In this document: piece by piece, positions 1 to 64,000 of the stretch
How positions within the stretch are numbered: the first letter of the stretch is position 1
Layout: the number at the start of each line of letters is the position of its first letter
Assembly (NCBI RefSeq): GCF_002270485.1
Contig: NZ_NQOG01000003.1
Location: forward strand, 124,001-188,000
DNA from: Anaerostipes hominis (ex Lee et al. 2021)
Lineage (GTDB): Bacteria > Bacillota > Clostridia > Lachnospirales > Lachnospiraceae
DNA: 64,000 nucleotides
Direction: 5' to 3'
The notes under the pieces: model-generated
What the model was told of the DNA's origin: nothing
Database searches by the model: none
Seen by the model: the letters and a program-made list of their open reading frames with translations, nothing else
Made by a program: the position numbers and the translations under genes

Positions 1-241
1 TCTTTCCGACATTCTCGATATCTCCGGTACGGATACACTTCTGACAGGTCGCAACTCTGGTCTTCGGGGGCACTTCCTGGCCTGTAAAATATGGCTTTAA
101 CGGGGCCATACCTGCATTGATCAGCAAAAGACTCTTATCATTCTGAGGCACCAGAGAAAAACTCTTCATCACCAAATGATCTTTGCTCTCAAAAAAATCA
201 AGGAACATTTTCCTTAATTCATTTACTCCATACGATTTCAA
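1..241 (-). CDS. alaS: Alanyl-tRNA synthetase, N-terminal part (cut by window edge)
   Basis: Only the first 80 codons are inside the window; the rest lies to the left. The reading gives [16 protein letters not shown], then [13 protein letters not shown] and a stretch ending in [10 protein letters not shown]. These are the class II catalytic-core opening motifs of AlaRS, which charges tRNA-Ala. The start is a TTG preceded by AGGAGG eight bases upstream; the ATG just before it runs into a stop after two codons, so TTG is preferred. The leader from the start codon back to the preceding terminator is only about 80 bases. That leaves no room for a T-box. Confidence 0.9.
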
Positions 242-321
242 ATCTCCATCCTCCTAAAAATTAATATGAAACTATTCTGCCCGGACAGATGCCTATGGTG
301 GCAGCTTCCTTTACAGCAAAG

Positions 322-346
322 AAAAACCTTCTGCTGCATCAGAAGG
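322..346 (-). terminator. Intrinsic terminator after the his operon
   Basis: A 7-bp stem (CCTTCTG/CAGAAGG) with a short loop is followed on the minus strand by TTTTTC. It lies after the 54-aa ORF and before alaS, closing the his transcript. Confidence 0.75.
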
Positions 347-369
347 CTTTCCATTCTATCTTACACATC

Positions 370-534
370 TTATTCCTGATCCGGTTTCTGCTCATTCTTT
401 GCTTTCTGCTGCGCTTTCTTCTGCATCTTACCGACAGCCATCTTCTTTCCGAAAAAAACGCCTCCTACCGATACGGCAAGCAAAAAAATAAACTTGATCA
501 GATATGTGACAAACTCTGATAAATATGCGTGCAT
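370..534 (-). CDS. Small hydrophobic-helix protein (54 aa)
   Basis: This short gene begins with ATG behind a clear AAGGAGG six to seven bases upstream and encodes 54 residues. The product starts MHAYLSEFVTYLIKFIFLLA, continues through VSVGGVFFGKK, then has a Lys/Gln/Ala-rich tail (KMQKKAQQKAKNEQ). That is one membrane helix (about residues 7-27) followed by a basic cytoplasmic tail. It lies 78 bases after the HisI/HisE gene and is followed at once by a terminator, so it is probably the last gene of the his transcript. I do not recognise a family. The RBS, codon use and terminator make it a real gene rather than chance. Confidence 0.65.
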   Translation of the reverse strand: MHAYLSEFVTYLIKFIFLLAVSVGGVFFGKKMAVGKMQKKAQQKAKNEQKPDQE

Positions 535-612
535 GTCCTGCCTCCTTTATCAAACCACGGTTCTTTGGTTTGCTCATGTGGCAATTATATCAAATCGGAC
601 AGCGAATGACAA

Positions 613-1851
613 TTATTTTCTTTCAATTAATTCCCTGGTCACCTCGTCCCAGGTCATACCCCGCTCTGCCATCAGGACCATCAGATGGTACAGGAAATCA
701 GAAATCTCATACTTCATTTCCTCCACATCCGGATTTTTCGCCGCAATGACGATCTCCGTGGCTTCTTCCCCTACTTTTTTAAGGATCTTATCAATTCCCT
801 TTTCAAATAAATAATTCGTATAGGAACCTTCCTTCGGATGCTTTTTGCGGTCCATAATCACATCGTAGACAGACTGGAACACTTCCATCGGGTTGTCATC
901 TTTGTATTCCTTCTTTACAAGATCCGTAAAAAAGCAGGAATAGCTCCCTGTATGGCAGGCATTCCCCACCTGCTCAACCTTAGCCAAAAGTGTATCTTTG
1001 TCGCAGTCAATGGTCAAAGACTTTACATACTGATAATGTCCCGAGGTATCTCCCTTGGTCCACAGCTCATTTCTGCTGCGGCTGTAATAAGTCATGATAC
1101 CGGTCTCGACGGTCTTTTCAAACGCTTCCTTTGTCATATAAGCAACCATGAGCACTTCATTGGTCTTATAATCCTGAGTTACCACGGTTAGCATTCCATC
1201 ACTGTTTAATTTAAATTCATCAAAGCTCATAGAACTTTCAAATGTGTTGACGCCGAATTTTGCAGCCCTGCACTCGTGTTTCAGTTCCATGACTCCAAAC
1301 GTCTCTCTGGATGCCACCGCCAAATCGTCGGCACCGGTAAGTTCTAAGATGCGGACAGCTTCTTTCGGATCTGAAATGCTCACCATCACCGGAAGGCCAG
1401 ATACTTCTTTAATTTCTTTGATCAGGGATGCAAATGTTTCATACCCTTTGTCTGCCAGTAAAAGCAGTTCTCCAGCTCCGAGCCTCGCCATTTCCTTCGC
1501 AAATGATACCGGTTCTTCCTGGCTTTCCAGATCCACGGACACGATGATCTGATCCTTTCCGAACCGGTCCCCGGCCTTTTTAACGATTTCCTTGTCCACA
1601 AGGACTGTTTTTCCAAGGCAGACCTTATCGGCTCCGGCATAAAGAATTTTCTTCACGTCTTCCAGGTCTTCAATGCCTCCTCCGGCATAAAGCGGGATGT
1701 CAATATCCTTTGCAATCTCTTTCACTGTCTCCGCAGTTATTTTCTCGTCGTAATAGCTGACGGCATCTGCACCTGAATGATCGTATGCCTTTGCCGCTTC
1801 TGCAAGCTTTTCCCCATAAATGCAGGGAATGATTTTTTTCTGTCGTTCCAT
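613..1851 (-). CDS. hisIE: HisF-like / HisI / HisE three-domain fusion
   Basis: The 412-aa product joins three histidine-pathway folds. Residues 1-200 form a HisA/HisF-type barrel: [12 protein letters not shown] at 57-68 and ADKVCLG at 74-80 match the phosphate-binding loop of HisF. Residues about 208-315 are HisI, phosphoribosyl-AMP cyclohydrolase, with [18 protein letters not shown] and the Cys/His metal motif CDKDTLL...ACHTG. Residues 322-412 are HisE, phosphoribosyl-ATP pyrophosphatase ([14 protein letters not shown]). The HisF-like part is about 50 residues short and has IPCIYGEKL where HisF has its catalytic-Asp loop; Asp107 (VSVDLE) is kept. HisI and HisE should be active. The barrel is probably non-catalytic. 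The gene abuts hisB with no gap. Confidence 0.9.
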
Positions 1852-2439
1852 CTATAATGCCCCTTTCGTGGAAAGCACATCCGCAATCCGCGGGTCCATA
1901 CCGGTTGCCTCGTCCAATGCCTTTGCAAATGCCTTAAATGCCGCCTCCATCAGATGATGATTATTGGTGCCGGAGAGCTGCCTGATATGCAGATTCATGG
2001 CACCGGCATAAGATACCGCATAGAAAAATTCCCGGACCATCTCCGTGTCAAATCCTCCGACCCTGTCCGCAGTAAAGCTAAGGTCCGTGTCAAAATACGG
2101 CCTTCCGGATAAATCCAGACCGCACAGCACGAGAGTTTCGTCCATCGGCAGTACAAAGGAGCCATACCGTTTGATGCCCTTTTTATCTCCTGCCGCCTGT
2201 TTGATCGCTTCACCAAGAACGATCCCCGTGTCTTCAATGGTGTGATGGCTGTCCACATGCAGGTCGCCGTCCACCTTCACTCTCAGGTCAAAAAAACCAT
2301 GCTTTGCAAAACTGATCAGCATGTGGTCAAAAAAACCGATCCCTGTGTCCACCTCAGAGGCTCCCCTGCCGTCCAGGTCGATAAACAGTTTAATCTTCGT
2401 TTCACTTGTGTTCCGGATAATTTCCGCGCTGCGACTCAT
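1852..2439 (-). CDS. hisB: Imidazoleglycerol-phosphate dehydratase
   Basis: The 195-aa protein is a monofunctional HisB, removing water from imidazole glycerol phosphate in the sixth histidine step. The Mn-binding duplicated motif is present: DSHHTIEDTG at 63-72, and NNHHLMEAAFKA near residue 160. An early FFDHM follows the usual family pattern. There is no phosphatase domain as in the enterobacterial fusion, so histidinol-phosphatase must be supplied by another gene. It is 14 bases downstream of hisD, with a purine-rich RBS in that gap. Confidence 0.95.
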   Translation of the reverse strand: MSRSAEIIRNTSETKIKLFIDLDGRGASEVDTGIGFFDHMLISFAKHGFFDLRVKVDGDLHVDSHHTIEDTGIVLGEAIKQAAGDKKGIKRYGSFVLPMDETLVLCGLDLSGRPYFDTDLSFTADRVGGFDTEMVREFFYAVSYAGAMNLHIRQLSGTNNHHLMEAAFKAFAKALDEATGMDPRIADVLSTKGAL

Positions 2440-2453
2440 ATTGCTTCCTTTCT

Positions 2454-3749
2454 CTATTCGTTTTCAAATCTCACTTTAATAGAATTGGCATGGGCTGTCA
2501 ATTCTTCCTGCTCTGCAAATGTTTCGATATCTTTGTGGACCGGTTTAAGAGCCTCTCTCGAATAATAAATCACACTGGATTTCTTGATAAAATCGTCCAC
2601 ACTCAGTGGTGAGAAAAACCTTGCTGTTCCGTTGGTGGGGAGTACATGGTTCGGGCCTGCAAAATAATCTCCCAGCGGCTCACAGCTGTACTGTCCGACA
2701 AAGATTGCCCCCGCGTTTTCGATCCTTGTCATGACATCAAACGGATTTTCCATCATGATCTCCAGGTGCTCTGAGGCGATAGAATTTGCCGCGTCCACTG
2801 CTTCTTTTAAATCTTTGGCGATTAAAATATATCCGAAAGAATCCAGAGATTTTTCCATGATCTCCGTTCTTGAGAGCTTTTTCAGGAATCCATCCACTTC
2901 TTCAGAAACCTGTTTTGCCAGTGTCTCACTCGTCGTCACCAGGATAGCGCTGGCCATCTCATCATGTTCTGCCTGGGATAACAGGTCCGCGGCCACATAC
3001 CGGGGATTGGCGCTGTCATCGGCCAGCACGAGGATCTCGCTCGGTCCCGCGATGGAGTCGATACTCACATTGCCGTACACTGCTTTTTTCGCCAGAGCCA
3101 CGTAGATATTCCCCGGTCCCACGATCTTGTCTACCTTCGGGATTGATTCTGTGCCGAAAGCCAGAGCCGCTATTGCCTGGGCGCCCCCTGCTTTGTATAC
3201 CTTTTCGGCTCCGGCTTCTTTGGCCGCCACCAGAGTATTCGGATTGACCTTTCCGTCCCTGCCCGGAGGTGTCACCATGATGATTTCTTTCACTCCTGCC
3301 ACATGAGCCGGCACAACGTTCATGAGCACAGAAGACGGATAGACCGCCTTTCCTCCCGGCACATACACTCCGCACCTGGCAAGTGGAGTCACCTTCTGTC
3401 CAAGTAAAATGCCGTTCTTTTGTGTGTCAAACCAGCTGTTCTGCTTCTGCTTTTGATGGAAGTCCCGGATATTGACGATAGCCTTTCTGATGATGTCAAG
3501 AAGCTTTGGCTCTACTTTTTCATACGCTTCCTCGATCTCAGCCTCCGTCACCAGCACAGTGTCTGCCGTAAGCTTTGTTCCGTCAAACTTCTCGGTGTAC
3601 TCAAACACCGCCTCATCGCCTCTGGCTTTTACATCATTGACGATGGCATTTACCTGCTCTTCGTACCCCTCGTAGTGATTCGGGCTTCTCTTCAGCAGAT
3701 CGTTTAAAATATCCGCAATAGAATCTTCATTTACTTTTACAATTCTCAT
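2454..3749 (-). CDS. hisD: Histidinol dehydrogenase
   Basis: At 431 aa this is full-length HisD, which oxidises L-histidinol twice with NAD to histidine using Zn. Family motifs are VPGGKAVYPSSVLMNVVPA, VDKIVGPGNIYVALAKK, AGPSEILVLAD, SQAEHDEMASA (the active-site Glu-His region) and GPNHVLPT near the C-terminus. It follows hisG by four bases. The histidine order here is Z-G-D-B-IE, so hisA, hisF, hisH and hisC are outside the window. Confidence 0.96.
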   Translation of the reverse strand: MRIVKVNEDSIADILNDLLKRSPNHYEGYEEQVNAIVNDVKARGDEAVFEYTEKFDGTKLTADTVLVTEAEIEEAYEKVEPKLLDIIRKAIVNIRDFHQKQKQNSWFDTQKNGILLGQKVTPLARCGVYVPGGKAVYPSSVLMNVVPAHVAGVKEIIMVTPPGRDGKVNPNTLVAAKEAGAEKVYKAGGAQAIAALAFGTESIPKVDKIVGPGNIYVALAKKAVYGNVSIDSIAGPSEILVLADDSANPRYVAADLLSQAEHDEMASAILVTTSETLAKQVSEEVDGFLKKLSRTEIMEKSLDSFGYILIAKDLKEAVDAANSIASEHLEIMMENPFDVMTRIENAGAIFVGQYSCEPLGDYFAGPNHVLPTNGTARFFSPLSVDDFIKKSSVIYYSREALKPVHKDIETFAEQEELTAHANSIKVRFENE

Positions 3750-3753
3750 GGCA

Positions 3754-4407
3754 CTACCCCTGTTTCTTCTCGTCTAACAACTTCTTTAATGCAGTCACAA
3801 TTTTACTGATCCTCTCCTGCTCCATTCTCTGACTCACCTGGTTTACGACCATCCTTGCAGAGAGCGGACAGATCTCTTCCAGCACTTCCAGTCCGTTCTC
3901 CCTTAGTGTAGACCCCGTCTCCACGATATCCACAATAACCTCTGAAAGGCCGACGATCGGTGCCAGTTCCACGGAACCGTTGAGCTTTACGATCTCCACG
4001 GTCTGGAGTTTTTTATTATAGAAATACTCTTTCGCGATATTCGGATATTTGGACGCCACCCGGATCAGCTGACTGCCGTTTAAATACTTTTTGGCTTCTT
4101 TCGGCCCGCAAACGCACATCCTGCATTTACCGAATCCAAGGTCCAGCACCTCGTAAAGATTCCGTCCTTCTTCCAGGATCGTATCCTTTCCGACCACCCC
4201 GATGTCTGCTGCCCCGTATTCCACGTAAGTAGGCACATCGCTGGCCTTGGAGAGGAAAAATTTAAGCTTCAGATCTTCGTTTACAAAAATCAGTTTTCTT
4301 GTTTTTTCATCCTTCATCTCTTCGCAGGTAATCCCTATCTGTTCCAGCAAAGATAATGTCTTCTTGGCAAGCCTTCCTTTTGCCAATGCAAATGTTATAT
4401 ATCTCAT
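3754..4407 (-). CDS. hisG: ATP phosphoribosyltransferase, short form
   Basis: HisG makes phosphoribosyl-ATP, the first committed step of histidine synthesis. The 217-aa length is the short form that lacks the C-terminal histidine-binding domain and needs HisZ; hisZ lies directly upstream, one base away. Visible motifs include [12 protein letters not shown] at the N-terminus, [11 protein letters not shown] and the PRPP-binding stretch [15 protein letters not shown]. Confidence 0.95.
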
Positions 4408-4408
4408 C

Positions 4409-5620
4409 TCACTGCCCTTTCATTAAATCCCTGACGGTATCCCCGGTTTCATAGTACAAAACGCATCCGATCCGGTGATCCGAAGACATGGCCATATAAT
4501 CTTCCAGATTCCTGTCCTTCTTTTCCAGTATGACTGTCTTTCCTTCTTTCCGATAGCCCACAGCTGCCGGGATGGCGGCTTCCATGGCCTCCTCTTCATA
4601 GACGATCAGCATGTCTGTGAAATCGGCCTCCATTTGGATCTTCTGGCGTTCCAGCGCCATCATCAGGCTGTCTAGCACGATGGCAAAACCGATGGACGGT
4701 GCTTTCTTTCCGAACTGTTCGATCAGGTTGTCGTAACGGCCTCCTTTTAAAACTGCGTCTCCGGTTCCGTAGGTATATGCCTTAAAAATAACCCCGGTGT
4801 AGTAATTATGACGGCTCAGCATGCCCAGATCAAAGCTTATGTACTGCTCCAGCCCGTACACCTTAAGCATCCGGTAAACTTTTCTCAGCTTCCGGATGGC
4901 TCTCTTTGATGTCTCATTAGACACAAGGGCATCGGCCTTATCTAAAATGTCTACATCGCCGTTGAGCTCATTGAACTGGACAAAAACATCTTTTACGGCC
5001 TGGGGAATATCTAGGCTTTCCACAAATTCGATCAGGCCGAAGAAATTTTTATTGATGATCAGCTCTCTTAACTGCTCTTTTACGTCTTCATCTTCTATAC
5101 ACTCTACGAGTCCCTGGAAATACTCGACCTGGCCAATGGTCAGCCGGAAATCTTTCAGTCCGGCATTCAGGCAGCAGTCGAGCGCCATGGCGATGATCTC
5201 TCCGTCTCCGTGGCTGGAAGGATCATTGATGAGCTCTGCGCCCATCTGGCAGGTTTCCTTTAGTTTCAGCTGATAGCTGGAATTATTCAAAAAGACATTC
5301 CCGGTATAGGCAAACCGCAGATTCCGTTCCTCACTGTCATAATACTTTGCCACGCACCGTGCCACAGAAGGCGTGATGTCCGGCCGCAGGACCAGGGTAT
5401 TTCCCTCCCGGTCAAAAAATTTGTACATCTCTTTAGAGGAAACAGTTCCTTTCTCACTGTTAAATATATCGAAAAATTCAAAAGTTGGGGTTATGATATT
5501 CTCATAGCCGTAGAGGGCAAATACATGATTTAATTTATCCTTTAACCTGAGTCTCTTTTTACATTCCAATCCGTATATATCCCTTACTCCTTCCGGCGTA
5601 TGGACCCTCTTCTGATTCAT
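4409..5620 (-). CDS. hisZ: ATP phosphoribosyltransferase regulatory subunit
   Basis: HisZ is a catalytically dead paralogue of histidyl-tRNA synthetase that completes and regulates short HisG. The 403-aa protein opens with [16 protein letters not shown], then the class II-like [15 protein letters not shown] and [11 protein letters not shown], and GLPD-like elements are replaced by [27 protein letters not shown]. It lacks the tRNA anticodon-binding tail. As first gene of the his operon it has a strong promoter 70-95 bases upstream. Confidence 0.93.
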
Positions 5621-5647
5621 AATTCTTCTCCTTCTTCACTTCAATAC

Positions 5648-5686
5648 ACTAAAGTGGTAATTCACTACTATGTTAAATACTTTAGT
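5648..5686. promoter_or_regulatory. Candidate operator of the his operon
   Basis: Two 8-bp arms, ACTAAAGT and ACTTTAGT, form an inverted repeat separated by 23 bases. The arm nearer the promoter starts two bases after the -10 box, so the element covers the transcription start and early leader of hisZ. This placement fits a repressor site, but I cannot name the factor. Confidence 0.35.
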
Positions 5687-5687
5687 T

Positions 5688-5716
5688 ATCATACCAGTCT
5701 ATCTTTTCGTTGTCAA
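5688..5716 (-). promoter_or_regulatory. Sigma-A promoter of the his operon
   Basis: TTGACA and TATGAT are separated by 17 bases on the minus strand. The -35 box sits just after the stop codon of the upstream PH-domain gene. Confidence 0.75.
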
Positions 5717-5721
5717 CCGTT

Positions 5722-6117
5722 TTACATATCTCTGTCCGCGAAATCTTCCTCCATATGGCTGCTTGCGCCGTACATATCGCGTCCCACAACCCGTTTTGCG
5801 ATCCGTTCTTCCTCGATCCACCGGCTCAGAAGATCCTTTACCCTTCTGGAATCAGCAATATTTTTAAGTTCAATTACCGGGTTTGAGGCATCCCTTGTGG
5901 TAAGGCGGATCGTCCCGGTGCCGAAAATGCGGTTTCCGAAAGTTTTCTCATAGGAGACATCCATGACTCTGTATAAGAGGCATTCTTCCTCATGTGTTGA
6001 CAAAAGTCCTGTCTGCGTATATAATCTTTGGTTCTCAACTCTGTATTTTGTAAAGGTAATCGGCCACCACAGCAGATGACTGCGGTCTGACCATGTTTTA
6101 TTTTGTTCATCTATCAT
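5722..6117 (-). CDS. PH-domain (bPH/DUF304-like) protein
   Basis: The 131-aa soluble protein has the look of a bacterial PH domain: WWPITFTKYRVENQRLYTQTGLLSTHEEECLLYRV, then VMDVSYEKTFGNRIFGTGTIRL and VIELKNIADSRRVKDLLSRWIEEER. This is the pattern of YdbT/DUF304 proteins (runs above 20 residues are split here only by description, not in the gene). These domains usually serve membrane or protein contacts of unknown role. There are no membrane helices in this copy, unlike most family members. The ATG has GGAGG nine bases upstream. It is divergent from rqcH and its end touches the his promoter. Confidence 0.7.
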   Translation of the reverse strand: MIDEQNKTWSDRSHLLWWPITFTKYRVENQRLYTQTGLLSTHEEECLLYRVMDVSYEKTFGNRIFGTGTIRLTTRDASNPVIELKNIADSRRVKDLLSRWIEEERIAKRVVGRDMYGASSHMEEDFADRDM

Positions 6118-6201
6118 TGGCTCGGTCCTCCATATTCTGAAAATTACCTTTCCATTATACCTGCATTAACGGCAAAAAATCAACCAAAACAGGGCGCGGC
6201 G

Positions 6202-6210
6202 TGATATAAT
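6202..6210 (+). promoter_or_regulatory. Extended -10 promoter of rqcH
   Basis: TGATATAAT is an extended -10 box about 30 bases before the rqcH start. No convincing -35 box is visible. Confidence 0.45.
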
Positions 6211-6239
6211 ACGATTAACTAAAAAATGGAGGTGCAGCT

Positions 6240-7982
6240 ATGGCATTTGACGGATTTGTCATTTCAAATATCGTAAACGAACTAAATGAAAAAATATTAA
6301 ACGGAAGAATTTATAAGATTTACCAGCCTGAGGCCGATGAGATCACCCTGGTGATCAAACAGAACCGGGAAAATTTAAGGCTCCATCTTTCTGCCAGTCC
6401 GGGCCTGCCGATCGTCTATCTGTCGGATCAGGGCAAACAGAACCCGATACAGGCCCCAAACTTTTGTATGCTGCTGCGAAAGCATCTGAGCAACGGCCGT
6501 ATCGTCTCCGTAGAACAGCCGGGCTATGAGAGGATCATCGAGATCACCGTGGAACATCTGGACGAATTAGGCGATGTATGCCAAAAGAAACTGGTCATCG
6601 AACTGATGGGCAAGCACAGCAACTTAATCTTCGTGGGACAGGACGGAATGATCCTCGACAGCATAAGACACGTGGGGGCCAACATGAGCTCCAAACGGCA
6701 GGTCCTGCCCGGCATGGCTTACTCTATGCCTCCCACACAGCATAAAAAGGATATAGATTCTTTGACTCTGGAAGACTTTTTAGCCGGGATCAAGCCAAAA
6801 CCTGTACCAGTCACCAAGGCACTTTACTCGTCCATCACAGGCATGAGTTCGTTTTTGGCAAATGAGATCTGCTACCGCGCTGGAGTCGACGGCAGCCAGT
6901 CCACAGATTCCCTCACGCAGGACCAGTGCTCCGGTCTCTACTCCCAGCTGAAAAAACTGGCTGTTTCCGTGGAAAAACACGAATATGTGCCCAATATTAT
7001 TTATCAAAACGGGGAACCGAAAGAATTTTCCTGTTTTCCGATGACGTCTTATGAGACATCTTATGAAGTGAAAGTCTTTCCCACCATCAGCGATGTCCTG
7101 GTCATCTATTACTCTGAGAAGGAAAAATATGCGAGAATGAAACAGAAGTCTGCCGATCTGAGAAAAATTGTCCAGACGTCCATCGAACGCACGAGCAAAA
7201 AATATGATCTGCAGAGAAAGCAGCTGCTCGACACGGAGAAAAGAGATAAATATAAAACATATGGGGAATTAATTCAGGCATATGGATACGGCCTTGAACC
7301 TGAATCCAAATCCCTCACGTGCCTGAACTATTACACCAATAAAGAAGTCACCATCCCTCTTGACCCTTTCAAGACTCCTCAGGAGAACGCGCAGAAGTAC
7401 TTTACCAAATATAATAAACTGAAACGGACCTATGAAGCTCTCTCCGAGCTTACGGTTGAGACAAAGGATGATCTGATGCATCTGGAATCGATCGCATCTT
7501 CCCTGAATCTTGCAGAGAACGAACAGGATCTTTCCTCCATCAAACAGGAACTCTCAGATTATGGATATTTGAAAAAGCGCGGTTCAAAAGGGGCTAAAAA
7601 ACCGACGAAGTCAAAGCCTCTCCACTTTTTGTCCTCCGATGGATTCCATATGTATGTAGGCAAAAATAATTATCAGAATGATGAGCTGACATTTAAATTT
7701 GCCAACGGCGGCGACTGGTGGTTTCACGCAAAAAATATGCCTGGCTCTCACGTCATCGTGAAAAAAGAGCAGGCAGATACTCTGCCGGATGCTACTTTTG
7801 AAGAGGCCGGGCGGCTTGCCGCTTTTTACTCCAGCGGCCGTCAGGCGCCAAAAGTAGAAGTCGACTATGTACAGAGGAAGGAATTGAAAAAACCGCCGAA
7901 AGCAAAGCCTGGATTTGTTATTTACCATACGAATTATTCTATGATGTGCGTCCCGGATATCTCAGGCATCAAAGAACAGTAA
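6240..7982 (+). CDS. rqcH: NFACT protein RqcH, ribosome quality control
   Basis: RqcH binds stalled 50S subunits and recruits tRNA-Ala to add C-terminal alanine tails that mark nascent chains for decay. Older annotation calls the family fibronectin-binding protein FbpA. The 580-aa product has NFACT-N at the start (MAFDGFVISNIVNEL, PNFCMLLRKHL), helix-hairpin-helix and long coiled-coil segments in the middle (EKEKYARMKQKSADLRKIV), and NFACT-R at about 460-560 (GGDWWFHAKNMPGSHVIVKK). The Asp-Arg pair needed in B. subtilis RqcH (D97 R98) reads Glu97-Arg98 here (GYERII). The start has GGAGG eight bases upstream. It stands alone on the plus strand. Confidence 0.92.
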   Translation: MAFDGFVISNIVNELNEKILNGRIYKIYQPEADEITLVIKQNRENLRLHLSASPGLPIVYLSDQGKQNPIQAPNFCMLLRKHLSNGRIVSVEQPGYERIIEITVEHLDELGDVCQKKLVIELMGKHSNLIFVGQDGMILDSIRHVGANMSSKRQVLPGMAYSMPPTQHKKDIDSLTLEDFLAGIKPKPVPVTKALYSSITGMSSFLANEICYRAGVDGSQSTDSLTQDQCSGLYSQLKKLAVSVEKHEYVPNIIYQNGEPKEFSCFPMTSYETSYEVKVFPTISDVLVIYYSEKEKYARMKQKSADLRKIVQTSIERTSKKYDLQRKQLLDTEKRDKYKTYGELIQAYGYGLEPESKSLTCLNYYTNKEVTIPLDPFKTPQENAQKYFTKYNKLKRTYEALSELTVETKDDLMHLESIASSLNLAENEQDLSSIKQELSDYGYLKKRGSKGAKKPTKSKPLHFLSSDGFHMYVGKNNYQNDELTFKFANGGDWWFHAKNMPGSHVIVKKEQADTLPDATFEEAGRLAAFYSSGRQAPKVEVDYVQRKELKKPPKAKPGFVIYHTNYSMMCVPDISGIKEQ

Positions 7983-8015
7983 CCGATAAAGCATTCTGGC
8001 GGTTATCCTCTTGAT

Positions 8016-8822
8016 TTAAGAGGCGTTCATGTGATATTCCAGCCTGAGTTTATCTGCGATCAGCGCAATGAATTCAGAATTTGTCGGCTTCCCTTTGCCG
8101 GCACTGATCGTATATCCGAACATCTCTTCCAGCAGCTCGATCTTTCCTCTGCTCCATGCCACTTCAATGGCGTGGCGGATAGCTCTTTCCACACTGCTGG
8201 AAGTAGTTTTATATTTCTGTGCAATCGTTGGGTATAGCAGCTTTGTTATGTAGTTCATCATGTTGACGTCATGGATCGCCATGATGATGCCTTCCCTAAT
8301 GTACTGGTATCCTTTGATATGAGCAGGAATCCCCAGATCTCTGATGATCTTTGTCACATCTTTCTGGATATCATATTCTGTAAACGTTTTTTTGACCGGC
8401 TCGCTTTTCACCTCAAATGTCTTTTGGTAGTTATTATTTACTCTTTTCATTCTCATCATCTGATTGATCCTGTCCATTAAGACATTCGTATGAAACGGCT
8501 TCATCATACAGTAGTCGACACCCATAAGGCTGATACACTCGATCAGTCTCTGATTGCCGATGGAGGTAATTGCAATAAAAGAAGGTATCTTGTCGTCGTC
8601 CATCGTCCCGTTACACTGTTCAATCACACCCAGTCCGTCTAAAACCGGAAGGACAATATCGATCACTACCACATCGGGCTCATTTTCCTTAATCAGCTTT
8701 ACTGCGGAAGCACCGTCATAAGCCACTCCCACTACCTGCATTTCATTTTCCATTTCTCTGCAAAGTTCCTTAGCCTCATTTTGACTGCTGACGGCGATCA
8801 AAATTTTTCGTTTATCATACAT
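8016..8822 (-). CDS. Second Spo0A paralogue with a degenerate receiver
   Basis: This 268-aa response regulator has the full Spo0A DNA-binding domain: [36 protein letters not shown] and [20 protein letters not shown]. The recognition helix is nearly identical to that of the neighbouring spo0A. The receiver is unusual. The acidic pair that binds Mg (Asp-Asp in the neighbour) reads Ser13-Gln14, while the phosphoacceptor Asp55 (VVVIDIVLP) and the Lys in MMKPF remain. Mg-dependent phosphorylation is therefore doubtful. The start chosen has GGAGAGG eight bases upstream; an earlier in-frame ATG has no RBS. It has its own promoter, so it can be expressed apart from spo0A. Confidence 0.85.
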
Positions 8823-8864
8823 TATGTATACCTCTCCATCCAAATCTAACCATTCTAAGAGAGA

Positions 8865-8893
8865 AATATATCAAGCATATTCCCCTTTGTCAA
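8865..8893 (-). promoter_or_regulatory. Sigma-A promoter of the second spo0A paralogue
   Basis: TTGACA and TATATT lie 17 bases apart on the minus strand in the 93-base gap between the two spo0A genes. Confidence 0.7.
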
Positions 8894-8915
8894 TCGCATA
8901 ATCAAACAATATTTA

Positions 8916-9734
8916 CTATCTTCCATCATTTTCAGACATTTTTTGCGACACGATTCGATCTCCGTATTCAAGTCTGATTTTATCTGCAATCAGTGCAATA
9001 AATTCTGAATTTGTCGGTTTGCCTTTCCCTGCATGGACTGTATATCCGAACAGAGCATCGATCGTATCCATTTTTCCGCGTCCCCAGGCTACCTCGATGG
9101 CATGGCGGATCGCCCGTTCCACTCTACTAGATGTAGTACCAAACTGTTTGGCAATTGTTGGATATAGTTGTTTCGTTATGGAGTTCAGAATATCCATGTC
9201 GTAGATGGCCAGCATGATTGAATCTCTCAAATATTGATAGCCCTTAATGTGAGCCGGCACACCTATTTCATGGATAATGTTTGTGATAATGATCTCCAGC
9301 TGGTTCTTATTCAGACCTTCCTGCTCCTTTAATGCGACAAAAGGCTTCTGTACTTTTTTGTCTAATTTTGCTTGTTTTATTTTTCGGATTACCATTTCCG
9401 AATCAAATGGTTTGAGGATAAAGTAAGATGCACCCAGCTCCATCGCTTCTTCGGCAACACTTTCCTGACCCATGGCAGTCACCATAATCACCGTCGGCTG
9501 TTTTTCTAGTCTCTCATCGCGAAGCTTTTCCAACACCCCGATTCCATCAAGCTTCGGCATGATAATATCCAAAAGAACAACGTCCGGCTTTTTCTCTTTG
9601 ATAATCTCCACGGCAGCTTCCCCGTTGCCGGCACTTCCGATGACCTCGATCTCCTGATCTAAGTTTAAAAGCTGAGTCATCATACTGACCATTTTCTGAT
9701 TATCATCCGCGATTGCCACATTAATTTTGCTCAT
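8916..9734 (-). CDS. spo0A: Sporulation master regulator Spo0A
   Basis: Spo0A, once phosphorylated, switches on sporulation genes. The 272-aa protein has an intact receiver: acidic pair Asp10-Asp11 (AIADDNQK), phosphoacceptor Asp56 (VVLLDIIMP), and the Lys of FILKPF. The C-terminal Spo0A domain carries [18 protein letters not shown] and [20 protein letters not shown]. The start is the ATG of MSKINVAI, with GGAGG seven bases upstream; 22 extra codons further upstream are unlikely to be translated. It lies downstream of spoIVB, the normal clostridial and bacillar order. Confidence 0.96.
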
Positions 9735-9844
9735 GTTAAGTCCTCCGATTCTGTTTTTATTTACAATATAATTATATATTTTTGCAAACTTTACAAACAC
9801 CCCTTATCCTTCGCAAGTTTTTTGTAAATAACAGCAAAATCATC

Positions 9845-11062
9845 TTATTTAGAGGAATTCAGCATGTTTTCAATGAAGGTTGCGTACCCTTTTGTCGAAT
9901 CATCCACAAACACATGGGTTACCGCACCTATAATGTGGTTATTCTGAATGATAGGAGTCCCGCTCATTCCCTGAACGATACCATTCGTCAGCCTTAACAG
10001 TTTTGGATCTGTAATCTCAATCTCCATCCCTTTCAACACATCATGGTTGGATTGATCCACACTTTTGATCTCAATGTCATAGGTCTCTCTCCTGCCGCTG
10101 ATGCAGCTTATGATCTGCGCTTTACCTTTCTTCACTGATTGTTTATAGCCGATTCGGTAAGCCTTGTCTTTCTTATCCGACTGAGTCGTACCGTAAATAC
10201 CGTATTTGGTATTCTTGCGGATGGTTCCCAGAAGATTTGCCTCCTTGTAAAAAATGCTTCCGACTATTTCTCCAGGAGATCCAGATTTCCCCTTCTGAAT
10301 TGTGTCAATCTGCGGAGACAGCAGGTATCCGCCCTTGATGTCCATCAGCTTTCCGGTATCCATATCACAGATACCGTGTCCTAATCCTCCGAATTCGTTT
10401 CCGGCCACATAAGTCATAGTTCCAATGCCCTGTGTATTATCCCTGACCCAGGCGCCGATCTTGTACTGGCTGTCTGTGACAGACTGAACAGGCTTGACTT
10501 TAATCTTTGTTTTTTTATGGTTCCGGATCACTTCCAGGGTGACTTCCTTTCCGTTGCATTCGTTGATCTTTTTCATAAAATCAACCTTCGTTTCAACCTT
10601 TGAACCATTCACTGACAGAATATAGTCACCCTGATATAGTTTATTGGAGCTTGGGGAATGGTTTCCTCCGTCCACTCCGGTGATCATATCTGTTTCCAGC
10701 ACAAGGATCCCATTGGTCTCTACATAGATGCCGACAATCTTTCCGCTGGGCACCAGTGTTTTTTGTTTGACGACATTCACCTTAATGTCCTTTAAAGGTA
10801 TGGCGCCGAACAGCTTTGCTTTGATCTCATCCTGCCCCACCGAATCTTTGGTTAGCACGAACGGCCGGTTCAGTTTGATCTTCTGATCCTTGACAGTCCC
10901 GACGGCCGGCACGTCATACTTTAAACAGGCTTTTTCTCCCATGGTCAGCTCAATAGAATTGGGCAGTACATTTCTGCAGTATTTGAAATATACGGCACAG
11001 ATTCCTACGATGTTTATGACAAACAGAGCAATGAGAAGTTTGCGGTAGTAGTATTTTCTCAT
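9845..11062 (-). CDS. spoIVB: SpoIVB serine peptidase
   Basis: SpoIVB is made in the forespore, crosses to the intermembrane space and cleaves SpoIVFA to trigger pro-sigma-K processing. The 405-aa protein has an N-terminal membrane anchor (about 8-27), a PDZ domain around 105-190 (GDYILSVNGSKV), and an S55 peptidase domain. The catalytic His229 is in GGLGHGI, the catalytic Ser367 in GMSGTPI. The gene follows recN and precedes spo0A, the usual order. The RBS AGGAGG is close to the ATG. Confidence 0.95.
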   Translation of the reverse strand: MRKYYYRKLLIALFVINIVGICAVYFKYCRNVLPNSIELTMGEKACLKYDVPAVGTVKDQKIKLNRPFVLTKDSVGQDEIKAKLFGAIPLKDIKVNVVKQKTLVPSGKIVGIYVETNGILVLETDMITGVDGGNHSPSSNKLYQGDYILSVNGSKVETKVDFMKKINECNGKEVTLEVIRNHKKTKIKVKPVQSVTDSQYKIGAWVRDNTQGIGTMTYVAGNEFGGLGHGICDMDTGKLMDIKGGYLLSPQIDTIQKGKSGSPGEIVGSIFYKEANLLGTIRKNTKYGIYGTTQSDKKDKAYRIGYKQSVKKGKAQIISCISGRRETYDIEIKSVDQSNHDVLKGMEIEITDPKLLRLTNGIVQGMSGTPIIQNNHIIGAVTHVFVDDSTKGYATFIENMLNSSK

Positions 11063-11080
11063 GGTTTCCTCCTAAACAGA

Positions 11081-11100
11081 TTAAATCATAAATGATTTAA
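11081..11100. other. Interrupted palindrome upstream of spoIVB
   Basis: Nine-base arms TTAAATCAT and ATGATTTAA flank a 2-base centre, between the recN terminator and the spoIVB start. It could be an operator or overlap the forespore promoter. No clear sigma-G boxes were found. Confidence 0.3.
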
Positions 11101-11136
11101 AAAAGGACGTACGCTTTTATGCGATACATCCTTTTT
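11098..11136 (-). terminator. Terminator after recN
   Basis: On the minus strand the stem AAAGGA-GTA-CGC pairs with GCG-TAC-TCCTTT, with small bulges, and ends in TTTTTT. Confidence 0.7.
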
Positions 11137-11163
11137 ATTATGTCTGAAACCTAAGAAAAGCAC

Positions 11164-12846
11164 TCAGTATAATTTTGCGTCATTTGCTAAACTTTTCATT
11201 TCTTCTGAATTTTTTAAGACGGCCTCCGTAATATCGTCGCCGTTGATCATACGGCTTAATTCCCTGAGAGAATCCGCCTCTGTGAGCTTTTGTATGGTCG
11301 TTGTCGTCTTCTTTTTATCTGCACGTTTTTCAATATAGTAGTGTGAATCTGCCATGGCCGCAATCTGGGGAAGATGAGTGATCGCCAGTACCTGATGGTC
11401 TTTTGCGATGACAGCCATTTTCCTGGCAACCTTGTTGGCTGTCTCACCGCTGATTCCCGTGTCGATTTCGTCAAAAATCAACGTTCCTACACGGTCCACA
11501 TCCGCGAGGACAGATTTCACGGCAAGCATGATCCTGGAAAGTTCTCCGCCGGATGCCACATCCGCGATAGGCCTCACCGGAAGTCCCGGATTTGTGGAAA
11601 TCATGAAGGATACCTTATCGATCCCATCGGCATGAACTCCTTCGGCCCCCGATACCTGAATCTGAAAGCGGACAGAGAGAAAATTAAGCTCCGAGAGCGC
11701 CTTAAAAATCTGCTGTTCCAATATTTTTGCGGCTTTTTTCCGCTCTTTTGAAAGCTTTTGGGCCGCCTGATAAAATGCCTTTTCGGCTTTGGCTATGTTC
11801 TCCATGAGACATTCTTTTTCTTCCTCATAGTGTTCATAAGTTATAAGTTTCTCCTCAGCCTGCTGCCGGTAGTTTAAGACATCCTGAATGGTCCTTCCAT
11901 ACTTGTCTTTCAGTCCGTTAATGAGGTTTAATCTGTCTTCTGTCTTCGAGAACTCCTGAGGGTCATATTCCATTGACGATATATATTCTGAGACCTGCTG
12001 GTTAAACCCATTAATAATATCTTCTGCCTGAAGAAGCTGCTCGTAGGAATCTGTCAGCCCGGAATCCAGGTTCACGATCCCCTGAAGCTCTTTTAAGGCA
12101 CTTGAAAGCAGAGTTCCTACGGAAACCTCGGCTTCGTTTCCGGTACATTCATAAGCCTTTTTTACGCCCTCCATAATCTCCTGGCTGTGGATCATTTTTT
12201 GATAAGCTTCTTCCAGAAGTTCATCTTCATTTTTTACGAGATGTGCTTCCTCTATTTCCTGGATCTCGTGTTTTAAAAAGCTTATCTCCCGGAGTCTCTG
12301 GGCTTCATCTGTTTCAAAATCTCCTCTTCGGTTCAGAAGTTTCTGCAGTGCCTCAAATGTTCTCTTTGTGTCTTTCCTATATTGTTTCCCATTTTGGCTT
12401 AAAAAATGGTCTAAAATTGATTTGTGATTTTTTTCATTTAAAAGGGACTGGTGTTCCTGCTGCCCATGAAGGTTCATGAGCCTATCTGAAACCTCCTGAA
12501 GGGTCTTTAACGTCACCGTACAGTCATTGATGCGGTTTACATTCCGCTTCTCCGATATCACCCTCCTGACCAGGATCATGCCGTCCTCTGCGGGAAGGTC
12601 CCTTTGTTTCAAATCGTTTAAAATTTCTTCATCTTCCGTGTAAAATAAAAGTTCAATCAGTGCCTCATTGCTCCCCGGCCTGATCATATCCCTCGAAACC
12701 TTTTTCCCCAGGGCACTTTCAATAGAGCCGATAATGATCGACTTTCCCGCCCCCGTCTCACCGGTCAGTATGTTTAAGTGCTCGTCAAAATGGATCTCGA
12801 TCTCATCAATCAAAGCTAAATTTTTTACATGCAGACTCTGTAACAT
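11164..12846 (-). CDS. recN: DNA repair ATPase RecN
   Basis: RecN is an SMC-like ATPase that acts early at double-strand breaks. The 560-aa protein has Walker A GETGAGKSI at about 32-40, the RecN-type opening MLQSLHVKNLALIDEIEIHF, long coiled coils in the middle, the ABC signature SGGELSRIMLA, and Walker B TLIFDEIDTGISG followed by QVLAITHLPQIAA. Length is normal for the family. It lies between argR and spoIVB in the conserved cluster. Confidence 0.96.
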   Translation of the reverse strand: MLQSLHVKNLALIDEIEIHFDEHLNILTGETGAGKSIIIGSIESALGKKVSRDMIRPGSNEALIELLFYTEDEEILNDLKQRDLPAEDGMILVRRVISEKRNVNRINDCTVTLKTLQEVSDRLMNLHGQQEHQSLLNEKNHKSILDHFLSQNGKQYRKDTKRTFEALQKLLNRRGDFETDEAQRLREISFLKHEIQEIEEAHLVKNEDELLEEAYQKMIHSQEIMEGVKKAYECTGNEAEVSVGTLLSSALKELQGIVNLDSGLTDSYEQLLQAEDIINGFNQQVSEYISSMEYDPQEFSKTEDRLNLINGLKDKYGRTIQDVLNYRQQAEEKLITYEHYEEEKECLMENIAKAEKAFYQAAQKLSKERKKAAKILEQQIFKALSELNFLSVRFQIQVSGAEGVHADGIDKVSFMISTNPGLPVRPIADVASGGELSRIMLAVKSVLADVDRVGTLIFDEIDTGISGETANKVARKMAVIAKDHQVLAITHLPQIAAMADSHYYIEKRADKKKTTTTIQKLTEADSLRELSRMINGDDITEAVLKNSEEMKSLANDAKLY

Positions 12847-12853
12847 AATTCAC

Positions 12854-13318
12854 CTACTTATCACTTGTGCTCTCCATCATCAGACGGATCTCCCTGATGA
12901 CGTCATCGCCCTTTTCCTGCTCTCTTACGGCACAAAAAATCGTGTCGTCTCCGGCGATGGACCCCATGAGTCCGGGAAGATCCAGATCATCAAGCGCTGC
13001 GGCACAGGCCATTGCCATGCCTGAAGCCGTCTTGATGACCAGCAGATTGCCGGATGTCTCCATGGAAACAATAGCGTCATTTAAAATTCTCTGATAGGAC
13101 TTTGCCACTTCTTTTTCCCTGGCACTCAAAAGCCCGTATGCCTGCCTTCCGTCCGGCAGAGGAATCTTCGTAAGCTCCAGTTCCCTGATATCCCTGGAAA
13201 CCGTCGCCTGGGTCGTACTGAATCCCTGGCCATTCAGCAGGCTGGTCAGTTCTTCCTGTGTCTCGACCGGCTGCTTTGCGATCAGTTCGATGATCGCCTG
13301 CTGTCTCTTTTTTTTCAT
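12854..13318 (-). CDS. argR: Arginine repressor ArgR/AhrC
   Basis: The 154-aa product is the hexameric arginine-responsive repressor. The winged-helix part contains QEELTSLLNGQGFSTTQATV and SRDIRELELTKIP. The C-terminal oligomerisation and arginine-binding part has GMAMACAAALDDL and GSIAGDDTIFC (the GDDT stretch binds arginine). Start ATG overlaps the nadK stop by four bases (ATGA), so the two genes are translationally coupled. Confidence 0.95.
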   Translation of the reverse strand: MKKKRQQAIIELIAKQPVETQEELTSLLNGQGFSTTQATVSRDIRELELTKIPLPDGRQAYGLLSAREKEVAKSYQRILNDAIVSMETSGNLLVIKTASGMAMACAAALDDLDLPGLMGSIAGDDTIFCAVREQEKGDDVIREIRLMMESTSDK

Positions 13319-14163
13319 GCTTTCCCACCAACTTTCACCCGAAGCGTATGATAAAAACTATTTTCCTGCACCTTGACAACCTTAGCAACTTTCCGGGACT
13401 TATGAATCTTTATGATATCTCCCGGATTCAGGCGCTCCGCCACCTGGCCGTCGAAAGTTACAAGCGCTTCCTCAAGCTGAGTTTTTCTGACCTTCTGGAT
13501 ATGGATCTCAATGGTATCCCACTCGCCGAGGACAATGCTCTTTGCCTGGAGAGAATGGGGACAGACCGGTGTGATCAGAATGACATTTGCCTCCGGATTG
13601 ACAATCGGGCCTCCTGCCGAGAGATTATATCCCGTGGACCCGGTAGGGGTTGAGATGATGACTCCGTCTGCCGCATACACATCTAATAAATCTCCGTTGA
13701 CAATGATCTTAAATGAAATGATCCGTGAAAAACCGCTTCTCGTAATGACGATGTCGTTGAGGGCAGACAGCCGATAGCATGAGATGTCCCGGTGGTAAAT
13801 ACATCCCTCCAGCATCATCCTCTCCTCGATATGAAAATGGTCATTGAGCAGATCATCGATCCCCTCCGACAGATGAGACATTTCAATCTCCGTTAAAAAT
13901 CCCAGGGTGCCCAGATTCACTCCCACCACCGGGAGGTCATGAGGTGCTATGAGGCGGGATGCATGCAGCATCGTCCCGTCTCCGCCGAGTACAATGACAC
14001 ATTCCACTTCCCCGGGAATATTGGAATAGGACTGGGTATCTTCCGTAAAATCTTTTCTCAAAAAAGCGGCTCCGCCTTTTGACTCAATGTACTCCCTTAT
14101 CTTGTTGGATATGGAAAATCCCGGGTCTTTCACTTCATTGGTCATAATCAAAAAATTCTTCAT
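13315..14163 (-). CDS. nadK: NAD kinase
   Basis: NadK phosphorylates NAD to NADP. The 282-aa product has the GGDGT motif (VIVLGGDGTMLHASR) and the second nucleotide motif TPTGSTGYNLSAGGPI. The chosen ATG (MKNFLIMT) has an AGAAGGAAG purine-rich RBS; a longer version of 13 extra residues is possible but has no RBS. It lies 16 bases downstream of tlyA. Confidence 0.95.
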   Translation of the reverse strand: MKNFLIMTNEVKDPGFSISNKIREYIESKGGAAFLRKDFTEDTQSYSNIPGEVECVIVLGGDGTMLHASRLIAPHDLPVVGVNLGTLGFLTEIEMSHLSEGIDDLLNDHFHIEERMMLEGCIYHRDISCYRLSALNDIVITRSGFSRIISFKIIVNGDLLDVYAADGVIISTPTGSTGYNLSAGGPIVNPEANVILITPVCPHSLQAKSIVLGEWDTIEIHIQKVRKTQLEEALVTFDGQVAERLNPGDIIKIHKSRKVAKVVKVQENSFYHTLRVKVGGKA

Positions 14164-14179
14164 CGTCTTCCTTCTTCTG

Positions 14180-14995
14180 CTATTTTGCCCTCTCCAGATC
14201 ACCGTGAGATGCCGCTACCACTTTCGGTATCTCGTCTCTCAGGTTGTTCTCGTGCTGCTTTTCTTCGGTCTTCTTCATATGAAGAAGATATTCGATGTTT
14301 CCCTCCGGACCTTTGATCGGAGAGTAATCAAGATGTAACAGTTCAAATCCATTGCTGCTGGCAAAATCCGTGATTTTTTCTATGACTTCCTCGTGGACGG
14401 CCGGATCTCTCACAACGCCTTTTTTCCCGACTTTTTCTCTGCCTGCTTCAAACTGTGGTTTGATCAGAGCGGTTACTTCCCCTCCGTTTTCCAAAATTCC
14501 ATAGACGGCGGGAAGAATTTTGGTCAGGGAGATAAAGGACACGTCGATGGAGACAAAACCCGCTGGCTCCTCTATGTCTTCCGGTGTCACATAGCGCATG
14601 TTTGTTCTCTCCATGCACACGACCCTCTCGTCATTTCTCAGGCCCCAGTCCAGCTGTCCATGCCCCACGTCTACGGAATATACCTTTTTGGCACCGTTTA
14701 AGAGCATGCAGTGAGTAAAACCTCCAGTAGACGCTCCAACATCCATGCATACCCTGTCCGTAAGCTGAATATCGAACTGTTTCATTGCCTTTTCGAGCTT
14801 CAGTCCTCCTCGGCTGACATACTTTAAGGTCTTTCCTTTTATTTCGATGGGAAGTTCTTCTTTGACCATAGTGCCGGCCTTGTCTTCCCTCTGTCCGTCT
14901 ACAAAAACTACACCCGACATGATGATCGCCTTTGCTTTTTCCCTGGATGCCGCCAGCCCCTTTTTCACCAGCAGAACATCTAATCGTTCTTTCAT
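14180..14995 (-). CDS. tlyA: TlyA family rRNA 2'-O-methyltransferase
   Basis: TlyA proteins methylate ribose 2'-O positions of 16S (and sometimes 23S) rRNA. The N-terminal S4 RNA-binding domain covers about residues 1-65 (ERLDVLLVKKGLAASREKAK). It is followed by a FtsJ-type Rossmann domain with DVGASTGGFTHCMLL as SAM-binding loop and VDVSFISLTKILP. The 271-aa length is normal. It overlaps the dxs stop by four bases. Confidence 0.92.
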   Translation of the reverse strand: MKERLDVLLVKKGLAASREKAKAIIMSGVVFVDGQREDKAGTMVKEELPIEIKGKTLKYVSRGGLKLEKAMKQFDIQLTDRVCMDVGASTGGFTHCMLLNGAKKVYSVDVGHGQLDWGLRNDERVVCMERTNMRYVTPEDIEEPAGFVSIDVSFISLTKILPAVYGILENGGEVTALIKPQFEAGREKVGKKGVVRDPAVHEEVIEKITDFASSNGFELLHLDYSPIKGPEGNIEYLLHMKKTEEKQHENNLRDEIPKVVAASHGDLERAK

Positions 14996-16875
14996 GCTTT
15001 ATCTCCAATCCAACCTTTGATTTTTTCTGTCATCGTATCACTGTCGATGCCAAGCATTTTCCTGAGCTGAGTTACAGAACCATGCTCCACAAATCGGTCG
15101 TCAATTCCGATATTCCGGACCCTGCCCTTGTAATCATGATTTGCCAGAATCTGTGTTACCTGCTGTCCGAATCCGCCGTTTAACACGCCCTCTTCCATTG
15201 TAACGATCAGGCGGTGTTCCTTTATGAGAGAACAGATCAGTTCTTCATCCAGAGGCTTCACAAACCTTGGATTCACGAGTGTCGGCTTATATCCTTCTTT
15301 TACGAGTTTTTCATAGACAATTGCTCCTTCTTCCATCAGATTGCCCAGCGGGAGTAGCGCGATCTCACTGCCTTGTCTGAGAATACTTCCCTTTCCCCTC
15401 ATGATCGGCGTAAATTCCTCTTCAAACAGTGTGGAAGCAGTTCCTCTCGCGTATTTTACCGCCATGGGACCTTCTCCCTTTGTAAGGGCATAGGTCACCA
15501 TTTCTTTTAACTCTCTGCCGTTGACCGGTGCCATAACGGTGACATTCGGGATCGACGACAGATAGGAGACATCAAAAATACCCTGATGTGTCTCTCCGTC
15601 GGCTCCTACGAGCCCGGAACGGTCTACTCCGATCAGCATCGTCAGTCTTCCGATCGCCGCATCATGAAGAATCTGGTCATAAGCTCTCTGAAGAAATGTG
15701 GAATAAACAGCTGCTGCCGGTTTCAGACCTCTGGCCGCCATTCCCGCACAGAACGCAATGGCATGCTGTTCTGCGATACCCACGTCAAAGAACCGTTCCG
15801 GAAACTGTTCCTTGAATCGTTCAAGCCCGGTTCCCTCCGGCATCGCAGCCGTGACAGCCGTGATTGTTTCATCCTTTTTTGCAAGTTCCGTCACAGTATC
15901 TGCAAAAATATCCGTGTAGGAAGGCCCTCCGGAAGACTGTGCGGACAGATTCTTTCCGGTACGCACAGAGAAAGGCCCGACTCCGTGAAATCTGGCCGGT
16001 TCCTTTTCCGCAAAGCGGTAGCCCTTTCCCTTCTTTGTGACAACATGAATAATAATCGGCTCATCCAGCTGTTTTGCCCTCTCAAAGGTATCGATCAGGA
16101 GAGGTGTATTATGTCCGTCGATAGGGCCGATATAAGTGATCCCCATATCCTCAAACATCATCCCCGGAACGAACAGCTGCTTAATGGAGTCTTTGGAACG
16201 TTTCAGACCTTTGGCAATCGGCTCTCCGACTACCGGGATCTGCATCAATGATTTTTCTACGTTTCCCTTAAAATCTACATATTCTTTTTTGGACCGCACT
16301 TTATTCAGGTAGCCGGACATACCGCCTACATTTTCGGAGATAGACATCTTGTTGTCATTAAGGATGACGATTAATTTTCTCTTTTCTTCCCGAAGCCTTG
16401 CCATGTTGTTCAGCGCTTCATAGGCCATGCCTCCCGAAAGCGCTCCGTCGCCAAGCACTGCCACGATTGTTTCATCTGTGCCTTTTAAATCCCTGGCCTG
16501 CGCCAGTCCCAGGGCAACGCCGATGGAGGTTGAACTGTGTCCGCTGTGGAACGCATCGCAGTCACTTTCTGTGGGTTTTGGAAAGCCGCTCATGCCGTGG
16601 AACTGCCTCAGCGAAGCAAAGCCGTCTTTTCTGCCCGTCAGGATCTTGTGGATATACGACTGATGCCCTACATCAAATACCAGCTGATCTTTCGGAAAAT
16701 CCAGAACCGTGTGAAGTGCCATTGTAAGCTCCACTGCCCCCAGATTAGAAGCCAGATGGCCTCCTGTTCTGCTGACATTCATCAGCAGGAATTTCCGGAT
16801 CTCTTTGGCTAAAATCCGGTAATCTTTTCTGTCTATTTTTTTAATATCATTGGGATGATTGATCTGTTCTAACAT
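14992..16875 (-). CDS. dxs: 1-deoxy-D-xylulose-5-phosphate synthase
   Basis: Dxs condenses pyruvate and glyceraldehyde-3-phosphate in the first step of the MEP isoprenoid pathway, using thiamine diphosphate. The 627-aa product has HSGHSSTSIGVALGLA, the ThDP motif GDGALSGGMAYEALNN followed by ILNDNKMSIS, the pyrimidine-domain stretch FDVGIAEQHAIAFCAGMA and DRSGLVGADGETHQG. Its neighbour ispA supplies the next prenyl steps. Confidence 0.96.
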   Translation of the reverse strand: MLEQINHPNDIKKIDRKDYRILAKEIRKFLLMNVSRTGGHLASNLGAVELTMALHTVLDFPKDQLVFDVGHQSYIHKILTGRKDGFASLRQFHGMSGFPKPTESDCDAFHSGHSSTSIGVALGLAQARDLKGTDETIVAVLGDGALSGGMAYEALNNMARLREEKRKLIVILNDNKMSISENVGGMSGYLNKVRSKKEYVDFKGNVEKSLMQIPVVGEPIAKGLKRSKDSIKQLFVPGMMFEDMGITYIGPIDGHNTPLLIDTFERAKQLDEPIIIHVVTKKGKGYRFAEKEPARFHGVGPFSVRTGKNLSAQSSGGPSYTDIFADTVTELAKKDETITAVTAAMPEGTGLERFKEQFPERFFDVGIAEQHAIAFCAGMAARGLKPAAAVYSTFLQRAYDQILHDAAIGRLTMLIGVDRSGLVGADGETHQGIFDVSYLSSIPNVTVMAPVNGRELKEMVTYALTKGEGPMAVKYARGTASTLFEEEFTPIMRGKGSILRQGSEIALLPLGNLMEEGAIVYEKLVKEGYKPTLVNPRFVKPLDEELICSLIKEHRLIVTMEEGVLNGGFGQQVTQILANHDYKGRVRNIGIDDRFVEHGSVTQLRKMLGIDSDTMTEKIKGWIGDKA

Positions 16876-16918
16876 GTCTACTCCTTTGGCAGTCCTTTTT
16901 ATACATACTTCTTGAAAT

Positions 16919-17812
16919 CTAGTAGGTTCTGTGAATCAAGTATTCTGCCAGACCTGTGAGATAACCGTCAGATGTATCATAGGTTCTCAGAATCTCCACT
17001 GCCTCCAGCGAGATCCTCTCTACATCCTTCCCGGCCTGTTCCAATCCTTTGATCGAGACATATGTGGTCTTCTGATTTTTCTCATCGCTTCCCACCGGTT
17101 TGCCGATGACTTCCTGCTGTCCTGTGATATCAAGGATGTCATCCTGGATCTGAAAGGCAAGACCGATCTTCCGTCCGCATTGTTCCATGGCTTTTACATC
17201 TTCCTGTGATGCACCGGCAAGCACCGCCCCGATCATCATGCACGCTTCAATCAAGGCAGACGTTTTGTTGTGGTGAATAAACATGATCTGCTCCATCGTA
17301 AGCGCAGTACCCTCCAGTTCCACGTCTGCCACCTGTCCTCCGATCATGCCGTAGATACCCGGTTTCCGGGCAAGAATCCGGATGGCCTCTGCCACTTTTG
17401 GAAGGTCTGCATCCTCTAAAACAAACGCAGCCGAAACAGTCTCAAATGCATAGTTGAGCAGGGCATCTCCCGCAAGGATCGCCATATCCTCTCCGTAGAC
17501 GATATGACAGGTTTTCTGTCCCCTTCTGTAGTCGTCGTTATCCAGAGCAGGAAGATCGTCATGGATCAGGGAATAGGTATGGATCATCTCAATCGCAGCC
17601 ATAAAGGGTTCAATAACTTTTCCCTTTCCCCCGAACATCTTGAAGGTTTCTTCCATCAGCATTGGTCTCAGCCGTTTCCCTCCGGCTTTCACCGTTGTGT
17701 TCATCGCCTTGAGCACTGTTTTCTGAAAGCCTTCCGGTTTCGGAAGATAATAATCCAGTATTCCTTCAATATGACTTATACGCTTTTTAAGCTCCTGATC
17801 AAACTCATTCAT
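16919..17812 (-). CDS. ispA: Polyprenyl (farnesyl) diphosphate synthase
   Basis: The 297-aa enzyme makes C15 prenyl diphosphate from IPP and DMAPP. The first Asp-rich motif is LIHDDLPALDNDD, the second is QIQDDILDITG. GGKRLRPML near the N-terminus binds substrate. The gene overlaps the xseB stop by eight bases and precedes dxs by 43 bases. Confidence 0.95.
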   Translation of the reverse strand: MNEFDQELKKRISHIEGILDYYLPKPEGFQKTVLKAMNTTVKAGGKRLRPMLMEETFKMFGGKGKVIEPFMAAIEMIHTYSLIHDDLPALDNDDYRRGQKTCHIVYGEDMAILAGDALLNYAFETVSAAFVLEDADLPKVAEAIRILARKPGIYGMIGGQVADVELEGTALTMEQIMFIHHNKTSALIEACMMIGAVLAGASQEDVKAMEQCGRKIGLAFQIQDDILDITGQQEVIGKPVGSDEKNQKTTYVSIKGLEQAGKDVERISLEAVEILRTYDTSDGYLTGLAEYLIHRTY

Positions 17813-18020
17813 TGTTCTCTCCGTTTTGTTCTAAAATAATCAGCTCTTTTTCCACCTGGTCCAGAGAATCCTTACATTCTTTTAAAGTCGAAACCCCTTT
17901 TGTATAAAGTTCTACCGCGTCGGCAAGCTTTACGTCCTCCTGCTCTAAATTCTTTAATATATCGTCTAACTGGCTGAATCCTTCATCAATATTAAACTTC
18001 TTTTTTTCCATAAGTGACAA
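17805..18020 (-). CDS. xseB: Exodeoxyribonuclease VII small subunit
   Basis: The 71-aa product carries the XseB pattern NIDEGFSQLDDILKNLEQED followed by LADAVELYTKGVSTLKECKDSL. It partners XseA in the single-strand nuclease ExoVII. In Firmicutes the gene normally abuts xseA. Here it is about 950 bases away, with the CRISPR array and repeats in between, so it probably needs a separate promoter or read-through. Confidence 0.93.
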   Translation of the reverse strand: MSLMEKKKFNIDEGFSQLDDILKNLEQEDVKLADAVELYTKGVSTLKECKDSLDQVEKELIILEQNGENNE

Positions 18021-18084
18021 CCTGATTTCCTTTCCAAAAATATCTTCTTAATTATATCATATTTGATTTGAATTGAAACCCATG

Positions 18085-18147
18085 AGTTTTTCTTCACTAT
18101 CTTCAGTCAGCTTTTGAAATGCTTTCTTCCGATAGTGAAGAAAAACT
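18085..18147. repeat. 17-bp perfect inverted repeat
   Basis: Arms AGTTTTTCTTCACTATC (18085-18101) and GATAGTGAAGAAAAACT (18131-18147) are perfect complements with a 29-base loop. The hairpin stands upstream of xseB and downstream of the CRISPR array in the array's reading direction. It may end or stabilise array RNA, or mark the edge of the inserted segment. Confidence 0.55.
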
Positions 18148-18181
18148 ATTGCACAATGGCGCCTCCTGTTTGAAGCATTCC

Positions 18182-18260
18182 TTATCCAGTAGATATTACG
18201 TCCGACATCTTCATGACTGGAGTGAGGTATTCTACGTACTGAATGGGAATCATTCGGAAT
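18182..18260. repeat. Dispersed ~79-bp element, copy A
   Basis: Aligned without gaps to 63060-63138, 60 of 79 bases match. The best-kept blocks are TATTACGTCC and GGAGTGAGG. It does not encode a protein that I can recognise. It lies in the insertion that separates xseB from xseA. Confidence 0.55.
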
Positions 18261-18379
18261 CTGTCCTGTTGATCAGGGAACAAAAGAAAAGACAGGATAA
18301 ATCTCCCCGTCTTCTCATCTTATATATTTTAATAAAAATTTACTGCTTTCCTGTTTCATAATACAATCTGTAAGACAGA

Positions 18380-18671
18380 AAAACTTTACAACTCTTGTTA
18401 CTGTTTATCATTACAATTGGAAATAATACAGCGTATAGAATTTCATTTCAATACAACTCTTGTTACTGTTTATCTGGAGCCTTGATCTTATCGCCAGTGA
18501 AGCCAAATCATTTCAATACAACTCTTGTTACTGTTTATCGTATTTTGGGGAGTTTTTATGCGTCAGCTATCTCAGCATTTCAATACAACTCTTGTTACTG
18601 TTTATCCGCCTCTGTGTCTCCCATAAGCTGTGCAATTTTCTATTTCAATACAACTCTTGTTACTGTTTATC
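18380..18671 (-). CRISPR. Orphan CRISPR array, 5 repeats and 4 spacers
   Basis: Four perfect 30-bp repeats (plus strand ATTTCAATAC...CTGTTTATC) start at 18445, 18510, 18577 and 18642. A fifth at 18380 has five changes at its outer end. Spacers are 35, 35, 37 and 35 bp. Read on the minus strand the repeat ends in ATTGAAAT, like the 5' handle of type I-B/III crRNAs. The degenerate repeat then sits at the trailer end, and the leader is beyond 18671. Both facts give the same orientation. No cas gene is in the window. Confidence 0.93.
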
Positions 18672-18699
18672 TAACGTTTTTATGCCGTTTCTTGTTTTT

Positions 18700-18728
18700 A
18701 TTATAGTCAGTTTTCCTGATGAAATCAA
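18700..18728 (-). promoter_or_regulatory. Promoter in the CRISPR leader
   Basis: On the minus strand TTGATT and TATAAT are 17 bases apart, and the -10 box ends 29 bases before the first repeat. The intervening sequence is A-rich, as leaders often are. Confidence 0.7.
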
Positions 18729-18891
18729 CGTTTCTTTGATTTTTTCCCAACCGATTGTATAAATTGCTAAATCACCTTTAAAATCTCCTTCTGACTCCCA
18801 TTTTAAGCGGTTCTTTGACGTTTTTTGAGTTCTTGAGGTTGGGAAAACTAAGCATTTGTGAAAGACAAAGTGGGCAAGCCCTACGGGCAGG

Positions 18892-18927
18892 ATGCACAGC
18901 TTCGCGCGCGGAACAAAAGCTGTGCAT
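18892..18927. repeat. 11-bp hairpin in the xseA-CRISPR gap
   Basis: ATGCACAGCTT and AAGCTGTGCAT pair perfectly around a GC-rich 14-base loop. No T-tract follows on either strand, so it is not a standard terminator. The rest of 18730-18970 holds nothing else that I can name. Confidence 0.5.
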
Positions 18928-18971
18928 AGAAAAAATTGGTTCACGAGGTGTGTAAAGCACACTTTTGTTCT

Positions 18972-20180
18972 TTATTTTTCTCTCGGTATAACTTGTGTTA
19001 CTTTTGTTTTTATAGATCCGTCGGAGATGGTAATCTGTACTTCATCACCTTTGGATATCTGAGTCGCCGATACAACCGGACGCCCGGATTGATCTGACAA
19101 ATATCCATATCCGCCGATCAGTTTTGCCGTAGGGGAAAGGCCGTGAAGCCGCTGTGCATATAGTTCAAGGCGATGCTGATAACGGTTCCGCAAAAAATCC
19201 ATCCTCTTTGTCAGGCGGTCTTCTAATTCTGCAAGCGTCATCCTCTGCTCCTGCAATTGAAGCTTCGGATCAAAACTGCGCAGTTTTCCGCTGTACTGTT
19301 CCAGACGGAGTTCATAATTTCTCAGAATATGGCGGATCTGTACAGAAAGACTTCTTTTCCTTGCGTCAATCGCATCCAGCGTCTCCCTTAAATCCGGAAC
19401 TGCAAGTTCACACGCCGCCGTGGGTGTGGCTGCCCTTAGATCTGCAGCATAATCTGCGATGGTGGTATCCACTTCATGGCCTGTCCCAGAGATAATTGGC
19501 GTTTTGGCCGCATAAATGGCCCTGGCGACCATCTCTTCGTTGAATGCCCAAAGATCCTCGATCGATCCGCCTCCGCGGCCGATGATGATCGTATCAACCC
19601 CATAACGGTCCAGAGTCTGAATTCCTCTCACGATCGTATCTGCTGCTCCGTCGCCCTGGACCTGTGCCGGATACAGCACGAGTTGTATATATGGATTCCT
19701 CCGCTTTGCAACACTCATGATATCGTGGATGGCGGCTCCTGTCTTCGCCGTCACGATGCCGATGGTTTTAGGATTTTGGGGAATGGGCTTTTTCTTTTCG
19801 TGATCAAATAAGCCTTCCTTGTAAAGCTTATCTTTCAGCTTCTCAAACTCCACATAGAGCCGTCCGATCCCGTCCAGAGAAATCTCGTTGGCATAAAGCT
19901 GATATGTGCCGTTTCTCTCAAACACACTGATGCTTCCCGAAACAATGACCGTCTGACCGTTTTCCATCTCAAAATCCAGCCCGTTTATCCTCTGGTTGGC
20001 AAACATCACACAGGAAATCTGACTTTTATCATCCTTCAGTGAAAAGTAGATGTGCCCGGAAGAATGGTATTTGCAGTTTGAGACTTCTCCCTTGATATAA
20101 ATCCGGTTCAGGGCATAATCGCTCTGAAAGATTCTTTTGATATACGCATTGATCTGCGCTACTGAAAATACTTTATTCAT
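18972..20180 (-). CDS. xseA: Exodeoxyribonuclease VII large subunit
   Basis: XseA is the catalytic subunit of the bidirectional single-strand exonuclease ExoVII. The 402-aa protein has an N-terminal OB-fold (about 1-100, SVAQINAYIKRIF, IKGEVSNCKYHSSGHIYFSL) and the nuclease core with GIVTAKTGAAIHDI, IIIGRGGGSIEDLWAFNEE and GTGHEVDTTIADYAADLRA. The coiled-coil C-terminus is typical. It directly follows nusB (stop and start adjacent). Its usual next neighbour xseB is displaced. Confidence 0.95.
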   Translation of the reverse strand: MNKVFSVAQINAYIKRIFQSDYALNRIYIKGEVSNCKYHSSGHIYFSLKDDKSQISCVMFANQRINGLDFEMENGQTVIVSGSISVFERNGTYQLYANEISLDGIGRLYVEFEKLKDKLYKEGLFDHEKKKPIPQNPKTIGIVTAKTGAAIHDIMSVAKRRNPYIQLVLYPAQVQGDGAADTIVRGIQTLDRYGVDTIIIGRGGGSIEDLWAFNEEMVARAIYAAKTPIISGTGHEVDTTIADYAADLRAATPTAACELAVPDLRETLDAIDARKRSLSVQIRHILRNYELRLEQYSGKLRSFDPKLQLQEQRMTLAELEDRLTKRMDFLRNRYQHRLELYAQRLHGLSPTAKLIGGYGYLSDQSGRPVVSATQISKGDEVQITISDGSIKTKVTQVIPREK

Positions 20181-20579
20181 CTAACCAATCTTTCCAAGAA
20201 CCCCATTGATAAATGAGGCGGCCTTTTCGTTGCAGTAGGTCTTGGAAAGTTCCACTGCCTCGTTGATCGCCACTTTATCCGGAATATCCTCATCAAACAT
20301 TATTTCATAAACTGCAATTCTCAAAATCGTAAGCTCGGCTTTTCCAAGTCTCCTGATATCCCAGCCTTTGCTGTTTTCATTGATCCTTTGGTCGATTTCT
20401 TCAAGACGGGAAAGCATATCGAGAGTCCTTGTCTTTATGTAGTCTTTCTCTTTGTTCCTGAAAAAATCATTATTTGCGAAATACAGGTCCGCCTGCGCTT
20501 CAAACTCCTCGCTTGTGTGAAAATCGATGGAAAAGCACAGACGGAACATCTGCTCTCTTAATTTACTCCTTGTCATCAT
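20181..20579 (-). CDS. nusB: Transcription antitermination factor NusB
   Basis: NusB binds boxA RNA with NusE (S10) and supports rRNA antitermination. The 132-aa product is all-helical with RSKLREQMFRLCFSIDF at the start and ILRIAVYEIMF plus DIPDKVAINEAVELSKTYC in the second half. The N-terminus keeps the family Arg-rich opening. It follows asp23 with a short gap and leads directly into xseA. Confidence 0.93.
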   Translation of the reverse strand: MMTRSKLREQMFRLCFSIDFHTSEEFEAQADLYFANNDFFRNKEKDYIKTRTLDMLSRLEEIDQRINENSKGWDIRRLGKAELTILRIAVYEIMFDEDIPDKVAINEAVELSKTYCNEKAASFINGVLGKIG

Positions 20580-20638
20580 ACGGTCCTTTCTCTACACAGT
20601 AAGAACGGAACTGCTTTTCACAGCTCCGCATCTTTTGA

Positions 20639-21016
20639 TTATTCTTCTTCCAGCGCTACGCCGGCAATTCTTACGTTGACTTCGTCGATGGTCAGGCCTG
20701 TCATATTTTCTATGGCTGTCTTGACCTTCTCCTGCACTTTCTTTGAAATCTGTGCAATGCTGACCCCATAATCCAGTTCGATGGCCAGATCGACACTGAC
20801 ATGGCTTCCCTCCACGTTGACGCGGACACCTTTGGAAAGCTTCTTCATGCCCAGCTTGCTCACAAGCTCGTTGGTGATATTGCCGCACATGCCTGCCACG
20901 CCTTTGACTTCTGTCGCCGCAAGACCCGCGATGATCGCGATCACTTCGTCCGCGATCTTCACTTCTCCGAGCAGCCCTTTTTCCTGAATCTTGTAACCAC
21001 TACTTTTATTCTCCAT
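20639..21016 (-). CDS. Asp23/Gls24 family envelope-stress protein
   Basis: The 125-aa product has the DUF322 pattern: GEVKIADEVIAIIAGLAA, VKGVAGMCGNI, GVRVNVEGSHVSVDLAIELDYG and MTGLTIDEVNVRIAGV (split where described). The family forms membrane-associated assemblies linked to envelope homeostasis; its molecular action is unclear. It is the first gene of the nusB-xseA transcript and has a promoter in front. This position just before nusB is typical of clostridia. Confidence 0.9.
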   Translation of the reverse strand: MENKSSGYKIQEKGLLGEVKIADEVIAIIAGLAATEVKGVAGMCGNITNELVSKLGMKKLSKGVRVNVEGSHVSVDLAIELDYGVSIAQISKKVQEKVKTAIENMTGLTIDEVNVRIAGVALEEE

Positions 21017-21087
21017 AAAAAGCCTCCTGCTGATTGCTTCTAAAAACTTTTTCTTCTGTTTTATAATTCTTCATATACAGTATGTTA

Positions 21088-21117
21088 ATTATACCAAAAC
21101 TTATCGATGTTATGCAA
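21088..21117 (-). promoter_or_regulatory. Promoter of asp23-nusB-xseA
   Basis: TTGCAT and TATAAT on the minus strand, 18 bases apart, about 70 bases before the asp23 start. Confidence 0.5.
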
Positions 21118-21128
21118 GAAAAAAGAAA

Positions 21129-21161
21129 GTGTGCAAATCCCTGTCCCCGGAATTTACACAC
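21129..21161 (-). terminator. Terminator of the spoIIIA operon
   Basis: GTGTGTAAAT pairs with ATTTGCACAC (one mismatch) and is followed on the minus strand by TTTCTTTTTTC. Confidence 0.65.
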
Positions 21162-21168
21162 AAAGCCT

Positions 21169-21738
21169 TTAATCTTCTGTTTTTATCGATGTGATCACGA
21201 CATTTTCCAGCTTGCATCCCGTCTTTCTCGTAACGATATCTTCAATCTGGCTTCTCTCCACTTTGGAGACATCTTTCAGGTTCACCAGGACATCCACGTT
21301 TCCGTTTTGAATGGTCACGATGGAATTTAAAAATCCCTTGGCGCCCAGAAGGTTTTCGGTAGCCGTCTCCATCTCCATCTGTTCTGCCAGGGTAGCAAGC
21401 TTATCCACCGCATCCTGTTTGACACTGTCCTTGACTGTCTTGTCTTTGATGATTTCTTCCAAAGTGTCCTTTGCCTTGCTGTGGGTCTGTTCTCTCTCAA
21501 GCTTCGCCTTTGCCACGTAATTTCCCACCTGGGCGTTAGTGAGCACTGCTTCCCCCACATCCGTGATGTCATCTTTTGCCTGACTCTGGGAGGCATTTTT
21601 TGCCGTGTTGCTTACAGTCTTTGCTTTGTCCTTTGTTGTAGTAATGTACTGACCCGTATAATTTACATAGCCCGCGACCGCTATAATAACAGCCAGAGTT
21701 GTGATGATTAACTGATTTTTTTTCACGATTTTCTTCAT
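21169..21738 (-). CDS. spoIIIAH: Stage III sporulation protein AH
   Basis: SpoIIIAH sits in the mother-cell membrane and binds forespore SpoIIQ, forming the channel that links the two cells. The 189-aa protein has one membrane helix near residues 10-28 (QLIITTLAVIIAVAGYVNY). A YscJ/FliF-like ring-building domain fills the C-terminal half (ATENLLGAKGFLNSIVTIQN, RKTGCKLENVVI). It is the last gene of the eight-gene spoIIIA operon, three bases after spoIIIAG. Confidence 0.9.
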   Translation of the reverse strand: MKKIVKKNQLIITTLAVIIAVAGYVNYTGQYITTTKDKAKTVSNTAKNASQSQAKDDITDVGEAVLTNAQVGNYVAKAKLEREQTHSKAKDTLEEIIKDKTVKDSVKQDAVDKLATLAEQMEMETATENLLGAKGFLNSIVTIQNGNVDVLVNLKDVSKVERSQIEDIVTRKTGCKLENVVITSIKTED

Positions 21739-21741
21739 TTC

Positions 21742-22284
21742 CTAGTCCTCCATTTTTAACACCTTTATTTTATAAGATGAAATGTGAAACAACACACTCA
21801 CCGCATCGACGATATTCTGGTTGACAATATCGCTTCCTCCGCCTTGTGCGACCACTACAACTCCTTCCACTTCAGGTTCTACTTCCTTCACTATGTAAGG
21901 GACCTTCTCCCCGTTTTTATCAATCAAAACGGTCTCCTCATCTTCCTTCACCGTTTTTTCGTCCTTTTTTGTGCTCTCTTCATAAGGTGTATCCTTGTTG
22001 ACGACCGACTCCTTTGAAGATTTCAGAGTGATCATCACTTTTACTTTTCCCACGCCTTCCACATTTTTCAACGCTGCTACAAGCCTTTGTTCCTGCTTTT
22101 TGACATAGGCATCCGTGGATGACACGCCCTCATTGCTTTCTGAGTCTTTGGTGCTTTTGGCCGTTTTCTTCCCTGATGAAGGAAAAGAAAATACGATCAA
22201 GGCAATACCAAGAACAAAGATCAAAACAATTTTCTTTGTGCCCAGAGATTCAATTTTTTGGATCAGTTCATTTTTGTCCATCAT
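21742..22284 (-). CDS. spoIIIAG: Stage III sporulation protein AG
   Basis: SpoIIIAG forms a large ring in the intermembrane space of the engulfed forespore. The 180-aa product has a single membrane helix at about 20-37 (IVLIFVLGIALIVFSF), a polar linker, then the ring-building domain with KNVEGVGKVKVMITLKSS and IVKEVEPEVEGVVVVAQGG. I chose the ATG with AGGA six bases upstream; a GTG 15 bases earlier is possible but has no RBS. Confidence 0.9.
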   Translation of the reverse strand: MMDKNELIQKIESLGTKKIVLIFVLGIALIVFSFPSSGKKTAKSTKDSESNEGVSSTDAYVKKQEQRLVAALKNVEGVGKVKVMITLKSSKESVVNKDTPYEESTKKDEKTVKEDEETVLIDKNGEKVPYIVKEVEPEVEGVVVVAQGGGSDIVNQNIVDAVSVLFHISSYKIKVLKMED

Positions 22285-22291
22285 ACATTTC

Positions 22292-22747
22292 CTACTCACT
22301 TATATTGATATGACTCTCATCTACATTATAGAAGTTCAAAAGTATTGTTTTTACTTTCTTTGCTTCGGATTCTTCATCTCCAACCTTCACGGAAATCTCA
22401 TCGATCTCCGGATCATCCTTTGTATTATCCGTATCTACTTCCACTTCTTTTGCCTGGATCTTATAGGATTGAAGGATTTTTTTTATTTTCTTCTCTTCGC
22501 GGCTTTTATAAGTCTCAAGAGCCTGGCTCCTGAAAGAAGCTTCTGTGCTGTCAGCATTCACATTGGAAAATACCGCCAGGTCTTCCGGTCCTATATTCAT
22601 AACATAGGCAATCGGTCTCATCATCAGGGCCAGAAGCATAAAACCGGTCACCAGTCGGATGTAGGGCTTGTATTTATCCCCCTGGCAAAGCTGGCCTACC
22701 AGTGTCATAAGAATCAGAAAAAAAACAATCGCTTTAATATACTGCAT
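22292..22747 (-). CDS. spoIIIAF: Stage III sporulation protein AF
   Basis: The 151-aa product has two N-terminal membrane helices (about 4-22 and 30-50, with YKPYIRLVTGFMLLALMMRP) and a soluble C-terminal domain with the RBM-like pattern ILQSYKIQAKEVEVDTDN. It belongs to the mother-cell feeding-tube complex. It is six bases downstream of spoIIIAE. Confidence 0.88.
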   Translation of the reverse strand: MQYIKAIVFFLILMTLVGQLCQGDKYKPYIRLVTGFMLLALMMRPIAYVMNIGPEDLAVFSNVNADSTEASFRSQALETYKSREEKKIKKILQSYKIQAKEVEVDTDNTKDDPEIDEISVKVGDEESEAKKVKTILLNFYNVDESHINISE

Positions 22748-22753
22748 ATGCCG

Positions 22754-23878
22754 TCACCCCGTATAGTAATTAATATTTGTGGAAAAGGCTACGATGGCGA
22801 TGGACAGAATAAACAAAATACTCAGAGTAAACACTGTCCTGAGCAGCAGTTTTCCGCTCTTGATCACCGCATCCAGAGACCCTGTGATCCGTTTGTCTGA
22901 GACCGGCTGAAGCAGAATTCCTGTCCCAATATAAGAGAGAAGAATTCCGCCGATCTGCATCAGCGGAACCAGAATAATGACACAGAGAACAAAAATACCC
23001 GCCACTCCGATGCTGTTTTTGATCACGACAGCTGACCCGATCAGAGTCGTTGTCACCGTGCTGACGCCCTGTCCCACCCCAGGAATCATGGACACACCTT
23101 TTTTTAAAATACCGTCTTTTACGGAATCTACTGCCGGCAGGAGCATGGCCTGGATCATCTGGATTCCCAGAACCACAGCCAGCAGTGCCTTTAACAGGGC
23201 TCTCACTGCCCATTCCAGTGTATCGCAGAGCCTGGAAAGCTTCTCCTCCAGCGAAATGTGATTCACGATCTTTAACACAAACAGGATTTTTACCGCCGGA
23301 AAGATCACACTCTGGACCAGAAGAGAAATGATATAGATCACAAACAGATACATCTCATACAGAGCCACCGATGTGGATACTCCCGTGGTTGCCACCACTG
23401 CGATAGAGTAAGCCGTGATCAGTCCTTTCATGAAATCAATGAGCGTAGAGATCACCTGATCCGTGATAGAATTTAAAAAGAAAAAAGAATTCGCCATCAG
23501 ACCGATCAAAATCATGTAAGTGACATAAAAGGCTGTATCTCCTGTATTTCCCTGAAAGAATGCATCGGAAAAATTTTTAAACACTGCTGCGATGATCGCC
23601 ACTACGATCAGCTGTTTCATAAAATTCTTATTTTCGGACAAAATCAAAAACAGCTGGTCCCCGACACTTTGCCTGACCATGGAAAAAGCGCCTTTTATAT
23701 TTCCAGTTATCAGCTTTTTCACCAGTTCCTCATAAGAGAAACTGATGTTTGATTTCTCCAATGTCTTCTCCACCTGTTCAAACGAATATTCGCTCAAATC
23801 TTCCTCTTCGTTTGCTGACACCTTTGCTGTGAAGATCAGCACAAAGATAAATGCCAGCAAAATGATCCGTTGTCTCAT
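22754..23878 (-). CDS. spoIIIAE: Stage III sporulation protein AE
   Basis: SpoIIIAE is the polytopic membrane component of the SpoIIIA complex. The 374-aa protein has a signal-like N-terminus (RIILLAFIFVLIFTAKVSA), a soluble segment, then about eight membrane helices. GLITAYSIAVVATTGVSTSV and PAVKILFVLKIVNHISLEEK are characteristic. I use the ATG that overlaps the spoIIIAD stop by four bases (ATGA); translation further upstream would lie entirely inside spoIIIAD. Confidence 0.92.
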   Translation of the reverse strand: MRQRIILLAFIFVLIFTAKVSANEEEDLSEYSFEQVEKTLEKSNISFSYEELVKKLITGNIKGAFSMVRQSVGDQLFLILSENKNFMKQLIVVAIIAAVFKNFSDAFFQGNTGDTAFYVTYMILIGLMANSFFFLNSITDQVISTLIDFMKGLITAYSIAVVATTGVSTSVALYEMYLFVIYIISLLVQSVIFPAVKILFVLKIVNHISLEEKLSRLCDTLEWAVRALLKALLAVVLGIQMIQAMLLPAVDSVKDGILKKGVSMIPGVGQGVSTVTTTLIGSAVVIKNSIGVAGIFVLCVIILVPLMQIGGILLSYIGTGILLQPVSDKRITGSLDAVIKSGKLLLRTVFTLSILFILSIAIVAFSTNINYYTG

Positions 23879-24255
23879 CCCATCAGCCTTTCTAATGTCG
23901 TCAGCAGAGATTCCAGGATCGGCAGGCTGACAACCAGTATAGACAGCTTTCCCGCCATCTCCACCTGTTTTGCCATGGTTGCCTGTCCCGCATCTTTGCA
24001 TATATTTGAGGCAAACTCACACAGAAAAGAAATCCCGACCAGCTTTAAAAGAATTTGTATGTAAGTTCCCGGAATTCCTGAATAAGACTCAATGGCGCCA
24101 AATAAGTCTATGATCTTCCCCATCTCGTCCAATGCATAGATTGCCAGAAACAGGCTGGATACAAGGCCGATCACCAGGCTGTACTCCGGCCTGATGGATT
24201 TAATTTTCAACGTAAGTATACTGGCTATGATGCCAAAAAGTGCGATCTTAACCAT
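23875..24255 (-). CDS. spoIIIAD: Stage III sporulation protein AD
   Basis: The 126-aa protein is a hydrophobic component of the SpoIIIA channel with about four membrane helices. VKIALFGIIASILTLKIKSI, RPEYSLVIGLVSSLFLAIYA and LVGISFLCEFASNICKDAGQ mark the family. It resembles two fused SpoIIIAC-like hairpins. It is 11 bases after spoIIIAC. Confidence 0.92.
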   Translation of the reverse strand: MVKIALFGIIASILTLKIKSIRPEYSLVIGLVSSLFLAIYALDEMGKIIDLFGAIESYSGIPGTYIQILLKLVGISFLCEFASNICKDAGQATMAKQVEMAGKLSILVVSLPILESLLTTLERLMG

Positions 24256-24266
24256 AGGCCCGCCTC

Positions 24267-24464
24267 CTAAGATATGGTGAACAGTGTCTGTACACTCTCG
24301 AAAAGATCATAGATATAAGGGATTACCCATGACAGTACAAGGATCAGCCCCGCAAGGGTGATCAGAAATGCCTGTTCGTCCCTGCCCGAGTGTTTCAGTA
24401 CTTGCACCAGGATCGTGACCAGAATTCCCACAGCCGCAATCCGAAAGATAATGTTTACGCTCAT
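24267..24464 (-). CDS. spoIIIAC: Stage III sporulation protein AC
   Basis: The 65-aa protein has two membrane helices around a conserved LKHSGRDEQAFLITLAGLIL turn. This is the normal SpoIIIAC length and sequence pattern. It follows spoIIIAB by ten bases, with GGAGG in that gap. Confidence 0.92.
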   Translation of the reverse strand: MSVNIIFRIAAVGILVTILVQVLKHSGRDEQAFLITLAGLILVLSWVIPYIYDLFESVQTLFTIS

Positions 24465-24474
24465 AAGATCCTCC

Positions 24475-24993
24475 TTACAATAAAATAATCACAACGAGAA
24501 GTCCAAAGGACAATCCAAGGCTCTGATATAATTTACAGTTCTTGATCACCTGGTCTTTGATCTGATACATTCTCTCCTCGATCTGCTCAATCGTAAAATC
24601 AATGGTCTTCACCTGCATGTCCTTGTCCAGATAGCCAATCGTATCTCCCATGGTGATCAATGGCTCCAGCATCTTTTTCTCCAGGACATACGGTATGAGA
24701 TCCTTCTCGACAGAACTCTTCCACACTTGAGAAAATGTTTCTTCCTGGTAAGAAGAGAGTTTTTTTGATACGTCAGAGAGAAAAACAGAAAACTCGGCAT
24801 TCATCTTCCCGGCTATGGTGCCGATGGCATCGGGAAGAGGCGTCAGTCCATAGCGGATCTCGCCCTGCAGAAGATATAAAAGCCTTTTTAATTCAATCCC
24901 CTGCTCCAGTCTCTTTCTTTCCCTCGACGCCCGGTAAAATCCAAGGATACCGCCGGAAATAATGACTATAGCCGCACCCAGCAGTTTAACCAT
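24475..24993 (-). CDS. spoIIIAB: Stage III sporulation protein AB
   Basis: SpoIIIAB resembles GspF/T2SS inner-membrane proteins. The 172-aa product begins with a membrane helix (KLLGAAIVIISGGILGFYRA), has a helical middle (LLYLLQGEIRYGLTPLPDAI) and ends with a second helix (SLGLSFGLLVVIILL). Its start overlaps the spoIIIAA stop by eight bases. Confidence 0.9.
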   Translation of the reverse strand: MVKLLGAAIVIISGGILGFYRASRERKRLEQGIELKRLLYLLQGEIRYGLTPLPDAIGTIAGKMNAEFSVFLSDVSKKLSSYQEETFSQVWKSSVEKDLIPYVLEKKMLEPLITMGDTIGYLDKDMQVKTIDFTIEQIEERMYQIKDQVIKNCKLYQSLGLSFGLLVVIILL

Positions 24994-25918
24994 AAAGCCT
25001 CACCCCCTCCTCGTCCAAAATCTCCTTGACGGTTCCCGCCTTCCCCTGTTCACTCAGGACAACATAGCGTTTAAAAACTTTTCTTTCGATCATTTCCCCA
25101 ACATACGGCACTTTTTTCAATTCCTCCATATCTTTGCCGTGGATCGTCGCCATCAAAGTACAGCCGCAGTAAGCACTGTACAGCATAGCGTCCACGTCCT
25201 CTTTTTTTCCAATTTCATCTACTGCTATCACATTTGGAGCCATAGAGCGTACAAGCATCATTATTCCTTCCGACTTCGGACATCCGTCCATCACATCTGT
25301 GCGGATGCCCACTTTGTTCTGCGGTACTCCCATATAAGAAGCCGCAATCTCACTGCGCTCATCCACCACACCCACAGTCTCGCCGCCGTCGGAAGCCATG
25401 CGGATCATATCCCTTAAAAGCGTTGTTTTCCCTCGCCCCGGAGGCGAAATGATCAGCACCGGGAGAAGCTGTCCATCTTTCGTGCAGTGTTCAAATATCC
25501 CCTCCGCACAGCCAATGACCTCATGGGCCACACGGATATTCAAAAAAGTGATGTGCTTCATCGTCTTGATCTCGCCGTCCTCAATAGACACTTTTCCTGC
25601 GATCCCTACCCGGTGTCCCCCTTTCACGGTCAGAAACCCCTGTCTTAACTGGTCTTCATAGGCATAAAGAGAATAATTGCTGATGTATTCCATCATCTGT
25701 TTTAGCTCTTCTCTCGTGAGAACATGTACAAAATGATGGCTGGTCGTAAGCTTCCCTGCAGTGGACAAAAAATATTCTTTATTTTCATAGCGGACGATCA
25801 CAGGCTGATGGATACGCAGCCGGATTTCCTGAAGTTCTCTCGGCTTGAGACCGCTTTTCTGCATCAGCCCCCGGACAGACTTCGGGAGTATGTGGTAGAT
25901 CTCACTTGTGTTTTCCAT
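24986..25918 (-). CDS. spoIIIAA: Stage III sporulation protein AA, ATPase
   Basis: SpoIIIAA is the cytosolic ATPase of the feeding-tube complex, similar to type II/IV secretion ATPases. The 310-aa protein has Walker A ISPPGRGKTTLLRDM, Walker B-like NVIAVDEIGKKEDVDAM and the downstream ATIHGKDMEELK. The N-terminal part (LRIHQPVIVRYENKEYFL) is typical. It is the first gene of the operon. No clear sigma-E promoter was seen; upstream lies foreign DNA of the catabolic island instead of efp. Confidence 0.94.
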   Translation of the reverse strand: MENTSEIYHILPKSVRGLMQKSGLKPRELQEIRLRIHQPVIVRYENKEYFLSTAGKLTTSHHFVHVLTREELKQMMEYISNYSLYAYEDQLRQGFLTVKGGHRVGIAGKVSIEDGEIKTMKHITFLNIRVAHEVIGCAEGIFEHCTKDGQLLPVLIISPPGRGKTTLLRDMIRMASDGGETVGVVDERSEIAASYMGVPQNKVGIRTDVMDGCPKSEGIMMLVRSMAPNVIAVDEIGKKEDVDAMLYSAYCGCTLMATIHGKDMEELKKVPYVGEMIERKVFKRYVVLSEQGKAGTVKEILDEEGVRLYG

Positions 25919-26009
25919 AGGACTCCCCCTTCTTCGTAAAGCTGTATAACCCTAATATATGTACCGCACAAGGTATTTAGAAGCGCAAAAAAGCACCAAG
26001 ATTAAAAAT

Positions 26010-26131
26010 TGAACCGACCCCCAAAAGTCAGACCAAAAATCTAACGATTGGAGGTCGGTCTTATTATGGCAAAATATAGCCTTTAGCTAAAAAAGAAAGT
26101 AGTTGAAGCGGTGTCATCGCGGGGAGGATGA
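26010..26131 (+). mobile_element. IS3-family insertion sequence, left-end remnant
   Basis: The stretch starts TGAACCGACCCCC and continues into a short reading frame MAKYSL-stop-LKKKVVEAVSSRGG-stop (26066-26131). That is the N-terminus of an IS3-family OrfA transposase (helix-turn-helix region) with an in-frame TAG after six codons and loss of all later sequence. ACCGACC and GGTCGGT at 26012 and 26053 form a small inverted repeat inside the end. No opposite IS end is visible. It marks past transposition at the edge of the catabolic island. The remaining 25919-26009 and 26132-26203 hold nothing I can name. Confidence 0.65.
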
Positions 26132-26204
26132 CCTGTGTCGTTTTCTCGCCATATTTCTATATATCGTTCTAAGCCTTTTAGAGCTTGATACTTGACCGTA
26201 ATAC

Positions 26205-26239
26205 AAAAATTCCGGGAAGGAGAATCTCCCTTCCCGGAA
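26205..26239 (-). terminator. Terminator of the catabolic island operon
   Basis: Eleven-base arms TTCCGGGAAGG / CCTTCCCGGAA followed on the minus strand by TTTTTG. It closes the transcript that starts at the cupin gene. Confidence 0.8.
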
Positions 26240-26276
26240 AAAACAATAAACTTTCATAAAATAGTTGACAAACCCG

Positions 26277-26930
26277 TCATAATACTTTCATGATTTTCAA
26301 ATGGCTGTCTATTTTCAAATATGCACCGGTCAGTTTCTTTACCTCTTCTATCGTTGTTTCCGGAGAGATTTCAACCAGCTTAAATCCGTCTTCCTCCACA
26401 TCAATGACAGCTAATTCTGTAATGATTCTGCGGACCTTTTTGACCGCAGTCGGCGGCAGCGTCACTTTATCCAGCAGCTTTGGCGTCCCTTTTGCCGTGT
26501 GGGTCATGGCAATGATCACTTTTTTTGCTCCTACCACCAGATCCATCGCTCCGCCCATACCGGAAACCATTTTACCCGGTACGATATGGCTTGCCAGTGT
26601 TCCTTCTTTATCCACCTGCAAGGCTCCAAGAATCGTTATATCCACATGTCCTCCTCGGATAATCCCGAAGGATGTACTGCTGTCAAAGAAGGAAGCACCT
26701 GATTTCACAGAAACATTCTGTCCCCCTGCATTGATAACATCTTTATCTTTTCTTCCTTTCGGTGCTGCGCCTCCCATGCCCAGAATTCCATTTTCGCTCT
26801 GCAGCGTAACCTCCAGATCATCTGTAATATAATCAGAAATCATGGTTGGCAGCCCGATCCCTAAATTTACCACATCACCATAGTTTAATTCCTGTGCAGC
26901 TCTGCGGGCAATGATTTCTTTTGGATTCAT
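26277..26930 (-). CDS. CoA transferase subunit B (AtoA-like)
   Basis: Beta subunit of a two-chain family I 3-oxoacid CoA transferase. The 217-aa product carries the catalytic glutamate in LQSENGILGMG and the oxyanion GGAMDLVVGAKKVIIAM. DVVNLGIGLPTMISDYI is the usual N-terminal signature. It moves CoA between acyl-CoA and a keto acid such as acetoacetate. The ATG overlaps the subunit A stop by four bases. A position directly after BKACE suggests it uses the acetoacetate or acyl-CoA made there. Exact substrates cannot be told from sequence. Confidence 0.88.
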   Translation of the reverse strand: MNPKEIIARRAAQELNYGDVVNLGIGLPTMISDYITDDLEVTLQSENGILGMGGAAPKGRKDKDVINAGGQNVSVKSGASFFDSSTSFGIIRGGHVDITILGALQVDKEGTLASHIVPGKMVSGMGGAMDLVVGAKKVIIAMTHTAKGTPKLLDKVTLPPTAVKKVRRIITELAVIDVEEDGFKLVEISPETTIEEVKKLTGAYLKIDSHLKIMKVL

Positions 26931-27601
26931 TCTACACCTCCGCATTTTTGTGGTTCCTGTACAATATAATCAACCAAAATTTTAGGTGTCATGACATGAT
27001 TGGGGTTAATCTCTCCTGCGGATACTATTTTTTCTGCACCTGCAATCACAACCTCTGCTGCCTGTGCCATAAGCGGATTGAAATTCTTTGTGGTTCCATC
27101 ATAGTAGATATTTCCATCTTCATCTACGACAGATCCTCTGATCAAAGCTACATCTGCCTTTAATGGCAGCTCCAACAAATATTCTTCTCCATGGATATTG
27201 ACCGTTTCTTTTCCTTCGGCCACTTCCGTCCCGACTCCGGTTGGCGTCAGCACCCCGCCCAAGCCGCTACCGCCTGCCCGGATCCGCTCTGCCAGCGTTC
27301 CCTGGGGCACCAGTGTGACTTCCAGCGTTCCCTCTGACATTTGTCTTCCCGTTTCAGGATTGGTTCCAATATGAGATGTTATAATTTTTTTCACAAGTCC
27401 TGCACTGATCAGTTTCCCGATCCCTGTTTTCTCATTCAAACCGGAATCATTAGAAATGACCGTCAGATTTTTATATCCTTTCTTCACGATTGCATCCATC
27501 AGTCTTTCGGGAGTTCCATTTGACAAAAATCCTCCGATCATCAGGACCGATCCATCATGAATGAATTCCATTGCTTTGTCTGCAGTGATTCTTTTTTTCA
27601 T
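26927..27601 (-). CDS. CoA transferase subunit A (AtoD-like)
   Basis: Alpha subunit paired with the next gene. The 224-aa protein has SVLMIGGFLSNGTPERLMDA (CoA-binding GGF), TSHIGTNPETGRQM, VPQGTLAERIRAGGSGLGG, and PLKADVALIRGSVVDEDGN. Lengths and order match AtoDA and ScoAB. It starts 17 bases downstream of the BKACE gene. It may return CoA from a BKACE product to acetoacetate, saving ATP. That role is inferred from context. Confidence 0.88.
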   Translation of the reverse strand: MKKRITADKAMEFIHDGSVLMIGGFLSNGTPERLMDAIVKKGYKNLTVISNDSGLNEKTGIGKLISAGLVKKIITSHIGTNPETGRQMSEGTLEVTLVPQGTLAERIRAGGSGLGGVLTPTGVGTEVAEGKETVNIHGEEYLLELPLKADVALIRGSVVDEDGNIYYDGTTKNFNPLMAQAAEVVIAGAEKIVSAGEINPNHVMTPKILVDYIVQEPQKCGGVE

Positions 27602-27618
27602 GGCAATCTCCCCTGAAC

Positions 27619-28437
27619 TTAATTTAAACTCAATATATTTTTTGCATCCTCCGGTGTCGCCACCTGATTCCCAGCTGTTTTAATGATTTTCGCAGCACGC
27701 TCCACTAACTGGGCATTTGATCTGGCTAATTCCCCCGGTCCATAGTATACATTATCTTCCATTCCAACTCTGAGATGTCCTCCCATGGCAACCGCAGCCA
27801 GCATGATCGGGACATGTTGTTTTCCAATTCCAAGTGCACCCCATGTGCAACCTTTGGGAATCAGATTTTTCAAATACACAAGATTTTCTACGGTTGCGGC
27901 GCTGCCCCCTGCTGCTCCCAATACAAATTGATAGTGAGCCGGAGCCTTTAATACACCTTTCTTTAAATAATGTATGGAATTGTAAATCATCCCGGCATCA
28001 AAAATCTCGATTTCAGGCTTTACACCACATTCTTGCATCGTCATTCCTAATTCCTCTAAAAACCTGGGATGGTTAAGAAACAGACTGTTGTGCATCCAGT
28101 TCATGGAACCGCAGTCGTACGAAGCCAGATCCGGCTTACAGACCTTAAGATGTGCCTGTCTTGTTTCATCTGTTGCATTCAAATCACCGGATGTAGTGCA
28201 GTTTATCAAAATATCGCACTGTTCACGGATATATCCCACGGTTTCTTCAAACCTGGCAGTATCCATTGTTCCCTTACCTTCATCATCTCTCATATGAAGA
28301 TGGCAGATGGCTGCCCCTGCTTTATAGCACTCATAAACATCATCTGCGATTTCCCTTGGTGTCATGGGAATATTCGGATTATCTTTTTTCGTTGGCCACG
28401 CCCCTGTGGTTGCGACCGTGATCATTGTTTTACTCAT
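27619..28437 (-). CDS. Beta-keto acid cleavage enzyme (BKACE, DUF849)
   Basis: BKACE enzymes join a beta-keto acid with acetyl-CoA and release acetoacetate plus a shorter acyl-CoA; the founding member Kce works in lysine fermentation. The 272-aa product has the Zn ligands His46 and His48 (CHLHMRDDEG), the active-site stretch HLRVGMEDN with Glu227, and TTSGDLNATDETR. Overall length fits Kce. Lysine-fermentation partners (kamA, kdd, kal) are absent, so the substrate is probably different. The neighbours (dehydrogenases, cyclase-type hydrolase, CoA transferase) point to a dedicated pathway for an unidentified organic acid. Confidence 0.88.
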   Translation of the reverse strand: MSKTMITVATTGAWPTKKDNPNIPMTPREIADDVYECYKAGAAICHLHMRDDEGKGTMDTARFEETVGYIREQCDILINCTTSGDLNATDETRQAHLKVCKPDLASYDCGSMNWMHNSLFLNHPRFLEELGMTMQECGVKPEIEIFDAGMIYNSIHYLKKGVLKAPAHYQFVLGAAGGSAATVENLVYLKNLIPKGCTWGALGIGKQHVPIMLAAVAMGGHLRVGMEDNVYYGPGELARSNAQLVERAAKIIKTAGNQVATPEDAKNILSLN

Positions 28438-28446
28438 CCTATCCTC

Positions 28447-29739
28447 CTAAAGCTCTTTTACTGATTCCTGTACTATGTGATCCTTGTTGAATTTATATTC
28501 ATTGACAAATGATACTGCAATAGAAACGATCAATGCTGCACCTGCAAAAATCAGGTACGCATAGTTCAGGTTGCCAATGACATTTGTTACAATCCCATTG
28601 ATCAGGAAGCACCATGCTGTTACAAAGCCCTGTATCGGAAATATGACGGAATTCACCTTATCAAACCCATGTCTTCCAAAAATAGATGTAGGAAATGAAG
28701 TTGTGAAATTGGCACTACCGCCGATTCCAAATCCGATCATAAAGATTGAAATATAGAAAAGAATCCCTGTAGTCCCATCAGAAATTACATTGATGACCAA
28801 AGCCGCTGCATACCAGACTCCGAAGCCCTGCATTGTTTTTTTTGTTCCAATCCGGTCATCAATGATCCCGATCAGCCAGGAACCGAACACACCTAATAGT
28901 GCAACTACCGTCATCAAGGATAAGGCGTTGGCCTGGCTCATCCCAAAATCCCTGATGTTTCTGGTGACCAGCTGTTGCATAACGCCTACTGAACAAATCT
29001 GGAACATTCCAGTAAAAATAGCTGCTAACCAAAGCTCTTTGGTTTTTAGCAGTTTTGATGTAGTCCATTCAGAATCTTCTTTTGAAGTGAAATATTCTTT
29101 TTTGTAAACCTCATCCGGCACATTATCTGGATTCAATCCCCGTTCCTTAGGTGTATCCCTGATGAAAACAGCACCTATTACTCCTAAGATAACTGCTGCA
29201 ATCCCAATAGGGATGCATCCTTTGGCGATCCCTCCGCAGACTGCCACCAGCCCGGTTAAAATTGCTACATAAAAGGCTGATGCAAAGTTATGTCCCATGG
29301 TCGTGTATCCCATCACGATACCCTTTTTCTTTGGAAACCAGTTGGCTACCAGAGTACCGCCTGCTATGTAGCCCGCTGACATCATCCCCGTTGCACATAA
29401 AATCATTGCCGCCGTATACACAGGAAGCGTTGTGGCACTTCCGCAGATGATATATGCGATTCCTGCTATGATCGTAAAAATTGATGAAGTTGCACGGGCG
29501 CCAATCTTTTTATTGATCTGCCCTACGATAATAAAACCTATGACAGCGATCATTCCTGCATATCCATTTGCCTGGATGACCGTTCCCGGGCTCACTCCTA
29601 TATTCTGGGCTGCCGCAGGGGCCAGTACGTTCGTTCCGTCATTGATCATACCTACATAAAAGAAGAACATAAACAGACAATAAAGAATCGTTCCCCAGCC
29701 AGCCACTCCAAAGTTTATAACAGAGTTTTTTTTATCCAT
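28447..29739 (-). CDS. MFS transporter, OFA (oxalate/formate antiporter-like) type
   Basis: A 430-aa permease with twelve predicted membrane helices. The N-terminal half has VANWFPKKKGIVMGYTTMG, the motif common to monocarboxylate and oxalate:formate carriers. GQINKKIGARAT is motif A-like after helix 2, and the matching loop IGIIDDRIGTKKT follows helix 8. It should move an organic anion across the membrane. Placement between BKACE and the cyclase hydrolase suggests it imports the island's substrate or swaps it for a product. The ATG is preferred over a TTG seven codons earlier. Confidence 0.85.
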   Translation of the reverse strand: MDKKNSVINFGVAGWGTILYCLFMFFFYVGMINDGTNVLAPAAAQNIGVSPGTVIQANGYAGMIAVIGFIIVGQINKKIGARATSSIFTIIAGIAYIICGSATTLPVYTAAMILCATGMMSAGYIAGGTLVANWFPKKKGIVMGYTTMGHNFASAFYVAILTGLVAVCGGIAKGCIPIGIAAVILGVIGAVFIRDTPKERGLNPDNVPDEVYKKEYFTSKEDSEWTTSKLLKTKELWLAAIFTGMFQICSVGVMQQLVTRNIRDFGMSQANALSLMTVVALLGVFGSWLIGIIDDRIGTKKTMQGFGVWYAAALVINVISDGTTGILFYISIFMIGFGIGGSANFTTSFPTSIFGRHGFDKVNSVIFPIQGFVTAWCFLINGIVTNVIGNLNYAYLIFAGAALIVSIAVSFVNEYKFNKDHIVQESVKEL

Positions 29740-29761
29740 AAAATCCCTTTCTTTTCCCAAT

Positions 29762-29786
29762 GAAAGCCGCTGCTTTGGCGGCTTTC
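29762..29786 (-). other. Hairpin inside the catabolic operon
   Basis: GAAAGCCGC and GCGGCTTTC pair perfectly (9 bp, 7-base loop) in the cyclase-permease gap. No T-tract follows, so it may tune downstream expression or protect mRNA ends instead of ending the transcript. Confidence 0.5.
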
Positions 29787-29801
29787 ACTCATTGCTGTTT
29801 A

Positions 29802-30752
29802 TTATCTGTTCATGCATCCTGTTCCACCATACAGATAAGTTCTGTCCGGTACATCATTTAGATCATCTTCATCAATCTCCGCAACACAGCGTGCCATGGA
29901 GCCGTCACCCATGTACCACCGGATTGGAAAACAATTAAATCTGAACCGTTTTCCGGATACTTTGTCCAGATCCCCGCCAAGGTTTTCTACACCGACAATT
30001 CCATGACCTAACAGCATTTTATGGCAAGGTTCCCATGTACCCCAGCATCCGATGGCTTCCAGCTCCCCAAATTTTTCATCGTAGGCTTCCTGTCCATGAA
30101 TCCTTATGTATTCTTCTTTGTCAAACTCAGCATAGGCTTCTTCTCCGAACTGCTCCTTGTATTCTTCTGTAATCGGTTTTCCTGAAGCACCTAATAAGTT
30201 CATGCGGGTCATACCGTTATTGCCCATTGCCGTATGGAGCGGATGATCCAGTGCCTGCATATCCATGGCTACACATTTCACTTTGTGTTCCACGAACCAT
30301 TTCCCCGCATCAATCCCTGTACCGCAGGAATAATGATAATATTCTTTGGAATCATCAAACTGACGGTGCATTCCTGTATTTAAGCAGACCACCATTCCCT
30401 CTAATTCCTCTGGCCTGATATCTGCACGCTTACATGCATCCTCCAGATGTTCCGGCATAATCAGTCCCCAGCGATCTACATTAATTTCAAGGCAGACTGC
30501 ATCTCCTGTATAGGCATCCACCGGCATTTCATGGGTATAGCGTGCCCTTTTGCCATCAAACTCAACTTCCATAACATGACGGGGAGCGTCACAATGTGTG
30601 CCTGTGTGCATCGTACATCCGATATACTGTGTCAGAACACCTCCTTTTGCCATGGTATGTTTGCTGTCAATCACCGGCTTATCAAAATAAGGCCATCTTG
30701 GAATCTCTGCGCTGAATGGATGTGTTAAATCAATAAATACTTTTTTTCCCAT
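29802..30752 (-). CDS. Cyclase-family (KynB/isatin hydrolase-like) metal hydrolase
   Basis: The 316-aa protein has the family metal motif HTGTHCDAPRHV at 49-60 (His49, His53, Asp55, His59) and an opening FIDLTHPFSAEIPRWP. Members open cyclic amides, lactones or N-formyl groups with Mn or Zn. This copy is about 100 residues longer than kynurenine formamidase; the extra sequence around 190-260 is rich in acidic and aromatic residues (EEYKEQFGEEAYAEFDKEEY). It may open a ring or lactone early in the pathway. Tryptophan genes are absent nearby, so a kynurenine role is unlikely. Confidence 0.8.
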   Translation of the reverse strand: MGKKVFIDLTHPFSAEIPRWPYFDKPVIDSKHTMAKGGVLTQYIGCTMHTGTHCDAPRHVMEVEFDGKRARYTHEMPVDAYTGDAVCLEINVDRWGLIMPEHLEDACKRADIRPEELEGMVVCLNTGMHRQFDDSKEYYHYSCGTGIDAGKWFVEHKVKCVAMDMQALDHPLHTAMGNNGMTRMNLLGASGKPITEEYKEQFGEEAYAEFDKEEYIRIHGQEAYDEKFGELEAIGCWGTWEPCHKMLLGHGIVGVENLGGDLDKVSGKRFRFNCFPIRWYMGDGSMARCVAEIDEDDLNDVPDRTYLYGGTGCMNR

Positions 30753-30769
30753 AATTTTTTCCTCCGAAA

Positions 30770-31693
30770 CTATTTTCCATAAATCATTTTGATAAGATAA
30801 TCATTTAAACCATTTTTAGAAGCATTAATCTCTTCCTGTGTGTATTCCCTGAAACCTTTTCCTGTCTTAAATCCCAGATCGCCATGTTCTTTTAGATTTT
30901 TCAATAATGGAGAGGGTTCTTTGGAATCTTCTAAATATTCCAGTACATAGTCGTGGATATTCCATGTCAGATCGACACCGACCATATCCGCATTTTCGAT
31001 GGGCCCTAACTGCGGAAGTCTCAGACCAAAACTGTACTTCACAGCTTCATCCACTGTTTCAGCATCTGCTATTCCCTGTTCCACAATGGAGATTGCTTCT
31101 CTCCAAAGCGCATGCTGCATACGGTTTGCAATGAATCCGGGAACATCCTTCCTGCATAAAACAGCTTTTTTCCCAGCCTCGTTCAGAAACCTGATCACAT
31201 CCTGCGCAGTTTCAAAATCAGTCCCCTCTGCGATCACAACTTCCACCAGCGGGATCAGATACGCCGGGTTCCAGAAATGGGTTCCTACAAAACGAGCTTT
31301 CTTTTGTAATTTCTTTGATATTAAGGTAGGACTCATGACCGAGGTATTGGTAGCAAAGATTGTGTCCTCTCTGCAGATTTCCTCCAACTGTCTGAAAATA
31401 TCCTGTTTCAATTCCAGATTTTCAAATACACATTCAAATACAAGATCGGCATTTGAAGCTGCATCTTCCAAATCAGTTGAAAAATGAATCCTTTTAACTC
31501 GTTCTTCCATCTCTTCCTTCGTAAAGATGCCTTTTTCTCCCAGCATCCCAAAATCCTTCTGGATATCCTGGTAAATATCTACGTCCTTCACATCATATAA
31601 ACAGACTTTTACGCCTTCTATGTTGGTGCAGACCTGAGCAATCCCTTTTCCCATCATTCCGGCACCGACTACTGCGACTTTTCTGATCATCAT
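30770..31693 (-). CDS. 3-hydroxyacyl-CoA dehydrogenase-like enzyme
   Basis: The 307-aa product has the NAD-binding GAGMMGKGIAQ at the start, NTSVMSPTLISKKL, and the catalytic-His stretch FVGTHFWNPAYLIPLVEVV, then DVPGFIANRMQHALWREA. The family includes 3-hydroxybutyryl-CoA dehydrogenase and acid-acting relatives such as L-carnitine and L-gulonate dehydrogenases. Next to BKACE, oxidation of a free beta-hydroxy acid to the beta-keto acid is the more attractive role, as in carnitine breakdown. That is inference. The ATG with GGAGGC seven bases upstream is used instead of an earlier TTG. Confidence 0.82.
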   Translation of the reverse strand: MMIRKVAVVGAGMMGKGIAQVCTNIEGVKVCLYDVKDVDIYQDIQKDFGMLGEKGIFTKEEMEERVKRIHFSTDLEDAASNADLVFECVFENLELKQDIFRQLEEICREDTIFATNTSVMSPTLISKKLQKKARFVGTHFWNPAYLIPLVEVVIAEGTDFETAQDVIRFLNEAGKKAVLCRKDVPGFIANRMQHALWREAISIVEQGIADAETVDEAVKYSFGLRLPQLGPIENADMVGVDLTWNIHDYVLEYLEDSKEPSPLLKNLKEHGDLGFKTGKGFREYTQEEINASKNGLNDYLIKMIYGK

Positions 31694-31710
31694 CTTTACT
31701 GCCTCCAATT

Positions 31711-32499
31711 CTAATTAGCCCAGTATCCGCCTTCTGTGGCCACATTTGCACCGGTCATAAAATCACTGGCAGATGAAGCGAGGAAAATACATGGCCCTAC
31801 GAAATCCTCCGGTTCCCCGAGCCGTCCAATCGGAAGACGTTTCAGGAAATTTTTATAGACTTCACTGTCCGGGTCAAACATCCACTCTGTAAGATCTGAG
31901 CGGAACACTGTCGGATTAATCGTATTGACATTGATTTTATATTTTGCTGTCCACTCACAGGCAAGAGACTGTGCCATCAGGTCAATCCCTCCTTTTGCTG
32001 TACAGTAGCCCGTATAATTTGCCATACCCATCTTGGATCTGGCAGAAGATACTAAAATAACTTTTCCGCCTTTACCCTGTTTTATCATTTCTTTGCCCAC
32101 ATACTTACAGAACAGCCATGTCCCCTGTACATCTGAATCCATGATCTTTTTCCACATGGACAAATCCTGTTCAATGATCGGCTGAGGATGATTGTATCCC
32201 GCAGATGTTACCAGTACATTGATTTCTCCGAATTTTTTTACCGTATCATCTACGACCTTGATGACATCTTCCTCAACCGCCGGATCTCCGCAGGAATATC
32301 CGCATTCTATCCCTTCTGCTTCCAGTTCATCACATAAGGCTCTGCATGTTTCTTCTTTTCTTCCGGTTACCATGACCTTCATTCCGGCATGTCCATATCC
32401 AAAGCAGACCGCTTTTCCCAAAGCCCCTGTGGCACCTGTGATGATTGCAACCTTCCCTTTTACATCAAACATATTGTTTACGAACTCTTTATTTACCAT
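31711..32499 (-). CDS. Short-chain dehydrogenase/reductase (SDR)
   Basis: A classical SDR of 262 aa: nucleotide loop TGATGALGKAVCFGYG, NVLVTSAGYNHPQ, and catalytic Ser with YTGYCTAKGG (Tyr-x3-Lys). It resembles the gluconate 5-dehydrogenase group. The residue after the second strand is VTGRKEET, an Arg-Lys pair that would suit NADP. It probably oxidises or reduces a hydroxyl of the island's substrate. It is 18 bases from both the cupin and the dehydrogenase genes, so all are one transcript. Confidence 0.85.
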   Translation of the reverse strand: MVNKEFVNNMFDVKGKVAIITGATGALGKAVCFGYGHAGMKVMVTGRKEETCRALCDELEAEGIECGYSCGDPAVEEDVIKVVDDTVKKFGEINVLVTSAGYNHPQPIIEQDLSMWKKIMDSDVQGTWLFCKYVGKEMIKQGKGGKVILVSSARSKMGMANYTGYCTAKGGIDLMAQSLACEWTAKYKINVNTINPTVFRSDLTEWMFDPDSEVYKNFLKRLPIGRLGEPEDFVGPCIFLASSASDFMTGANVATEGGYWAN

Positions 32500-32517
32500 G
32501 ATGCTCCTCCGCTTCTT

Positions 32518-32868
32518 CTATGCTTCCGGGTAATTGATGATTACCAGCATTTTTGCTGCGTTATTTGTTCTGTTCTCTAAATAGCGCCCCTCATTCGGAG
32601 GGAATGAAATAGACTCTCCTGCATGGATGATATATTCATGATTGTCCGAATCCCGGACAGACATCTCACCTTCCAGCACATAGTATACTTTTTCCAGTGG
32701 ATTATCTTCATAGGCATACTCTGCTCCTCCGCCCGGAAGGAATGTTGACAATCCGACCCAGAATTTCTCTGCCCCTGTTTCCTCTTTTCCGTGAATACGC
32801 ATGGCAGTCATCCCATAATGTCCCGGTGCTTCATAGGTTTTTAATTCTTCTAATGTTCTTTTGATCAT
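32518..32868 (-). CDS. Small cupin-domain protein
   Basis: The 116-aa single-domain cupin has VYYVLEGEMSVRDSDNHEYI and IHAGESISFPPNEGRYLEN, the second motif region. The first motif is weak in metal-binding His (GGAEYAYEDNPLEK), so metal binding is uncertain. Such proteins in catabolic operons act as isomerases, epimerases or ligand binders. It is the first gene of the island operon and faces the HxlR regulator across a 323-base gap. Confidence 0.75.
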   Translation of the reverse strand: MIKRTLEELKTYEAPGHYGMTAMRIHGKEETGAEKFWVGLSTFLPGGGAEYAYEDNPLEKVYYVLEGEMSVRDSDNHEYIIHAGESISFPPNEGRYLENRTNNAAKMLVIINYPEA

Positions 32869-32954
32869 TCAAATCTCCTTTCTAAATTTTGATACTTTTT
32901 TCACAAATCAACCCGAAGTAGATGCATCTTTTCTGTTTTCCTTCGACATCTATG

Positions 32955-32992
32955 ATGATAGCATTGTATTTTTATGCGTACAATACTTACAA
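32955..32992 (-). promoter_or_regulatory. Promoter(s) of the catabolic operon
   Basis: Two overlapping candidates on the minus strand: TTGTAC-17-TATCAT (32983-32955) and TTGTAA-17-TACAAT (32992-32964). Both precede the cupin gene. Confidence 0.5.
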
Positions 32993-33004
32993 TTCTGTCA
33001 CTCA

Positions 33005-33020
33005 GTAACCATTTGGTTAC
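33005..33020. promoter_or_regulatory. Candidate HxlR operator
   Basis: GTAACC-ATTT-GGTTAC is a perfect 6-bp-arm palindrome in the divergent gap, about 13 bases upstream of the operon's -35 box. A further half-site-like GTAAC occurs at 33035. Position fits control by the HxlR protein. Confidence 0.5.
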
Positions 33021-33115
33021 CTGCCAACCATAAAGTAACTACCTTTTCACCGCATATTCTCTTACTTTTCCGGTTATTTGCCCCAGCACTTCCGTTATTT
33101 TTTTTATCAAAATCA

Positions 33116-33145
33116 TTTACAAAATTATTCTCAGTGTTATACAAT
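33116..33145 (+). promoter_or_regulatory. Promoter of the hxlR-type gene
   Basis: TTTACA is followed by TATACA (16-base gap) or TACAAT (18-base gap), 47-54 bases before the start codon. Confidence 0.45.
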
Positions 33146-33191
33146 ACACATAACCTTATAATTAGACAAAAACATTACAAGGAGGAATTCT

Positions 33192-33647
33192 ATGGAGCAA
33201 AAAGGTACAAACCCCTATCATTTTGCCTTAAATTGTATTAAAGGAAAATGGAAAATGACATTACTCCATCACATTCACTACCATGGAAAGATCCGTTTCA
33301 ACCAGACCCTAAACCATTTTCCTATCAGTGAGAAGGTATTAAGCCAGCAGTTAAAAGAATTAATGCATGATAGATTGATCCGCAGGATCCAGTACAATAC
33401 AATCCCCCTGAAGGTTGAATATGTCCTGACCCAAAGCGGCGAAGATCTGATACCGGCCCTTGATATACTTTATGTATGGAGTATGCGCAGGATGGCTGAA
33501 TCCGGAATTGAGATCGACCCTGATAATTTTGATGTACACTCGGATCGTAAATACATAGAACAGCTGGAAGATATCTTTCGGATGTATGAGAGGCAGCAGG
33601 AATTGCTGCATTACGATGCACAGAAAAAATATGATATCGGAAAATAA
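33192..33647 (+). CDS. HxlR-family transcriptional regulator
   Basis: A 151-aa winged-helix protein: NCIKGKWKMTLLHHI at the start, RFNQTLNHFPISEKVLSQQL (recognition helix region) and a wing ending KVEYVLTQSGEDLIP. HxlR members respond to aldehydes or small metabolites, some through a Cys near the N-terminus; Cys15 (LNCIKGKW) is present here. The C-terminal extension of about 45 residues is longer than usual and acidic, maybe for dimerisation. It is divergent from the cupin operon and the likely local regulator. AGGAGG precedes the ATG by six bases. Confidence 0.88.
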   Translation: MEQKGTNPYHFALNCIKGKWKMTLLHHIHYHGKIRFNQTLNHFPISEKVLSQQLKELMHDRLIRRIQYNTIPLKVEYVLTQSGEDLIPALDILYVWSMRRMAESGIEIDPDNFDVHSDRKYIEQLEDIFRMYERQQELLHYDAQKKYDIGK

Positions 33648-33676
33648 AAAAAGTTGCCCAGTTCACACTGGGCAAC
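33645..33676 (-). terminator. Terminator of efp-eamA
   Basis: Ten-base perfect arms GTTGCCCAGT / ACTGGGCAAC followed on the minus strand by seven T. It also lies just after the HxlR stop codon but lacks a T-tract on the plus strand. Confidence 0.8.
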
Positions 33677-33713
33677 ACCAATATTAAATCAAGGATATTT
33701 CCGGTACAGGAAA

Positions 33714-34586
33714 TTACTCTTCTTTTTCTCTGCGGTTATTGTAAAAAAACATAACGACCGCTGCCGCTATGATAATGAAATACCCAAGGATGCTGAATCC
33801 ATCCGGCACCTGCCCGAACAAAAAGAATCCGAGAAGTGTCGAAAAGATAATCTGAGTATAGTCATAGATGGATATTTCTTTTCCGGGCGCATACGTATAA
33901 GCCGCCGTGATGGAAAACTGCCCGCCAGCTGCGGCAAGTCCGGCCAGGAGCAGATACACAAGCTGTATCCCTGAAATTGGACGAAAAGTTCCAATCATAA
34001 ACGGAATGCAGCTTATACAGGAAAATGTAGAGAAGAAAAACACGATGAACGGTCCTCTCTCTCCTCTGGTTCCAAGCTTTCTTACACAGGCATAGGCACA
34101 TCCTGCGAACATCCCTCCTAAAAATCCGATGAATGCCGGAAGAACCAAGACCGATGCAAAACTTGGTTTTACAATGAACATACTGCCGATAAATGCGGAT
34201 GTGATACAAGTCAACTGGAATACGGAAATTTTTTCTCTCAGGATCAGATAAGAAAATACAATGACAAAAAAAGGTGACAATTTGTTCAGCGTAGACGCAT
34301 CCGAAAGCACCAGATGATCCACCGCATAAAAATTACAAAAAATACCTAAGGTCCCTGCTAAGGACCTTAGGATAAACCAGTGTAAATTCTTGATCTGAAA
34401 ATGGAATCCGGCGCCGCTTCTTTTGATCATCACAAATGCAAAGATCAGGGCTACCAGATTCCTGAAAAAGCTCTTTTCAATCGACGGAAGATCTCCGGAA
34501 AGCTTTACAAATGCATTCATCCATGCAAAGCAGAACGCCGACAGGATGATGCAGACGATCCCCCGAATCTTCTGGTTTTTTGACAA
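33714..34586 (-). CDS. EamA/DMT-family transporter
   Basis: A 290-aa drug/metabolite-type permease with two EamA repeats and about ten membrane helices. The first repeat opens GIVCIILSAFCFAWMNAFVK; the inner pattern YAVDHLVLSDASTLNKLSPFF is typical. The substrate is unknown. Its start lies two bases after the efp stop, so it is co-transcribed with efp and probably belongs to the ancestral locus, not to the adjoining island. Confidence 0.85.
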   Translation of the reverse strand: MSKNQKIRGIVCIILSAFCFAWMNAFVKLSGDLPSIEKSFFRNLVALIFAFVMIKRSGAGFHFQIKNLHWFILRSLAGTLGIFCNFYAVDHLVLSDASTLNKLSPFFVIVFSYLILREKISVFQLTCITSAFIGSMFIVKPSFASVLVLPAFIGFLGGMFAGCAYACVRKLGTRGERGPFIVFFFSTFSCISCIPFMIGTFRPISGIQLVYLLLAGLAAAGGQFSITAAYTYAPGKEISIYDYTQIIFSTLLGFFLFGQVPDGFSILGYFIIIAAAVVMFFYNNRREKEE

Positions 34587-34588
34587 GC

Positions 34589-35146
34589 TTATACCCTGGA
34601 TAAATATTCCCCGGTTCTTGTATCAATCTTCAATGTATCACCCTGGTTGACAAACAGAGGGACATTGACATTTGCACCCGTCTCTACCGTACAAGGCTTT
34701 GTAGCGCCCTGAGCTGTGTTTCCTTTTTCTCCCGGTTCACATTCCGTCACGAGCAGTTCTACATGCAGAGGAGCCTCTACCTGGAAAACTGTTCCGTTGT
34801 GTGAAACCAGAGTAACGTTCATATTTTCTTTTACAAACTTCAGTGACTCCCCAATGGTGTCCGGGTCCAGAGCGATCTGGTCGAAAGTCTCCGGATCCAT
34901 GAAATGGAATAATTCACCGTCTGTATATAAATACTGCATTTCTTTTCGTTCGATGTGAGCATTCTCAAACTTCTCAGATGGACGGAAAGACTTTTCAATC
35001 GCACCCCCACTCTTGATATTTTTTAACTTCGCGCGCACGAAGGCTGCTCCCTTTCCAGGCTTCACATGCTGAAACTCAATAATCTGATAAATATTGCCTT
35101 CGTATTCGATGGTCAGCCCATTCTTAAAATCTCCTGCGGATACCAT
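34589..35146 (-). CDS. efp: Elongation factor P
   Basis: EF-P enters the ribosomal E site and rescues polyproline stalls. The 185-aa protein has the tip lysine Lys32 in [15 protein letters not shown] and the later domains with [12 protein letters not shown] and [17 protein letters not shown]. In many sporulating Firmicutes efp lies close upstream of spoIIIAA; here about 8.7 kb separates them. RBS AAGGAGG precedes the ATG. Confidence 0.96.
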
Positions 35147-35211
35147 ATCGTAATTTCCTCCTTAATCATTTTGTTCTATAACATTCTATAATAAATGGTA
35201 CTTCTTATCAA

Positions 35212-36396
35212 CTATTTATTTGCCAATTTATATACATTAAAGATATCTTCTTTATTTAAGACACGAAAAGCCCCAATGGTCCTCGTATCTTTGTAGGAAC
35301 ATCCGTCGGCCATCGTCCACAGTTCGTCCTCTGTCTTAAGGCCGATTTCTTTGGCTTCTGAAAAACAGGTCGGCATATCCAGTAACTTAAAGTAATTTAC
35401 GGTAGCGTTGATCGCTTTTCTCGCCACTTCTTCTTTATTGTCCCCGGAAATTCCCCACACCTTATCGGCAAAGCGCACAAACCGGTCTACATCTTCCATG
35501 TAGGAATACTCTGCCCATGCTCCCCAAACGGCGGAAAGGCTGGCTCCGTGGGCGATATCAAACTTGGCGCTCAGTTCATGTCCCAGCTGGTGAGGAGCAA
35601 AATCTTTCTCAGCGCCAAGACCGGTCAGTCCGTTGTGTGAAATACTTCCGCACCACATGATCTCGCTCATGCTCTCATAATTATGAGAGTCCTGGATCGC
35701 GATTCTTCCGTTGGCGATCACGGTCCGAAGAAGCCCTTCGGCGATCTCGTCGGTCAGCTGATTGCCCTTTGTCTTCGTAAAGTAACGGTCCAATGTATGC
35801 ATCATAATGTCGACAATGCCGCAGCCCACCTGATACTTGGGAAGCGTATAGGTAAGTTCCGGATTCATGATGGCAAACTCAGGGCGATTCAGATCCGTAC
35901 TGAGACCTCTTTTTACCTGGATCTCCGTATTGGTGAGGACGGCTGAATCACTGGTCTCACTTCCAGCGGCTGCGAGAGTCAGGATGACACCTACCGGCAG
36001 TGTTTTTTCCACTTTCTTTTTCCGGGACCAAAACTCCCATATGTCCGTATCCGGATTTGCAGCTCCGTGCGAAACTGCCTTCGCAGTATCGATCACACTT
36101 CCGCCTCCCACGGCAAGAATCAGATCTGCCTGGAATTCAACGGCCTTCTGAACAGCTTCTCTGGCAAAATCAAGTCTTGGATTCGGTTTTACTCCGCCGA
36201 TGGTCTCCACCTTGAGCCCTGCCGCTTCCAGTGTCCCGGTCACTCTTCCAAGCAGCCCGCTCTTTACGACACTTCCTCCTCCATAGACAACGAACACTCT
36301 GGAGCCGTGATATTTCTTCGCCAGCTCTGCCACCCTGTCCTCTGAAGCTTTTCCAAAAACAATCTCTGTCGGTGTGTAATGGGTAAATGCCTGCAT
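35212..36396 (-). CDS. Iron-containing alcohol dehydrogenase (butanol-dehydrogenase-like)
   Basis: Group III alcohol dehydrogenase of 394 aa. The nucleotide loop is LAVGGGSVIDTAKAVS, the metal site includes Asp and His of GIVDIMMHTLDRYF and His residues of HQLGHELSAKFDIAHG. It resembles YugJ/BdhA, which reduce aldehydes with NAD(P)H. The ATG of MQAFTHY has AGGAGG seven bases upstream; the ATG six bases earlier is too close to it. It follows the chorismate mutase-shikimate kinase gene by about 16 bases, probably on one transcript. Confidence 0.92.
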   Translation of the reverse strand: MQAFTHYTPTEIVFGKASEDRVAELAKKYHGSRVFVVYGGGSVVKSGLLGRVTGTLEAAGLKVETIGGVKPNPRLDFAREAVQKAVEFQADLILAVGGGSVIDTAKAVSHGAANPDTDIWEFWSRKKKVEKTLPVGVILTLAAAGSETSDSAVLTNTEIQVKRGLSTDLNRPEFAIMNPELTYTLPKYQVGCGIVDIMMHTLDRYFTKTKGNQLTDEIAEGLLRTVIANGRIAIQDSHNYESMSEIMWCGSISHNGLTGLGAEKDFAPHQLGHELSAKFDIAHGASLSAVWGAWAEYSYMEDVDRFVRFADKVWGISGDNKEEVARKAINATVNYFKLLDMPTCFSEAKEIGLKTEDELWTMADGCSYKDTRTIGAFRVLNKEDIFNVYKLANK

Positions 36397-36412
36397 CTTC
36401 ATTCCTCCTGTT

Positions 36413-37189
36413 TTATAGATGGGTTAATTTTCCAACGATCTCTTCCGCAATCTCTTCGACATTTTTATGATCTGTATCTACAATGATATCTGCCGCCGCG
36501 CGATACTTCGGTCTCCGAATCTCCATCAGTTCCGAGATGTACTCCGTATTCTTGCGCCCTCTGAGCAGGGGACGTTCGTCACTGTCTTTGACACGCTCCA
36601 GGATCGTCTCCGGTGAAGCAGTCAGGAGAACAACCCTGCCGTTCTTCTTCATCTCCCGGACATTAATCTCTCTCATCGCCACTCCGCCTCCGCAGGAGAC
36701 GATCTGGTTATTCTTTTTCTGGAGCTCGATCAGAAGGTTGGTCTCGCAGTTTCTGAAATATTCTTCGCCGTACTCCTCAAAGATCTTGTTAATCGACATG
36801 TGTTCTTTATTAACGATTACCTGATCCATCTCTACCTGCGGTGACGCAAGGATCTTGCTTAAATAGTCAGATACTGTACTCTTTCCGACACCCATAAATC
36901 CAATCAGAAAGATATTGTGTGTAAACAAAGTCCTTGCCTGGATTTTCCTGCTGTTTTCCACAATATACGTAAAAATATCAAGGATCTCTTCCTTATATGT
37001 ATTCTCTTTTACATGCTCTTTCAGCATTTTGCGCTGCCGCTTTTCCTGTTCCGGCTGCAGAATCGGAAGTCCGTTCTCCTTTTTGTATTCCATGATCTCT
37101 TTGATAATGTCCATCCGGTCTTCCAGAACCGACACGATCTGTTTGTCGCAGACTTCCAGTCTTTCTCTGATCTCTTCTAACCTTCCCAT
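36413..37189 (-). CDS. Chorismate mutase - shikimate kinase fusion
   Basis: The 258-aa product joins two shikimate-pathway enzymes. Residues 1-90 are an AroQ-type helical chorismate mutase (RLEEIRERLEVCDKQIVSVL, RMDIIKEIMEYKKENGLPI). Residues about 96-258 are shikimate kinase: P-loop GFMGVGKST, INKIFEEYGEEYFRNCE, CGGGVAMR and the lid Arg of DERPLLRG. These catalyse non-consecutive steps (shikimate to shikimate-3-phosphate; chorismate to prephenate). The ATG has GAGGA upstream; an earlier GTG would add four residues. Confidence 0.92.
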   Translation of the reverse strand: MGRLEEIRERLEVCDKQIVSVLEDRMDIIKEIMEYKKENGLPILQPEQEKRQRKMLKEHVKENTYKEEILDIFTYIVENSRKIQARTLFTHNIFLIGFMGVGKSTVSDYLSKILASPQVEMDQVIVNKEHMSINKIFEEYGEEYFRNCETNLLIELQKKNNQIVSCGGGVAMREINVREMKKNGRVVLLTASPETILERVKDSDERPLLRGRKNTEYISELMEIRRPKYRAAADIIVDTDHKNVEEIAEEIVGKLTHL

Positions 37190-37230
37190 TGTGTTCCTCA
37201 CTTTTCTTCAATCGTAGTCTAATGTGGTTC

Positions 37231-37259
37231 AGTATACCATAATCCGGCATTTCTTTCAA
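37231..37259 (-). promoter_or_regulatory. Promoter of the aroQ-aroK fusion and adh
   Basis: TTGAAA and TATACT, 17 bases apart on the minus strand, about 45 bases before the fusion gene. Confidence 0.65.
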
Positions 37260-37286
37260 TATTGTGCTCAGCCGTACCTCATCGTT

Positions 37287-38171
37287 TTATATCTGGTGCC
37301 GGGATTTAATAAACCCTATAAAGTCTTCAACGATCGGTGAGAGATATTTATCCTTCTGTGTAACGAGATAGATATATCTCTTGATCTCAGGCCTTTTAAT
37401 GGGGATTGCCTCCACCTCCATGGTTTCCAGAATAGGAATTCTCGGCACAATAGAAATCCCGAGCCCGGCGGCCACAAGGCCTGCAACAGAGGAATCCTCC
37501 TCCCCTTCATATGCGATGAAAGGCTGCGCTTTTACCTCAGTAAAAAGTTTATTGATAAACGGCCTCAGACCGCTTTTGCGCGAAAACATAATGTAAGGAT
37601 AATTCGTTGTCTTTGCCAGGTCAACGGCCTCTTCCCCTGCCAGAGGATGTCCTTTGGGCGTGATCAGCACAAGCTCTTCTTCCACAACAGGAGTGAAATT
37701 CAACCGGTCTTCACCCTCTTTATAGGATGAAAATACGAGATCATAGGTACCCTTTTTCAATTCCCCGATCATCTGCTCTGTGGTTCCCTGTCCAAAAGAA
37801 AAACGGATATTCTTACCCTCATTCTCTTTCATGTAATCACTCATATTTTGTGGGATAAAATGACTTCCCAGAGTATAAATATATCCGATGTCGATATATC
37901 CGCCGGCCATTCCGGATACTTCACCCACCACACGCCTTCCTTCATCCAGCATGTCCAGTGACTGTATCACATATCGGCAAAAAAGCTCACCCTCTTTGGT
38001 AAGCCTGGCATTTCTTCCAACTTTTTCAAACAATTTGACATTTAACTCCTTTTCAAGAGCATTGATGGCATGGCTCAGACTGGGCTGGGTGATATTTAAA
38101 ATGTGGGCAGCCCTGGTGTAGTGCTGCTCTTTCGCCAGTGTTCTCAAATAATATAGATGATTCAGATTCAT
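37287..38171 (-). CDS. LysR-family regulator 1
   Basis: The 294-aa protein has the LysR helix-turn-helix HYTRAAHILNITQPSLSHAI and a two-lobed effector domain beginning near residue 90 (GGYIDIGYIYTLGSHFIPQN, then GHPLAGEEAVDLA). It is divergent from the enoate-reductase-like gene at 38.4 kb, the classical LysR arrangement, and is similar in layout and sequence to the LysR gene at 52.7 kb. The divergent space between them is occupied by the 61-bp tandem repeat. Confidence 0.92.
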   Translation of the reverse strand: MNLNHLYYLRTLAKEQHYTRAAHILNITQPSLSHAINALEKELNVKLFEKVGRNARLTKEGELFCRYVIQSLDMLDEGRRVVGEVSGMAGGYIDIGYIYTLGSHFIPQNMSDYMKENEGKNIRFSFGQGTTEQMIGELKKGTYDLVFSSYKEGEDRLNFTPVVEEELVLITPKGHPLAGEEAVDLAKTTNYPYIMFSRKSGLRPFINKLFTEVKAQPFIAYEGEEDSSVAGLVAAGLGISIVPRIPILETMEVEAIPIKRPEIKRYIYLVTQKDKYLSPIVEDFIGFIKSRHQI

Positions 38172-38205
38172 ATGATCCCTCCGGAATTGGTTTTCTTAGT
38201 TATGA

Positions 38206-38330
38206 GTATACCTTATCGTGCGGAGCACGTCCACCCGAAGGGTATGAGTTACGGTATGCCCTGTGGGTATACCTTATCGTGCGAAGCACTCCCATCCGAG
38301 GATTTACAATACGGTGTGCCCTGTGGGTAT
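38206..38330 (+). repeat. 61-bp tandem repeat, two copies
   Basis: Two head-to-tail units of 61 and 60 bp start at GTATACCTTATCG (38206 and 38267), and a third GTAT boundary follows at 38327. Each unit has a short GC-rich hairpin (GTGCGGAGCAC in the first), CCACCCGAAGG and ends TGCCCTGTGG. The same unit is present, inverted and more regular, at 63147-63300. The second copy here is more diverged. It fills the LysR/enoate-reductase divergent gap. Confidence 0.85.
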
Positions 38331-38338
38331 ATTCTTCA

Positions 38339-38367
38339 TTGCATTTGTATACACAGTTTGATATAAT
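38339..38367 (+). promoter_or_regulatory. Promoter of enoate-reductase-like gene 1
   Basis: TTGCAT-17-TATAAT, 40 bases before the start codon and directly after the tandem repeats. Confidence 0.7.
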
Positions 38368-38406
38368 TATTGCAGTGAAATAGAAAGAAAAATGGAGGAA
38401 CTAACT

Positions 38407-40398
38407 ATGGCTGCAAAGAATTTCCGCAATCTATTTGAACCATTTACAGTAAAATCAATGACATTAAAAAACCGTATTGTCATGACGCCGATTGGAACAA
38501 ATTTTGCTGAGCGAACAGGAGAAGTCAGTGATAAACTGATTGCATATTATAAACAACATGCAAAAGGAGGCATAGGCCTCATCACAGTGGAAGGTGCCAG
38601 TGTCGCATCCCCTCAGGGATCTTTAAGCACGAACCAGTTGAGAATTGACCATGACAACTACATCCACGGGCTGTACAAGCTCTGTGAAGCGATCCATGAA
38701 TACGGATCCAACGCTTCCATTCTGCTCAATCACGGCGGTGCCGACTCGGACGGTTCTGTGACAAATATCCAGCCGGTATCTGCTTCTGATATTCCATCAA
38801 AAGCTGGAGGAGACATCCCGAGACCTCTTACGATAGAAGAGATCCACGGTATTGTCCAGAAGTTTGCAGACGCTGCTAAGCGCGCAGTCACAGCCGGCTT
38901 TGATGCTGTTGAGATTCAGGCAGGACACGGCTATCTGCTGAACCAGTTCTTATCCCCGCTGACCAATGACAGGACAGATGAGTTTGGCGGTTCCAAAGAA
39001 AATCGTGCACGCTTTACAACGCTCGTCTTAAAAGCAGTCCGCGAAGTTGTAGGCGAGAATATCCCGATCTTTTTGAGAATCAGTGCAGATGAGCTCACTG
39101 AAGGCGGAAACTCACTGAATGACACATTGGAGATCGTTGAATATTTTGAAGATTATGTAGACGTATTTGCAGTATCCGCAGGTCTTACCTGTACAATCCA
39201 GTATCAGCATGACGCAGATTACCTTCCGGACGGATGGAAATCTTATATGTCCAAGGCTGTTAAGAAGAAAACAGGAAAGCCATGTACCGCTGAAGGAAAT
39301 ATCCGTGAACCTGAGATCGCCAATGAGATTTTAAAGAGCGGCCAGTCTGACCTGATCGGTATCGGCCGAGGACTGATCGCAGATCCTGAGTGGGTCAACA
39401 AAGTACAGTTCGGAAACACCGATGATATCAACAAATGTATCTCCTGCAACAATGGATGTACTGCAACGCTCAGCAACAAACCGATGCGCTGTACTGTCAA
39501 TCCATTTGTAGTAAGCGGAGAAAATTATAAAAAAGAGCATATCAAGAAGCCTTGCAACGTGGTTGTTATCGGAGGCGGTACCGCAGGCCTTGAAGCCGCA
39601 TGTACTGCAGCAGAGGTGGGATGTTCCACTGTTCTGATCGAAAAGACCAACCAGCTTGGCGGACTGGCCAGACGTGTGGGCAACATGCCGAATAAAAAAC
39701 GTCTTGGTTACTTCCCTGCTTATCAGGAAAAAAGAGCCATGGCCCTTAAAAACCTGTTTATCTGCAAGAATGTAGAAGCTACCGCGGAATTTGTAGACGG
39801 ATTCAAACCGGACATCGTTGTCAACGCAACCGGCTCCAACCCACTGCTTCCGAATATTCCAGGCCTTAAGGAAAACCTTGAGAAAGGAAATGTCTCTACA
39901 ATCTTTGACCTGGTTGACAAGGTAGACACATTTGAAAAAACAGATCTTTCCGGCAAAAAAGTCGTTGTCATAGGCGGAGGAAATGTCGGTTTGGATGTGG
40001 TTGAATTCTTTGCTCCTAGAAAAGCAGACGTGACCATTGTAGAGAAAAAGCCTCATTTTGGAGAAGACCTGGATCTGATCACAAGAACCGGTGCCAATGA
40101 GCTTTTGGAGAAATATAAAGTCACTCAGTATCCGAATGCCAACCTTTTGAAAGTGAAAGAGAATTCTTTCATTGTCCGTCATGACTATAAGGATCTGGAA
40201 TTAGATTTTGACTACGGATTTATCTGTCTCGGAATGCAGTCTGCCACACCGGCGCTGCAGGCTCTGTACGATCATTTTGTGGATGAGGGCATTGAAGTTC
40301 TCAACATTGGTGACAGTGCAAAGACAAGGCGTATGATCGAAGGTGTCAAAGAGGGACGTGATATCCTGATCGCACTGGAGAGACATCACTTCTTATAA
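38407..40398 (+). CDS. 2-enoate-reductase-like FMN/4Fe-4S/FAD oxidoreductase 1
   Basis: The 663-aa protein has the layout of clostridial 2-enoate reductase and 2,4-dienoyl-CoA reductase. An FMN barrel (1-340) is followed by a 4Fe-4S cluster (Cys344, 347, 351, 362) and an FAD/NAD half (NVVVIGGGTAGLEAA, VVVIGGGNVGLDV). Such enzymes reduce C=C bonds next to a carboxyl or carbonyl group with NADH. The usual substrate-side His of the barrel is Gln171 (VEIQAGHGYLL); the paralogue at 53.7 kb keeps His170. GGAGG stands eight bases before the ATG. Being paired with a LysR gene suggests induction by its substrate, which is unknown. Confidence 0.9.
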   Translation: MAAKNFRNLFEPFTVKSMTLKNRIVMTPIGTNFAERTGEVSDKLIAYYKQHAKGGIGLITVEGASVASPQGSLSTNQLRIDHDNYIHGLYKLCEAIHEYGSNASILLNHGGADSDGSVTNIQPVSASDIPSKAGGDIPRPLTIEEIHGIVQKFADAAKRAVTAGFDAVEIQAGHGYLLNQFLSPLTNDRTDEFGGSKENRARFTTLVLKAVREVVGENIPIFLRISADELTEGGNSLNDTLEIVEYFEDYVDVFAVSAGLTCTIQYQHDADYLPDGWKSYMSKAVKKKTGKPCTAEGNIREPEIANEILKSGQSDLIGIGRGLIADPEWVNKVQFGNTDDINKCISCNNGCTATLSNKPMRCTVNPFVVSGENYKKEHIKKPCNVVVIGGGTAGLEAACTAAEVGCSTVLIEKTNQLGGLARRVGNMPNKKRLGYFPAYQEKRAMALKNLFICKNVEATAEFVDGFKPDIVVNATGSNPLLPNIPGLKENLEKGNVSTIFDLVDKVDTFEKTDLSGKKVVVIGGGNVGLDVVEFFAPRKADVTIVEKKPHFGEDLDLITRTGANELLEKYKVTQYPNANLLKVKENSFIVRHDYKDLELDFDYGFICLGMQSATPALQALYDHFVDEGIEVLNIGDSAKTRRMIEGVKEGRDILIALERHHFL

Positions 40399-40420
40399 AT
40401 TTCATTAATGATATTTTAAA

Positions 40421-40467
40421 GGTCTTTGGGAAAAGCTATTGTCATGCTTTTTCCAAAGACCCTTTTT
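40421..40467 (+). terminator. Terminator of enoate-reductase-like gene 1
   Basis: GGTCTTTGG / CCAAAGACC arms with extra A:T pairs, then CTTTTTATTT. It may also serve the converging lipoprotein gene. Confidence 0.8.
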
Positions 40468-40472
40468 ATTTA

Positions 40473-41219
40473 TTAGGTAAACCGAAAAAGATTTATTATT
40501 CTTTTTGTTGAGGTATTATAACTACTGATTTTTAAGGATAACATGTTGTTTTCGTTAATATCAGTGCTCACTAGAATCTGGGTGTCATCATAAGCTGTTG
40601 TAAATACTTTGATTTCTTTATTTTTTTCGTCAACCCCCTTTATTTTTCTTGGGTTTTGAATCATTTTACATGTATACAGACAGTTAAAAAAACTTCCTTG
40701 TTCTAAATCTGCAATTTTTTCGAGATCATTTCCTCTATACTCTTTCATTGTTACTGTTGTAAAATTTGCAACCCAGCTGATTAGACTGTCATTTTCCTCC
40801 GCCAATAATTTACTGTCAGAATTATATGAGTTATAGAGCAAGATTTGTTCCCCATTGTTACTGGGAAGTAACTCTGTAGTCTCTTCCGACTGTGAATGAT
40901 TCAAATCATACTTTTTCAAATCTAATATTTTATCAATTTGAAATCTACTATCTGCTTTTCTCAGAATTACAAGAGATGTAACATTTGAGATTAATATTTT
41001 GTCTTTGTTGTAATATATCAGCTCCCATCCATCACCTGGGGCTGATTTTTTTTTATTTACTTTATAAAATTGTTGCTTGGTCAACGTTTTCATATCTTCT
41101 GTTTTTACTTTTTTTGTCTCAGGATATTTTTTCTGCTCTTTAATGCCCGTAGCCTGACACGCTGTTCCAAAAACAATGATAAATACGGAAATAAGTAATT
41201 GAAGTATTTTTTTTCTCAT
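40473..41219 (-). CDS. Putative lipoprotein, AT-rich
   Basis: The 248-aa product has a lipoprotein signal: MRKKILQLLISVFIIVFGTA with Cys21 as the acylation site (FGTAC). The mature part is rich in Lys, Thr and Ser with no domain that I recognise. It follows the amidase gene by 16 bases. Both genes are clearly richer in AT than their neighbours, which suggests recent arrival. Together they may act at the cell surface. Confidence 0.7.
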   Translation of the reverse strand: MRKKILQLLISVFIIVFGTACQATGIKEQKKYPETKKVKTEDMKTLTKQQFYKVNKKKSAPGDGWELIYYNKDKILISNVTSLVILRKADSRFQIDKILDLKKYDLNHSQSEETTELLPSNNGEQILLYNSYNSDSKLLAEENDSLISWVANFTTVTMKEYRGNDLEKIADLEQGSFFNCLYTCKMIQNPRKIKGVDEKNKEIKVFTTAYDDTQILVSTDINENNMLSLKISSYNTSTKRIINLFRFT

Positions 41220-41234
41220 AATCCTACCTTTCTG

Positions 41235-42439
41235 TCATTTATATGAACCACTTATATGAACATATTTCGCTTGTGTCATCCATCCTCGAGAACTCAGTGG
41301 GACGTTTCGCAACATGTCTTTTTTCTTATTGCTTGAATGTTGACAAATAAAAACATCCTTTTTTCTGTTCCATGGATCACCTGGAGTAGTAGGATTAGGG
41401 ACATAACCAGAAATGATTACACTGTGTGTAGCTGTATACTGTCCTACCTTACTATTCCATGGTACTTTCTGAACAATATCACCTAATCTGCATCCTTTCA
41501 TATTAGTCTTAGATGCTTTCAAGCCCTTTACTGATGATGATCCCTTATTTTCTCGCCAGTAGTTGTGAAACATCTGTGCACCTTTCCATGATGAATTGTA
41601 TCTATACCATTTTTTAGATGCTTCTTTACCTTCTTTATCTTCAGTAATTCCGCCAGCTTTTAGGCATTGAGAAGTGAAATTTGTACAGTCTCCATCCCCA
41701 GAATAAAATGGATAATTTGGATTAGGCTTTAAAGCGTACTTTAATGCATATGCTTTAGCCTTATTTCTATCATAACTACTAAATTTATATTTTTTCTTTG
41801 CTGCACTAGTATCAGTCATTTCATAACTTTGAATGTTATTAGATTGTTCCTGCTCTAATTTATTAACATAAGATTTGGCAACCTTAATTATATCTTTTTG
41901 CTTTTTCTCTAGAGCGGCTTTATCGGTTTGCTTATCTTTCATCGTTTTGAGTGCTTGTTTAAAGTCTCCTTCTACATTATCATTCTGTATAAACCACTCT
42001 CCATTTATTTTTTCTAAATAAATCAAATGTTCATGTAGTTCCTCTGATTCTGTGTCCTTTGAACAATTATAATGGATTTTAATATCTTCAGTTAATGATA
42101 CTTTTGCCTTGCTTTCATTAATTAAAATCTTATTATAAGTAAGTTCAGAATTAAATTTTTCAAAACACAGATCTGAATTCTGAACCTTACGATACTTTAT
42201 TAAAGTATCTAAATCAAAATACTCTAAATTTTCATCAGAATTAAAATATGATTTTAATTTGGAATCCATCTTTAAATGGGCTAAAGCTTTATTCTTATCC
42301 ATAAAAAAATTATTCAAGACTTTTTTAATTTGAACATTATCAGTTGATTCTTTTTCAACAAATTCATTGGCAAATGTATTCTGCAAAGCAAATAGAATAA
42401 AGCCTAAAACTATACAACATATGCTTATTATTTTTTCAT
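41235..42439 (-). CDS. Secreted amidase_6-domain protein, start region frameshifted
   Basis: The C-terminal part has the amidase_6 pattern: YDRNKAKAYALKYALKPNP, then FYSGDGDCTNFTSQCLKAGG (Cys in the first motif) and later THSVIISGYV (His). Such proteins probably hydrolyse amide bonds in the cell wall. The ATG with GGAGGAAGAGG runs out after two codons (ATGAAAAAATAA). One more A in its A6 tract would give MKKIISICCIVLGFILFALQ, a signal peptide that reads straight into the long frame. As it stands, translation could only begin at TTG 42386, without a signal. The tract may be a slippage switch, a real mutation or a sequence error. Confidence 0.65.
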
Positions 42440-42597
42440 ACCTCTTCCTCCTTCTTTACTAATCTGATAGTTATATACTAAATAATAATCCGTAGAACCA
42501 TCTATGTCAACAGTTATGACTACTTATACCATAATGTTATTAATTCCTAATATAATTTTAATATTTGCTTGATATAAACATTTTCTTTATTACAAAA

Positions 42598-42639
42598 ACA
42601 AAAAATAGTATGCTGATTCCACTACAATCAGCATACTAT
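42598..42639 (-). terminator. Terminator of yqeG
   Basis: Fourteen-base perfect arms ATAGTATGCTGATT / AATCAGCATACTAT, then TTTTTGTTTTTG on the minus strand. The remaining AT-rich stretch 42440-42597 holds nothing I can name. Confidence 0.85.
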
Positions 42640-42669
42640 CCTCGATAAAAATCATGTAATAATTTTTAC

Positions 42670-43179
42670 TCAACTTTTCTTATAAAAATGCAGAACGATC
42701 CTCTCAAGATACCGTTTCAATACGATTTGTATCTCCTCTTTTGGATTCATGGGCTTTACAAGGATACTGTAAACATTGGCCCTATTGGCCCCGTAGACAT
42801 CCGTAAACAGCTGGTCTCCCACAAACAGTGTATTAGACCGGTCTGTTCCCATCAGCTTCATGCCCTTCTCATAACTTCCCACCATAGGCTTGTTCGCTTT
42901 ATAAATATAGTAGGTTCCTTCCACTGCTTCGCAGAACTTTTTCACTCTGGGTTCCTTGTTATTGGACATAAAACAAAAATCAAAGCCGATGTCTTTCAGT
43001 TCCCTGAAAAAACGGACTGCCCGGTCATCTGCGGGTGCATTGTGAGGCACCAGGGTATTATCTACATCAAATAAAATCCCCCGGTATCCTCTGTCATAAT
43101 ATGCTTTAAAGTCAATGGAATAAGTACTGTCCATATATTCATTCGGGTAAAATTTCTCAAACATCTTCTGTGTATCCAT
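42670..43179 (-). CDS. yqeG: YqeG-family HAD phosphatase
   Basis: The 169-aa product has the HAD motif ILFDVDNTLVPHN (Asp nucleophile and DxD), the second motif FMSNNKEPR, Lys in YKANKPM, and GDQLFTDVYGANRA as motif IV. This matches HAD-IIIA YqeG phosphatases; the substrate is not well known. It stands alone on the minus strand, divergent from the siroheme reductase gene. Confidence 0.9.
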   Translation of the reverse strand: MDTQKMFEKFYPNEYMDSTYSIDFKAYYDRGYRGILFDVDNTLVPHNAPADDRAVRFFRELKDIGFDFCFMSNNKEPRVKKFCEAVEGTYYIYKANKPMVGSYEKGMKLMGTDRSNTLFVGDQLFTDVYGANRANVYSILVKPMNPKEEIQIVLKRYLERIVLHFYKKS

Positions 43180-43242
43180 CCTTTATTTTTCTTTTGTCCT
43201 ATTCTAGCATATAACTGAAAAAAAGCCAAACTTCCCTGAATG

Positions 43243-43271
43243 TGGACGTGCATTTTAAGAAATGCTATAAT
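43243..43271 (+). promoter_or_regulatory. Promoter of the nitrite/sulfite reductase gene
   Basis: TGGACG-17-TATAAT with an extended TGC in front of the -10 box, 40 bases before the start codon. Confidence 0.6.
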
Positions 43272-43310
43272 AAAATAAGAAAACTGTTAAATATGGCAAA
43301 GGAGAATAAC

Positions 43311-44852
43311 ATGGATCAGGAATTAAAAAAAGAATTTCAGGCTGACCTGGCCGAATTTCATTTAATGACCAGAAAGTTTTATCAAAAAGAAATCAGCGTT
43401 AAAGAATATAAAGGTTTTTCAGGAGGATTTGGAAGCTACGCACAGAGGGGCGGCGGTTCCAGTATGCTGAGACTTCGGTTTACCGGGGGAGAAATTACGA
43501 AAGATAAACTCCAGTTTATTGCGGACAGTGTTGAAAAATATAAGATAGACAAACTCCATCTGACCACCTGTCAAACCGTACAGGTACACAATCTAAATGA
43601 TGTTACCGTATCTTCCCTCATCGAGGAAGCGTTTGAGCATGATATTATCACCAGAGGCGGCGGCGGTGATTTTCCCAGAAATGTCATGGTTTCTCCTCTC
43701 TCCGGAGTAGAAAAAGAAGAATACTTTGACGTGCTTCCATATGCCAGAGAGGCCGCCGATTATCTTCTGACTTTCATCAAACGGGTGAAAATGCCCAGAA
43801 AGCTGAAAGTCTGTTTCTCTAATTCTCCAAAGAATATAACACACGCCACTTTCCGTGATCTTGGATTTGTTGCCCGCAAGGATCACACCTTCGACGTTTA
43901 CAGCGCCGGCGGCCTTGGCAACAATCCTAAAATGGGCATACTCGTAGACGAAGGGACAGACCCATCAAAAGTACTGTACTATATTAAAGCTATGATTCTG
44001 ACATTTATACAGCACGGCAACTATGAAAACCGCGGGAAAGCCAGAACACGGTATATGCAGGATACTTTGGGCCAGGAAGGCTACCGGGCTGCTTTTCTTG
44101 AAAACCTCAGCAAGGCAATGGCTGAAGATTCTCTTGACCTCAATGTACAGGAAGTTCCTGTGACAAAAGAAGGCTGCGGCTTCCTTGAGGAAAACTTCCG
44201 GATTACCGCACAGAAACAGGACGGTCTTTACAGTGTTTTATATCATCCGTTTGGAGGGAATATCCCGCCGGAGCTGATCGCACCGATCAATGAAGCTGTA
44301 CAGAAGATGGACCAGGTGGTCCTGAGAATCTCCCCAGACGAAAGCCTTTATTTCATCAACTGTAACAAAGAGGAAGCCCTGGAACTCCTGGAACTTACCA
44401 AAGACAGTGCATCCAACCTGTTTGAGACATCTGTCGCCTGTATTGGCAGCGGGATCTGTCAGATAGGTCTCAGAGACTCTCAAAAGCTCTATAAAGCTGT
44501 CATGGATAAGATCCGCCCCTTAGATTTTTCGAACGGTGTGCTCCCGCAGATCCATATTTCCGGCTGTCCATCCTCCTGTGGAACTCACCAGATTGGGACA
44601 CTTGGCTTCCGCGGAGCCACAAAGGTTATTGATAAAAAACCTCTTGCAGCCTTCCAACTGTATATCGGCGGAGAGGAAACACAGGGCAATGCACAGTTCG
44701 GGGAGGACGCCGGAACCATTCTGGAAACAGATATTCCGGACTTCTTAATAGAAATTGGACAGGCAGTACAGAAAGAACACAAATTATATTCCGACTGGAT
44801 AAAAGAAAATCCAGATGTTCTAAAAGCTATCATCCAAAAATATACAAAATAA
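43311..44852 (+). CDS. Siroheme nitrite/sulfite reductase family protein
   Basis: The 513-aa protein has two ferredoxin-like half-domains and the siroheme/4Fe-4S signature near the C-terminus: CIGSGIC, then HISGCPSSCGTHQIG. LHLTTCQTVQVHNLN and GGGGDFPRNVM mark the substrate-side loops. It could reduce sulfite or nitrite with six electrons from ferredoxin. No partner electron-transfer gene lies beside it. The start ATG has AAGGAG six bases upstream; a longer version of 23 more codons overlaps the promoter and is rejected. Confidence 0.88.
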   Translation: MDQELKKEFQADLAEFHLMTRKFYQKEISVKEYKGFSGGFGSYAQRGGGSSMLRLRFTGGEITKDKLQFIADSVEKYKIDKLHLTTCQTVQVHNLNDVTVSSLIEEAFEHDIITRGGGGDFPRNVMVSPLSGVEKEEYFDVLPYAREAADYLLTFIKRVKMPRKLKVCFSNSPKNITHATFRDLGFVARKDHTFDVYSAGGLGNNPKMGILVDEGTDPSKVLYYIKAMILTFIQHGNYENRGKARTRYMQDTLGQEGYRAAFLENLSKAMAEDSLDLNVQEVPVTKEGCGFLEENFRITAQKQDGLYSVLYHPFGGNIPPELIAPINEAVQKMDQVVLRISPDESLYFINCNKEEALELLELTKDSASNLFETSVACIGSGICQIGLRDSQKLYKAVMDKIRPLDFSNGVLPQIHISGCPSSCGTHQIGTLGFRGATKVIDKKPLAAFQLYIGGEETQGNAQFGEDAGTILETDIPDFLIEIGQAVQKEHKLYSDWIKENPDVLKAIIQKYTK

Positions 44853-44857
44853 AAAAA

Positions 44858-44907
44858 CACCCCATTGGCATCAATGTTTTTAACATTTTCCAATGGGGTG
44901 CTTTTTT
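44858..44907. terminator. Bidirectional terminator
   Basis: Eleven-base arms CACCCCATTGG / CCAATGGGGTG with T-tracts on both sides, between the converging reductase and binding-protein genes. Confidence 0.85.
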
Positions 44908-44945
44908 ATTTTTATCTTCTCTTAATTGTATTCCCTTATAATTAT

Positions 44946-45935
44946 TTATTTGCTCTCTTCCACTGCCGAATGAAAAGTATCAGGATATACAATCGACAGA
45001 ATATACTCATAGGCTTCGCTCCACCGGCTGTTTGGCTTATACTGATACAGTTCTTTCGGAAGAATAACAAGGTGCTTCTGCTTCACAGCCTTCAAATCCT
45101 CCCATCCGGATTCCGTTTCCAAAGTATTATGAAGCTTCTTCAGGGCAAGCTTTCTGTCTCCCATGGTTGTGACAAAAATATAATCAGGATCGCTCTTTGA
45201 TATCGCCTCCAGTGAAGGAGTCTTATTTTCCGCAAGATTTTTATTGTTCGCAGCTGCATTCTCTACTCCGATGTCCTGCAGGATATTGCAGACTACATTT
45301 TCCTCTGTCTTTACCTTGATGTCTGCAGAATAAGCTCTGAGCACCAGTGCAGTCGTTTTCCTGCCTTTTGGTACTTGCTTCAGCAGGTAATCCGCTTCCT
45401 CCCTTGCTTTCTCTCCATACTCCTCATAATTATCCTCTTCTCCGGTTACTTCCGTCATTTGTTTTAAAACGTTCAGGTAATCGTCCAGAGTATTCATCCT
45501 GACAATATAATATGGAATTTTTTCTTTCTTTAGAGTCTCAGCTGTATCCATCTGCTCCTCAATGTTTCCTGAAATCAGAACCAAATCCGGCTTCAGGGAA
45601 AGAACAGCATCCAGATCCGGATATTTGACAGAACCAACATTTTTAATCTTTTTTTTGTTAAGATTTTCGTGAACTACCTCTTCTTCCAGCACATCTGCAG
45701 TAGCTCCGCATAATTCTCCTCCGGAGAGCAGCCATACATCCGACAGGGAAGCCGATAACGCTACTACTTTTTCCGGTTCTTTTTTTATCTCTACTTTTCG
45801 CCCGGTGGAATCTTTTATCACTGTATATGACTCTTCTTTTATCTGTTTTTTGTCCTTGTCATGGTTTCCCCTGCACGAGGCCAGAAACAAGACACACAGC
45901 AGAAGTAATACAGTCGCTCCGCACTTTTTATTCAT
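44946..45935 (-). CDS. ABC-type iron-siderophore/cobalamin substrate-binding lipoprotein
   Basis: The mature protein has the PF01497 (BtuF/FhuD-like) pattern: VVALSASLSDVWLLSGGELC, YPDLDAVLSLKPDLVLISG and LEAISKSDPDYIFVTT. The signal ends in LFLASC, so it is a lipoprotein anchored outside the membrane. No permease or ATPase genes lie nearby, so it must work with a transporter encoded elsewhere or is an orphan. The ATG has a poor RBS; a GTG eight codons earlier is possible. Confidence 0.85.
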   Translation of the reverse strand: MNKKCGATVLLLLCVLFLASCRGNHDKDKKQIKEESYTVIKDSTGRKVEIKKEPEKVVALSASLSDVWLLSGGELCGATADVLEEEVVHENLNKKKIKNVGSVKYPDLDAVLSLKPDLVLISGNIEEQMDTAETLKKEKIPYYIVRMNTLDDYLNVLKQMTEVTGEEDNYEEYGEKAREEADYLLKQVPKGRKTTALVLRAYSADIKVKTEENVVCNILQDIGVENAAANNKNLAENKTPSLEAISKSDPDYIFVTTMGDRKLALKKLHNTLETESGWEDLKAVKQKHLVILPKELYQYKPNSRWSEAYEYILSIVYPDTFHSAVEESK

Positions 45936-46037
45936 AATCTGGTATATATTCCCCCTCACCAGTATTTGCCAATGATCTTGCTGACAATATTTTCTTTTAT
46001 TATATAGTATAACTCCAGCAGGTGCAAGTTTATTGCC

Positions 46038-46463
46038 TTAAAGCGCTTCTCTTTCAGGTGGCATTCCGCGGTCCCCACGGTCTCCCAGTCCGCTGAAATG
46101 CCACAGCGTCAAATTTTTTGGCTCCTTTGTCTCCAGATATCTGTCTTTCAGAGCTTCGATCAATAGTAACGGATCTACAATGCCTCCTCCGGCTCCGCAA
46201 ACTGCCAGAGTATCTCCGTCATCTATTAATTCTACAGCTACCAGAAGGTAATATTCCATAACGAACATTACAGCGAGAAAGATCTGGAATGTGGCTGTAC
46301 AGGTGCGACCGATAACAATCAGTGCAATTCCTTTCACTGCAAATTTAGATGCCTTGGAAACTCCCACAAAACCTTTTATTTTTTCTCCGCTTTCTGTCTT
46401 TACTCTCGGCTGCGGTGCAAAGTTCAACTGCGGGTGAAAGTTCATCCAAATATTGTGTATCAC
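46038..46463 (-). pseudogene. Chimeric remnant: MFS fragment joined to CoA-transferase N-terminus
   Basis: Residues about 12-52 match an internal part (about 182-230) of the MFS gene at 50.4 kb: LNFAPQPRVKT corresponds to VLFAPLPKMET, and IALIVIGRTCTATFQIF to IALIIIGFTGTATFQLW. From about residue 78 the reading changes to the start of a family I CoA transferase: LIDDGDTLAVCGAGGG, LKDRYLETKEPKNLTLWHFS and GDRGDRGMPPE. It then stops. Neither part is complete. This looks like the scar of a deletion that fused two genes, and it should not give a working product. Confidence 0.75.
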
Positions 46464-46490
46464 TCAGAACCTTTCCTGTAAAATAAAGAA

Positions 46491-46525
46491 CAGGCTCTTT
46501 TATTGCTTTCCAATAAAAGAGCCTG
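46491..46525 (-). terminator. Terminator of the TRAP operon
   Basis: Fifteen-base perfect arms CAGGCTCTTTTATTG / CAATAAAAGAGCCTG, then TTCTTTATTTT on the minus strand. Confidence 0.88.
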
Positions 46526-46531
46526 CTGATC

Positions 46532-47539
46532 TTACTTCTGATTCAAATATGCATTAAAAATATCTTTTGATACATTTTCCTTAATGCTTTTATATATGTC
46601 GGAAGCCGCTTTCCTTACGTCCTCCTGAGTTTTCTTATCCAGCGCAACAATCTTTGTACCACTATCTTTTATGACCTTCATCCGGTCCTCGATCCGTTCA
46701 TCCGAAGCTTTCCTTGCATATTCCTTTGCCGTCTCTGCCGCCTCCTCAATAATCTTCTGCTGATCTTTCGGAAGGTCTTTATAAAATTCATCACTTACAA
46801 TCAGAGAAATATAATGGGGCAGATGATTTGTTTCTACCACGTAATCCTGCTGTTCATAAAGTTTGCTTGACACAATGACCTCATATGGGTTTTCCTGTGC
46901 GTCTATGGTCTTCTGCTGCAGGCCGATGTATACCTCACTGAACGTCATCGGCGTCGGATTGGCTTTCAGTGCCTTCCAGAAATCCATATGGTAGCTGTTT
47001 TCCATGGTACGGATTTTCTGTCCTTTAAAGTCATCAATCGACTTCACCTCTTTGTTGGTAGACATGACACGAAATCCCTGGTCCGCATAACCAAGCAGCT
47101 TAAATCCACCTTTTTCATAAACCTTTTCCATCTTCTTATAAAATACAGGATTGTCTACGGCAGCTCTTGCCTCTTCAATCGTAGTGAAGGCACTTGGCAA
47201 ATCAAAGACAGCGGTATCCGGCATAAAAGTAACCTGAGGTGCCGTATTTTGCACAACAAAAGGAATATCACCGTCAGAACAGCTCTCCAGCAGTTCCCTG
47301 TCTCCCCCCAGCGTACTGTTTGGATATACCTCAATCTTCATTTTCCCTTTACTCAATCTGCTTACTTCATCTGCAAACTTCTGAGAATATAGCTGCGTCA
47401 CGGTATCTTCCGGGCTGGAAGTTCCAAGAGGCCACGCATACCGCTGCACACCGTCATCACTTTTCTTCTTGCATCCGCTAAGAGCCAAGACAGAGACGAC
47501 ACATAAAGCCGCAATACCAAATCTTATCAATCTTTTCAT
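46532..47539 (-). CDS. dctP: TRAP transporter substrate-binding protein (DctP family)
   Basis: The 335-aa binding protein has a lipoprotein signal ending LALSGC and the DctP fold: GQKIRTMENSYHMDFWKALK, then PTPMTFSEVYIGLQQKTIDAQENP, where the family Arg and Asn contact the ligand carboxylate. TRAP systems take up organic acids using the sodium or proton gradient. The gene is last in the Q-M-P operon, with GGAGGGGG six bases before the ATG. Operator sharing with the aroE operon suggests a quinate- or shikimate-like acid as ligand. Confidence 0.92.
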   Translation of the reverse strand: MKRLIRFGIAALCVVSVLALSGCKKKSDDGVQRYAWPLGTSSPEDTVTQLYSQKFADEVSRLSKGKMKIEVYPNSTLGGDRELLESCSDGDIPFVVQNTAPQVTFMPDTAVFDLPSAFTTIEEARAAVDNPVFYKKMEKVYEKGGFKLLGYADQGFRVMSTNKEVKSIDDFKGQKIRTMENSYHMDFWKALKANPTPMTFSEVYIGLQQKTIDAQENPYEVIVSSKLYEQQDYVVETNHLPHYISLIVSDEFYKDLPKDQQKIIEEAAETAKEYARKASDERIEDRMKVIKDSGTKIVALDKKTQEDVRKAASDIYKSIKENVSKDIFNAYLNQK

Positions 47540-47552
47540 CTGTATCCCCCTC

Positions 47553-48842
47553 CTATAACAGCGCCAGGCTGATCTGCGGTATAAATGTAATAAGTAACAA
47601 AGCCACAAGGAAACAAAGGATCAGCGGCATTGCCTTCTTTGCGATATCCACTACCGGGATCTGAGTCAGGGATGAAGCCACAAACAAATTGACTCCGATG
47701 GGCGGAGTTACAAAACCAATCGCCAGGTTGACTACCATCATCACACCAAAATGAATTGGATTCATTCCAACGCCCACTGCAATCGGCATCAGAATCGGTG
47801 TCAGAATCAAAATAGCCGGTGTCGTATCCATAACCATACCCACAAGCAGTAAGAAGACGTTGATTACCAGCAGAATGACAATTCCATTGTGGAATGTTCC
47901 AAGAATCCACTCGCTGACTGTCTGAGGAACCTGCATCAGCGTCAGGACTCTTGAAAATGCCACGGATGCTGCCAGTATAAATAAAATAGGCGCATAGGTA
48001 TGGATTCCCTCGATCATAACTCCCCATAAGTCTTTTACATGGATACTCTTGTAGACAAATAAGCTTACGAATACAGAATAAAAAACAGAAATCACCGCTG
48101 CTTCTGTAGGGGAAGCCACACCAGTATAAATACAGCCAAGGATAATGACCGGACTGAGCAGTGCAAAAAAACTGTCTTTCAGCACAGTAAGCAGGCCTTT
48201 GTCACGAAGTGCCTGTACTTCTTTCCGGATCTTTTCTTTATCCTCACCATGTTTCCTGCAGTAAAAAACAGCATATACCATCAGCAGCAGACCGATAGAA
48301 ATCCCGGGAAGAATCCCGGCGATAAACAGATCACTGACAGACTGTCCGGATGCCATTCCGTACATAATAAAAGGGATACTTGGAGGGATAATGACACCCA
48401 ATCCTCCTGAAACCGCAACGATTGCTGTCGCAAATTTTTTATCATAACCGAGCTTAATTAAAATCGGGATCGTCATACTGCCCACTGCTGCCACCGTCGC
48501 CGGTGCTGAACCTGAAATTGCTCCATAAAAAAGACACGTAACGATAACTGCACATGGCATTCCCGCTGTAAATTTTCCAATAAAATATACAAATACATCA
48601 AAAATCTTTTTTGAAATTCCGCCCTTTGCCATCACCATGCCTGATAAAACAAACATCGGCACCGCCAGCAGCGGAAAACTGTCGATTCCTCCCAGCATGG
48701 AACGGATGACAAACTGGCCGCTTGCCGTAAAAGAAGAGTCAAAGATTCCCGGAAGTACCGACACAATACCGAGTCCAATGGAAATCGGTATCGCAATGAT
48801 CAAACACAAAAAGAAAATAATAAATACTGATAACGCTGACAT
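47553..48842 (-). CDS. dctM: TRAP transporter large permease (DctM)
   Basis: A 429-aa integral membrane protein with about twelve helices. PMFVLSGMVMAKGGISKKIF and SGSAPATVAAVGSMTIPILIK are the classic DctM loops, and GVVIPPS appears as GVIIPPSIPFIMYGMASGQSV. NLAIGFVTPPIGVNLFVAS is the second pseudo-repeat of the same loop. It carries the substrate with DctQ after delivery by DctP. Confidence 0.94.
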   Translation of the reverse strand: MSALSVFIIFFLCLIIAIPISIGLGIVSVLPGIFDSSFTASGQFVIRSMLGGIDSFPLLAVPMFVLSGMVMAKGGISKKIFDVFVYFIGKFTAGMPCAVIVTCLFYGAISGSAPATVAAVGSMTIPILIKLGYDKKFATAIVAVSGGLGVIIPPSIPFIMYGMASGQSVSDLFIAGILPGISIGLLLMVYAVFYCRKHGEDKEKIRKEVQALRDKGLLTVLKDSFFALLSPVIILGCIYTGVASPTEAAVISVFYSVFVSLFVYKSIHVKDLWGVMIEGIHTYAPILFILAASVAFSRVLTLMQVPQTVSEWILGTFHNGIVILLVINVFLLLVGMVMDTTPAILILTPILMPIAVGVGMNPIHFGVMMVVNLAIGFVTPPIGVNLFVASSLTQIPVVDIAKKAMPLILCFLVALLLITFIPQISLALL

Positions 48843-48844
48843 AC

Positions 48845-49330
48845 CTACACCTCCTGATCCTTTCCAACTGCGATTTTAAACTCAATCAGCCATCTCTGTA
48901 AAATACGAATTGTCACCAGCAGAAAACTTACCAGCGGTGCTGCCTGTATGTAGTACATTGGTATATGGCATGCAGGGCTAACTTGTCCGCTTTCAAATGC
49001 ACTTTTTAAATACAGGATAGAGTATGGGATCAGATACAGGAACAATGCAAGTTCAATGGTATGGTTCACCACTTTAAAGATGGCCCTTCCCCTTTTAGGA
49101 AACATTGCCACAAACTGCTCAATTTTAATGGAGATACACTTTTTTGTGCAGTAGCTGACACTGATAAAGCCTGACCAGATAAACAGGTATCTTGTGATCT
49201 CCTCCGACCAGGAAAGGGATGCTCCCAGAACATAACGCGCCAAAACCTGTATGCCCATGATCAGGACCATCCCCATCAGGAAAACTCCCATTAAAAACTC
49301 TTCTAAATTTTCATCTAACCACTTTAGCAT
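48845..49330 (-). CDS. dctQ: TRAP transporter small permease (DctQ)
   Basis: A 161-aa protein with four membrane helices: EEFLMGVFLMGMVLIMGIQV, then RYVLGASLSWSEEITRYLFI (the DctQ signature), and two more. It stabilises DctM. It is the first gene of the operon, two bases ahead of dctM. The ATG of MLKWLDEN has AGAGG seven bases upstream; 32 more codons upstream are not supported. Confidence 0.9.
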   Translation of the reverse strand: MLKWLDENLEEFLMGVFLMGMVLIMGIQVLARYVLGASLSWSEEITRYLFIWSGFISVSYCTKKCISIKIEQFVAMFPKRGRAIFKVVNHTIELALFLYLIPYSILYLKSAFESGQVSPACHIPMYYIQAAPLVSFLLVTIRILQRWLIEFKIAVGKDQEV

Positions 49331-49422
49331 ATTAATACCTCTCTTTTGTAAGCGGAGATCTGCTGTCCCCAGCATGATTCTATCTATTTGAACATGATTC
49401 CCCGCTGTAATTATTACAGCAT

Positions 49423-49446
49423 CCAAAAGTTAATTTTTTAACAACC
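49423..49446. promoter_or_regulatory. Shared 24-bp operator, TRAP copy
   Basis: The core GTTAATTTTTTAAC is a palindrome (arms GTTAA/TTAAC). The full 24-bp element CCAAAA...AACAACC is identical, base for base, to 52556-52579. It starts 10 bases after the TRAP -10 box and so covers the transcription start, the place of a repressor. Confidence 0.8.
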
Positions 49447-49456
49447 AATCCACTAT

Positions 49457-49485
49457 ATTATACATGGTAATAATTCATTCCACAA
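49457..49485 (-). promoter_or_regulatory. Promoter of the TRAP operon
   Basis: TTGTGG-17-TATAAT on the minus strand. The stretch 49486-49590 holds nothing else that I can name. Confidence 0.6.
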
Positions 49486-49590
49486 ATAGATTTTTCAAAT
49501 AGAATTAATAATTTTTATCTATCAATATTGCAAATTTTCTCAGAGTTCAATGATCCTGCCGCCTCAAATCATCTATGGTCCGCAGAAGTA

Positions 49591-49626
49591 AAAAGCAGAT
49601 AACCTGGGGTCAGATTATCTGCTTTT
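49591..49626 (-). terminator. Terminator of aroE-MFS-aroD
   Basis: AAAAGCAGATAA / TTATCTGCTTTT arms of 12 bp with a T-tract (TTTTTAC) on the minus strand. Confidence 0.8.
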
Positions 49627-49654
49627 ATCTTACTGTCATTTTGATTTTATAATT

Positions 49655-50422
49655 CTACAGTCCCTGATTTGCGTGGAGGAACTGAAGCATATCATTTAAT
49701 TCATTGACTGCTGCCTGACCCGGAGCAGACGCTTTTTTCGCTGCGCCGAATGTAAGCGCCGAACCGAACACTTCTCCGCAGAGACGGCTGATCAGTCCCG
49801 TTCCTGCCATAGACATAGTGATAATCGGACGGTCTGCATGATCTGTATACATTTCCTCCGTCGCTGCAAGGAGTGTAAGTACATCTCTCCTGCAGGTCGG
49901 CATGACAGCGATTTTAGGAATATCAGCTCCTAATTCCTGCATTTTCACGAGTCTGCTGACAATTTCTTCTTTTGAAGGAGTTTTGTCAAAATCATGGTTG
50001 GAAGCCACAACCTTTACGCCGCATTCATGCGCAGCCGCCACGATATCTTTTACGATATCATCTCCCGTAAATACCTCCACATCTACAAGATCTACATATC
50101 CGCTTCTCGCTGCATTTTTATTCAGTTCTGCATACGGACCTGGCTCAATGGCTTTTTCTCCGCCCTCTTTGGATGTACGGAAGGTAAAGAGAATCGGTGT
50201 ATCTGAAAGAGCTTCTCTCAAATCTTTTAACACATCTTCTACTTTGGCAAAATCGAAGACTCCCTCAAACCAGTCTACGCGCCATTCCACAACATCTACC
50301 GGGATCTCCCGGAAAGACTTTGCCTCGGCGATGATCTCTTCCTTTGTCACGCCCACAATCGGCACACAAATCTTAGGAACACCTGTTCCAATCTCTACAT
50401 TTTTAACTTTTACTGGATTCAT
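49655..50422 (-). CDS. aroD: Type I 3-dehydroquinate dehydratase
   Basis: The 255-aa Schiff-base enzyme interconverts 3-dehydroquinate and 3-dehydroshikimate. Catalytic residues are His in VASNHDFDKTP, the Schiff-base Lys in DIPKIAVMP, and Glu in VDVEVF. FRTSKEGGE and ITMSMAGTGLISRL are also family motifs. It is the last gene of a transcript with a transporter and a YdiB-like dehydrogenase. That context fits breakdown of quinate or shikimate better than aromatic amino acid synthesis. Confidence 0.95.
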   Translation of the reverse strand: MNPVKVKNVEIGTGVPKICVPIVGVTKEEIIAEAKSFREIPVDVVEWRVDWFEGVFDFAKVEDVLKDLREALSDTPILFTFRTSKEGGEKAIEPGPYAELNKNAARSGYVDLVDVEVFTGDDIVKDIVAAAHECGVKVVASNHDFDKTPSKEEIVSRLVKMQELGADIPKIAVMPTCRRDVLTLLAATEEMYTDHADRPIITMSMAGTGLISRLCGEVFGSALTFGAAKKASAPGQAAVNELNDMLQFLHANQGL

Positions 50423-50435
50423 TTTCTACTCCTTA

Positions 50436-51608
50436 TTAAGCTTTCTCTTCCATTGCCTTGTATCTCACATTGACAAACAGAGCCAATAATACTCCGACAA
50501 CAGTGATTCCAATGTTCATTAATAAAATGTCTGCTTTATCCATTGTACCAGCCAGAGAGAGGATTGTATAGTTAGATAAGCTGGACGCAATCATAACTAT
50601 ACTCGTGATAGTTCCTTTGATTTTCGGAAACAGATCGTTCGCTGTCGCTGTCACAAGCTGAAGTACAACGGCTCCTGCGGAATATCCGACAACTGCTGAT
50701 CCGATGTAGCAGATAGAAGGAGTTCTCAGCAGATAAACAAGCGCAATCATAATCGCTGCGATCAGAGGATATACGAATAAGAATCTTACCCCTTTTATCT
50801 TATTAACTAAAACAGTTGTAACAACGATAGCTACGAGAGATCCCGTACTGTAGTATGTCTGCATCACAGAAGGATCACCAATCTTTGCATATTCCTTCGC
50901 GAAATCCTGAGCACAGTTCAGCCAGAGCTGGAATGTTGCTGTTCCTGTAAATCCGATGATAATCAGCGCAATACTCTCCAATGAGAAGTTTGCATGTTTG
51001 ATATCCTGGATCAGAGAAGATTTTGCCCCGCCTGCTGTCTCCATCTTCGGAAGAGGTGCGAATAAAACAAGCACGCCGATGATGGCAATGGCAACACCGC
51101 ATACGTATAATAATACATTTAAGGAAAGGTTTGCTCCAACGATGGCACCGATCATAAACGGCATTAACAGCTGTGAACAGGAGATTGAAAACTTGGTGAG
51201 CATCGTTGCCATACTGGATCTTGGAGCCAGAATTTCAACACAAGCCGGGATCACACCGGTATCCAGGAATGAGTTTGCGATTCCTCCTAATACAGCTGCT
51301 ATGTATGCAACCGTCATATTTGGTGACATAGCAAGGCCTAAGAAAAAGATCGCATAGGAGCCTGCGCCGATGATGGATGCCACTTTTCTTCCCAGCTTAT
51401 CAGAAAGAGGTCCTGCAAATGGAAGGGCGATCAAACGTCCAAGCCCCAGCGCTGCCGCTACCATTGTTACCAGCCCGATGTCAGAAGCTCCCCACTGCTT
51501 TACCAAAGTTTCTTTTACTGCTACCTGGCCTAATACAGAACATCCGATACCATGGATGAAATAATTTAAGTATAAAATAAACGCACTGGGATAATATTTT
51601 TTGTTCAT
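50436..51608 (-). CDS. MFS permease in the shikimate/quinate operon
   Basis: A 390-aa major facilitator with about twelve helices. GRLIALPFAGPLSDKLGRKV is motif A between helices 2 and 3; SFLDTGVIPACVEILAPRSS is in the helix 4-5 region. It sits between aroD and the aroE-like gene with short gaps. It probably moves quinate, shikimate or a product. A broken copy of its internal part survives in the remnant at 46.0-46.5 kb. Confidence 0.85.
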   Translation of the reverse strand: MNKKYYPSAFILYLNYFIHGIGCSVLGQVAVKETLVKQWGASDIGLVTMVAAALGLGRLIALPFAGPLSDKLGRKVASIIGAGSYAIFFLGLAMSPNMTVAYIAAVLGGIANSFLDTGVIPACVEILAPRSSMATMLTKFSISCSQLLMPFMIGAIVGANLSLNVLLYVCGVAIAIIGVLVLFAPLPKMETAGGAKSSLIQDIKHANFSLESIALIIIGFTGTATFQLWLNCAQDFAKEYAKIGDPSVMQTYYSTGSLVAIVVTTVLVNKIKGVRFLFVYPLIAAIMIALVYLLRTPSICYIGSAVVGYSAGAVVLQLVTATANDLFPKIKGTITSIVMIASSLSNYTILSLAGTMDKADILLMNIGITVVGVLLALFVNVRYKAMEEKA

Positions 51609-51639
51609 AATTGATTCCTCTCAAATTTCCTCTCTAGAT

Positions 51640-52515
51640 TTAGTCGTATTTAATATCCAACACTTCTTTCATGTGGTCGATCGGCATATGTTTTCCGGTC
51701 CACAGGTGGAATGCCGCGTCTCCCTGGAACAGCATCATACCAAGACCGTTCATTGTCTTGCAGCCGGCTTCTTTTGCCATCTTTAAAAGTGCAGTCTCTC
51801 TCGGTGCATATATAGTGTCGGTGACGATCAGGTCCGGACGCAGGAATGACGCGTCAGGTATCACTGACTGGCCTTCAAGAGGCTTCATTCCAACACCGGT
51901 TGCCTGTGCAAACAGATAGCTGTCTGCAATCTCTTCTTTTAATTTATCTTTATCATCAAGATCATAAAGATTTACGATACAGTCTGTGTTTGCACGGATC
52001 TTCTCAACGGTTTTCTCTGCATTCTCCCAGAATTTATCTTTGATATTGAAGATTGACATTTCTTTGACACCGTCCAGTGCCGCCTGAATTTCGATCGCCG
52101 TTGCAGCTCCGCCTGCTCCTGTGATTGTCATTTTTTTGCCGATCACATCGATGTCATTGTCTTTCAGTGACTGCATGTAGCCGATTCCGTCGGTAATATG
52201 TCCTGTCAAAACTCCGTCTTCATTGACGATCGTGTTGACTGCTCCTGCCATCTCTGCTGCCGGTGAAAGCTTATCTAAGTACTTGCCTACAACTGTCTTG
52301 TTCGGCATAGACACGTTGGAACCCTTCAGTTTCAGGGCACGCAGTCCTTTTACCGCATCCTCTAATGTGTCATTGTCAACTTCAAACGCCAAGTATGCAT
52401 AATCAAGTCCTAATGTGGCAAATGCTTCATTGTGCATTGCCGGTGAACTGGAATGTCTGATCGGATATGCCATCAGCCCGATCAATTCTGTATGTCCTGT
52501 GATTCTCTCTGCCAT
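51640..52515 (-). CDS. Quinate/shikimate dehydrogenase (YdiB-like AroE)
   Basis: The 291-aa product has the shikimate-site motif GLMAYPIRHSSSPAMHNEA, the catalytic Lys in SNVSMPNKTVVG, the nucleotide loop TGAGGAATAIEIQ and the late GLGMMLFQGDAAFHLWTG. The second nucleotide strand ends FNIKDKF, with an Asp like YdiB (FNRRDEF) where AroE has an Arg-rich NADP motif. It therefore probably uses NAD and may accept quinate as well as shikimate. It is first in the operon with the MFS and aroD genes. The operator overlaps its transcription start. Confidence 0.88.
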   Translation of the reverse strand: MAERITGHTELIGLMAYPIRHSSSPAMHNEAFATLGLDYAYLAFEVDNDTLEDAVKGLRALKLKGSNVSMPNKTVVGKYLDKLSPAAEMAGAVNTIVNEDGVLTGHITDGIGYMQSLKDNDIDVIGKKMTITGAGGAATAIEIQAALDGVKEMSIFNIKDKFWENAEKTVEKIRANTDCIVNLYDLDDKDKLKEEIADSYLFAQATGVGMKPLEGQSVIPDASFLRPDLIVTDTIYAPRETALLKMAKEAGCKTMNGLGMMLFQGDAAFHLWTGKHMPIDHMKEVLDIKYD

Positions 52516-52555
52516 GTGTCATTCTCCTTTTCTACTTACCCTGTTGTTTCTTCAC

Positions 52556-52579
52556 CCAAAAGTTAATTTTTTAACAACC
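52556..52579. promoter_or_regulatory. Shared 24-bp operator, aroE copy
   Basis: Identical to 49423-49446 over all 24 bases, palindromic core GTTAATTTTTTAAC. It begins 11 bases after the -10 box of the aroE promoter, and lies between the divergent aroE and LysR genes. Confidence 0.8.
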
Positions 52580-52590
52580 TTACAAAAACT

Positions 52591-52620
52591 ATTATACACG
52601 GATCTTATTGATACTTCTAA
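52591..52620 (-). promoter_or_regulatory. Promoter of aroE-MFS-aroD
   Basis: TATAAT at 52596-52591 on the minus strand, with a weak TTAGAA -35 box 18 bases upstream. Confidence 0.5.
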
Positions 52621-52720
52621 TACATCTTTTAATACTTTTTAATAGATTTTTGCTATCATTTATGTTATGCTTCCTTATATAAATAGCCATTGCACTTTCC
52701 CAAGAAACGAGGTACTCTCT

Positions 52721-53611
52721 ATGAATTTAAACCAGCTTTCTTATTTTCAAAAAATCGCAACCCTGCAGCATTATCATCAGGCAGCCAGAGAATTGAATGT
52801 ATCCCAGCCCAGTCTAAGCCGCTCCATCGCCAATTTAGAAGAGGAACTGGGGCTTCCTCTCTTCCGGAAAAATGGAAGAAATATCGAGCTGACTAAGTAC
52901 GGAAAGATATTTTTAGAGCATGTCAATAAAATACTCGAAGAAGTGAAGATTGCTGAGGATAAAATGAAGGCTCTGGCCAACTCCAAGGGAGGCCACATCG
53001 ACCTGGCCTACGTGTTTCCACTTGCCAAATCGTATATTCCCCACCTCGTGCGCAGTTTCTTAAATTCGGAAGGTTCCAGCAATATCACCTTTTCCATGAC
53101 GCAGGAAATCACTAACAAAATGCTCCGTGATCTGAAGTCTGAAAAATATGACGTCATCTTCGGCTCTTACGTATCCAATGAGCCTGAGATCGAATTCGTC
53201 CCGGTCATCAATCAGGAGATGGTTGTCATCACGCCGCTGGAGCACCCCTTGAAGCATAAAAAAGAAGTTCTGCTGGAAGATCTTCTGTCCTACCCAGTCA
53301 TAGGATATGACCGCACTTCCGGCCTGGGCCAGTTTACAACTTCCATCTACCGGCAAAACCGGATGGAACCTGAGATCGCATTTGAAACCTCCGATGAAAA
53401 TGCCATTGCCGCTCTCGTAGCCGAGAACTTCGGCATCGGCTTCGTGGCCCATGTGGAATCTCTGAGGGAATATGACGTGGAGATCCTTCACTTAAGCAAC
53501 GTGAAACCTTATCACACTGTCTACATGGCGTACCTGAAGAACAACATTATGATCCCTGCTGTAGAGAAATTTATTGTCTTCGTAAAAAAAACGATAGACA
53601 AAAACTATTGA
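52721..53611 (+). CDS. LysR-family regulator 2
   Basis: The 296-aa protein has HYHQAARELNVSQPSLSRSI as its helix-turn-helix and an effector domain with GGHIDLAYVFPLAKSYIPHL and EHPLKHKKEVLLEDLL. It is clearly related to LysR 1 at 37.3 kb. It is divergent from aroE and upstream of the second enoate-reductase-like gene, so it may sense the same acid for both. The ATG with GAGGT is used; 18 codons upstream are unlikely. Confidence 0.92.
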   Translation: MNLNQLSYFQKIATLQHYHQAARELNVSQPSLSRSIANLEEELGLPLFRKNGRNIELTKYGKIFLEHVNKILEEVKIAEDKMKALANSKGGHIDLAYVFPLAKSYIPHLVRSFLNSEGSSNITFSMTQEITNKMLRDLKSEKYDVIFGSYVSNEPEIEFVPVINQEMVVITPLEHPLKHKKEVLLEDLLSYPVIGYDRTSGLGQFTTSIYRQNRMEPEIAFETSDENAIAALVAENFGIGFVAHVESLREYDVEILHLSNVKPYHTVYMAYLKNNIMIPAVEKFIVFVKKTIDKNY

Positions 53612-53630
53612 TTTCAAAAAAAATATCAAT

Positions 53631-53659
53631 TTGTTAAATAATTATCTTTGCTTTATAAT
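53631..53659 (+). promoter_or_regulatory. Promoter of enoate-reductase-like gene 2
   Basis: TTGTTA-17-TATAAT between the LysR stop and the gene. The -35 region TTGTTAAATAATTAT resembles half of the shared operator. Confidence 0.65.
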
Positions 53660-53737
53660 GAACTTATCATTACAGATCACCCAAATGCAATGATAACAAC
53701 CCTAATTAGAAATCGATAATCTTTTGGAGGGTACACA

Positions 53738-55735
53738 ATGAAGTGCAATTATAAAAATATTTTCAGTCCGTTGACAATCAAAAACATGACGATGAAAAAC
53801 CGCATCATGATGACACCGATGGGAACCAACTATGGAGAACAGACCGGAGAGATGAGTTTTCTCCATATCAATTATTACGAACAGAGGGCAAAAGGCGGTG
53901 TCGGTCTTATTATGGTGGAAAATGCCAGCGTAGATTCCCCTCTCGGTTCAAACGGTACAACTCAGATCAGGATCGACCACGACAATTACATGCCGCGTTT
54001 CTTTAAACTCTGTGAGACTGTCCATTCCCACGGTGCATGTATCGGACTTCAGTTAAATCATGCAGGTGCGTCCGCTCAGTCTAAACGTACTAATATACAG
54101 CCGGTATCCGCATCAAATATTCCATCCAAAGAAGGCGGAGAAATTCCCCGTCCGCTTACAAAAGATGAGATTTATGCAATTGTTAAAAAATATGGAGAGG
54201 CAGCTGCGCGCGCACAGGCTTCAGGATTTGACTGCATTGAGATCCATGCGGGACACTCCTACCTGATCAGTCAGTTCTTATCTCCTACGACTAACGTCAG
54301 AACTGATGAATTTGGAGGTTCTCCGGAAAACAGAGCCAGATTTGCAAGGCTGGTATTAGAAGAAGTCAGAAAACAGGTTGGACCGATGTTCCCAATCTTC
54401 GTCCGTCTAAGTGCCGACGAGTTTATGGAACATGGAAATACCCTGGATGATACTTTGAACTACCTCCAGTATTTCCAGGAAGAAGTCGATGTTTTCGACG
54501 TGTCTGCCGGATTAAACGGTTCCATCCAGTACCAGATCGACGCCAACTACTTAGAAGACGGCTGGAGATCTTATATGGCAAAGGCTGTCAGGGAAAAATA
54601 CGGAAAACCATGTGTGACTATGGGTAATATTCGTGATCCACGTGTTGCTGACGATATTCTTGCCCGCGGAGACGCTGATATCATCGGTATGGGACGCGGT
54701 CTCATCGCAGATCCATGCTGGGTGAAAAAGGTTGCCACAGGGCACGAAGATGAATTAAGGAAATGCATTTCCTGCAACATCGGATGCGCAGGAAACCGAA
54801 TCGGTGTCAACCGCCCGATCCGCTGTACGATTAATCCTACGGTAAACGACGGTGCTGATTATAAAAAGCACAAGATCAATAAACCATGCAACGTTGTCGT
54901 TATCGGAGGCGGTACTGCCGGCCTGGAAGCTGCATGTACGGCTGCGGAAGTTGGCTGCACGACATTCTTATTAGAAAAGGAAGATCATCTGGGAGGACTT
55001 TCCGTGGAAATCTCCAAGATTCCTGACAAGAAACGTCTCGCTGATTTCCCTCACTATCTTCAAGTAAGGGCATCCAGGTTAAACAACTTGTTTATCTTTA
55101 AAGGACAGGAAGCCACACTGCCGATGATCAAGGCTCTGCACCCGAATATCATCGTCAATGCCACAGGATCCAATCCTCTGCTTCCGCCGATCAAAGGTCT
55201 TCACGACCATATCGACAAGGAAGGCTCCAAGGTTGCCTCTATTTCCGGCATGATCAATCATCTGGCTGACTATCCGGAAGACTGCACAGGCAAGAAGGTC
55301 GCTGTCATCGGAGGCGGTGCCGTGGGACTGGATGTTGTAGAATATTTTGCACCAAAAGGCGCAGAGGTGAGCATCGTAGAGATGATGCCTGCCATCGGTA
55401 AAGATTTAGACCCTGTTTCTAAATCCGGTGTTAATGCACTGATGAAAAAGTATAAGGTCAACCAGATGCCGAACACTGCTCTCTGCGAAGTCAAGGCCGA
55501 TTCCTTCCTCGTAAAAGCAGACGGTGAAGAAAAAGACCTGCCATTTGACTATGGATTCGTCTGTCTCGGAATGCGTGCCAACGCTCCGATCCTAGAGGAG
55601 ATCCGTGAGGTATATGCGGATACCAACGTAGAAATTATCAATATCGGTGACAGCGTCCGTGCAAGACGTATCATCGACGGTGTTCAGGAAGGACATAACA
55701 TTTTAAGAGTACTTTCCGACATGGAATACTTATAA
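53738..55735 (+). CDS. 2-enoate-reductase-like FMN/4Fe-4S/FAD oxidoreductase 2
   Basis: The 665-aa paralogue of the 38.4-kb gene has the same three parts. The barrel has QLNHAGA and EIHAGHSYLISQFLSP, keeping His170 and His173. The 4Fe-4S ligands are Cys343, 346, 350 and 363. The NAD/FAD half has NVVVIGGGTAGLEAA and VAVIGGGAVGLDVVEYFAPK. Size matches clostridial 2-enoate reductases. Shikimate is itself a cyclic 2-enoate, so reduction of its ring double bond is a plausible role in this regulon. That is inference; other unsaturated acids are possible. Confidence 0.9.
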   Translation: MKCNYKNIFSPLTIKNMTMKNRIMMTPMGTNYGEQTGEMSFLHINYYEQRAKGGVGLIMVENASVDSPLGSNGTTQIRIDHDNYMPRFFKLCETVHSHGACIGLQLNHAGASAQSKRTNIQPVSASNIPSKEGGEIPRPLTKDEIYAIVKKYGEAAARAQASGFDCIEIHAGHSYLISQFLSPTTNVRTDEFGGSPENRARFARLVLEEVRKQVGPMFPIFVRLSADEFMEHGNTLDDTLNYLQYFQEEVDVFDVSAGLNGSIQYQIDANYLEDGWRSYMAKAVREKYGKPCVTMGNIRDPRVADDILARGDADIIGMGRGLIADPCWVKKVATGHEDELRKCISCNIGCAGNRIGVNRPIRCTINPTVNDGADYKKHKINKPCNVVVIGGGTAGLEAACTAAEVGCTTFLLEKEDHLGGLSVEISKIPDKKRLADFPHYLQVRASRLNNLFIFKGQEATLPMIKALHPNIIVNATGSNPLLPPIKGLHDHIDKEGSKVASISGMINHLADYPEDCTGKKVAVIGGGAVGLDVVEYFAPKGAEVSIVEMMPAIGKDLDPVSKSGVNALMKKYKVNQMPNTALCEVKADSFLVKADGEEKDLPFDYGFVCLGMRANAPILEEIREVYADTNVEIINIGDSVRARRIIDGVQEGHNILRVLSDMEYL

Positions 55736-55770
55736 ATAATATTCCCCAAACTCTTTTCATAACATATTCC

Positions 55771-55950
55771 TTAATAGAAAGAAAGGGAACCATCATCATT
55801 GGTTCCCTTTCTTATTGTCTCTTCAATATCTTCCTTACGCACAAGTTCAAATAAATCTTTTGGCTGGAACCTGGAAGCAAAGGTTTCCCACATAAGATCC
55901 ATCGCCTCCTGAAGCCTTGAACGATGCAGTTTTGCAATTTCTATCCTCAT
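55771..55950 (-). CDS. Small ORF, 59 aa, possibly a truncated gene
   Basis: It begins with ATG after AGGAAATAA and encodes MRIEIAKLHRSRLQEAMDLM followed by WETFASRFQPKDLFELVRKE and a short tail. The opening loosely resembles a GNAT acetyltransferase N-terminus, cut after 59 residues. Its last codons overlap the terminator hairpin of the enoate-reductase gene, so it is either a remnant or a small gene ending inside the hairpin. I do not recognise a family with confidence. The remaining 55951-56097 contains a CCGGC-CAAA-GCCGG hairpin before its RBS. Confidence 0.35.
   Translation of the reverse strand: MRIEIAKLHRSRLQEAMDLMWETFASRFQPKDLFELVRKEDIEETIRKGTNDDGSLSFY
55780..55812 (+). terminator. 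Hairpin after enoate-reductase-like gene 2
   Basis: Thirteen-base arms AGAAAGGGAACCA / TGGTTCCCTTTCT. The following sequence (TATTGTCTCTTC) is only moderately T-rich. Confidence 0.6.
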
Positions 55951-56097
55951 TTATTTCCTCCCCGGCTTTGGCCGGTCCTGTTTATTGATTCTGTTTTTTT
56001 CAATTATATTTGTTTCTCCGGCTTCTATCAACCGAAGTTTACTTACAGAAAATAGAAACTGCCGGGATCTAATTTACAATTCCGGCAGATATCCTGA

Positions 56098-56730
56098 TTA
56101 TAGTTTTAATCTTCTTTTTATCTTCTCAACAGCTTTTTTTTCAATACGGCTCACATAAGATCTCGATATATGAAGTTCTTTTGCCACCTCTTTCTGAGTC
56201 ATGGGTTTTTTGCCATATAATCCGTATCTCATGATCAGAGTTGTTTTCTCCCTGGACGGTTCCATCTCATCCACCATTTTATACAAATCTCTGATTTTTT
56301 CCTTCAGGTCCAGTTCATCTACGATATCGTTTTCATCCGCCCCCAGTACATCCAAAAGATTAATTTCATTCCCCTCTTTGTCAATCCCAATTGGCTCATA
56401 TAACGAAGTGTCCTTTGCACTCTTTCTCTCCTGCCTCAGCATCATGAGCAGTTCATTTTCAATGCATCGGGAAGCATAGGTCACCAGCCGGTGCCCTTTC
56501 TCCAAGTTATAGGTATTGATCGCTTTAATCAGCCCAATCGTTCCCACGGATATCAGATCGTCCTTATCCCTGTCAAAGTTATTATATTTTTTAACAATAT
56601 GTGCAACCAGACGGAGATTGTGTTCTACTAATATATTCCTGGCCTCCATGTCCCCCAGGCGGCTTTTCTTCAAGTAATATTGTTCCTCTTCCTGTGACAG
56701 CGGTTCTAAAAATGCCTGCAAGTAAAGCAA
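56098..56730 (-). CDS. sigK: Sporulation sigma factor SigK
   Basis: Sigma-K directs late mother-cell transcription. The 210-aa protein begins MLYLQAFLEPLSQEEEQYYL, with a short pro-sequence-like leader, and has region 2 LVEHNLRLVAHIVKKYNN, DLISVGTIGLIKAINTYN and region 4 MTQKEVAKELHISRSYVSRI. The gene is uninterrupted, so there is no skin element here. SpoIVB, encoded at 9.8 kb, belongs to the pathway that activates it. Confidence 0.93.
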   Translation of the reverse strand: MLYLQAFLEPLSQEEEQYYLKKSRLGDMEARNILVEHNLRLVAHIVKKYNNFDRDKDDLISVGTIGLIKAINTYNLEKGHRLVTYASRCIENELLMMLRQERKSAKDTSLYEPIGIDKEGNEINLLDVLGADENDIVDELDLKEKIRDLYKMVDEMEPSREKTTLIMRYGLYGKKPMTQKEVAKELHISRSYVSRIEKKAVEKIKRRLKL

Positions 56731-56868
56731 CCTCCAAGCCTTTTTAACATTGTATGCCTTCCTCTGTCCAATAGTGCTTTTCCCTCTAAAAGATATTTCA
56801 CCGGCTGTAAGGGTTCTCTCAAATGTGTTAAACTTACAATATAAATTGTTTTATTTAGGAGGTCTGCT

Positions 56869-57228
56869 ATGAACGATTTATATCATATTGATGAGAATTC
56901 AAAATGGGAAATGGTTTTGGGGAATATACAAAATATGATCCAATATCTTGATCAGGAATCCATGCATAACCAGATCGATCTTGTGGCAAGCGGTCCTGCT
57001 GTCTGTGAACTTCAGGATGCCGTCTCAGAAAAGATGGGAGCATATGAAATTGCTCTTTATAAACTTCACATGGGAATTTTTAATCTGTCTTCTTCCAAGA
57101 TATTTTTTACATTCCTCCAGAAATATATTTTATATATTCTTCCAAACACATATTTTTCTTTTTCATTTCCCTTGCGGCTTTCTTTCCCACATACCGGTAA
57201 TGCCACGGTTCATATCCGATTTTTGTAA
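56869..57228 (+). pseudogene. Truncated DsrE-family gene
   Basis: The first 60 residues (LYHIDENSKWEMVLGNIQNM, IDLVASGPAVCELQDAVS) match the start of DsrE/DsrF-like small sulfur-relay proteins. After that the reading turns into hydrophobic sequence that is antisense to the end of the VanY gene, so the true C-terminal half is missing. AGGAGG precedes the ATG, so a short peptide may still be made. It is probably a remnant cut off by rearrangement. Confidence 0.55.
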
Positions 57229-57865
57229 TATTTGTTTTATTCTTTGGATATCTGAGAGTAAATCCGTATTTCCAGCTGTTTTCCATAAGCCACTGCTGTT
57301 CTTTCCTCTTTTCCTGAGTCTCATCAAGCACCGGATAATCAACTGCCACGATATCCACAGCCAGTCCTGTCTGATGCTCACTCCGACCCGGAAGCGCAAC
57401 CCATCTGGATGCCTTCTCCCTGGCCTCAGCCTCCGTACATCCCTGATTCAAATACTTATTGATATCACGCTCCAGAAGATACGTCTGGCGCTCTTCTGTC
57501 CGGTATGCAGAACAGACGGAGGGATAAAGTCCTCTTTTTCTGGCCGCATCCATCATTCTCTGCAAATCCGGCAGTATCCTCCGGTCCACCTGACATCCGT
57601 TGTTTAATGTAGTCAGGTCAGGCCGAAAACCATCCGGCACATAATTTTCATGATTTATTAATATTAAGTTCCAGGGAATATTAACTGTCTGTTCTTTTTG
57701 TCTTGGCCTTACAAATCTGCTGATTGGTATTGTATTTTTTACCGGCTGCTGCGTAGACGTACAGTACTGTATCACAAGAACCGTCAGGATCCAAGCGCCT
57801 ATGATCTCTAATACAAGCAGGACAAAATACTTATGTCTCCTCTGTATATATTGTTTCTTTCTCAT
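57107..57865 (-). CDS. VanY-type D-alanyl-D-alanine carboxypeptidase
   Basis: The 252-aa enzyme has an N-terminal membrane anchor (about 12-35) and the VanY zinc peptidase domain: SAYRTEERQTYLLERDI, the Zn motif SEHQTGLAVDIV (His, Asp) and EPWHYRYVG (Glu, His). It trims the last D-Ala from peptidoglycan stems outside the membrane. No other vancomycin-resistance genes are present, so a housekeeping wall role is likely. Confidence 0.9.
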   Translation of the reverse strand: MRKKQYIQRRHKYFVLLVLEIIGAWILTVLVIQYCTSTQQPVKNTIPISRFVRPRQKEQTVNIPWNLILINHENYVPDGFRPDLTTLNNGCQVDRRILPDLQRMMDAARKRGLYPSVCSAYRTEERQTYLLERDINKYLNQGCTEAEAREKASRWVALPGRSEHQTGLAVDIVAVDYPVLDETQEKRKEQQWLMENSWKYGFTLRYPKNKTNITKIGYEPWHYRYVGKKAAREMKKKNMCLEEYIKYISGGM

Positions 57866-57960
57866 TGGTCCGTCACCCTTCTTTCCAGAGAATATTATCT
57901 CTGGTATTATCATACCCGGACCTTGTATCACAATTCATTCAAAATTCCATCGAAGTTGTA

Positions 57961-58704
57961 TCATCTGCTGACACTATTTTCATCTCCATAATTTACTTCA
58001 GGGTGAATATAAAATTCCCCTTCTTCCGCAAATTTTTTGCTGAAGAATATAAATGAATAGCACACATTTTCACTGCCTGACTTGTATCTTACAAAATGAC
58101 TGGTTTTTATTACTGCAATTTTGTTTGTTTCTCTCAATCCAAGGTACCGGTCCCAAATCCCTATGATCTTTTCAGCATCCACAGCCTTGATTCCAGTTCC
58201 TTTTACACTGTCGAGGCTTAAGATTTTATGTGAAGAATCATCAATGACCAGTGACAAACTTTGATCCGCTGACTGTATAGATACAGTTTGGACTCTGAGA
58301 CGTCTTGCATAATTTTTTGTATCCAGATAAGTCGTGGTAGTTTCATAAAACATCATTGTATTTTTATTCAGGTCAAGCTTTGGAAACATTCCCATCTCTT
58401 TCAATTTTTTTAATTCATTGATACAAACCTTTTTGAGTTCTTCTACCTCTGCCGATCCCCACTCATAAGACTGGTTCGTCACGGCAATTTCCTCCATTGA
58501 GTTATCGGCTTCCACAATGAGTGCTAATTTTTCGGCTATGGTTAAGGTATCTGTCCGGATTTCCGATGCATCTTCCACCTTGTCCAGTTCCACCCGGCCC
58601 CTCATTTTCTTATCCTGATATCCCGATATCAGGGACGGCCATAAAATACAGGAGACTGCCAAGGCCGCTGAGAAAAGGCAGATCAAAACATTCTTAAATT
58701 TCAT
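57961..58704 (-). CDS. Membrane-anchored protein of the two-component operon
   Basis: The 247-aa product has a hydrophobic N-terminal segment (VLICLFSAALAVSCILWPSL) and an exported part with IAEKLALIVEADNSMEEIAV and a regular alternation of polar strands near the end. I do not recognise a domain. It overlaps the end of the histidine kinase gene by 11 bases and is the third gene of that operon, so it may be a target or a sensor partner of the kinase. The ATG has GGAGAGG. Confidence 0.7.
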   Translation of the reverse strand: MKFKNVLICLFSAALAVSCILWPSLISGYQDKKMRGRVELDKVEDASEIRTDTLTIAEKLALIVEADNSMEEIAVTNQSYEWGSAEVEELKKVCINELKKLKEMGMFPKLDLNKNTMMFYETTTTYLDTKNYARRLRVQTVSIQSADQSLSLVIDDSSHKILSLDSVKGTGIKAVDAEKIIGIWDRYLGLRETNKIAVIKTSHFVRYKSGSENVCYSFIFFSKKFAEEGEFYIHPEVNYGDENSVSR

Positions 58705-60112
58705 CGAACCTCTCCTTTCTGAGCCGAACTGTGACTGCCGTTCCTCTTTCCAGCCGGCTCTCAAATTTCATCGTTCCGCCGTGCAGTTCCACGATCCGGC
58801 GGCAAAGAGAAAGTCCAAGACCCGCTCCGCCTTCTTTTCTGGCTCTGGACTTATCTGCCATATAGAATGCTTCCGTTATCCTGTTAACATCTTCTTTTGC
58901 CATTCCTCTTCCGTTGTCTTTTATCGCCAGAATATAACCGTTTTCATCTGATCTCCCTTCAAAGCGAATCAGTCCGTCCGCATCCACTGCCTTCCTGGCA
59001 TTATCCATAAGATTCACACAGAGACTCTGAAGCAGATCCGGTTCTCCCCATATGATCCCCTCCTCAAAAGAAGTTTCAAGCTGAATACCTGATGTTTCCA
59101 AAAGAGGCCCTGTAAGATGAATGACTTTTTCAGACAGCTCTGCTGCCGAGACTGGTCTCATGGAAATCTTCTGCTTGTCAAGAACGATCAGATCCATCAG
59201 CTTTAAAGATAAAGCTTCCAGACGCTTTCCCTCCTCAAAAATATAATTTGCCGCCTGAAACCTCTGCTCCTCACTGAGTCCTCTGGACCGCAGGGTATCT
59301 GCGTATCCTATGATAGAAGTCATAGGCGTTTTCAATTCATGTGCAAAGCTTCCCATAAACATCTCCTGGCGCAGTGCGGAGTCTTCAAGTTCATAGATCT
59401 TTTGTTCCAGCTGCTCTGCCATTGTATTAAAATCTCCGGCGAGAAAACCTATCTCATCCTCGGACACCACTTCCGAGCGGATCTTTAAATCGCCCGCAGC
59501 GAAGTTTCTGACCGCCCGGGAAAGTATTCTCAAAGGCCGGGTCAGCCATCTGGACAGACAAAAAACAGCAATTCCCAAAGTTACGACCAGAATAATGGAT
59601 ATCTTCTGATACAGCTTCATCTGATTTTCTTTTAATTCATAAATCGAGGTAATATCTCTTACATTTTCCAGGTAAAATACTTCTTCATCCACGGTGAAGC
59701 GGCAGGCCGACTGCAGATAATACCTGCCGTCCTGTTTGAGAATGGAGTATCCGGTATGTTTTTCGTCCAGAGCCTTCATTACCTGATCCGGTACACGAAA
59801 ACTCAGATCAGAAAACAGCTCCCGGAAGGAACTGTCACAAATCCGAAATTTTCTTTCCTTTCCCGGAGATGAGAGACTGATAGATCCGGCCAGCTTTTTA
59901 ACCGTGTTTCTCGGTGAACCGCTGTCCGGAGGAGATACGGCAATGGAAGCCCCCAAAGTTGCCCGGAAAATATTATTTTCCTGATATGACATCCCTACGG
60001 TCTGGCGCAGAGAAGACTGAAAAGAAGACTGGATCAAAAAATACCCGCCAACGCTGAATGTGAGCATAGTAAGTGAAATAATGCTTAAAAATACTTTCCA
60101 GGAAAACTTCAT
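58694..60112 (-). CDS. Two-component sensor histidine kinase
   Basis: The 472-aa kinase has two membrane helices (about 9-28 and 171-187) enclosing an extracellular domain, a HAMP linker (RPLRILSRAVRNFAAGDL), the HisKA box with His258 (GSFAHELKTPMTSIIGY), N box NLMDNARKAVD, G1 KDNGRGMAKED and G2 GGAGLGLSLCRRIVELHGG. It faces the membrane and pairs with the regulator encoded two bases upstream. The signal is unknown. Confidence 0.94.
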   Translation of the reverse strand: MKFSWKVFLSIISLTMLTFSVGGYFLIQSSFQSSLRQTVGMSYQENNIFRATLGASIAVSPPDSGSPRNTVKKLAGSISLSSPGKERKFRICDSSFRELFSDLSFRVPDQVMKALDEKHTGYSILKQDGRYYLQSACRFTVDEEVFYLENVRDITSIYELKENQMKLYQKISIILVVTLGIAVFCLSRWLTRPLRILSRAVRNFAAGDLKIRSEVVSEDEIGFLAGDFNTMAEQLEQKIYELEDSALRQEMFMGSFAHELKTPMTSIIGYADTLRSRGLSEEQRFQAANYIFEEGKRLEALSLKLMDLIVLDKQKISMRPVSAAELSEKVIHLTGPLLETSGIQLETSFEEGIIWGEPDLLQSLCVNLMDNARKAVDADGLIRFEGRSDENGYILAIKDNGRGMAKEDVNRITEAFYMADKSRARKEGGAGLGLSLCRRIVELHGGTMKFESRLERGTAVTVRLRKERFDEI

Positions 60113-60114
60113 TG

Positions 60115-60768
60115 CTAATCCTCCAGGCGGTAGCCCACCTTATAGACCGTTTTTATTTTCTGTTCCCATCCGATTTTTTTTCTCAGACGCTGCACGTGCA
60201 GATCGACTGTCCTGCTGTCTCCCATGTATCCGCTGCCCCAAATCTTCTCATAAATAAAGTCCCTGAATAGGGCAATGTTTTTATTCTGTATCAAAAGCAG
60301 GAGCAGCTCGTATTCTTTGACTGTCAAATTTACGGGCTGCCCCTGTTTTTTTACGATCCTGGCTGACATATCAATCTCCAGATCTCCTGCCTTCAGACGG
60401 CTTTCTGTCTTCTGACAGCGCCTGAGAACTGTCTCTACCCTTGCCAGCAGTTCTGCAATCTCAAATGGCTTGGTCAGATAATCGTCTGCCCCTGCCTTCA
60501 GTCCCTTTACTTTATCTTCTGTATTGGCCTTGGCCGTAAGAAATATGACCGGGATCTCAAGAGGCCTGATGTAGTCCATCAGCTCATAGCCGTCTATCTC
60601 CGGCAGCATGATATCCAGAAGAATCAGATCAAATCTCTCCAGTTCCAGCCGGTCGGCCGCCTTTGCCCCGTCAAAAGCACAGACACAGCAGTATCCCGCT
60701 GCTGCAAGATTCATCTGGATTAAATTTGATATGGCCGGCTCATCCTCGACGATTAAAATACGGTTCAT
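60115..60768 (-). CDS. OmpR/PhoB-family response regulator
   Basis: The 217-aa regulator has the receiver acidic residues in ILIVEDEPAIS, phosphoacceptor Asp52 (DLILLDIMLPEIDG), Lys in YLTKPFEIAEL and a C-terminal winged helix with LTVKEYELLLLLIQN and SRTVDLHVQRLRKKIG. It is transcribed ahead of its kinase. The ATG of MNRILIV has GAGAGG; 26 codons upstream are unlikely. Confidence 0.94.
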   Translation of the reverse strand: MNRILIVEDEPAISNLIQMNLAAAGYCCVCAFDGAKAADRLELERFDLILLDIMLPEIDGYELMDYIRPLEIPVIFLTAKANTEDKVKGLKAGADDYLTKPFEIAELLARVETVLRRCQKTESRLKAGDLEIDMSARIVKKQGQPVNLTVKEYELLLLLIQNKNIALFRDFIYEKIWGSGYMGDSRTVDLHVQRLRKKIGWEQKIKTVYKVGYRLED

Positions 60769-60853
60769 ATTCCTCTCCTCAGCTTTCCATTTATATGTTG
60801 AAAAATATAACAGATCCTTGTATCCTTTTTGTATCCTCGACTGCAAATGTCCA

Positions 60854-61462
60854 TTATAAATTCAGAAAATCAAACGGCTCCTTATCCTGTAAAAAGTGCA
60901 TGAGCATATAGGCACACATGATGGCCACATGTTCCTCCTTCAGTATCCTTTTCACTTCTTCCCTGTCTGCAAGCACAATTTCAATCTCTTCAGAGTCCTC
61001 CTGCCCTTTTTTGCTCGGTGTGCCGCTTGCATACCCATAAATCGTTGCACAGGACTCATCCGTCATGCCGACAGACATAAAGCCCGGCTTTTCAAACATC
61101 AAATCGGCGTCGATTAATTCCAGGGAAAGCCCTGTTTCCTCCTTTAATTCCCTGATTCCTGCCTCCCGGTAGTCTTCTCCTTCTTCCACCAGACCTGCCG
61201 GAAATTCGTAGATATAATCATCGATCGAATATCGATACTGCCTGACCAGCACGACCCTGTCTCGTTTTTCACCGTAGAGGCTGTATACAATAATGCCGTC
61301 CGGATCATTGCGCTTTGTCTTTAATTTCAGCCGTTCCATATTTTTAACCCTGGAAGCGATATAGTAATTCAACGTTTTTCCAACCCGGTTTGTTCCTTTT
61401 AAATGATACAGATTCAGATGTGGATTATCTGTCAGTCTGCTGACTTCACTAATTTTTTTCAT
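60854..61462 (-). CDS. Nudix hydrolase (ADP-ribose pyrophosphatase-like)
   Basis: The 202-aa enzyme has a complete Nudix box: G-LVEEGEDYREAGIRELKEETGL, with the Mg-binding REL-x-EE core, preceded by YEFPA. VVLVRQYRYSIDDYIYEFP is typical of ADP-ribose pyrophosphatases (NudF group). It should split nucleoside diphosphate sugars. It is alone, 90 bases after the nucleoside phosphorylase gene. Confidence 0.88.
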   Translation of the reverse strand: MKKISEVSRLTDNPHLNLYHLKGTNRVGKTLNYYIASRVKNMERLKLKTKRNDPDGIIVYSLYGEKRDRVVLVRQYRYSIDDYIYEFPAGLVEEGEDYREAGIRELKEETGLSLELIDADLMFEKPGFMSVGMTDESCATIYGYASGTPSKKGQEDSEEIEIVLADREEVKRILKEEHVAIMCAYMLMHFLQDKEPFDFLNL

Positions 61463-61555
61463 GCCGAATGCTCCTTTTCTAACGATGCATCTTTTTGTTC
61501 TGTCTGTTTATATATATATTATATCGGATATGCTGTCCCCGGGAAAGCCTTTATA

Positions 61556-62320
61556 TTACAGGGAGGCGGCACATTCAAACGCAAGTTCCATGTATTTATT
61601 AAAACTTTTGATACCGTACTCCGCCAGATCTCTTTGTTCCCATCTGTCTGCATCGAGATTATCCGCACCATATAAAAACTGGACAAACGGAATCTTACGA
61701 AACTGCGTGACTGCCAAAGCCGCAGAACATTCCATCTCAACCGCAAGGCATCCCTGTTCTCTGCGCTCTTTCACTGTACTCCTTGTTTCCCTGTAAATCG
61801 CATCCGTGGTCCATGTCTTGCCGGTCACATAAGACATTCCGCATTTCTTTAAACTATTCTTTAATATATTTACAGACGATGTCTCCGCATGGATTTCCTC
61901 ACTGGCCGGCATATAGTGATAGCTGGTTCCCTCATCTCTTACCGCAGAAACAGGGACAATTATTTTATCCTGGACAGCGGACTGGTTCAGGACCCCGCAG
62001 CATCCGAACATTACTATTTTTTTCGCTCCCAGTGCTATGATTTCTTCTAAACCGGCCGCACAGGCAGGTGCACCTACTCTGGATAAAAAAAACGCGATGC
62101 TCTTCCCGGCATAATGCATTTCATAGACTGGGAGATTCCCGTTTGCGCTGCACAATTCTGCAATCTTCTGTCCGTCATTTAACTCAGCCAGCCGGTCGAT
62201 CATGTCCGCTGAAAAAGTGGTGATGCATACCTCCGGAAAATCCGTTTTTTCTTTTATAACATCCCTGGGATTTATCAACGCCGTTTTTGTATTGTCGCAG
62301 CGGTCAAATATAGTCGCCAT
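61556..62320 (-). CDS. Nucleoside phosphorylase (uridine-phosphorylase-like)
   Basis: The 254-aa product is of the PNP_UDP_1 family: ALGAKKIVMFGCCGVL (phosphate-binding GCCG in place of GTCG or GSCG), VSAVRDEGTSYHYMP and LAVEMECSAALAVTQFRKIP (ribose-binding Glu-Met-Glu). It cleaves a nucleoside with phosphate to base and ribose-1-phosphate. The sequence cannot tell purine from pyrimidine. It starts six bases after the TetR stop and is probably under TetR control. Confidence 0.85.
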   Translation of the reverse strand: MATIFDRCDNTKTALINPRDVIKEKTDFPEVCITTFSADMIDRLAELNDGQKIAELCSANGNLPVYEMHYAGKSIAFFLSRVGAPACAAGLEEIIALGAKKIVMFGCCGVLNQSAVQDKIIVPVSAVRDEGTSYHYMPASEEIHAETSSVNILKNSLKKCGMSYVTGKTWTTDAIYRETRSTVKERREQGCLAVEMECSAALAVTQFRKIPFVQFLYGADNLDADRWEQRDLAEYGIKSFNKYMELAFECAASL

Positions 62321-62326
62321 ATCTTT

Positions 62327-62911
62327 TTATTCCTTTCTCACTAATAAATTTCGGATTTCCTTCATCATTCTTTCCGGCACTTCTCTGTTAACCGGCATAA
62401 GTCTGCTGTACATTCTCACTCCCTGATAGGAAAAAATGATCAGGTCAAACACCGCAGATATATCGACAGGATAGAATTCCTTCCGGTCAATGCCATATTG
62501 AAGAAAGCTCTTCCATGTATGACAGGAAGTTAAATACTGACGGTACAAGGCATTCTCCCCGGCGGCATTTTCCTTCATGCTGAAATATTCATAAATCGCA
62601 GTGCTCAAAGAGCCTTCACTGTCGATCATTTCCTCCTGATAGCGTTTTAAAATATCGTCCAGAATGTGAACCGCAGAAAGTCCCAGCTTCATTTTCGAAT
62701 GAAACTCCTCATTCTGAGAGTCCATCATTTCATCCACGATTTCTTTAAAAATCTGTTTTGTGCTCTCATAGTGTCCATACAAGCCTCCCCGGCTTAACCC
62801 CGTGATCTCACAGATATCTTTCATTGTAACTTCTTTAAAACCCTTCTCTGCAAACAAAAGACAGGCTTTCTCCCTGATCAATCTCCTCGTCGCTTCACCT
62901 CTTTTATTCAC
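62327..62911 (-). CDS. TetR-family regulator
   Basis: The 194-aa protein has the TetR helix-turn-helix FKEVTMKDICEITGLSRGGL followed by YGHYESTKQIFKEIV. The start is GTG (VNKRGEAT) with GGAGG six bases upstream; an ATG seven codons earlier lies inside the operator and lacks an RBS. It probably represses itself and the nucleoside phosphorylase gene. Two operator palindromes lie just upstream. Confidence 0.9.
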   Translation of the reverse strand: MNKRGEATRRLIREKACLLFAEKGFKEVTMKDICEITGLSRGGLYGHYESTKQIFKEIVDEMMDSQNEEFHSKMKLGLSAVHILDDILKRYQEEMIDSEGSLSTAIYEYFSMKENAAGENALYRQYLTSCHTWKSFLQYGIDRKEFYPVDISAVFDLIIFSYQGVRMYSRLMPVNREVPERMMKEIRNLLVRKE

Positions 62912-62927
62912 GGAACGCCTCCTTTCC

Positions 62928-62977
62928 GACATATATGTCTATAAATAAACTATACGACATATATGTCGGAAAATCAA
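62928..62977 (-). promoter_or_regulatory. TetR promoter with two operator palindromes
   Basis: GACATATATGTC occurs twice (62928-62939 and 62956-62967), 28 bases apart. On the minus strand TTGATT-17-TATAGT (62977-62949) has one palindrome in its spacer and one right after the start point. Confidence 0.8.
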
Positions 62978-63059
62978 TGGTATACATCCATGTACCAAAG
63001 AAAAGTACCCATTAGACAAAAGAACTCTCCCAAAATAGCTTCTTTTGTTCAAGTAACAC

Positions 63060-63138
63060 TTGTCCGGCAGGTATTACGTCCATTTTCTACATGATTGGAG
63101 TGAGGCATTCTAAGAGCCGAACGGAAATCATGCGGAAA
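63060..63138. repeat. Dispersed ~79-bp element, copy B
   Basis: Ungapped match of 60 of 79 bases to 18182-18260. It stands immediately beside the 61-bp tandem array, between the TetR promoter and the phasin-like gene. Confidence 0.55.
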
Positions 63139-63146
63139 ATGTCGCT

Positions 63147-63300
63147 CGGGTGGACGCGCTCCGCGCGATAAGGTATACCCACAGGGCACACCGTATTTTA
63201 TACCCTTCGGGTGGACGCGCTCCGCGCGATAAGGTATACCCACAGGGCACACCGTATTTTATACCCTTCGGGTGGACGCGCTCCGCGCGATAAGGTATAC
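63147..63300 (-). repeat. 61-bp tandem repeat, two and a half copies
   Basis: Units begin CGGGTGGACGCG at 63147, 63208 and 63269 (exact period 61) and are nearly identical. Each has the CGCG-CTC-CGCG hairpin and the GGTATACC palindrome. It is the inverse of the array at 38206-38330. Upstream 62978-63059 and downstream 63301-63340 hold nothing else that I can name. Confidence 0.9.
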
Positions 63301-63354
63301 TTATTATATAGTTTGGAGTGTGTTTATTGTTTTATTGTAGAAAGGATGGTTTTT

Positions 63355-63702
63355 ATGGATATTGGAGAAGGTATGAAGAAGATCCTGCTGGCCGGCATCG
63401 GTGCTATGGCTGCCACGGCGGACTCTGCCAAAGATATCGTCGAGGACCTTGTAAAAAAAGGTGAACTCACTGTAGAACAGGGCAAGGTTGTAAATGAAGA
63501 GCTTAAACATAAAACAAAAGAAAAACTGAAAGATCATGTGACTGTAAATATTGTAAAAGACTATGGAGACTTGATCGATGCCGTGGATGATATGTCCGCA
63601 GAAGATTTGGACCGTTTAATGGAAAAGATCAATTTGAAAAAGCAGGCAGATGCCGAGATTCGGGAGGATGCCCCAGAGGAATCAAAAGAAGATGAGCAGT
63701 GA
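63355..63702 (+). CDS. Phasin-like small helical protein
   Basis: The 115-aa product is helical: MKKILLAGIGAMAATADSAK, DIVEDLVKKGELTVEQGKVV, NEELKHKTKEKLKDH, then an acidic tail. It resembles the phasin-like proteins found before AarF/ABC1 kinase genes in clostridia. Function is unclear. A granule- or membrane-surface role is only suggested by similarity. AAAGGA is eight bases before the chosen ATG. The kinase gene overlaps its end by 11 bases. Confidence 0.8.
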   Translation: MDIGEGMKKILLAGIGAMAATADSAKDIVEDLVKKGELTVEQGKVVNEELKHKTKEKLKDHVTVNIVKDYGDLIDAVDDMSAEDLDRLMEKINLKKQADAEIREDAPEESKEDEQ

Positions 63703-64000
63703 TGTCTCTAACCGGCGGCTTTTAGATATTCTCACGGTGTTAAAAAGGCATCATCTCTCAAGGGGGATGACCCCTCAAAAGCTGAAAGAGATTCTGGAAG
63801 ATCTGGGGCCTACGTATGTCAAGCTGGGCCAGATTATGTCCATGCGCTCTGATGTGCTTCCTGAAGCATACTGTACAGAATTAAAAAAACTCAGGACCGA
63901 AGTAAAACCGCTGGACTTTTCTCTGGTGAAACAGGTGGCCGAACAGGAACTCTGCCGTCCCCTGGAATCTGCATTTTCTGAGATCCGTCCGGCTCCGCTA
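63692..64000 (+). CDS. ABC1/UbiB-family atypical kinase, N-terminal part
   Basis: The first 103 codons are in the window. MTPQKLKEILEDLGPTYVKL followed by GQIMSMRSDVLPEAYCTELK is the conserved KxGQ region of the UbiB/AarF/COQ8 family, which acts on isoprenoid lipids or quinones as an ATPase-like kinase. The start ATG overlaps the phasin-like stop, so the two are coupled. The kinase core lies outside the window. Confidence 0.88.
   Translation, partial: MSSDVSNRRLLDILTVLKRHHLSRGMTPQKLKEILEDLGPTYVKLGQIMSMRSDVLPEAYCTELKKLRTEVKPLDFSLVKQVAEQELCRPLESAFSEIRPAPL

Follow-up and report, generated by a model that had tools for sequence, protein, structure and literature searches.

Gene content of the locus

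The window, a 64,000-nucleotide stretch of Anaerostipes hominis DNA, contains genes for a YdiB-like dehydrogenase, an MFS permease, a type I 3-dehydroquinate dehydratase (DHQD) and a TRAP transporter, all on the same strand; genes for a LysR regulator (LysRa) and an OYE-type reductase (OYEa) diverge from them (Table 1). The original prediction of a YdiB–MFS–DHQD operon with an adjoining TRAP transporter was confirmed for the position and family of each gene. Gaps of 31 nt (YdiB–MFS), 13 nt (MFS–DHQD) and 228 nt (DHQD–DctQ) separate the genes, and no terminator-like site was found in the last of these. Over the whole region, terminator-like sites were little more frequent than expected by chance (13 versus 8.7 in shuffled sequences, sd 3.5) and promoter-like sites were not above chance (24 versus 20.5, sd 4.5), so that promoters were left unplaced and we only infer a single transcript for the operon. 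The gene set itself is not a chance arrangement, since most of it recurs across many genera.

Two LysR–reductase pairs had been predicted to frame the region. LysRa and OYEa do lie inside positions 46532 to 55735, whereas the second pair, LysRb and the divergent OYEb, falls outside them. A phloroglucinol-type cluster is also present at 26–32 kb of the window, for which a link via gallate or pyrogallol is a lead rather than a result.

Table 1. Features identified in the window
Feature	Coordinates	Strand	Basis
Chorismate mutase–shikimate kinase fusion, beside LysRb/OYEb	36413..37201	-	PF01817 + PF01202
LysRb, divergent from OYEb	37287..38171	-	top PDB match 5ted (Lmo0488)
OYEb, OYEa paralogue	38392..40398	+	57% identical to OYEa
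Terminator-like hairpin 3' of DctP	46489..46527 (46527-46489)	-	17-pair stem, T-rich tail
DctP, TRAP solute-binding protein	46532..47608	-	PF03480, TIGR00787
DctM, TRAP large permease	47553..48842	-	TIGR00786, 407 bits
DctQ, TRAP small permease	48845..49426	-	PF04290
DHQD, type I 3-dehydroquinate dehydratase	49655..50422	-	TIGR01093, 251 bits (cut-off 139); motif patterns present
MFS permease	50436..51608	-	PF07690
YdiB-like shikimate (quinate) dehydrogenase	51640..52515	-	NF001313, 532 bits (cut-off 431)
LysRa, divergent from YdiB	52667..53611	+	PF00126/PF03466
OYEa, predicted FMN ene-reductase carrying a 4Fe-4S motif plus an FAD/NAD(P) domain	53738..55735	+	PF00724 + PF07992
Terminator-like hairpin 3' of OYEa	55779..55813	+	14-pair stem

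Enzymes, regulators and transporters

The dehydrogenase and dehydratase stand together as in qui-type operons, with the YdiB-like protein falling narrowly below the quinate/shikimate dehydrogenase model NF009390 (345.3 against a cut-off of 349). This protein has the substrate and Rossmann motif patterns, and its closest solved structures are the shikimate dehydrogenases 3tnl and 3toz (E 2e-129), presumably of Listeria origin. The operon DHQD was the one type I match in the genome at E up to 1e-25, and a genome search for a type II dehydroquinate dehydratase gave no match. As the sole detected DHQase, it probably also serves chorismate biosynthesis, so the operon would not be purely catabolic. 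The genome also encodes DAHP synthase, DHQ synthase and a second AroE, which passes NF009200, and the YdiB-like enzyme may therefore be spare. The chorismate mutase–shikimate kinase fusion is probably biosynthetic and is tied to OYEb by neighbourhood only.

For both regulators, the first PDB match was the effector domain of Lmo0488 (5ted), which we take to be the Listeria shikimate sensor QuiR. The E values were 1.7e-37 for LysRa (1.5e-21 for the second match) and 5e-48 for LysRb (3e-26 for the second), making LysRb the nearer relative. A QuiR-like LysR thus adjoins the operon, as judged by nearest solved structure. All three TRAP components are present, with the true start of DctP probably lying downstream of the TTG. 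The solved structure closest to DctP is 7bbr, a putative DctP, followed by the sialic acid–binding SiaP, and quinate or shikimate is predicted as the TRAP substrate from gene neighbourhood only. The MFS protein is probably a quinate/shikimate carrier or a product exporter.

OYEa contains the FMN barrel, four cluster cysteines, FAD/NAD(P) domain and active-site His and Tyr of 4Fe-4S flavin ene-reductases of the FadH/2-enoate reductase type. The HxxHxY pattern is retained in an alignment with YqjM; Cys-343, -346, -350 and -363, His-173 and Tyr-175 are kept in all 86 aligned subfamily sequences and His-170 in 83 of the 86. The domain make-up is that of BaiCD/BaiH, bilirubin reductase and other gut 4Fe-4S flavin ene-reductases, as described in PMC11574389, but OYEa scored far below the corresponding NCBIfam cut-offs (BaiCD, 472 of 825 bits; long bilirubin reductase, 350 of 750; mycofactocin OYE 2, 409 of 793). 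It belongs to a discrete subfamily: with up to eight candidates scored per genome, matches in 150 genomes of the family shared either 51% identity or more with OYEa or no more than 36%, with nothing between. A plain recent duplication was not supported as the source of OYEb, which is 57% identical to OYEa and occupies its own supported tree branch with two other Anaerostipes OYEs.

Conservation of the neighbourhood

Across the 150 family genomes, an aroE- or aroD-type gene lay within 10 kb of 11 of 16 subfamily members but of only 6 among the 107 OYEs outside the subfamily (Fisher p 2.7e-8). The 11 include OYEb, 9.3 kb from the DHQD of the window, and the comparison omits three further pieces of two damaged copies in genome G005 as well as the 21 lowest-scoring DHQD matches (below genome G062), none of which, by eye, lies 10 kb or less from any listed OYE. 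When OYEb and two G005 pieces were removed, 10 of 13 members remained near aroE or aroD (p 1.7e-8), both p values being indicative only because the genomes are related. Of the five subfamily places lacking such a gene, two are fragments left by broken or split copies, and of the six non-subfamily OYEs near AroE, two (L050 and L051) were inspected.

The neighbourhood also recurs in other named genomes. YdiB or DHQD is found within 8 kb of the OYE at 46 of 56 loci and both at 32, along with LysR at 42, MFS at 34 and TRAP at 18; these 56 are the loci with 5-kb flanks among the 80 listed of 137 (24 were set aside for short flanks), and many of the 80 are close relatives. Ten of the 56 have neither YdiB nor DHQD in that range, two of them carrying OYEb relatives. 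Subfamily loci occur in Bacillota, Pseudomonadota and Fusobacteriota, and one relative, on a plasmid of Paenibacillus polymyxa, lacks any YdiB- or DHQD-type neighbour. A tie between the reductase and quinate/shikimate genes is thus supported by conserved gene neighbourhood, which, with Lmo0488 nearest to both LysRs among solved structures, supports the proposal of a quinate/shikimate uptake regulon that includes the reductase.

Comparison with known systems

In Listeria monocytogenes, a LysR gene is divergent from an OYE gene followed by shikimate dehydrogenase and aroD, which we take to be the qui operon (lmo0488 quiR, lmo0489 OYE, lmo0490 shikimate dehydrogenase, lmo0491 aroD). The Listeria OYE is 59–60% identical to OYEa, its LysR effector domain is homologous to both LysRs here, and in other Listeria species YdiB is 67% and DHQD 61–62% identical to the proteins of the window. 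The loci differ in that no transporter gene is present in the annotated 12 kb from Listeria, whereas in the window YdiB–MFS–DHQD–TRAP runs divergently from LysR–OYE. The L. monocytogenes operon is reportedly regulated by shikimate, and work on it is said to propose protocatechuate, not reduction, as the outcome. Klebsiella likewise has OYE, shikimate dehydrogenase, MFS, aroD and LysR genes but no TRAP in the 16 kb examined. The gene set had been thought undescribed, which does not hold for the OYE–dehydrogenase–DHQD–LysR combination already present in L. monocytogenes; the TRAP transporter is unusual, as is a possible extension to ring cleavage among relatives. What is new here is TRAP import and the reductive reading.

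Lactobacilli reduce quinate to dihydroshikimate, according to physiological work of the 1950s to 1970s; the overall chemistry proposed below is the same, and we know of no gene assigned to it. Quinic acid is released from the chlorogenic acids of coffee and fruit. Two gut routes for quinate have been proposed, an oxidative one that yields protocatechuic acid and a reductive one that yields hexahydrobenzoic acid, with enzyme knowledge mostly lacking, according to PMC11602726 (2024). No OYE was found assigned to quinate or shikimate reduction in the open literature, which leaves most subscription journals outside and so is weak evidence of novelty. The Salmonella ydi island is described as possibly serving quinate/shikimate use in PMC6159554. 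A blastn search of the E. coli genome set with the DNA of the L123 OYE found no match.

Proposed pathway and alternatives

The reading that we favour, with slightly better than even confidence, is a LysR-controlled operon for anaerobic use of the plant acids quinate and shikimate in which OYEa would reduce 3-dehydroshikimate and so dispose of NADH. TRAP and MFS transporters may import quinate and shikimate. From family-level knowledge, the YdiB-like enzyme would oxidise quinate and shikimate to their respective 3-dehydro forms, and DHQD would dehydrate 3-dehydroquinate to 3-dehydroshikimate. OYEa, and perhaps OYEb, could then pass electrons from NADH via FAD, 4Fe-4S and FMN to the C1=C2 bond of 3-dehydroshikimate, giving 3-oxo-4,5-dihydroxycyclohexane-1-carboxylate, the ketone of which a dehydrogenase may reduce to 3,4,5-trihydroxycyclohexanecarboxylate (dihydroshikimate) for export. 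On balance, each quinate or shikimate consumed would dispose of one NADH, an electron sink for a fermenting bacterium. Against this reading count the loci with neither YdiB nor DHQD nearby, the presence in the operon of the only DHQase detected in the genome, and the protocatechuate reportedly proposed as the Listeria end product. The reductase, conserved beside quinate-type genes in many gut Clostridia, would add candidate genes for these gut quinate routes, together with a regulator and a transporter.

The same conserved neighbourhood would also fit an OYEa that acts on shikimate itself, as in the original prediction, in one step to dihydroshikimate, like a cinnamate-type 2-enoate reductase, and some 4Fe-4S OYEs do reduce simple 2-enoates. 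We regard this as improbable, because the shikimate alkene is activated by its carboxylate only, whereas 3-dehydroshikimate is an enone and chemically the better candidate substrate, and because the operon encodes both enzymes that yield it. A comparably low probability is given to salvage, in which imported quinate or shikimate would reach chorismate via DHQD, AroE and shikimate kinase and the OYE would be a side activity. The position of the only detected DHQase in the operon argues for this, as does the shikimate kinase fusion adjoining OYEb, a relative of which (at least 50% identical) occurs in 11 of the 80 named OYE loci listed of 137; yet DAHP synthase, DHQ synthase and the second AroE make salvage unnecessary, and the conserved OYE would be left without explanation.

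Oxidation of 3-dehydroshikimate to protocatechuate or another aromatic, with the OYE as a dehydrogenase or accessory, seems less probable again. The shared gene order in L. monocytogenes, for which protocatechuate has reportedly been proposed, is consistent with it, and BaiCD, a remote relative among OYEs, carries out an oxidative step in addition to a reductive one (PMC11574389). However, no operon protein matched dehydroshikimate dehydratase among the profile matches, and a search of the genome, run without a positive control, found no relative of the unassigned TIM-barrel protein belonging to the second type of OYE (L051). Very improbable, finally, is reduction of hydroxycinnamates, which chlorogenate yields alongside quinate and for which OYE-type enoate reductases are known: the cluster itself encodes no esterase, AroE/AroD genes accompany the OYE in Listeria, Enterococcus and Klebsiella too, and OYEa is below the cut-offs of its best-matching NCBIfam OYE models.

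IolN-linked relatives

In Hespellia, Faecalicatena and a third related genus, the reductase set is joined to genes for an HMG-CoA-lyase-like protein, IolN, two Zn-dehydrogenases and an isomerase-like TIM-barrel protein, which suggests a non-aromatic ring-cleavage pathway. The Thermotoga-type inositol pathway uses IolM and IolN, the latter hydrolysing 3-dehydro-scyllo-inosose. As in that pathway, the IolN proteins of loci L052 and L053, which score 534 and 533 bits against a model cut-off of 245, are encoded beside two Zn-dehydrogenases, but their genes differ in sitting with OYE, DHQD and the HMG-CoA-lyase-like gene. After the OYE step, a dehydrogenase might oxidise the 5-hydroxyl to give a 1,3-diketone whose two ketones flank a hydroxyl, the pattern of 3-dehydro-scyllo-inosose; IolN could open this diketone, and the resulting acid might be isomerised and then cut by the lyase. 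Tentatively, and less probably than not, the OYE may open an anaerobic quinate/shikimate ring-cleavage route free of oxygen and aromatization, of which the window organism, in whose genome a search for IolN found none, would have the reductive upper part only and would excrete the product. The extension in relatives could be a new ring-cleavage pathway.

IolN was found in 11 of 397 genomes. In four of these, from three genera, it is 88–100% identical to the L053 query with OYEa 3.1–4.4 kb away. In the AroE-type gene of L164, two out of three motif patterns sought in addition to the Rossmann one are missing. The IolN-linked OYEs form two supported groups in the tree, their mutual branching allowing one or two origins of the linkage. 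In the other seven genomes, no OYEa was detected at E 1e-200 with up to three candidates scored per genome, and IolN is only 46–50% identical to the query; on this ground, the OYE-linked copies were rejected as ordinary inositol genes. ORFs were labelled at five of these seven loci, the list for L170 missing the IolN ORF. A Pfam scan of one of the five, L168, showed a GFO/IDH/MocA gene in place of the OYE-type set, together with transketolase genes.

Organization of the locus

The original prediction placed a quinate/shikimate uptake and reduction regulon at 46532–55735, and every gene it named was present by reading of the window and by protein family scan. A minus-strand run encodes, in order, a YdiB-like (quinate/shikimate-type) dehydrogenase, an MFS permease, a type I dehydroquinate dehydratase (DHQD), and the TRAP transporter proteins DctQ, DctM, and DctP. 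The opposite plus-strand run consists of the LysR regulator LysRa and OYEa, a 665-residue Old Yellow Enzyme (OYE) ene-reductase with an FMN barrel, four cluster cysteines, and an FAD/NAD(P) domain. Two LysR–reductase pairs had been said to frame the region; LysRa–OYEa does lie inside it, but the paralogous pair LysRb–OYEb, at 37.3–40.4 kb, lies beyond it.

Features of the window
Feature	Position	Strand
Cluster from SDR to CoA-transferase genes	26277-32499	-
Chorismate mutase–shikimate kinase fusion, beside LysRb/OYEb	36413-37201	
LysRb	37287-38171	-
OYEb	38392-40398	+
141-residue ORF, downstream of operon	46038-46463	-
LysRa	52667-53611	+
OYEa	53738-55735	+

Long hairpins lie downstream of both runs (YdiB to DctP; LysRa–OYEa) and none was detected in the DHQD–DctQ gap, so the TRAP genes are probably cotranscribed with YdiB, MFS, and DHQD; at 228 nt, however, this gap leaves room for a separate TRAP promoter. 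Promoter-like matches across the region showed no excess over chance, and neither a tRNA nor an Rfam family reaching its gathering score was present in the window. The 141-residue ORF matches nothing in Pfam or NCBIfam at E 0.001 and is probably not a gene. In this 3.3-Mb genome (85 contigs), OYEa is, among the matches listed, 90% identical to a protein of Candidatus Anaerostipes avistercoris and 88% to one of Anaerostipes sp. MSJ-23.

Distribution of the OYEa subfamily

Matches to OYEa in 150 Lachnospiraceae genomes fell into two groups, with 51–100% or at most 36% identity. An aroE-type or DHQD gene lies no more than 10 kb away at 11 of the 16 upper-group places and at 6 of 107 in the lower group of other OYEs. 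OYEb, at a distance of 9.3 kb from the DHQD of the window, is among the 11, and two pieces of damaged copies in genome G005 are among the 16; leaving these out gives 10 of 13. One damaged copy (L063, G005:C40) is in several pieces with stops, and that on G005:C37 is split in two. At E 1e-200, the OYE was found in 31 of 397 family genomes.

A search for the same neighborhood in other genomes, as originally suggested, did recover it. Of 137 loci from named genomes, 80 were kept, 56 of them with 5 kb on both sides; among these 56, YdiB or DHQD lay within 8 kb of the OYE in 46 and both in 32, with LysR in 42, MFS in 34, and TRAP in 18. Loci bearing YdiB or DHQD include those of Listeria, Enterococcus, Paenibacillus, Niallia, Clostridium ragsdalei, C. 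carboxidivorans, Klebsiella michiganensis, Phytobacter, Mangrovibacter, and Cetobacterium; the ten with neither are L094, L097, L100, L112, L115, L130, L131, L132, L133, and L134. The locus is real and conserved. The neighborhood rule has exceptions, since a subfamily OYE on Paenibacillus polymyxa plasmid pPpO211 (L151) has no aroE or aroD annotated within 7 kb. The chorismate mutase–shikimate kinase fusion recurs in 11 of the 80 loci kept (L066, L070, L072, L076, L080, L081, L116, L117, L121, L130, and L131), often with a LysR gene between.

Likeness to known qui-type sets and the proposed route

By overall sequence match, the closest solved structure for both LysRa (E 1.7e-37; next 1.5e-21) and LysRb (E 5e-48; next 3e-26) is 5ted, Lmo0488. 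Lmo0488 is the Listeria QuiR, solved with shikimate; 3tnl/3toz, the structures closest to YdiB, are also from Listeria. The annotated order is LysR, OYE, shikimate dehydrogenase, and aroD in L. monocytogenes and OYE, shikimate dehydrogenase, MFS, aroD, and LysR in Klebsiella, with the OYE annotated merely as an oxidoreductase in both. The original prediction knew of no description of such a set with TRAP import and these reductases; its genes are of the known qui-operon kind, but TRAP import and the OYE reading are new here.

By our estimate, the locus very probably handles quinate or shikimate. YdiB enzymes interconvert quinate with 3-dehydroquinate and shikimate with 3-dehydroshikimate, and DHQD converts 3-dehydroquinate to 3-dehydroshikimate. 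OYEa would then reduce C1=C2 of 3-dehydroshikimate. This substrate is favored because the two routes converge on it inside the operon, because an enone is the usual OYE substrate (the shikimate alkene being activated by its carboxylate only), and because the OYE retains the YqjM-aligned His-x-x-His-x-Tyr pattern and its subfamily, in 83 of 86 rows, has Asn where YqjM has Ile69. Ketone reduction would then give dihydroshikimate, reportedly known from old work on lactobacilli, and the conversion from quinate or shikimate would consume one net NADH per molecule, an electron sink. From gene content, gene order, conservation, and motifs, we lean modestly toward this whole reading, a quinate/shikimate operon with a reductive, electron-sink route through OYEa.

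Elsewhere in the genome there are two matches to DAHP synthase, a DHQ synthase, and another AroE, so shikimate can be synthesized without uptake. However, the operon DHQD is the sole type I match in the genome at E 1e-25, and no type II enzyme was matched there (the control matched in 7 of 14 genomes), so the operon DHQD, the only dehydroquinate dehydratase detected, probably also serves biosynthesis, which argues against a purely catabolic operon.

According to a 2024 paper (PMC11602726), knowledge of the enzymes that break down quinic acid in the gut is mostly lacking. We found no open-access paper on quinate or shikimate giving an OYE a role there; the OYEa locus supplies candidate genes for a step that metabolite studies established long ago.

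An IolN-linked extension in relatives

In Hespellia (L053/L091, L165) and Faecalicatena faecalis (L052/L088), a run on one strand encodes GntR, an HMG-CoA-lyase-like protein, IolN, two Zn-dehydrogenases, a xylose-isomerase-like TIM barrel, OYEa, DHQD, MFS, DctQ, DctM, and DctP; YdiB is absent. In a third genus (L164), genes for the lyase, IolN, the two dehydrogenases, the TIM barrel, and DHQD make up a single run; OYEa is encoded on the opposite strand, and an AroE-type gene, MFS, DctQ, and DctM lie alongside, the stretch stopping within DctM. IolN was found in 11 of 397 genomes: all four copies at 88–100% identity had OYEa 3.1–4.4 kb away, and the seven genomes at 46–50% had no OYEa at E 1e-200. 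The L052 and L053 proteins score 534 and 533 bits with the curated IolN model, above its cut-off of 245, their four dehydrogenases fall below the IolM model (180–192 bits; 450 needed), and the L053 TIM barrel falls below that of IolO (46 of 300).

If the OYE product were oxidized at C5, it would become a 1,3-diketone in which the two ketones flank a hydroxyl, the pattern that IolN hydrolyzes. Ring cleavage without oxygen or an aromatic intermediate is a tentative and rather doubtful reading of the relatives' gene set. IolN had no match in the window's genome (the control matched in 5 of 14 genomes), so the OYE-route product would be the end product there.

Neighboring cluster and a second OYE type

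The minus-strand cluster encodes an SDR, a 3-hydroxyacyl-CoA dehydrogenase, a hydrolase of the cyclase family, MFS, BKACE, and, in two genes, CoA-transferase, kinds that match those reported for anaerobic phloroglucinol degradation (PMC10470551). Its cleavage enzyme scored 315 of 382 bits with the best NCBIfam model, under the cut-off.

Two of the six lower-group OYEs near aroE-type or DHQD genes, the two inspected (L050 and L051), represent a second OYE type, 30–34% identical to OYEa and counted at 11 of the loci used for alignment (L050, L051, L069, L080, L082, L085, L094, L098, L104, L138, and L141). Within 5 kb, a YdiB-labeled gene was present in all 11 and an MFS-labeled gene in 10; a TIM-barrel protein of one family, 67–100% identical to the L051 copy, stands beside the OYE in 10. 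Judged by gene content, these loci are a second quinate-type module, situated in the same genome as an OYEa locus and close to it.
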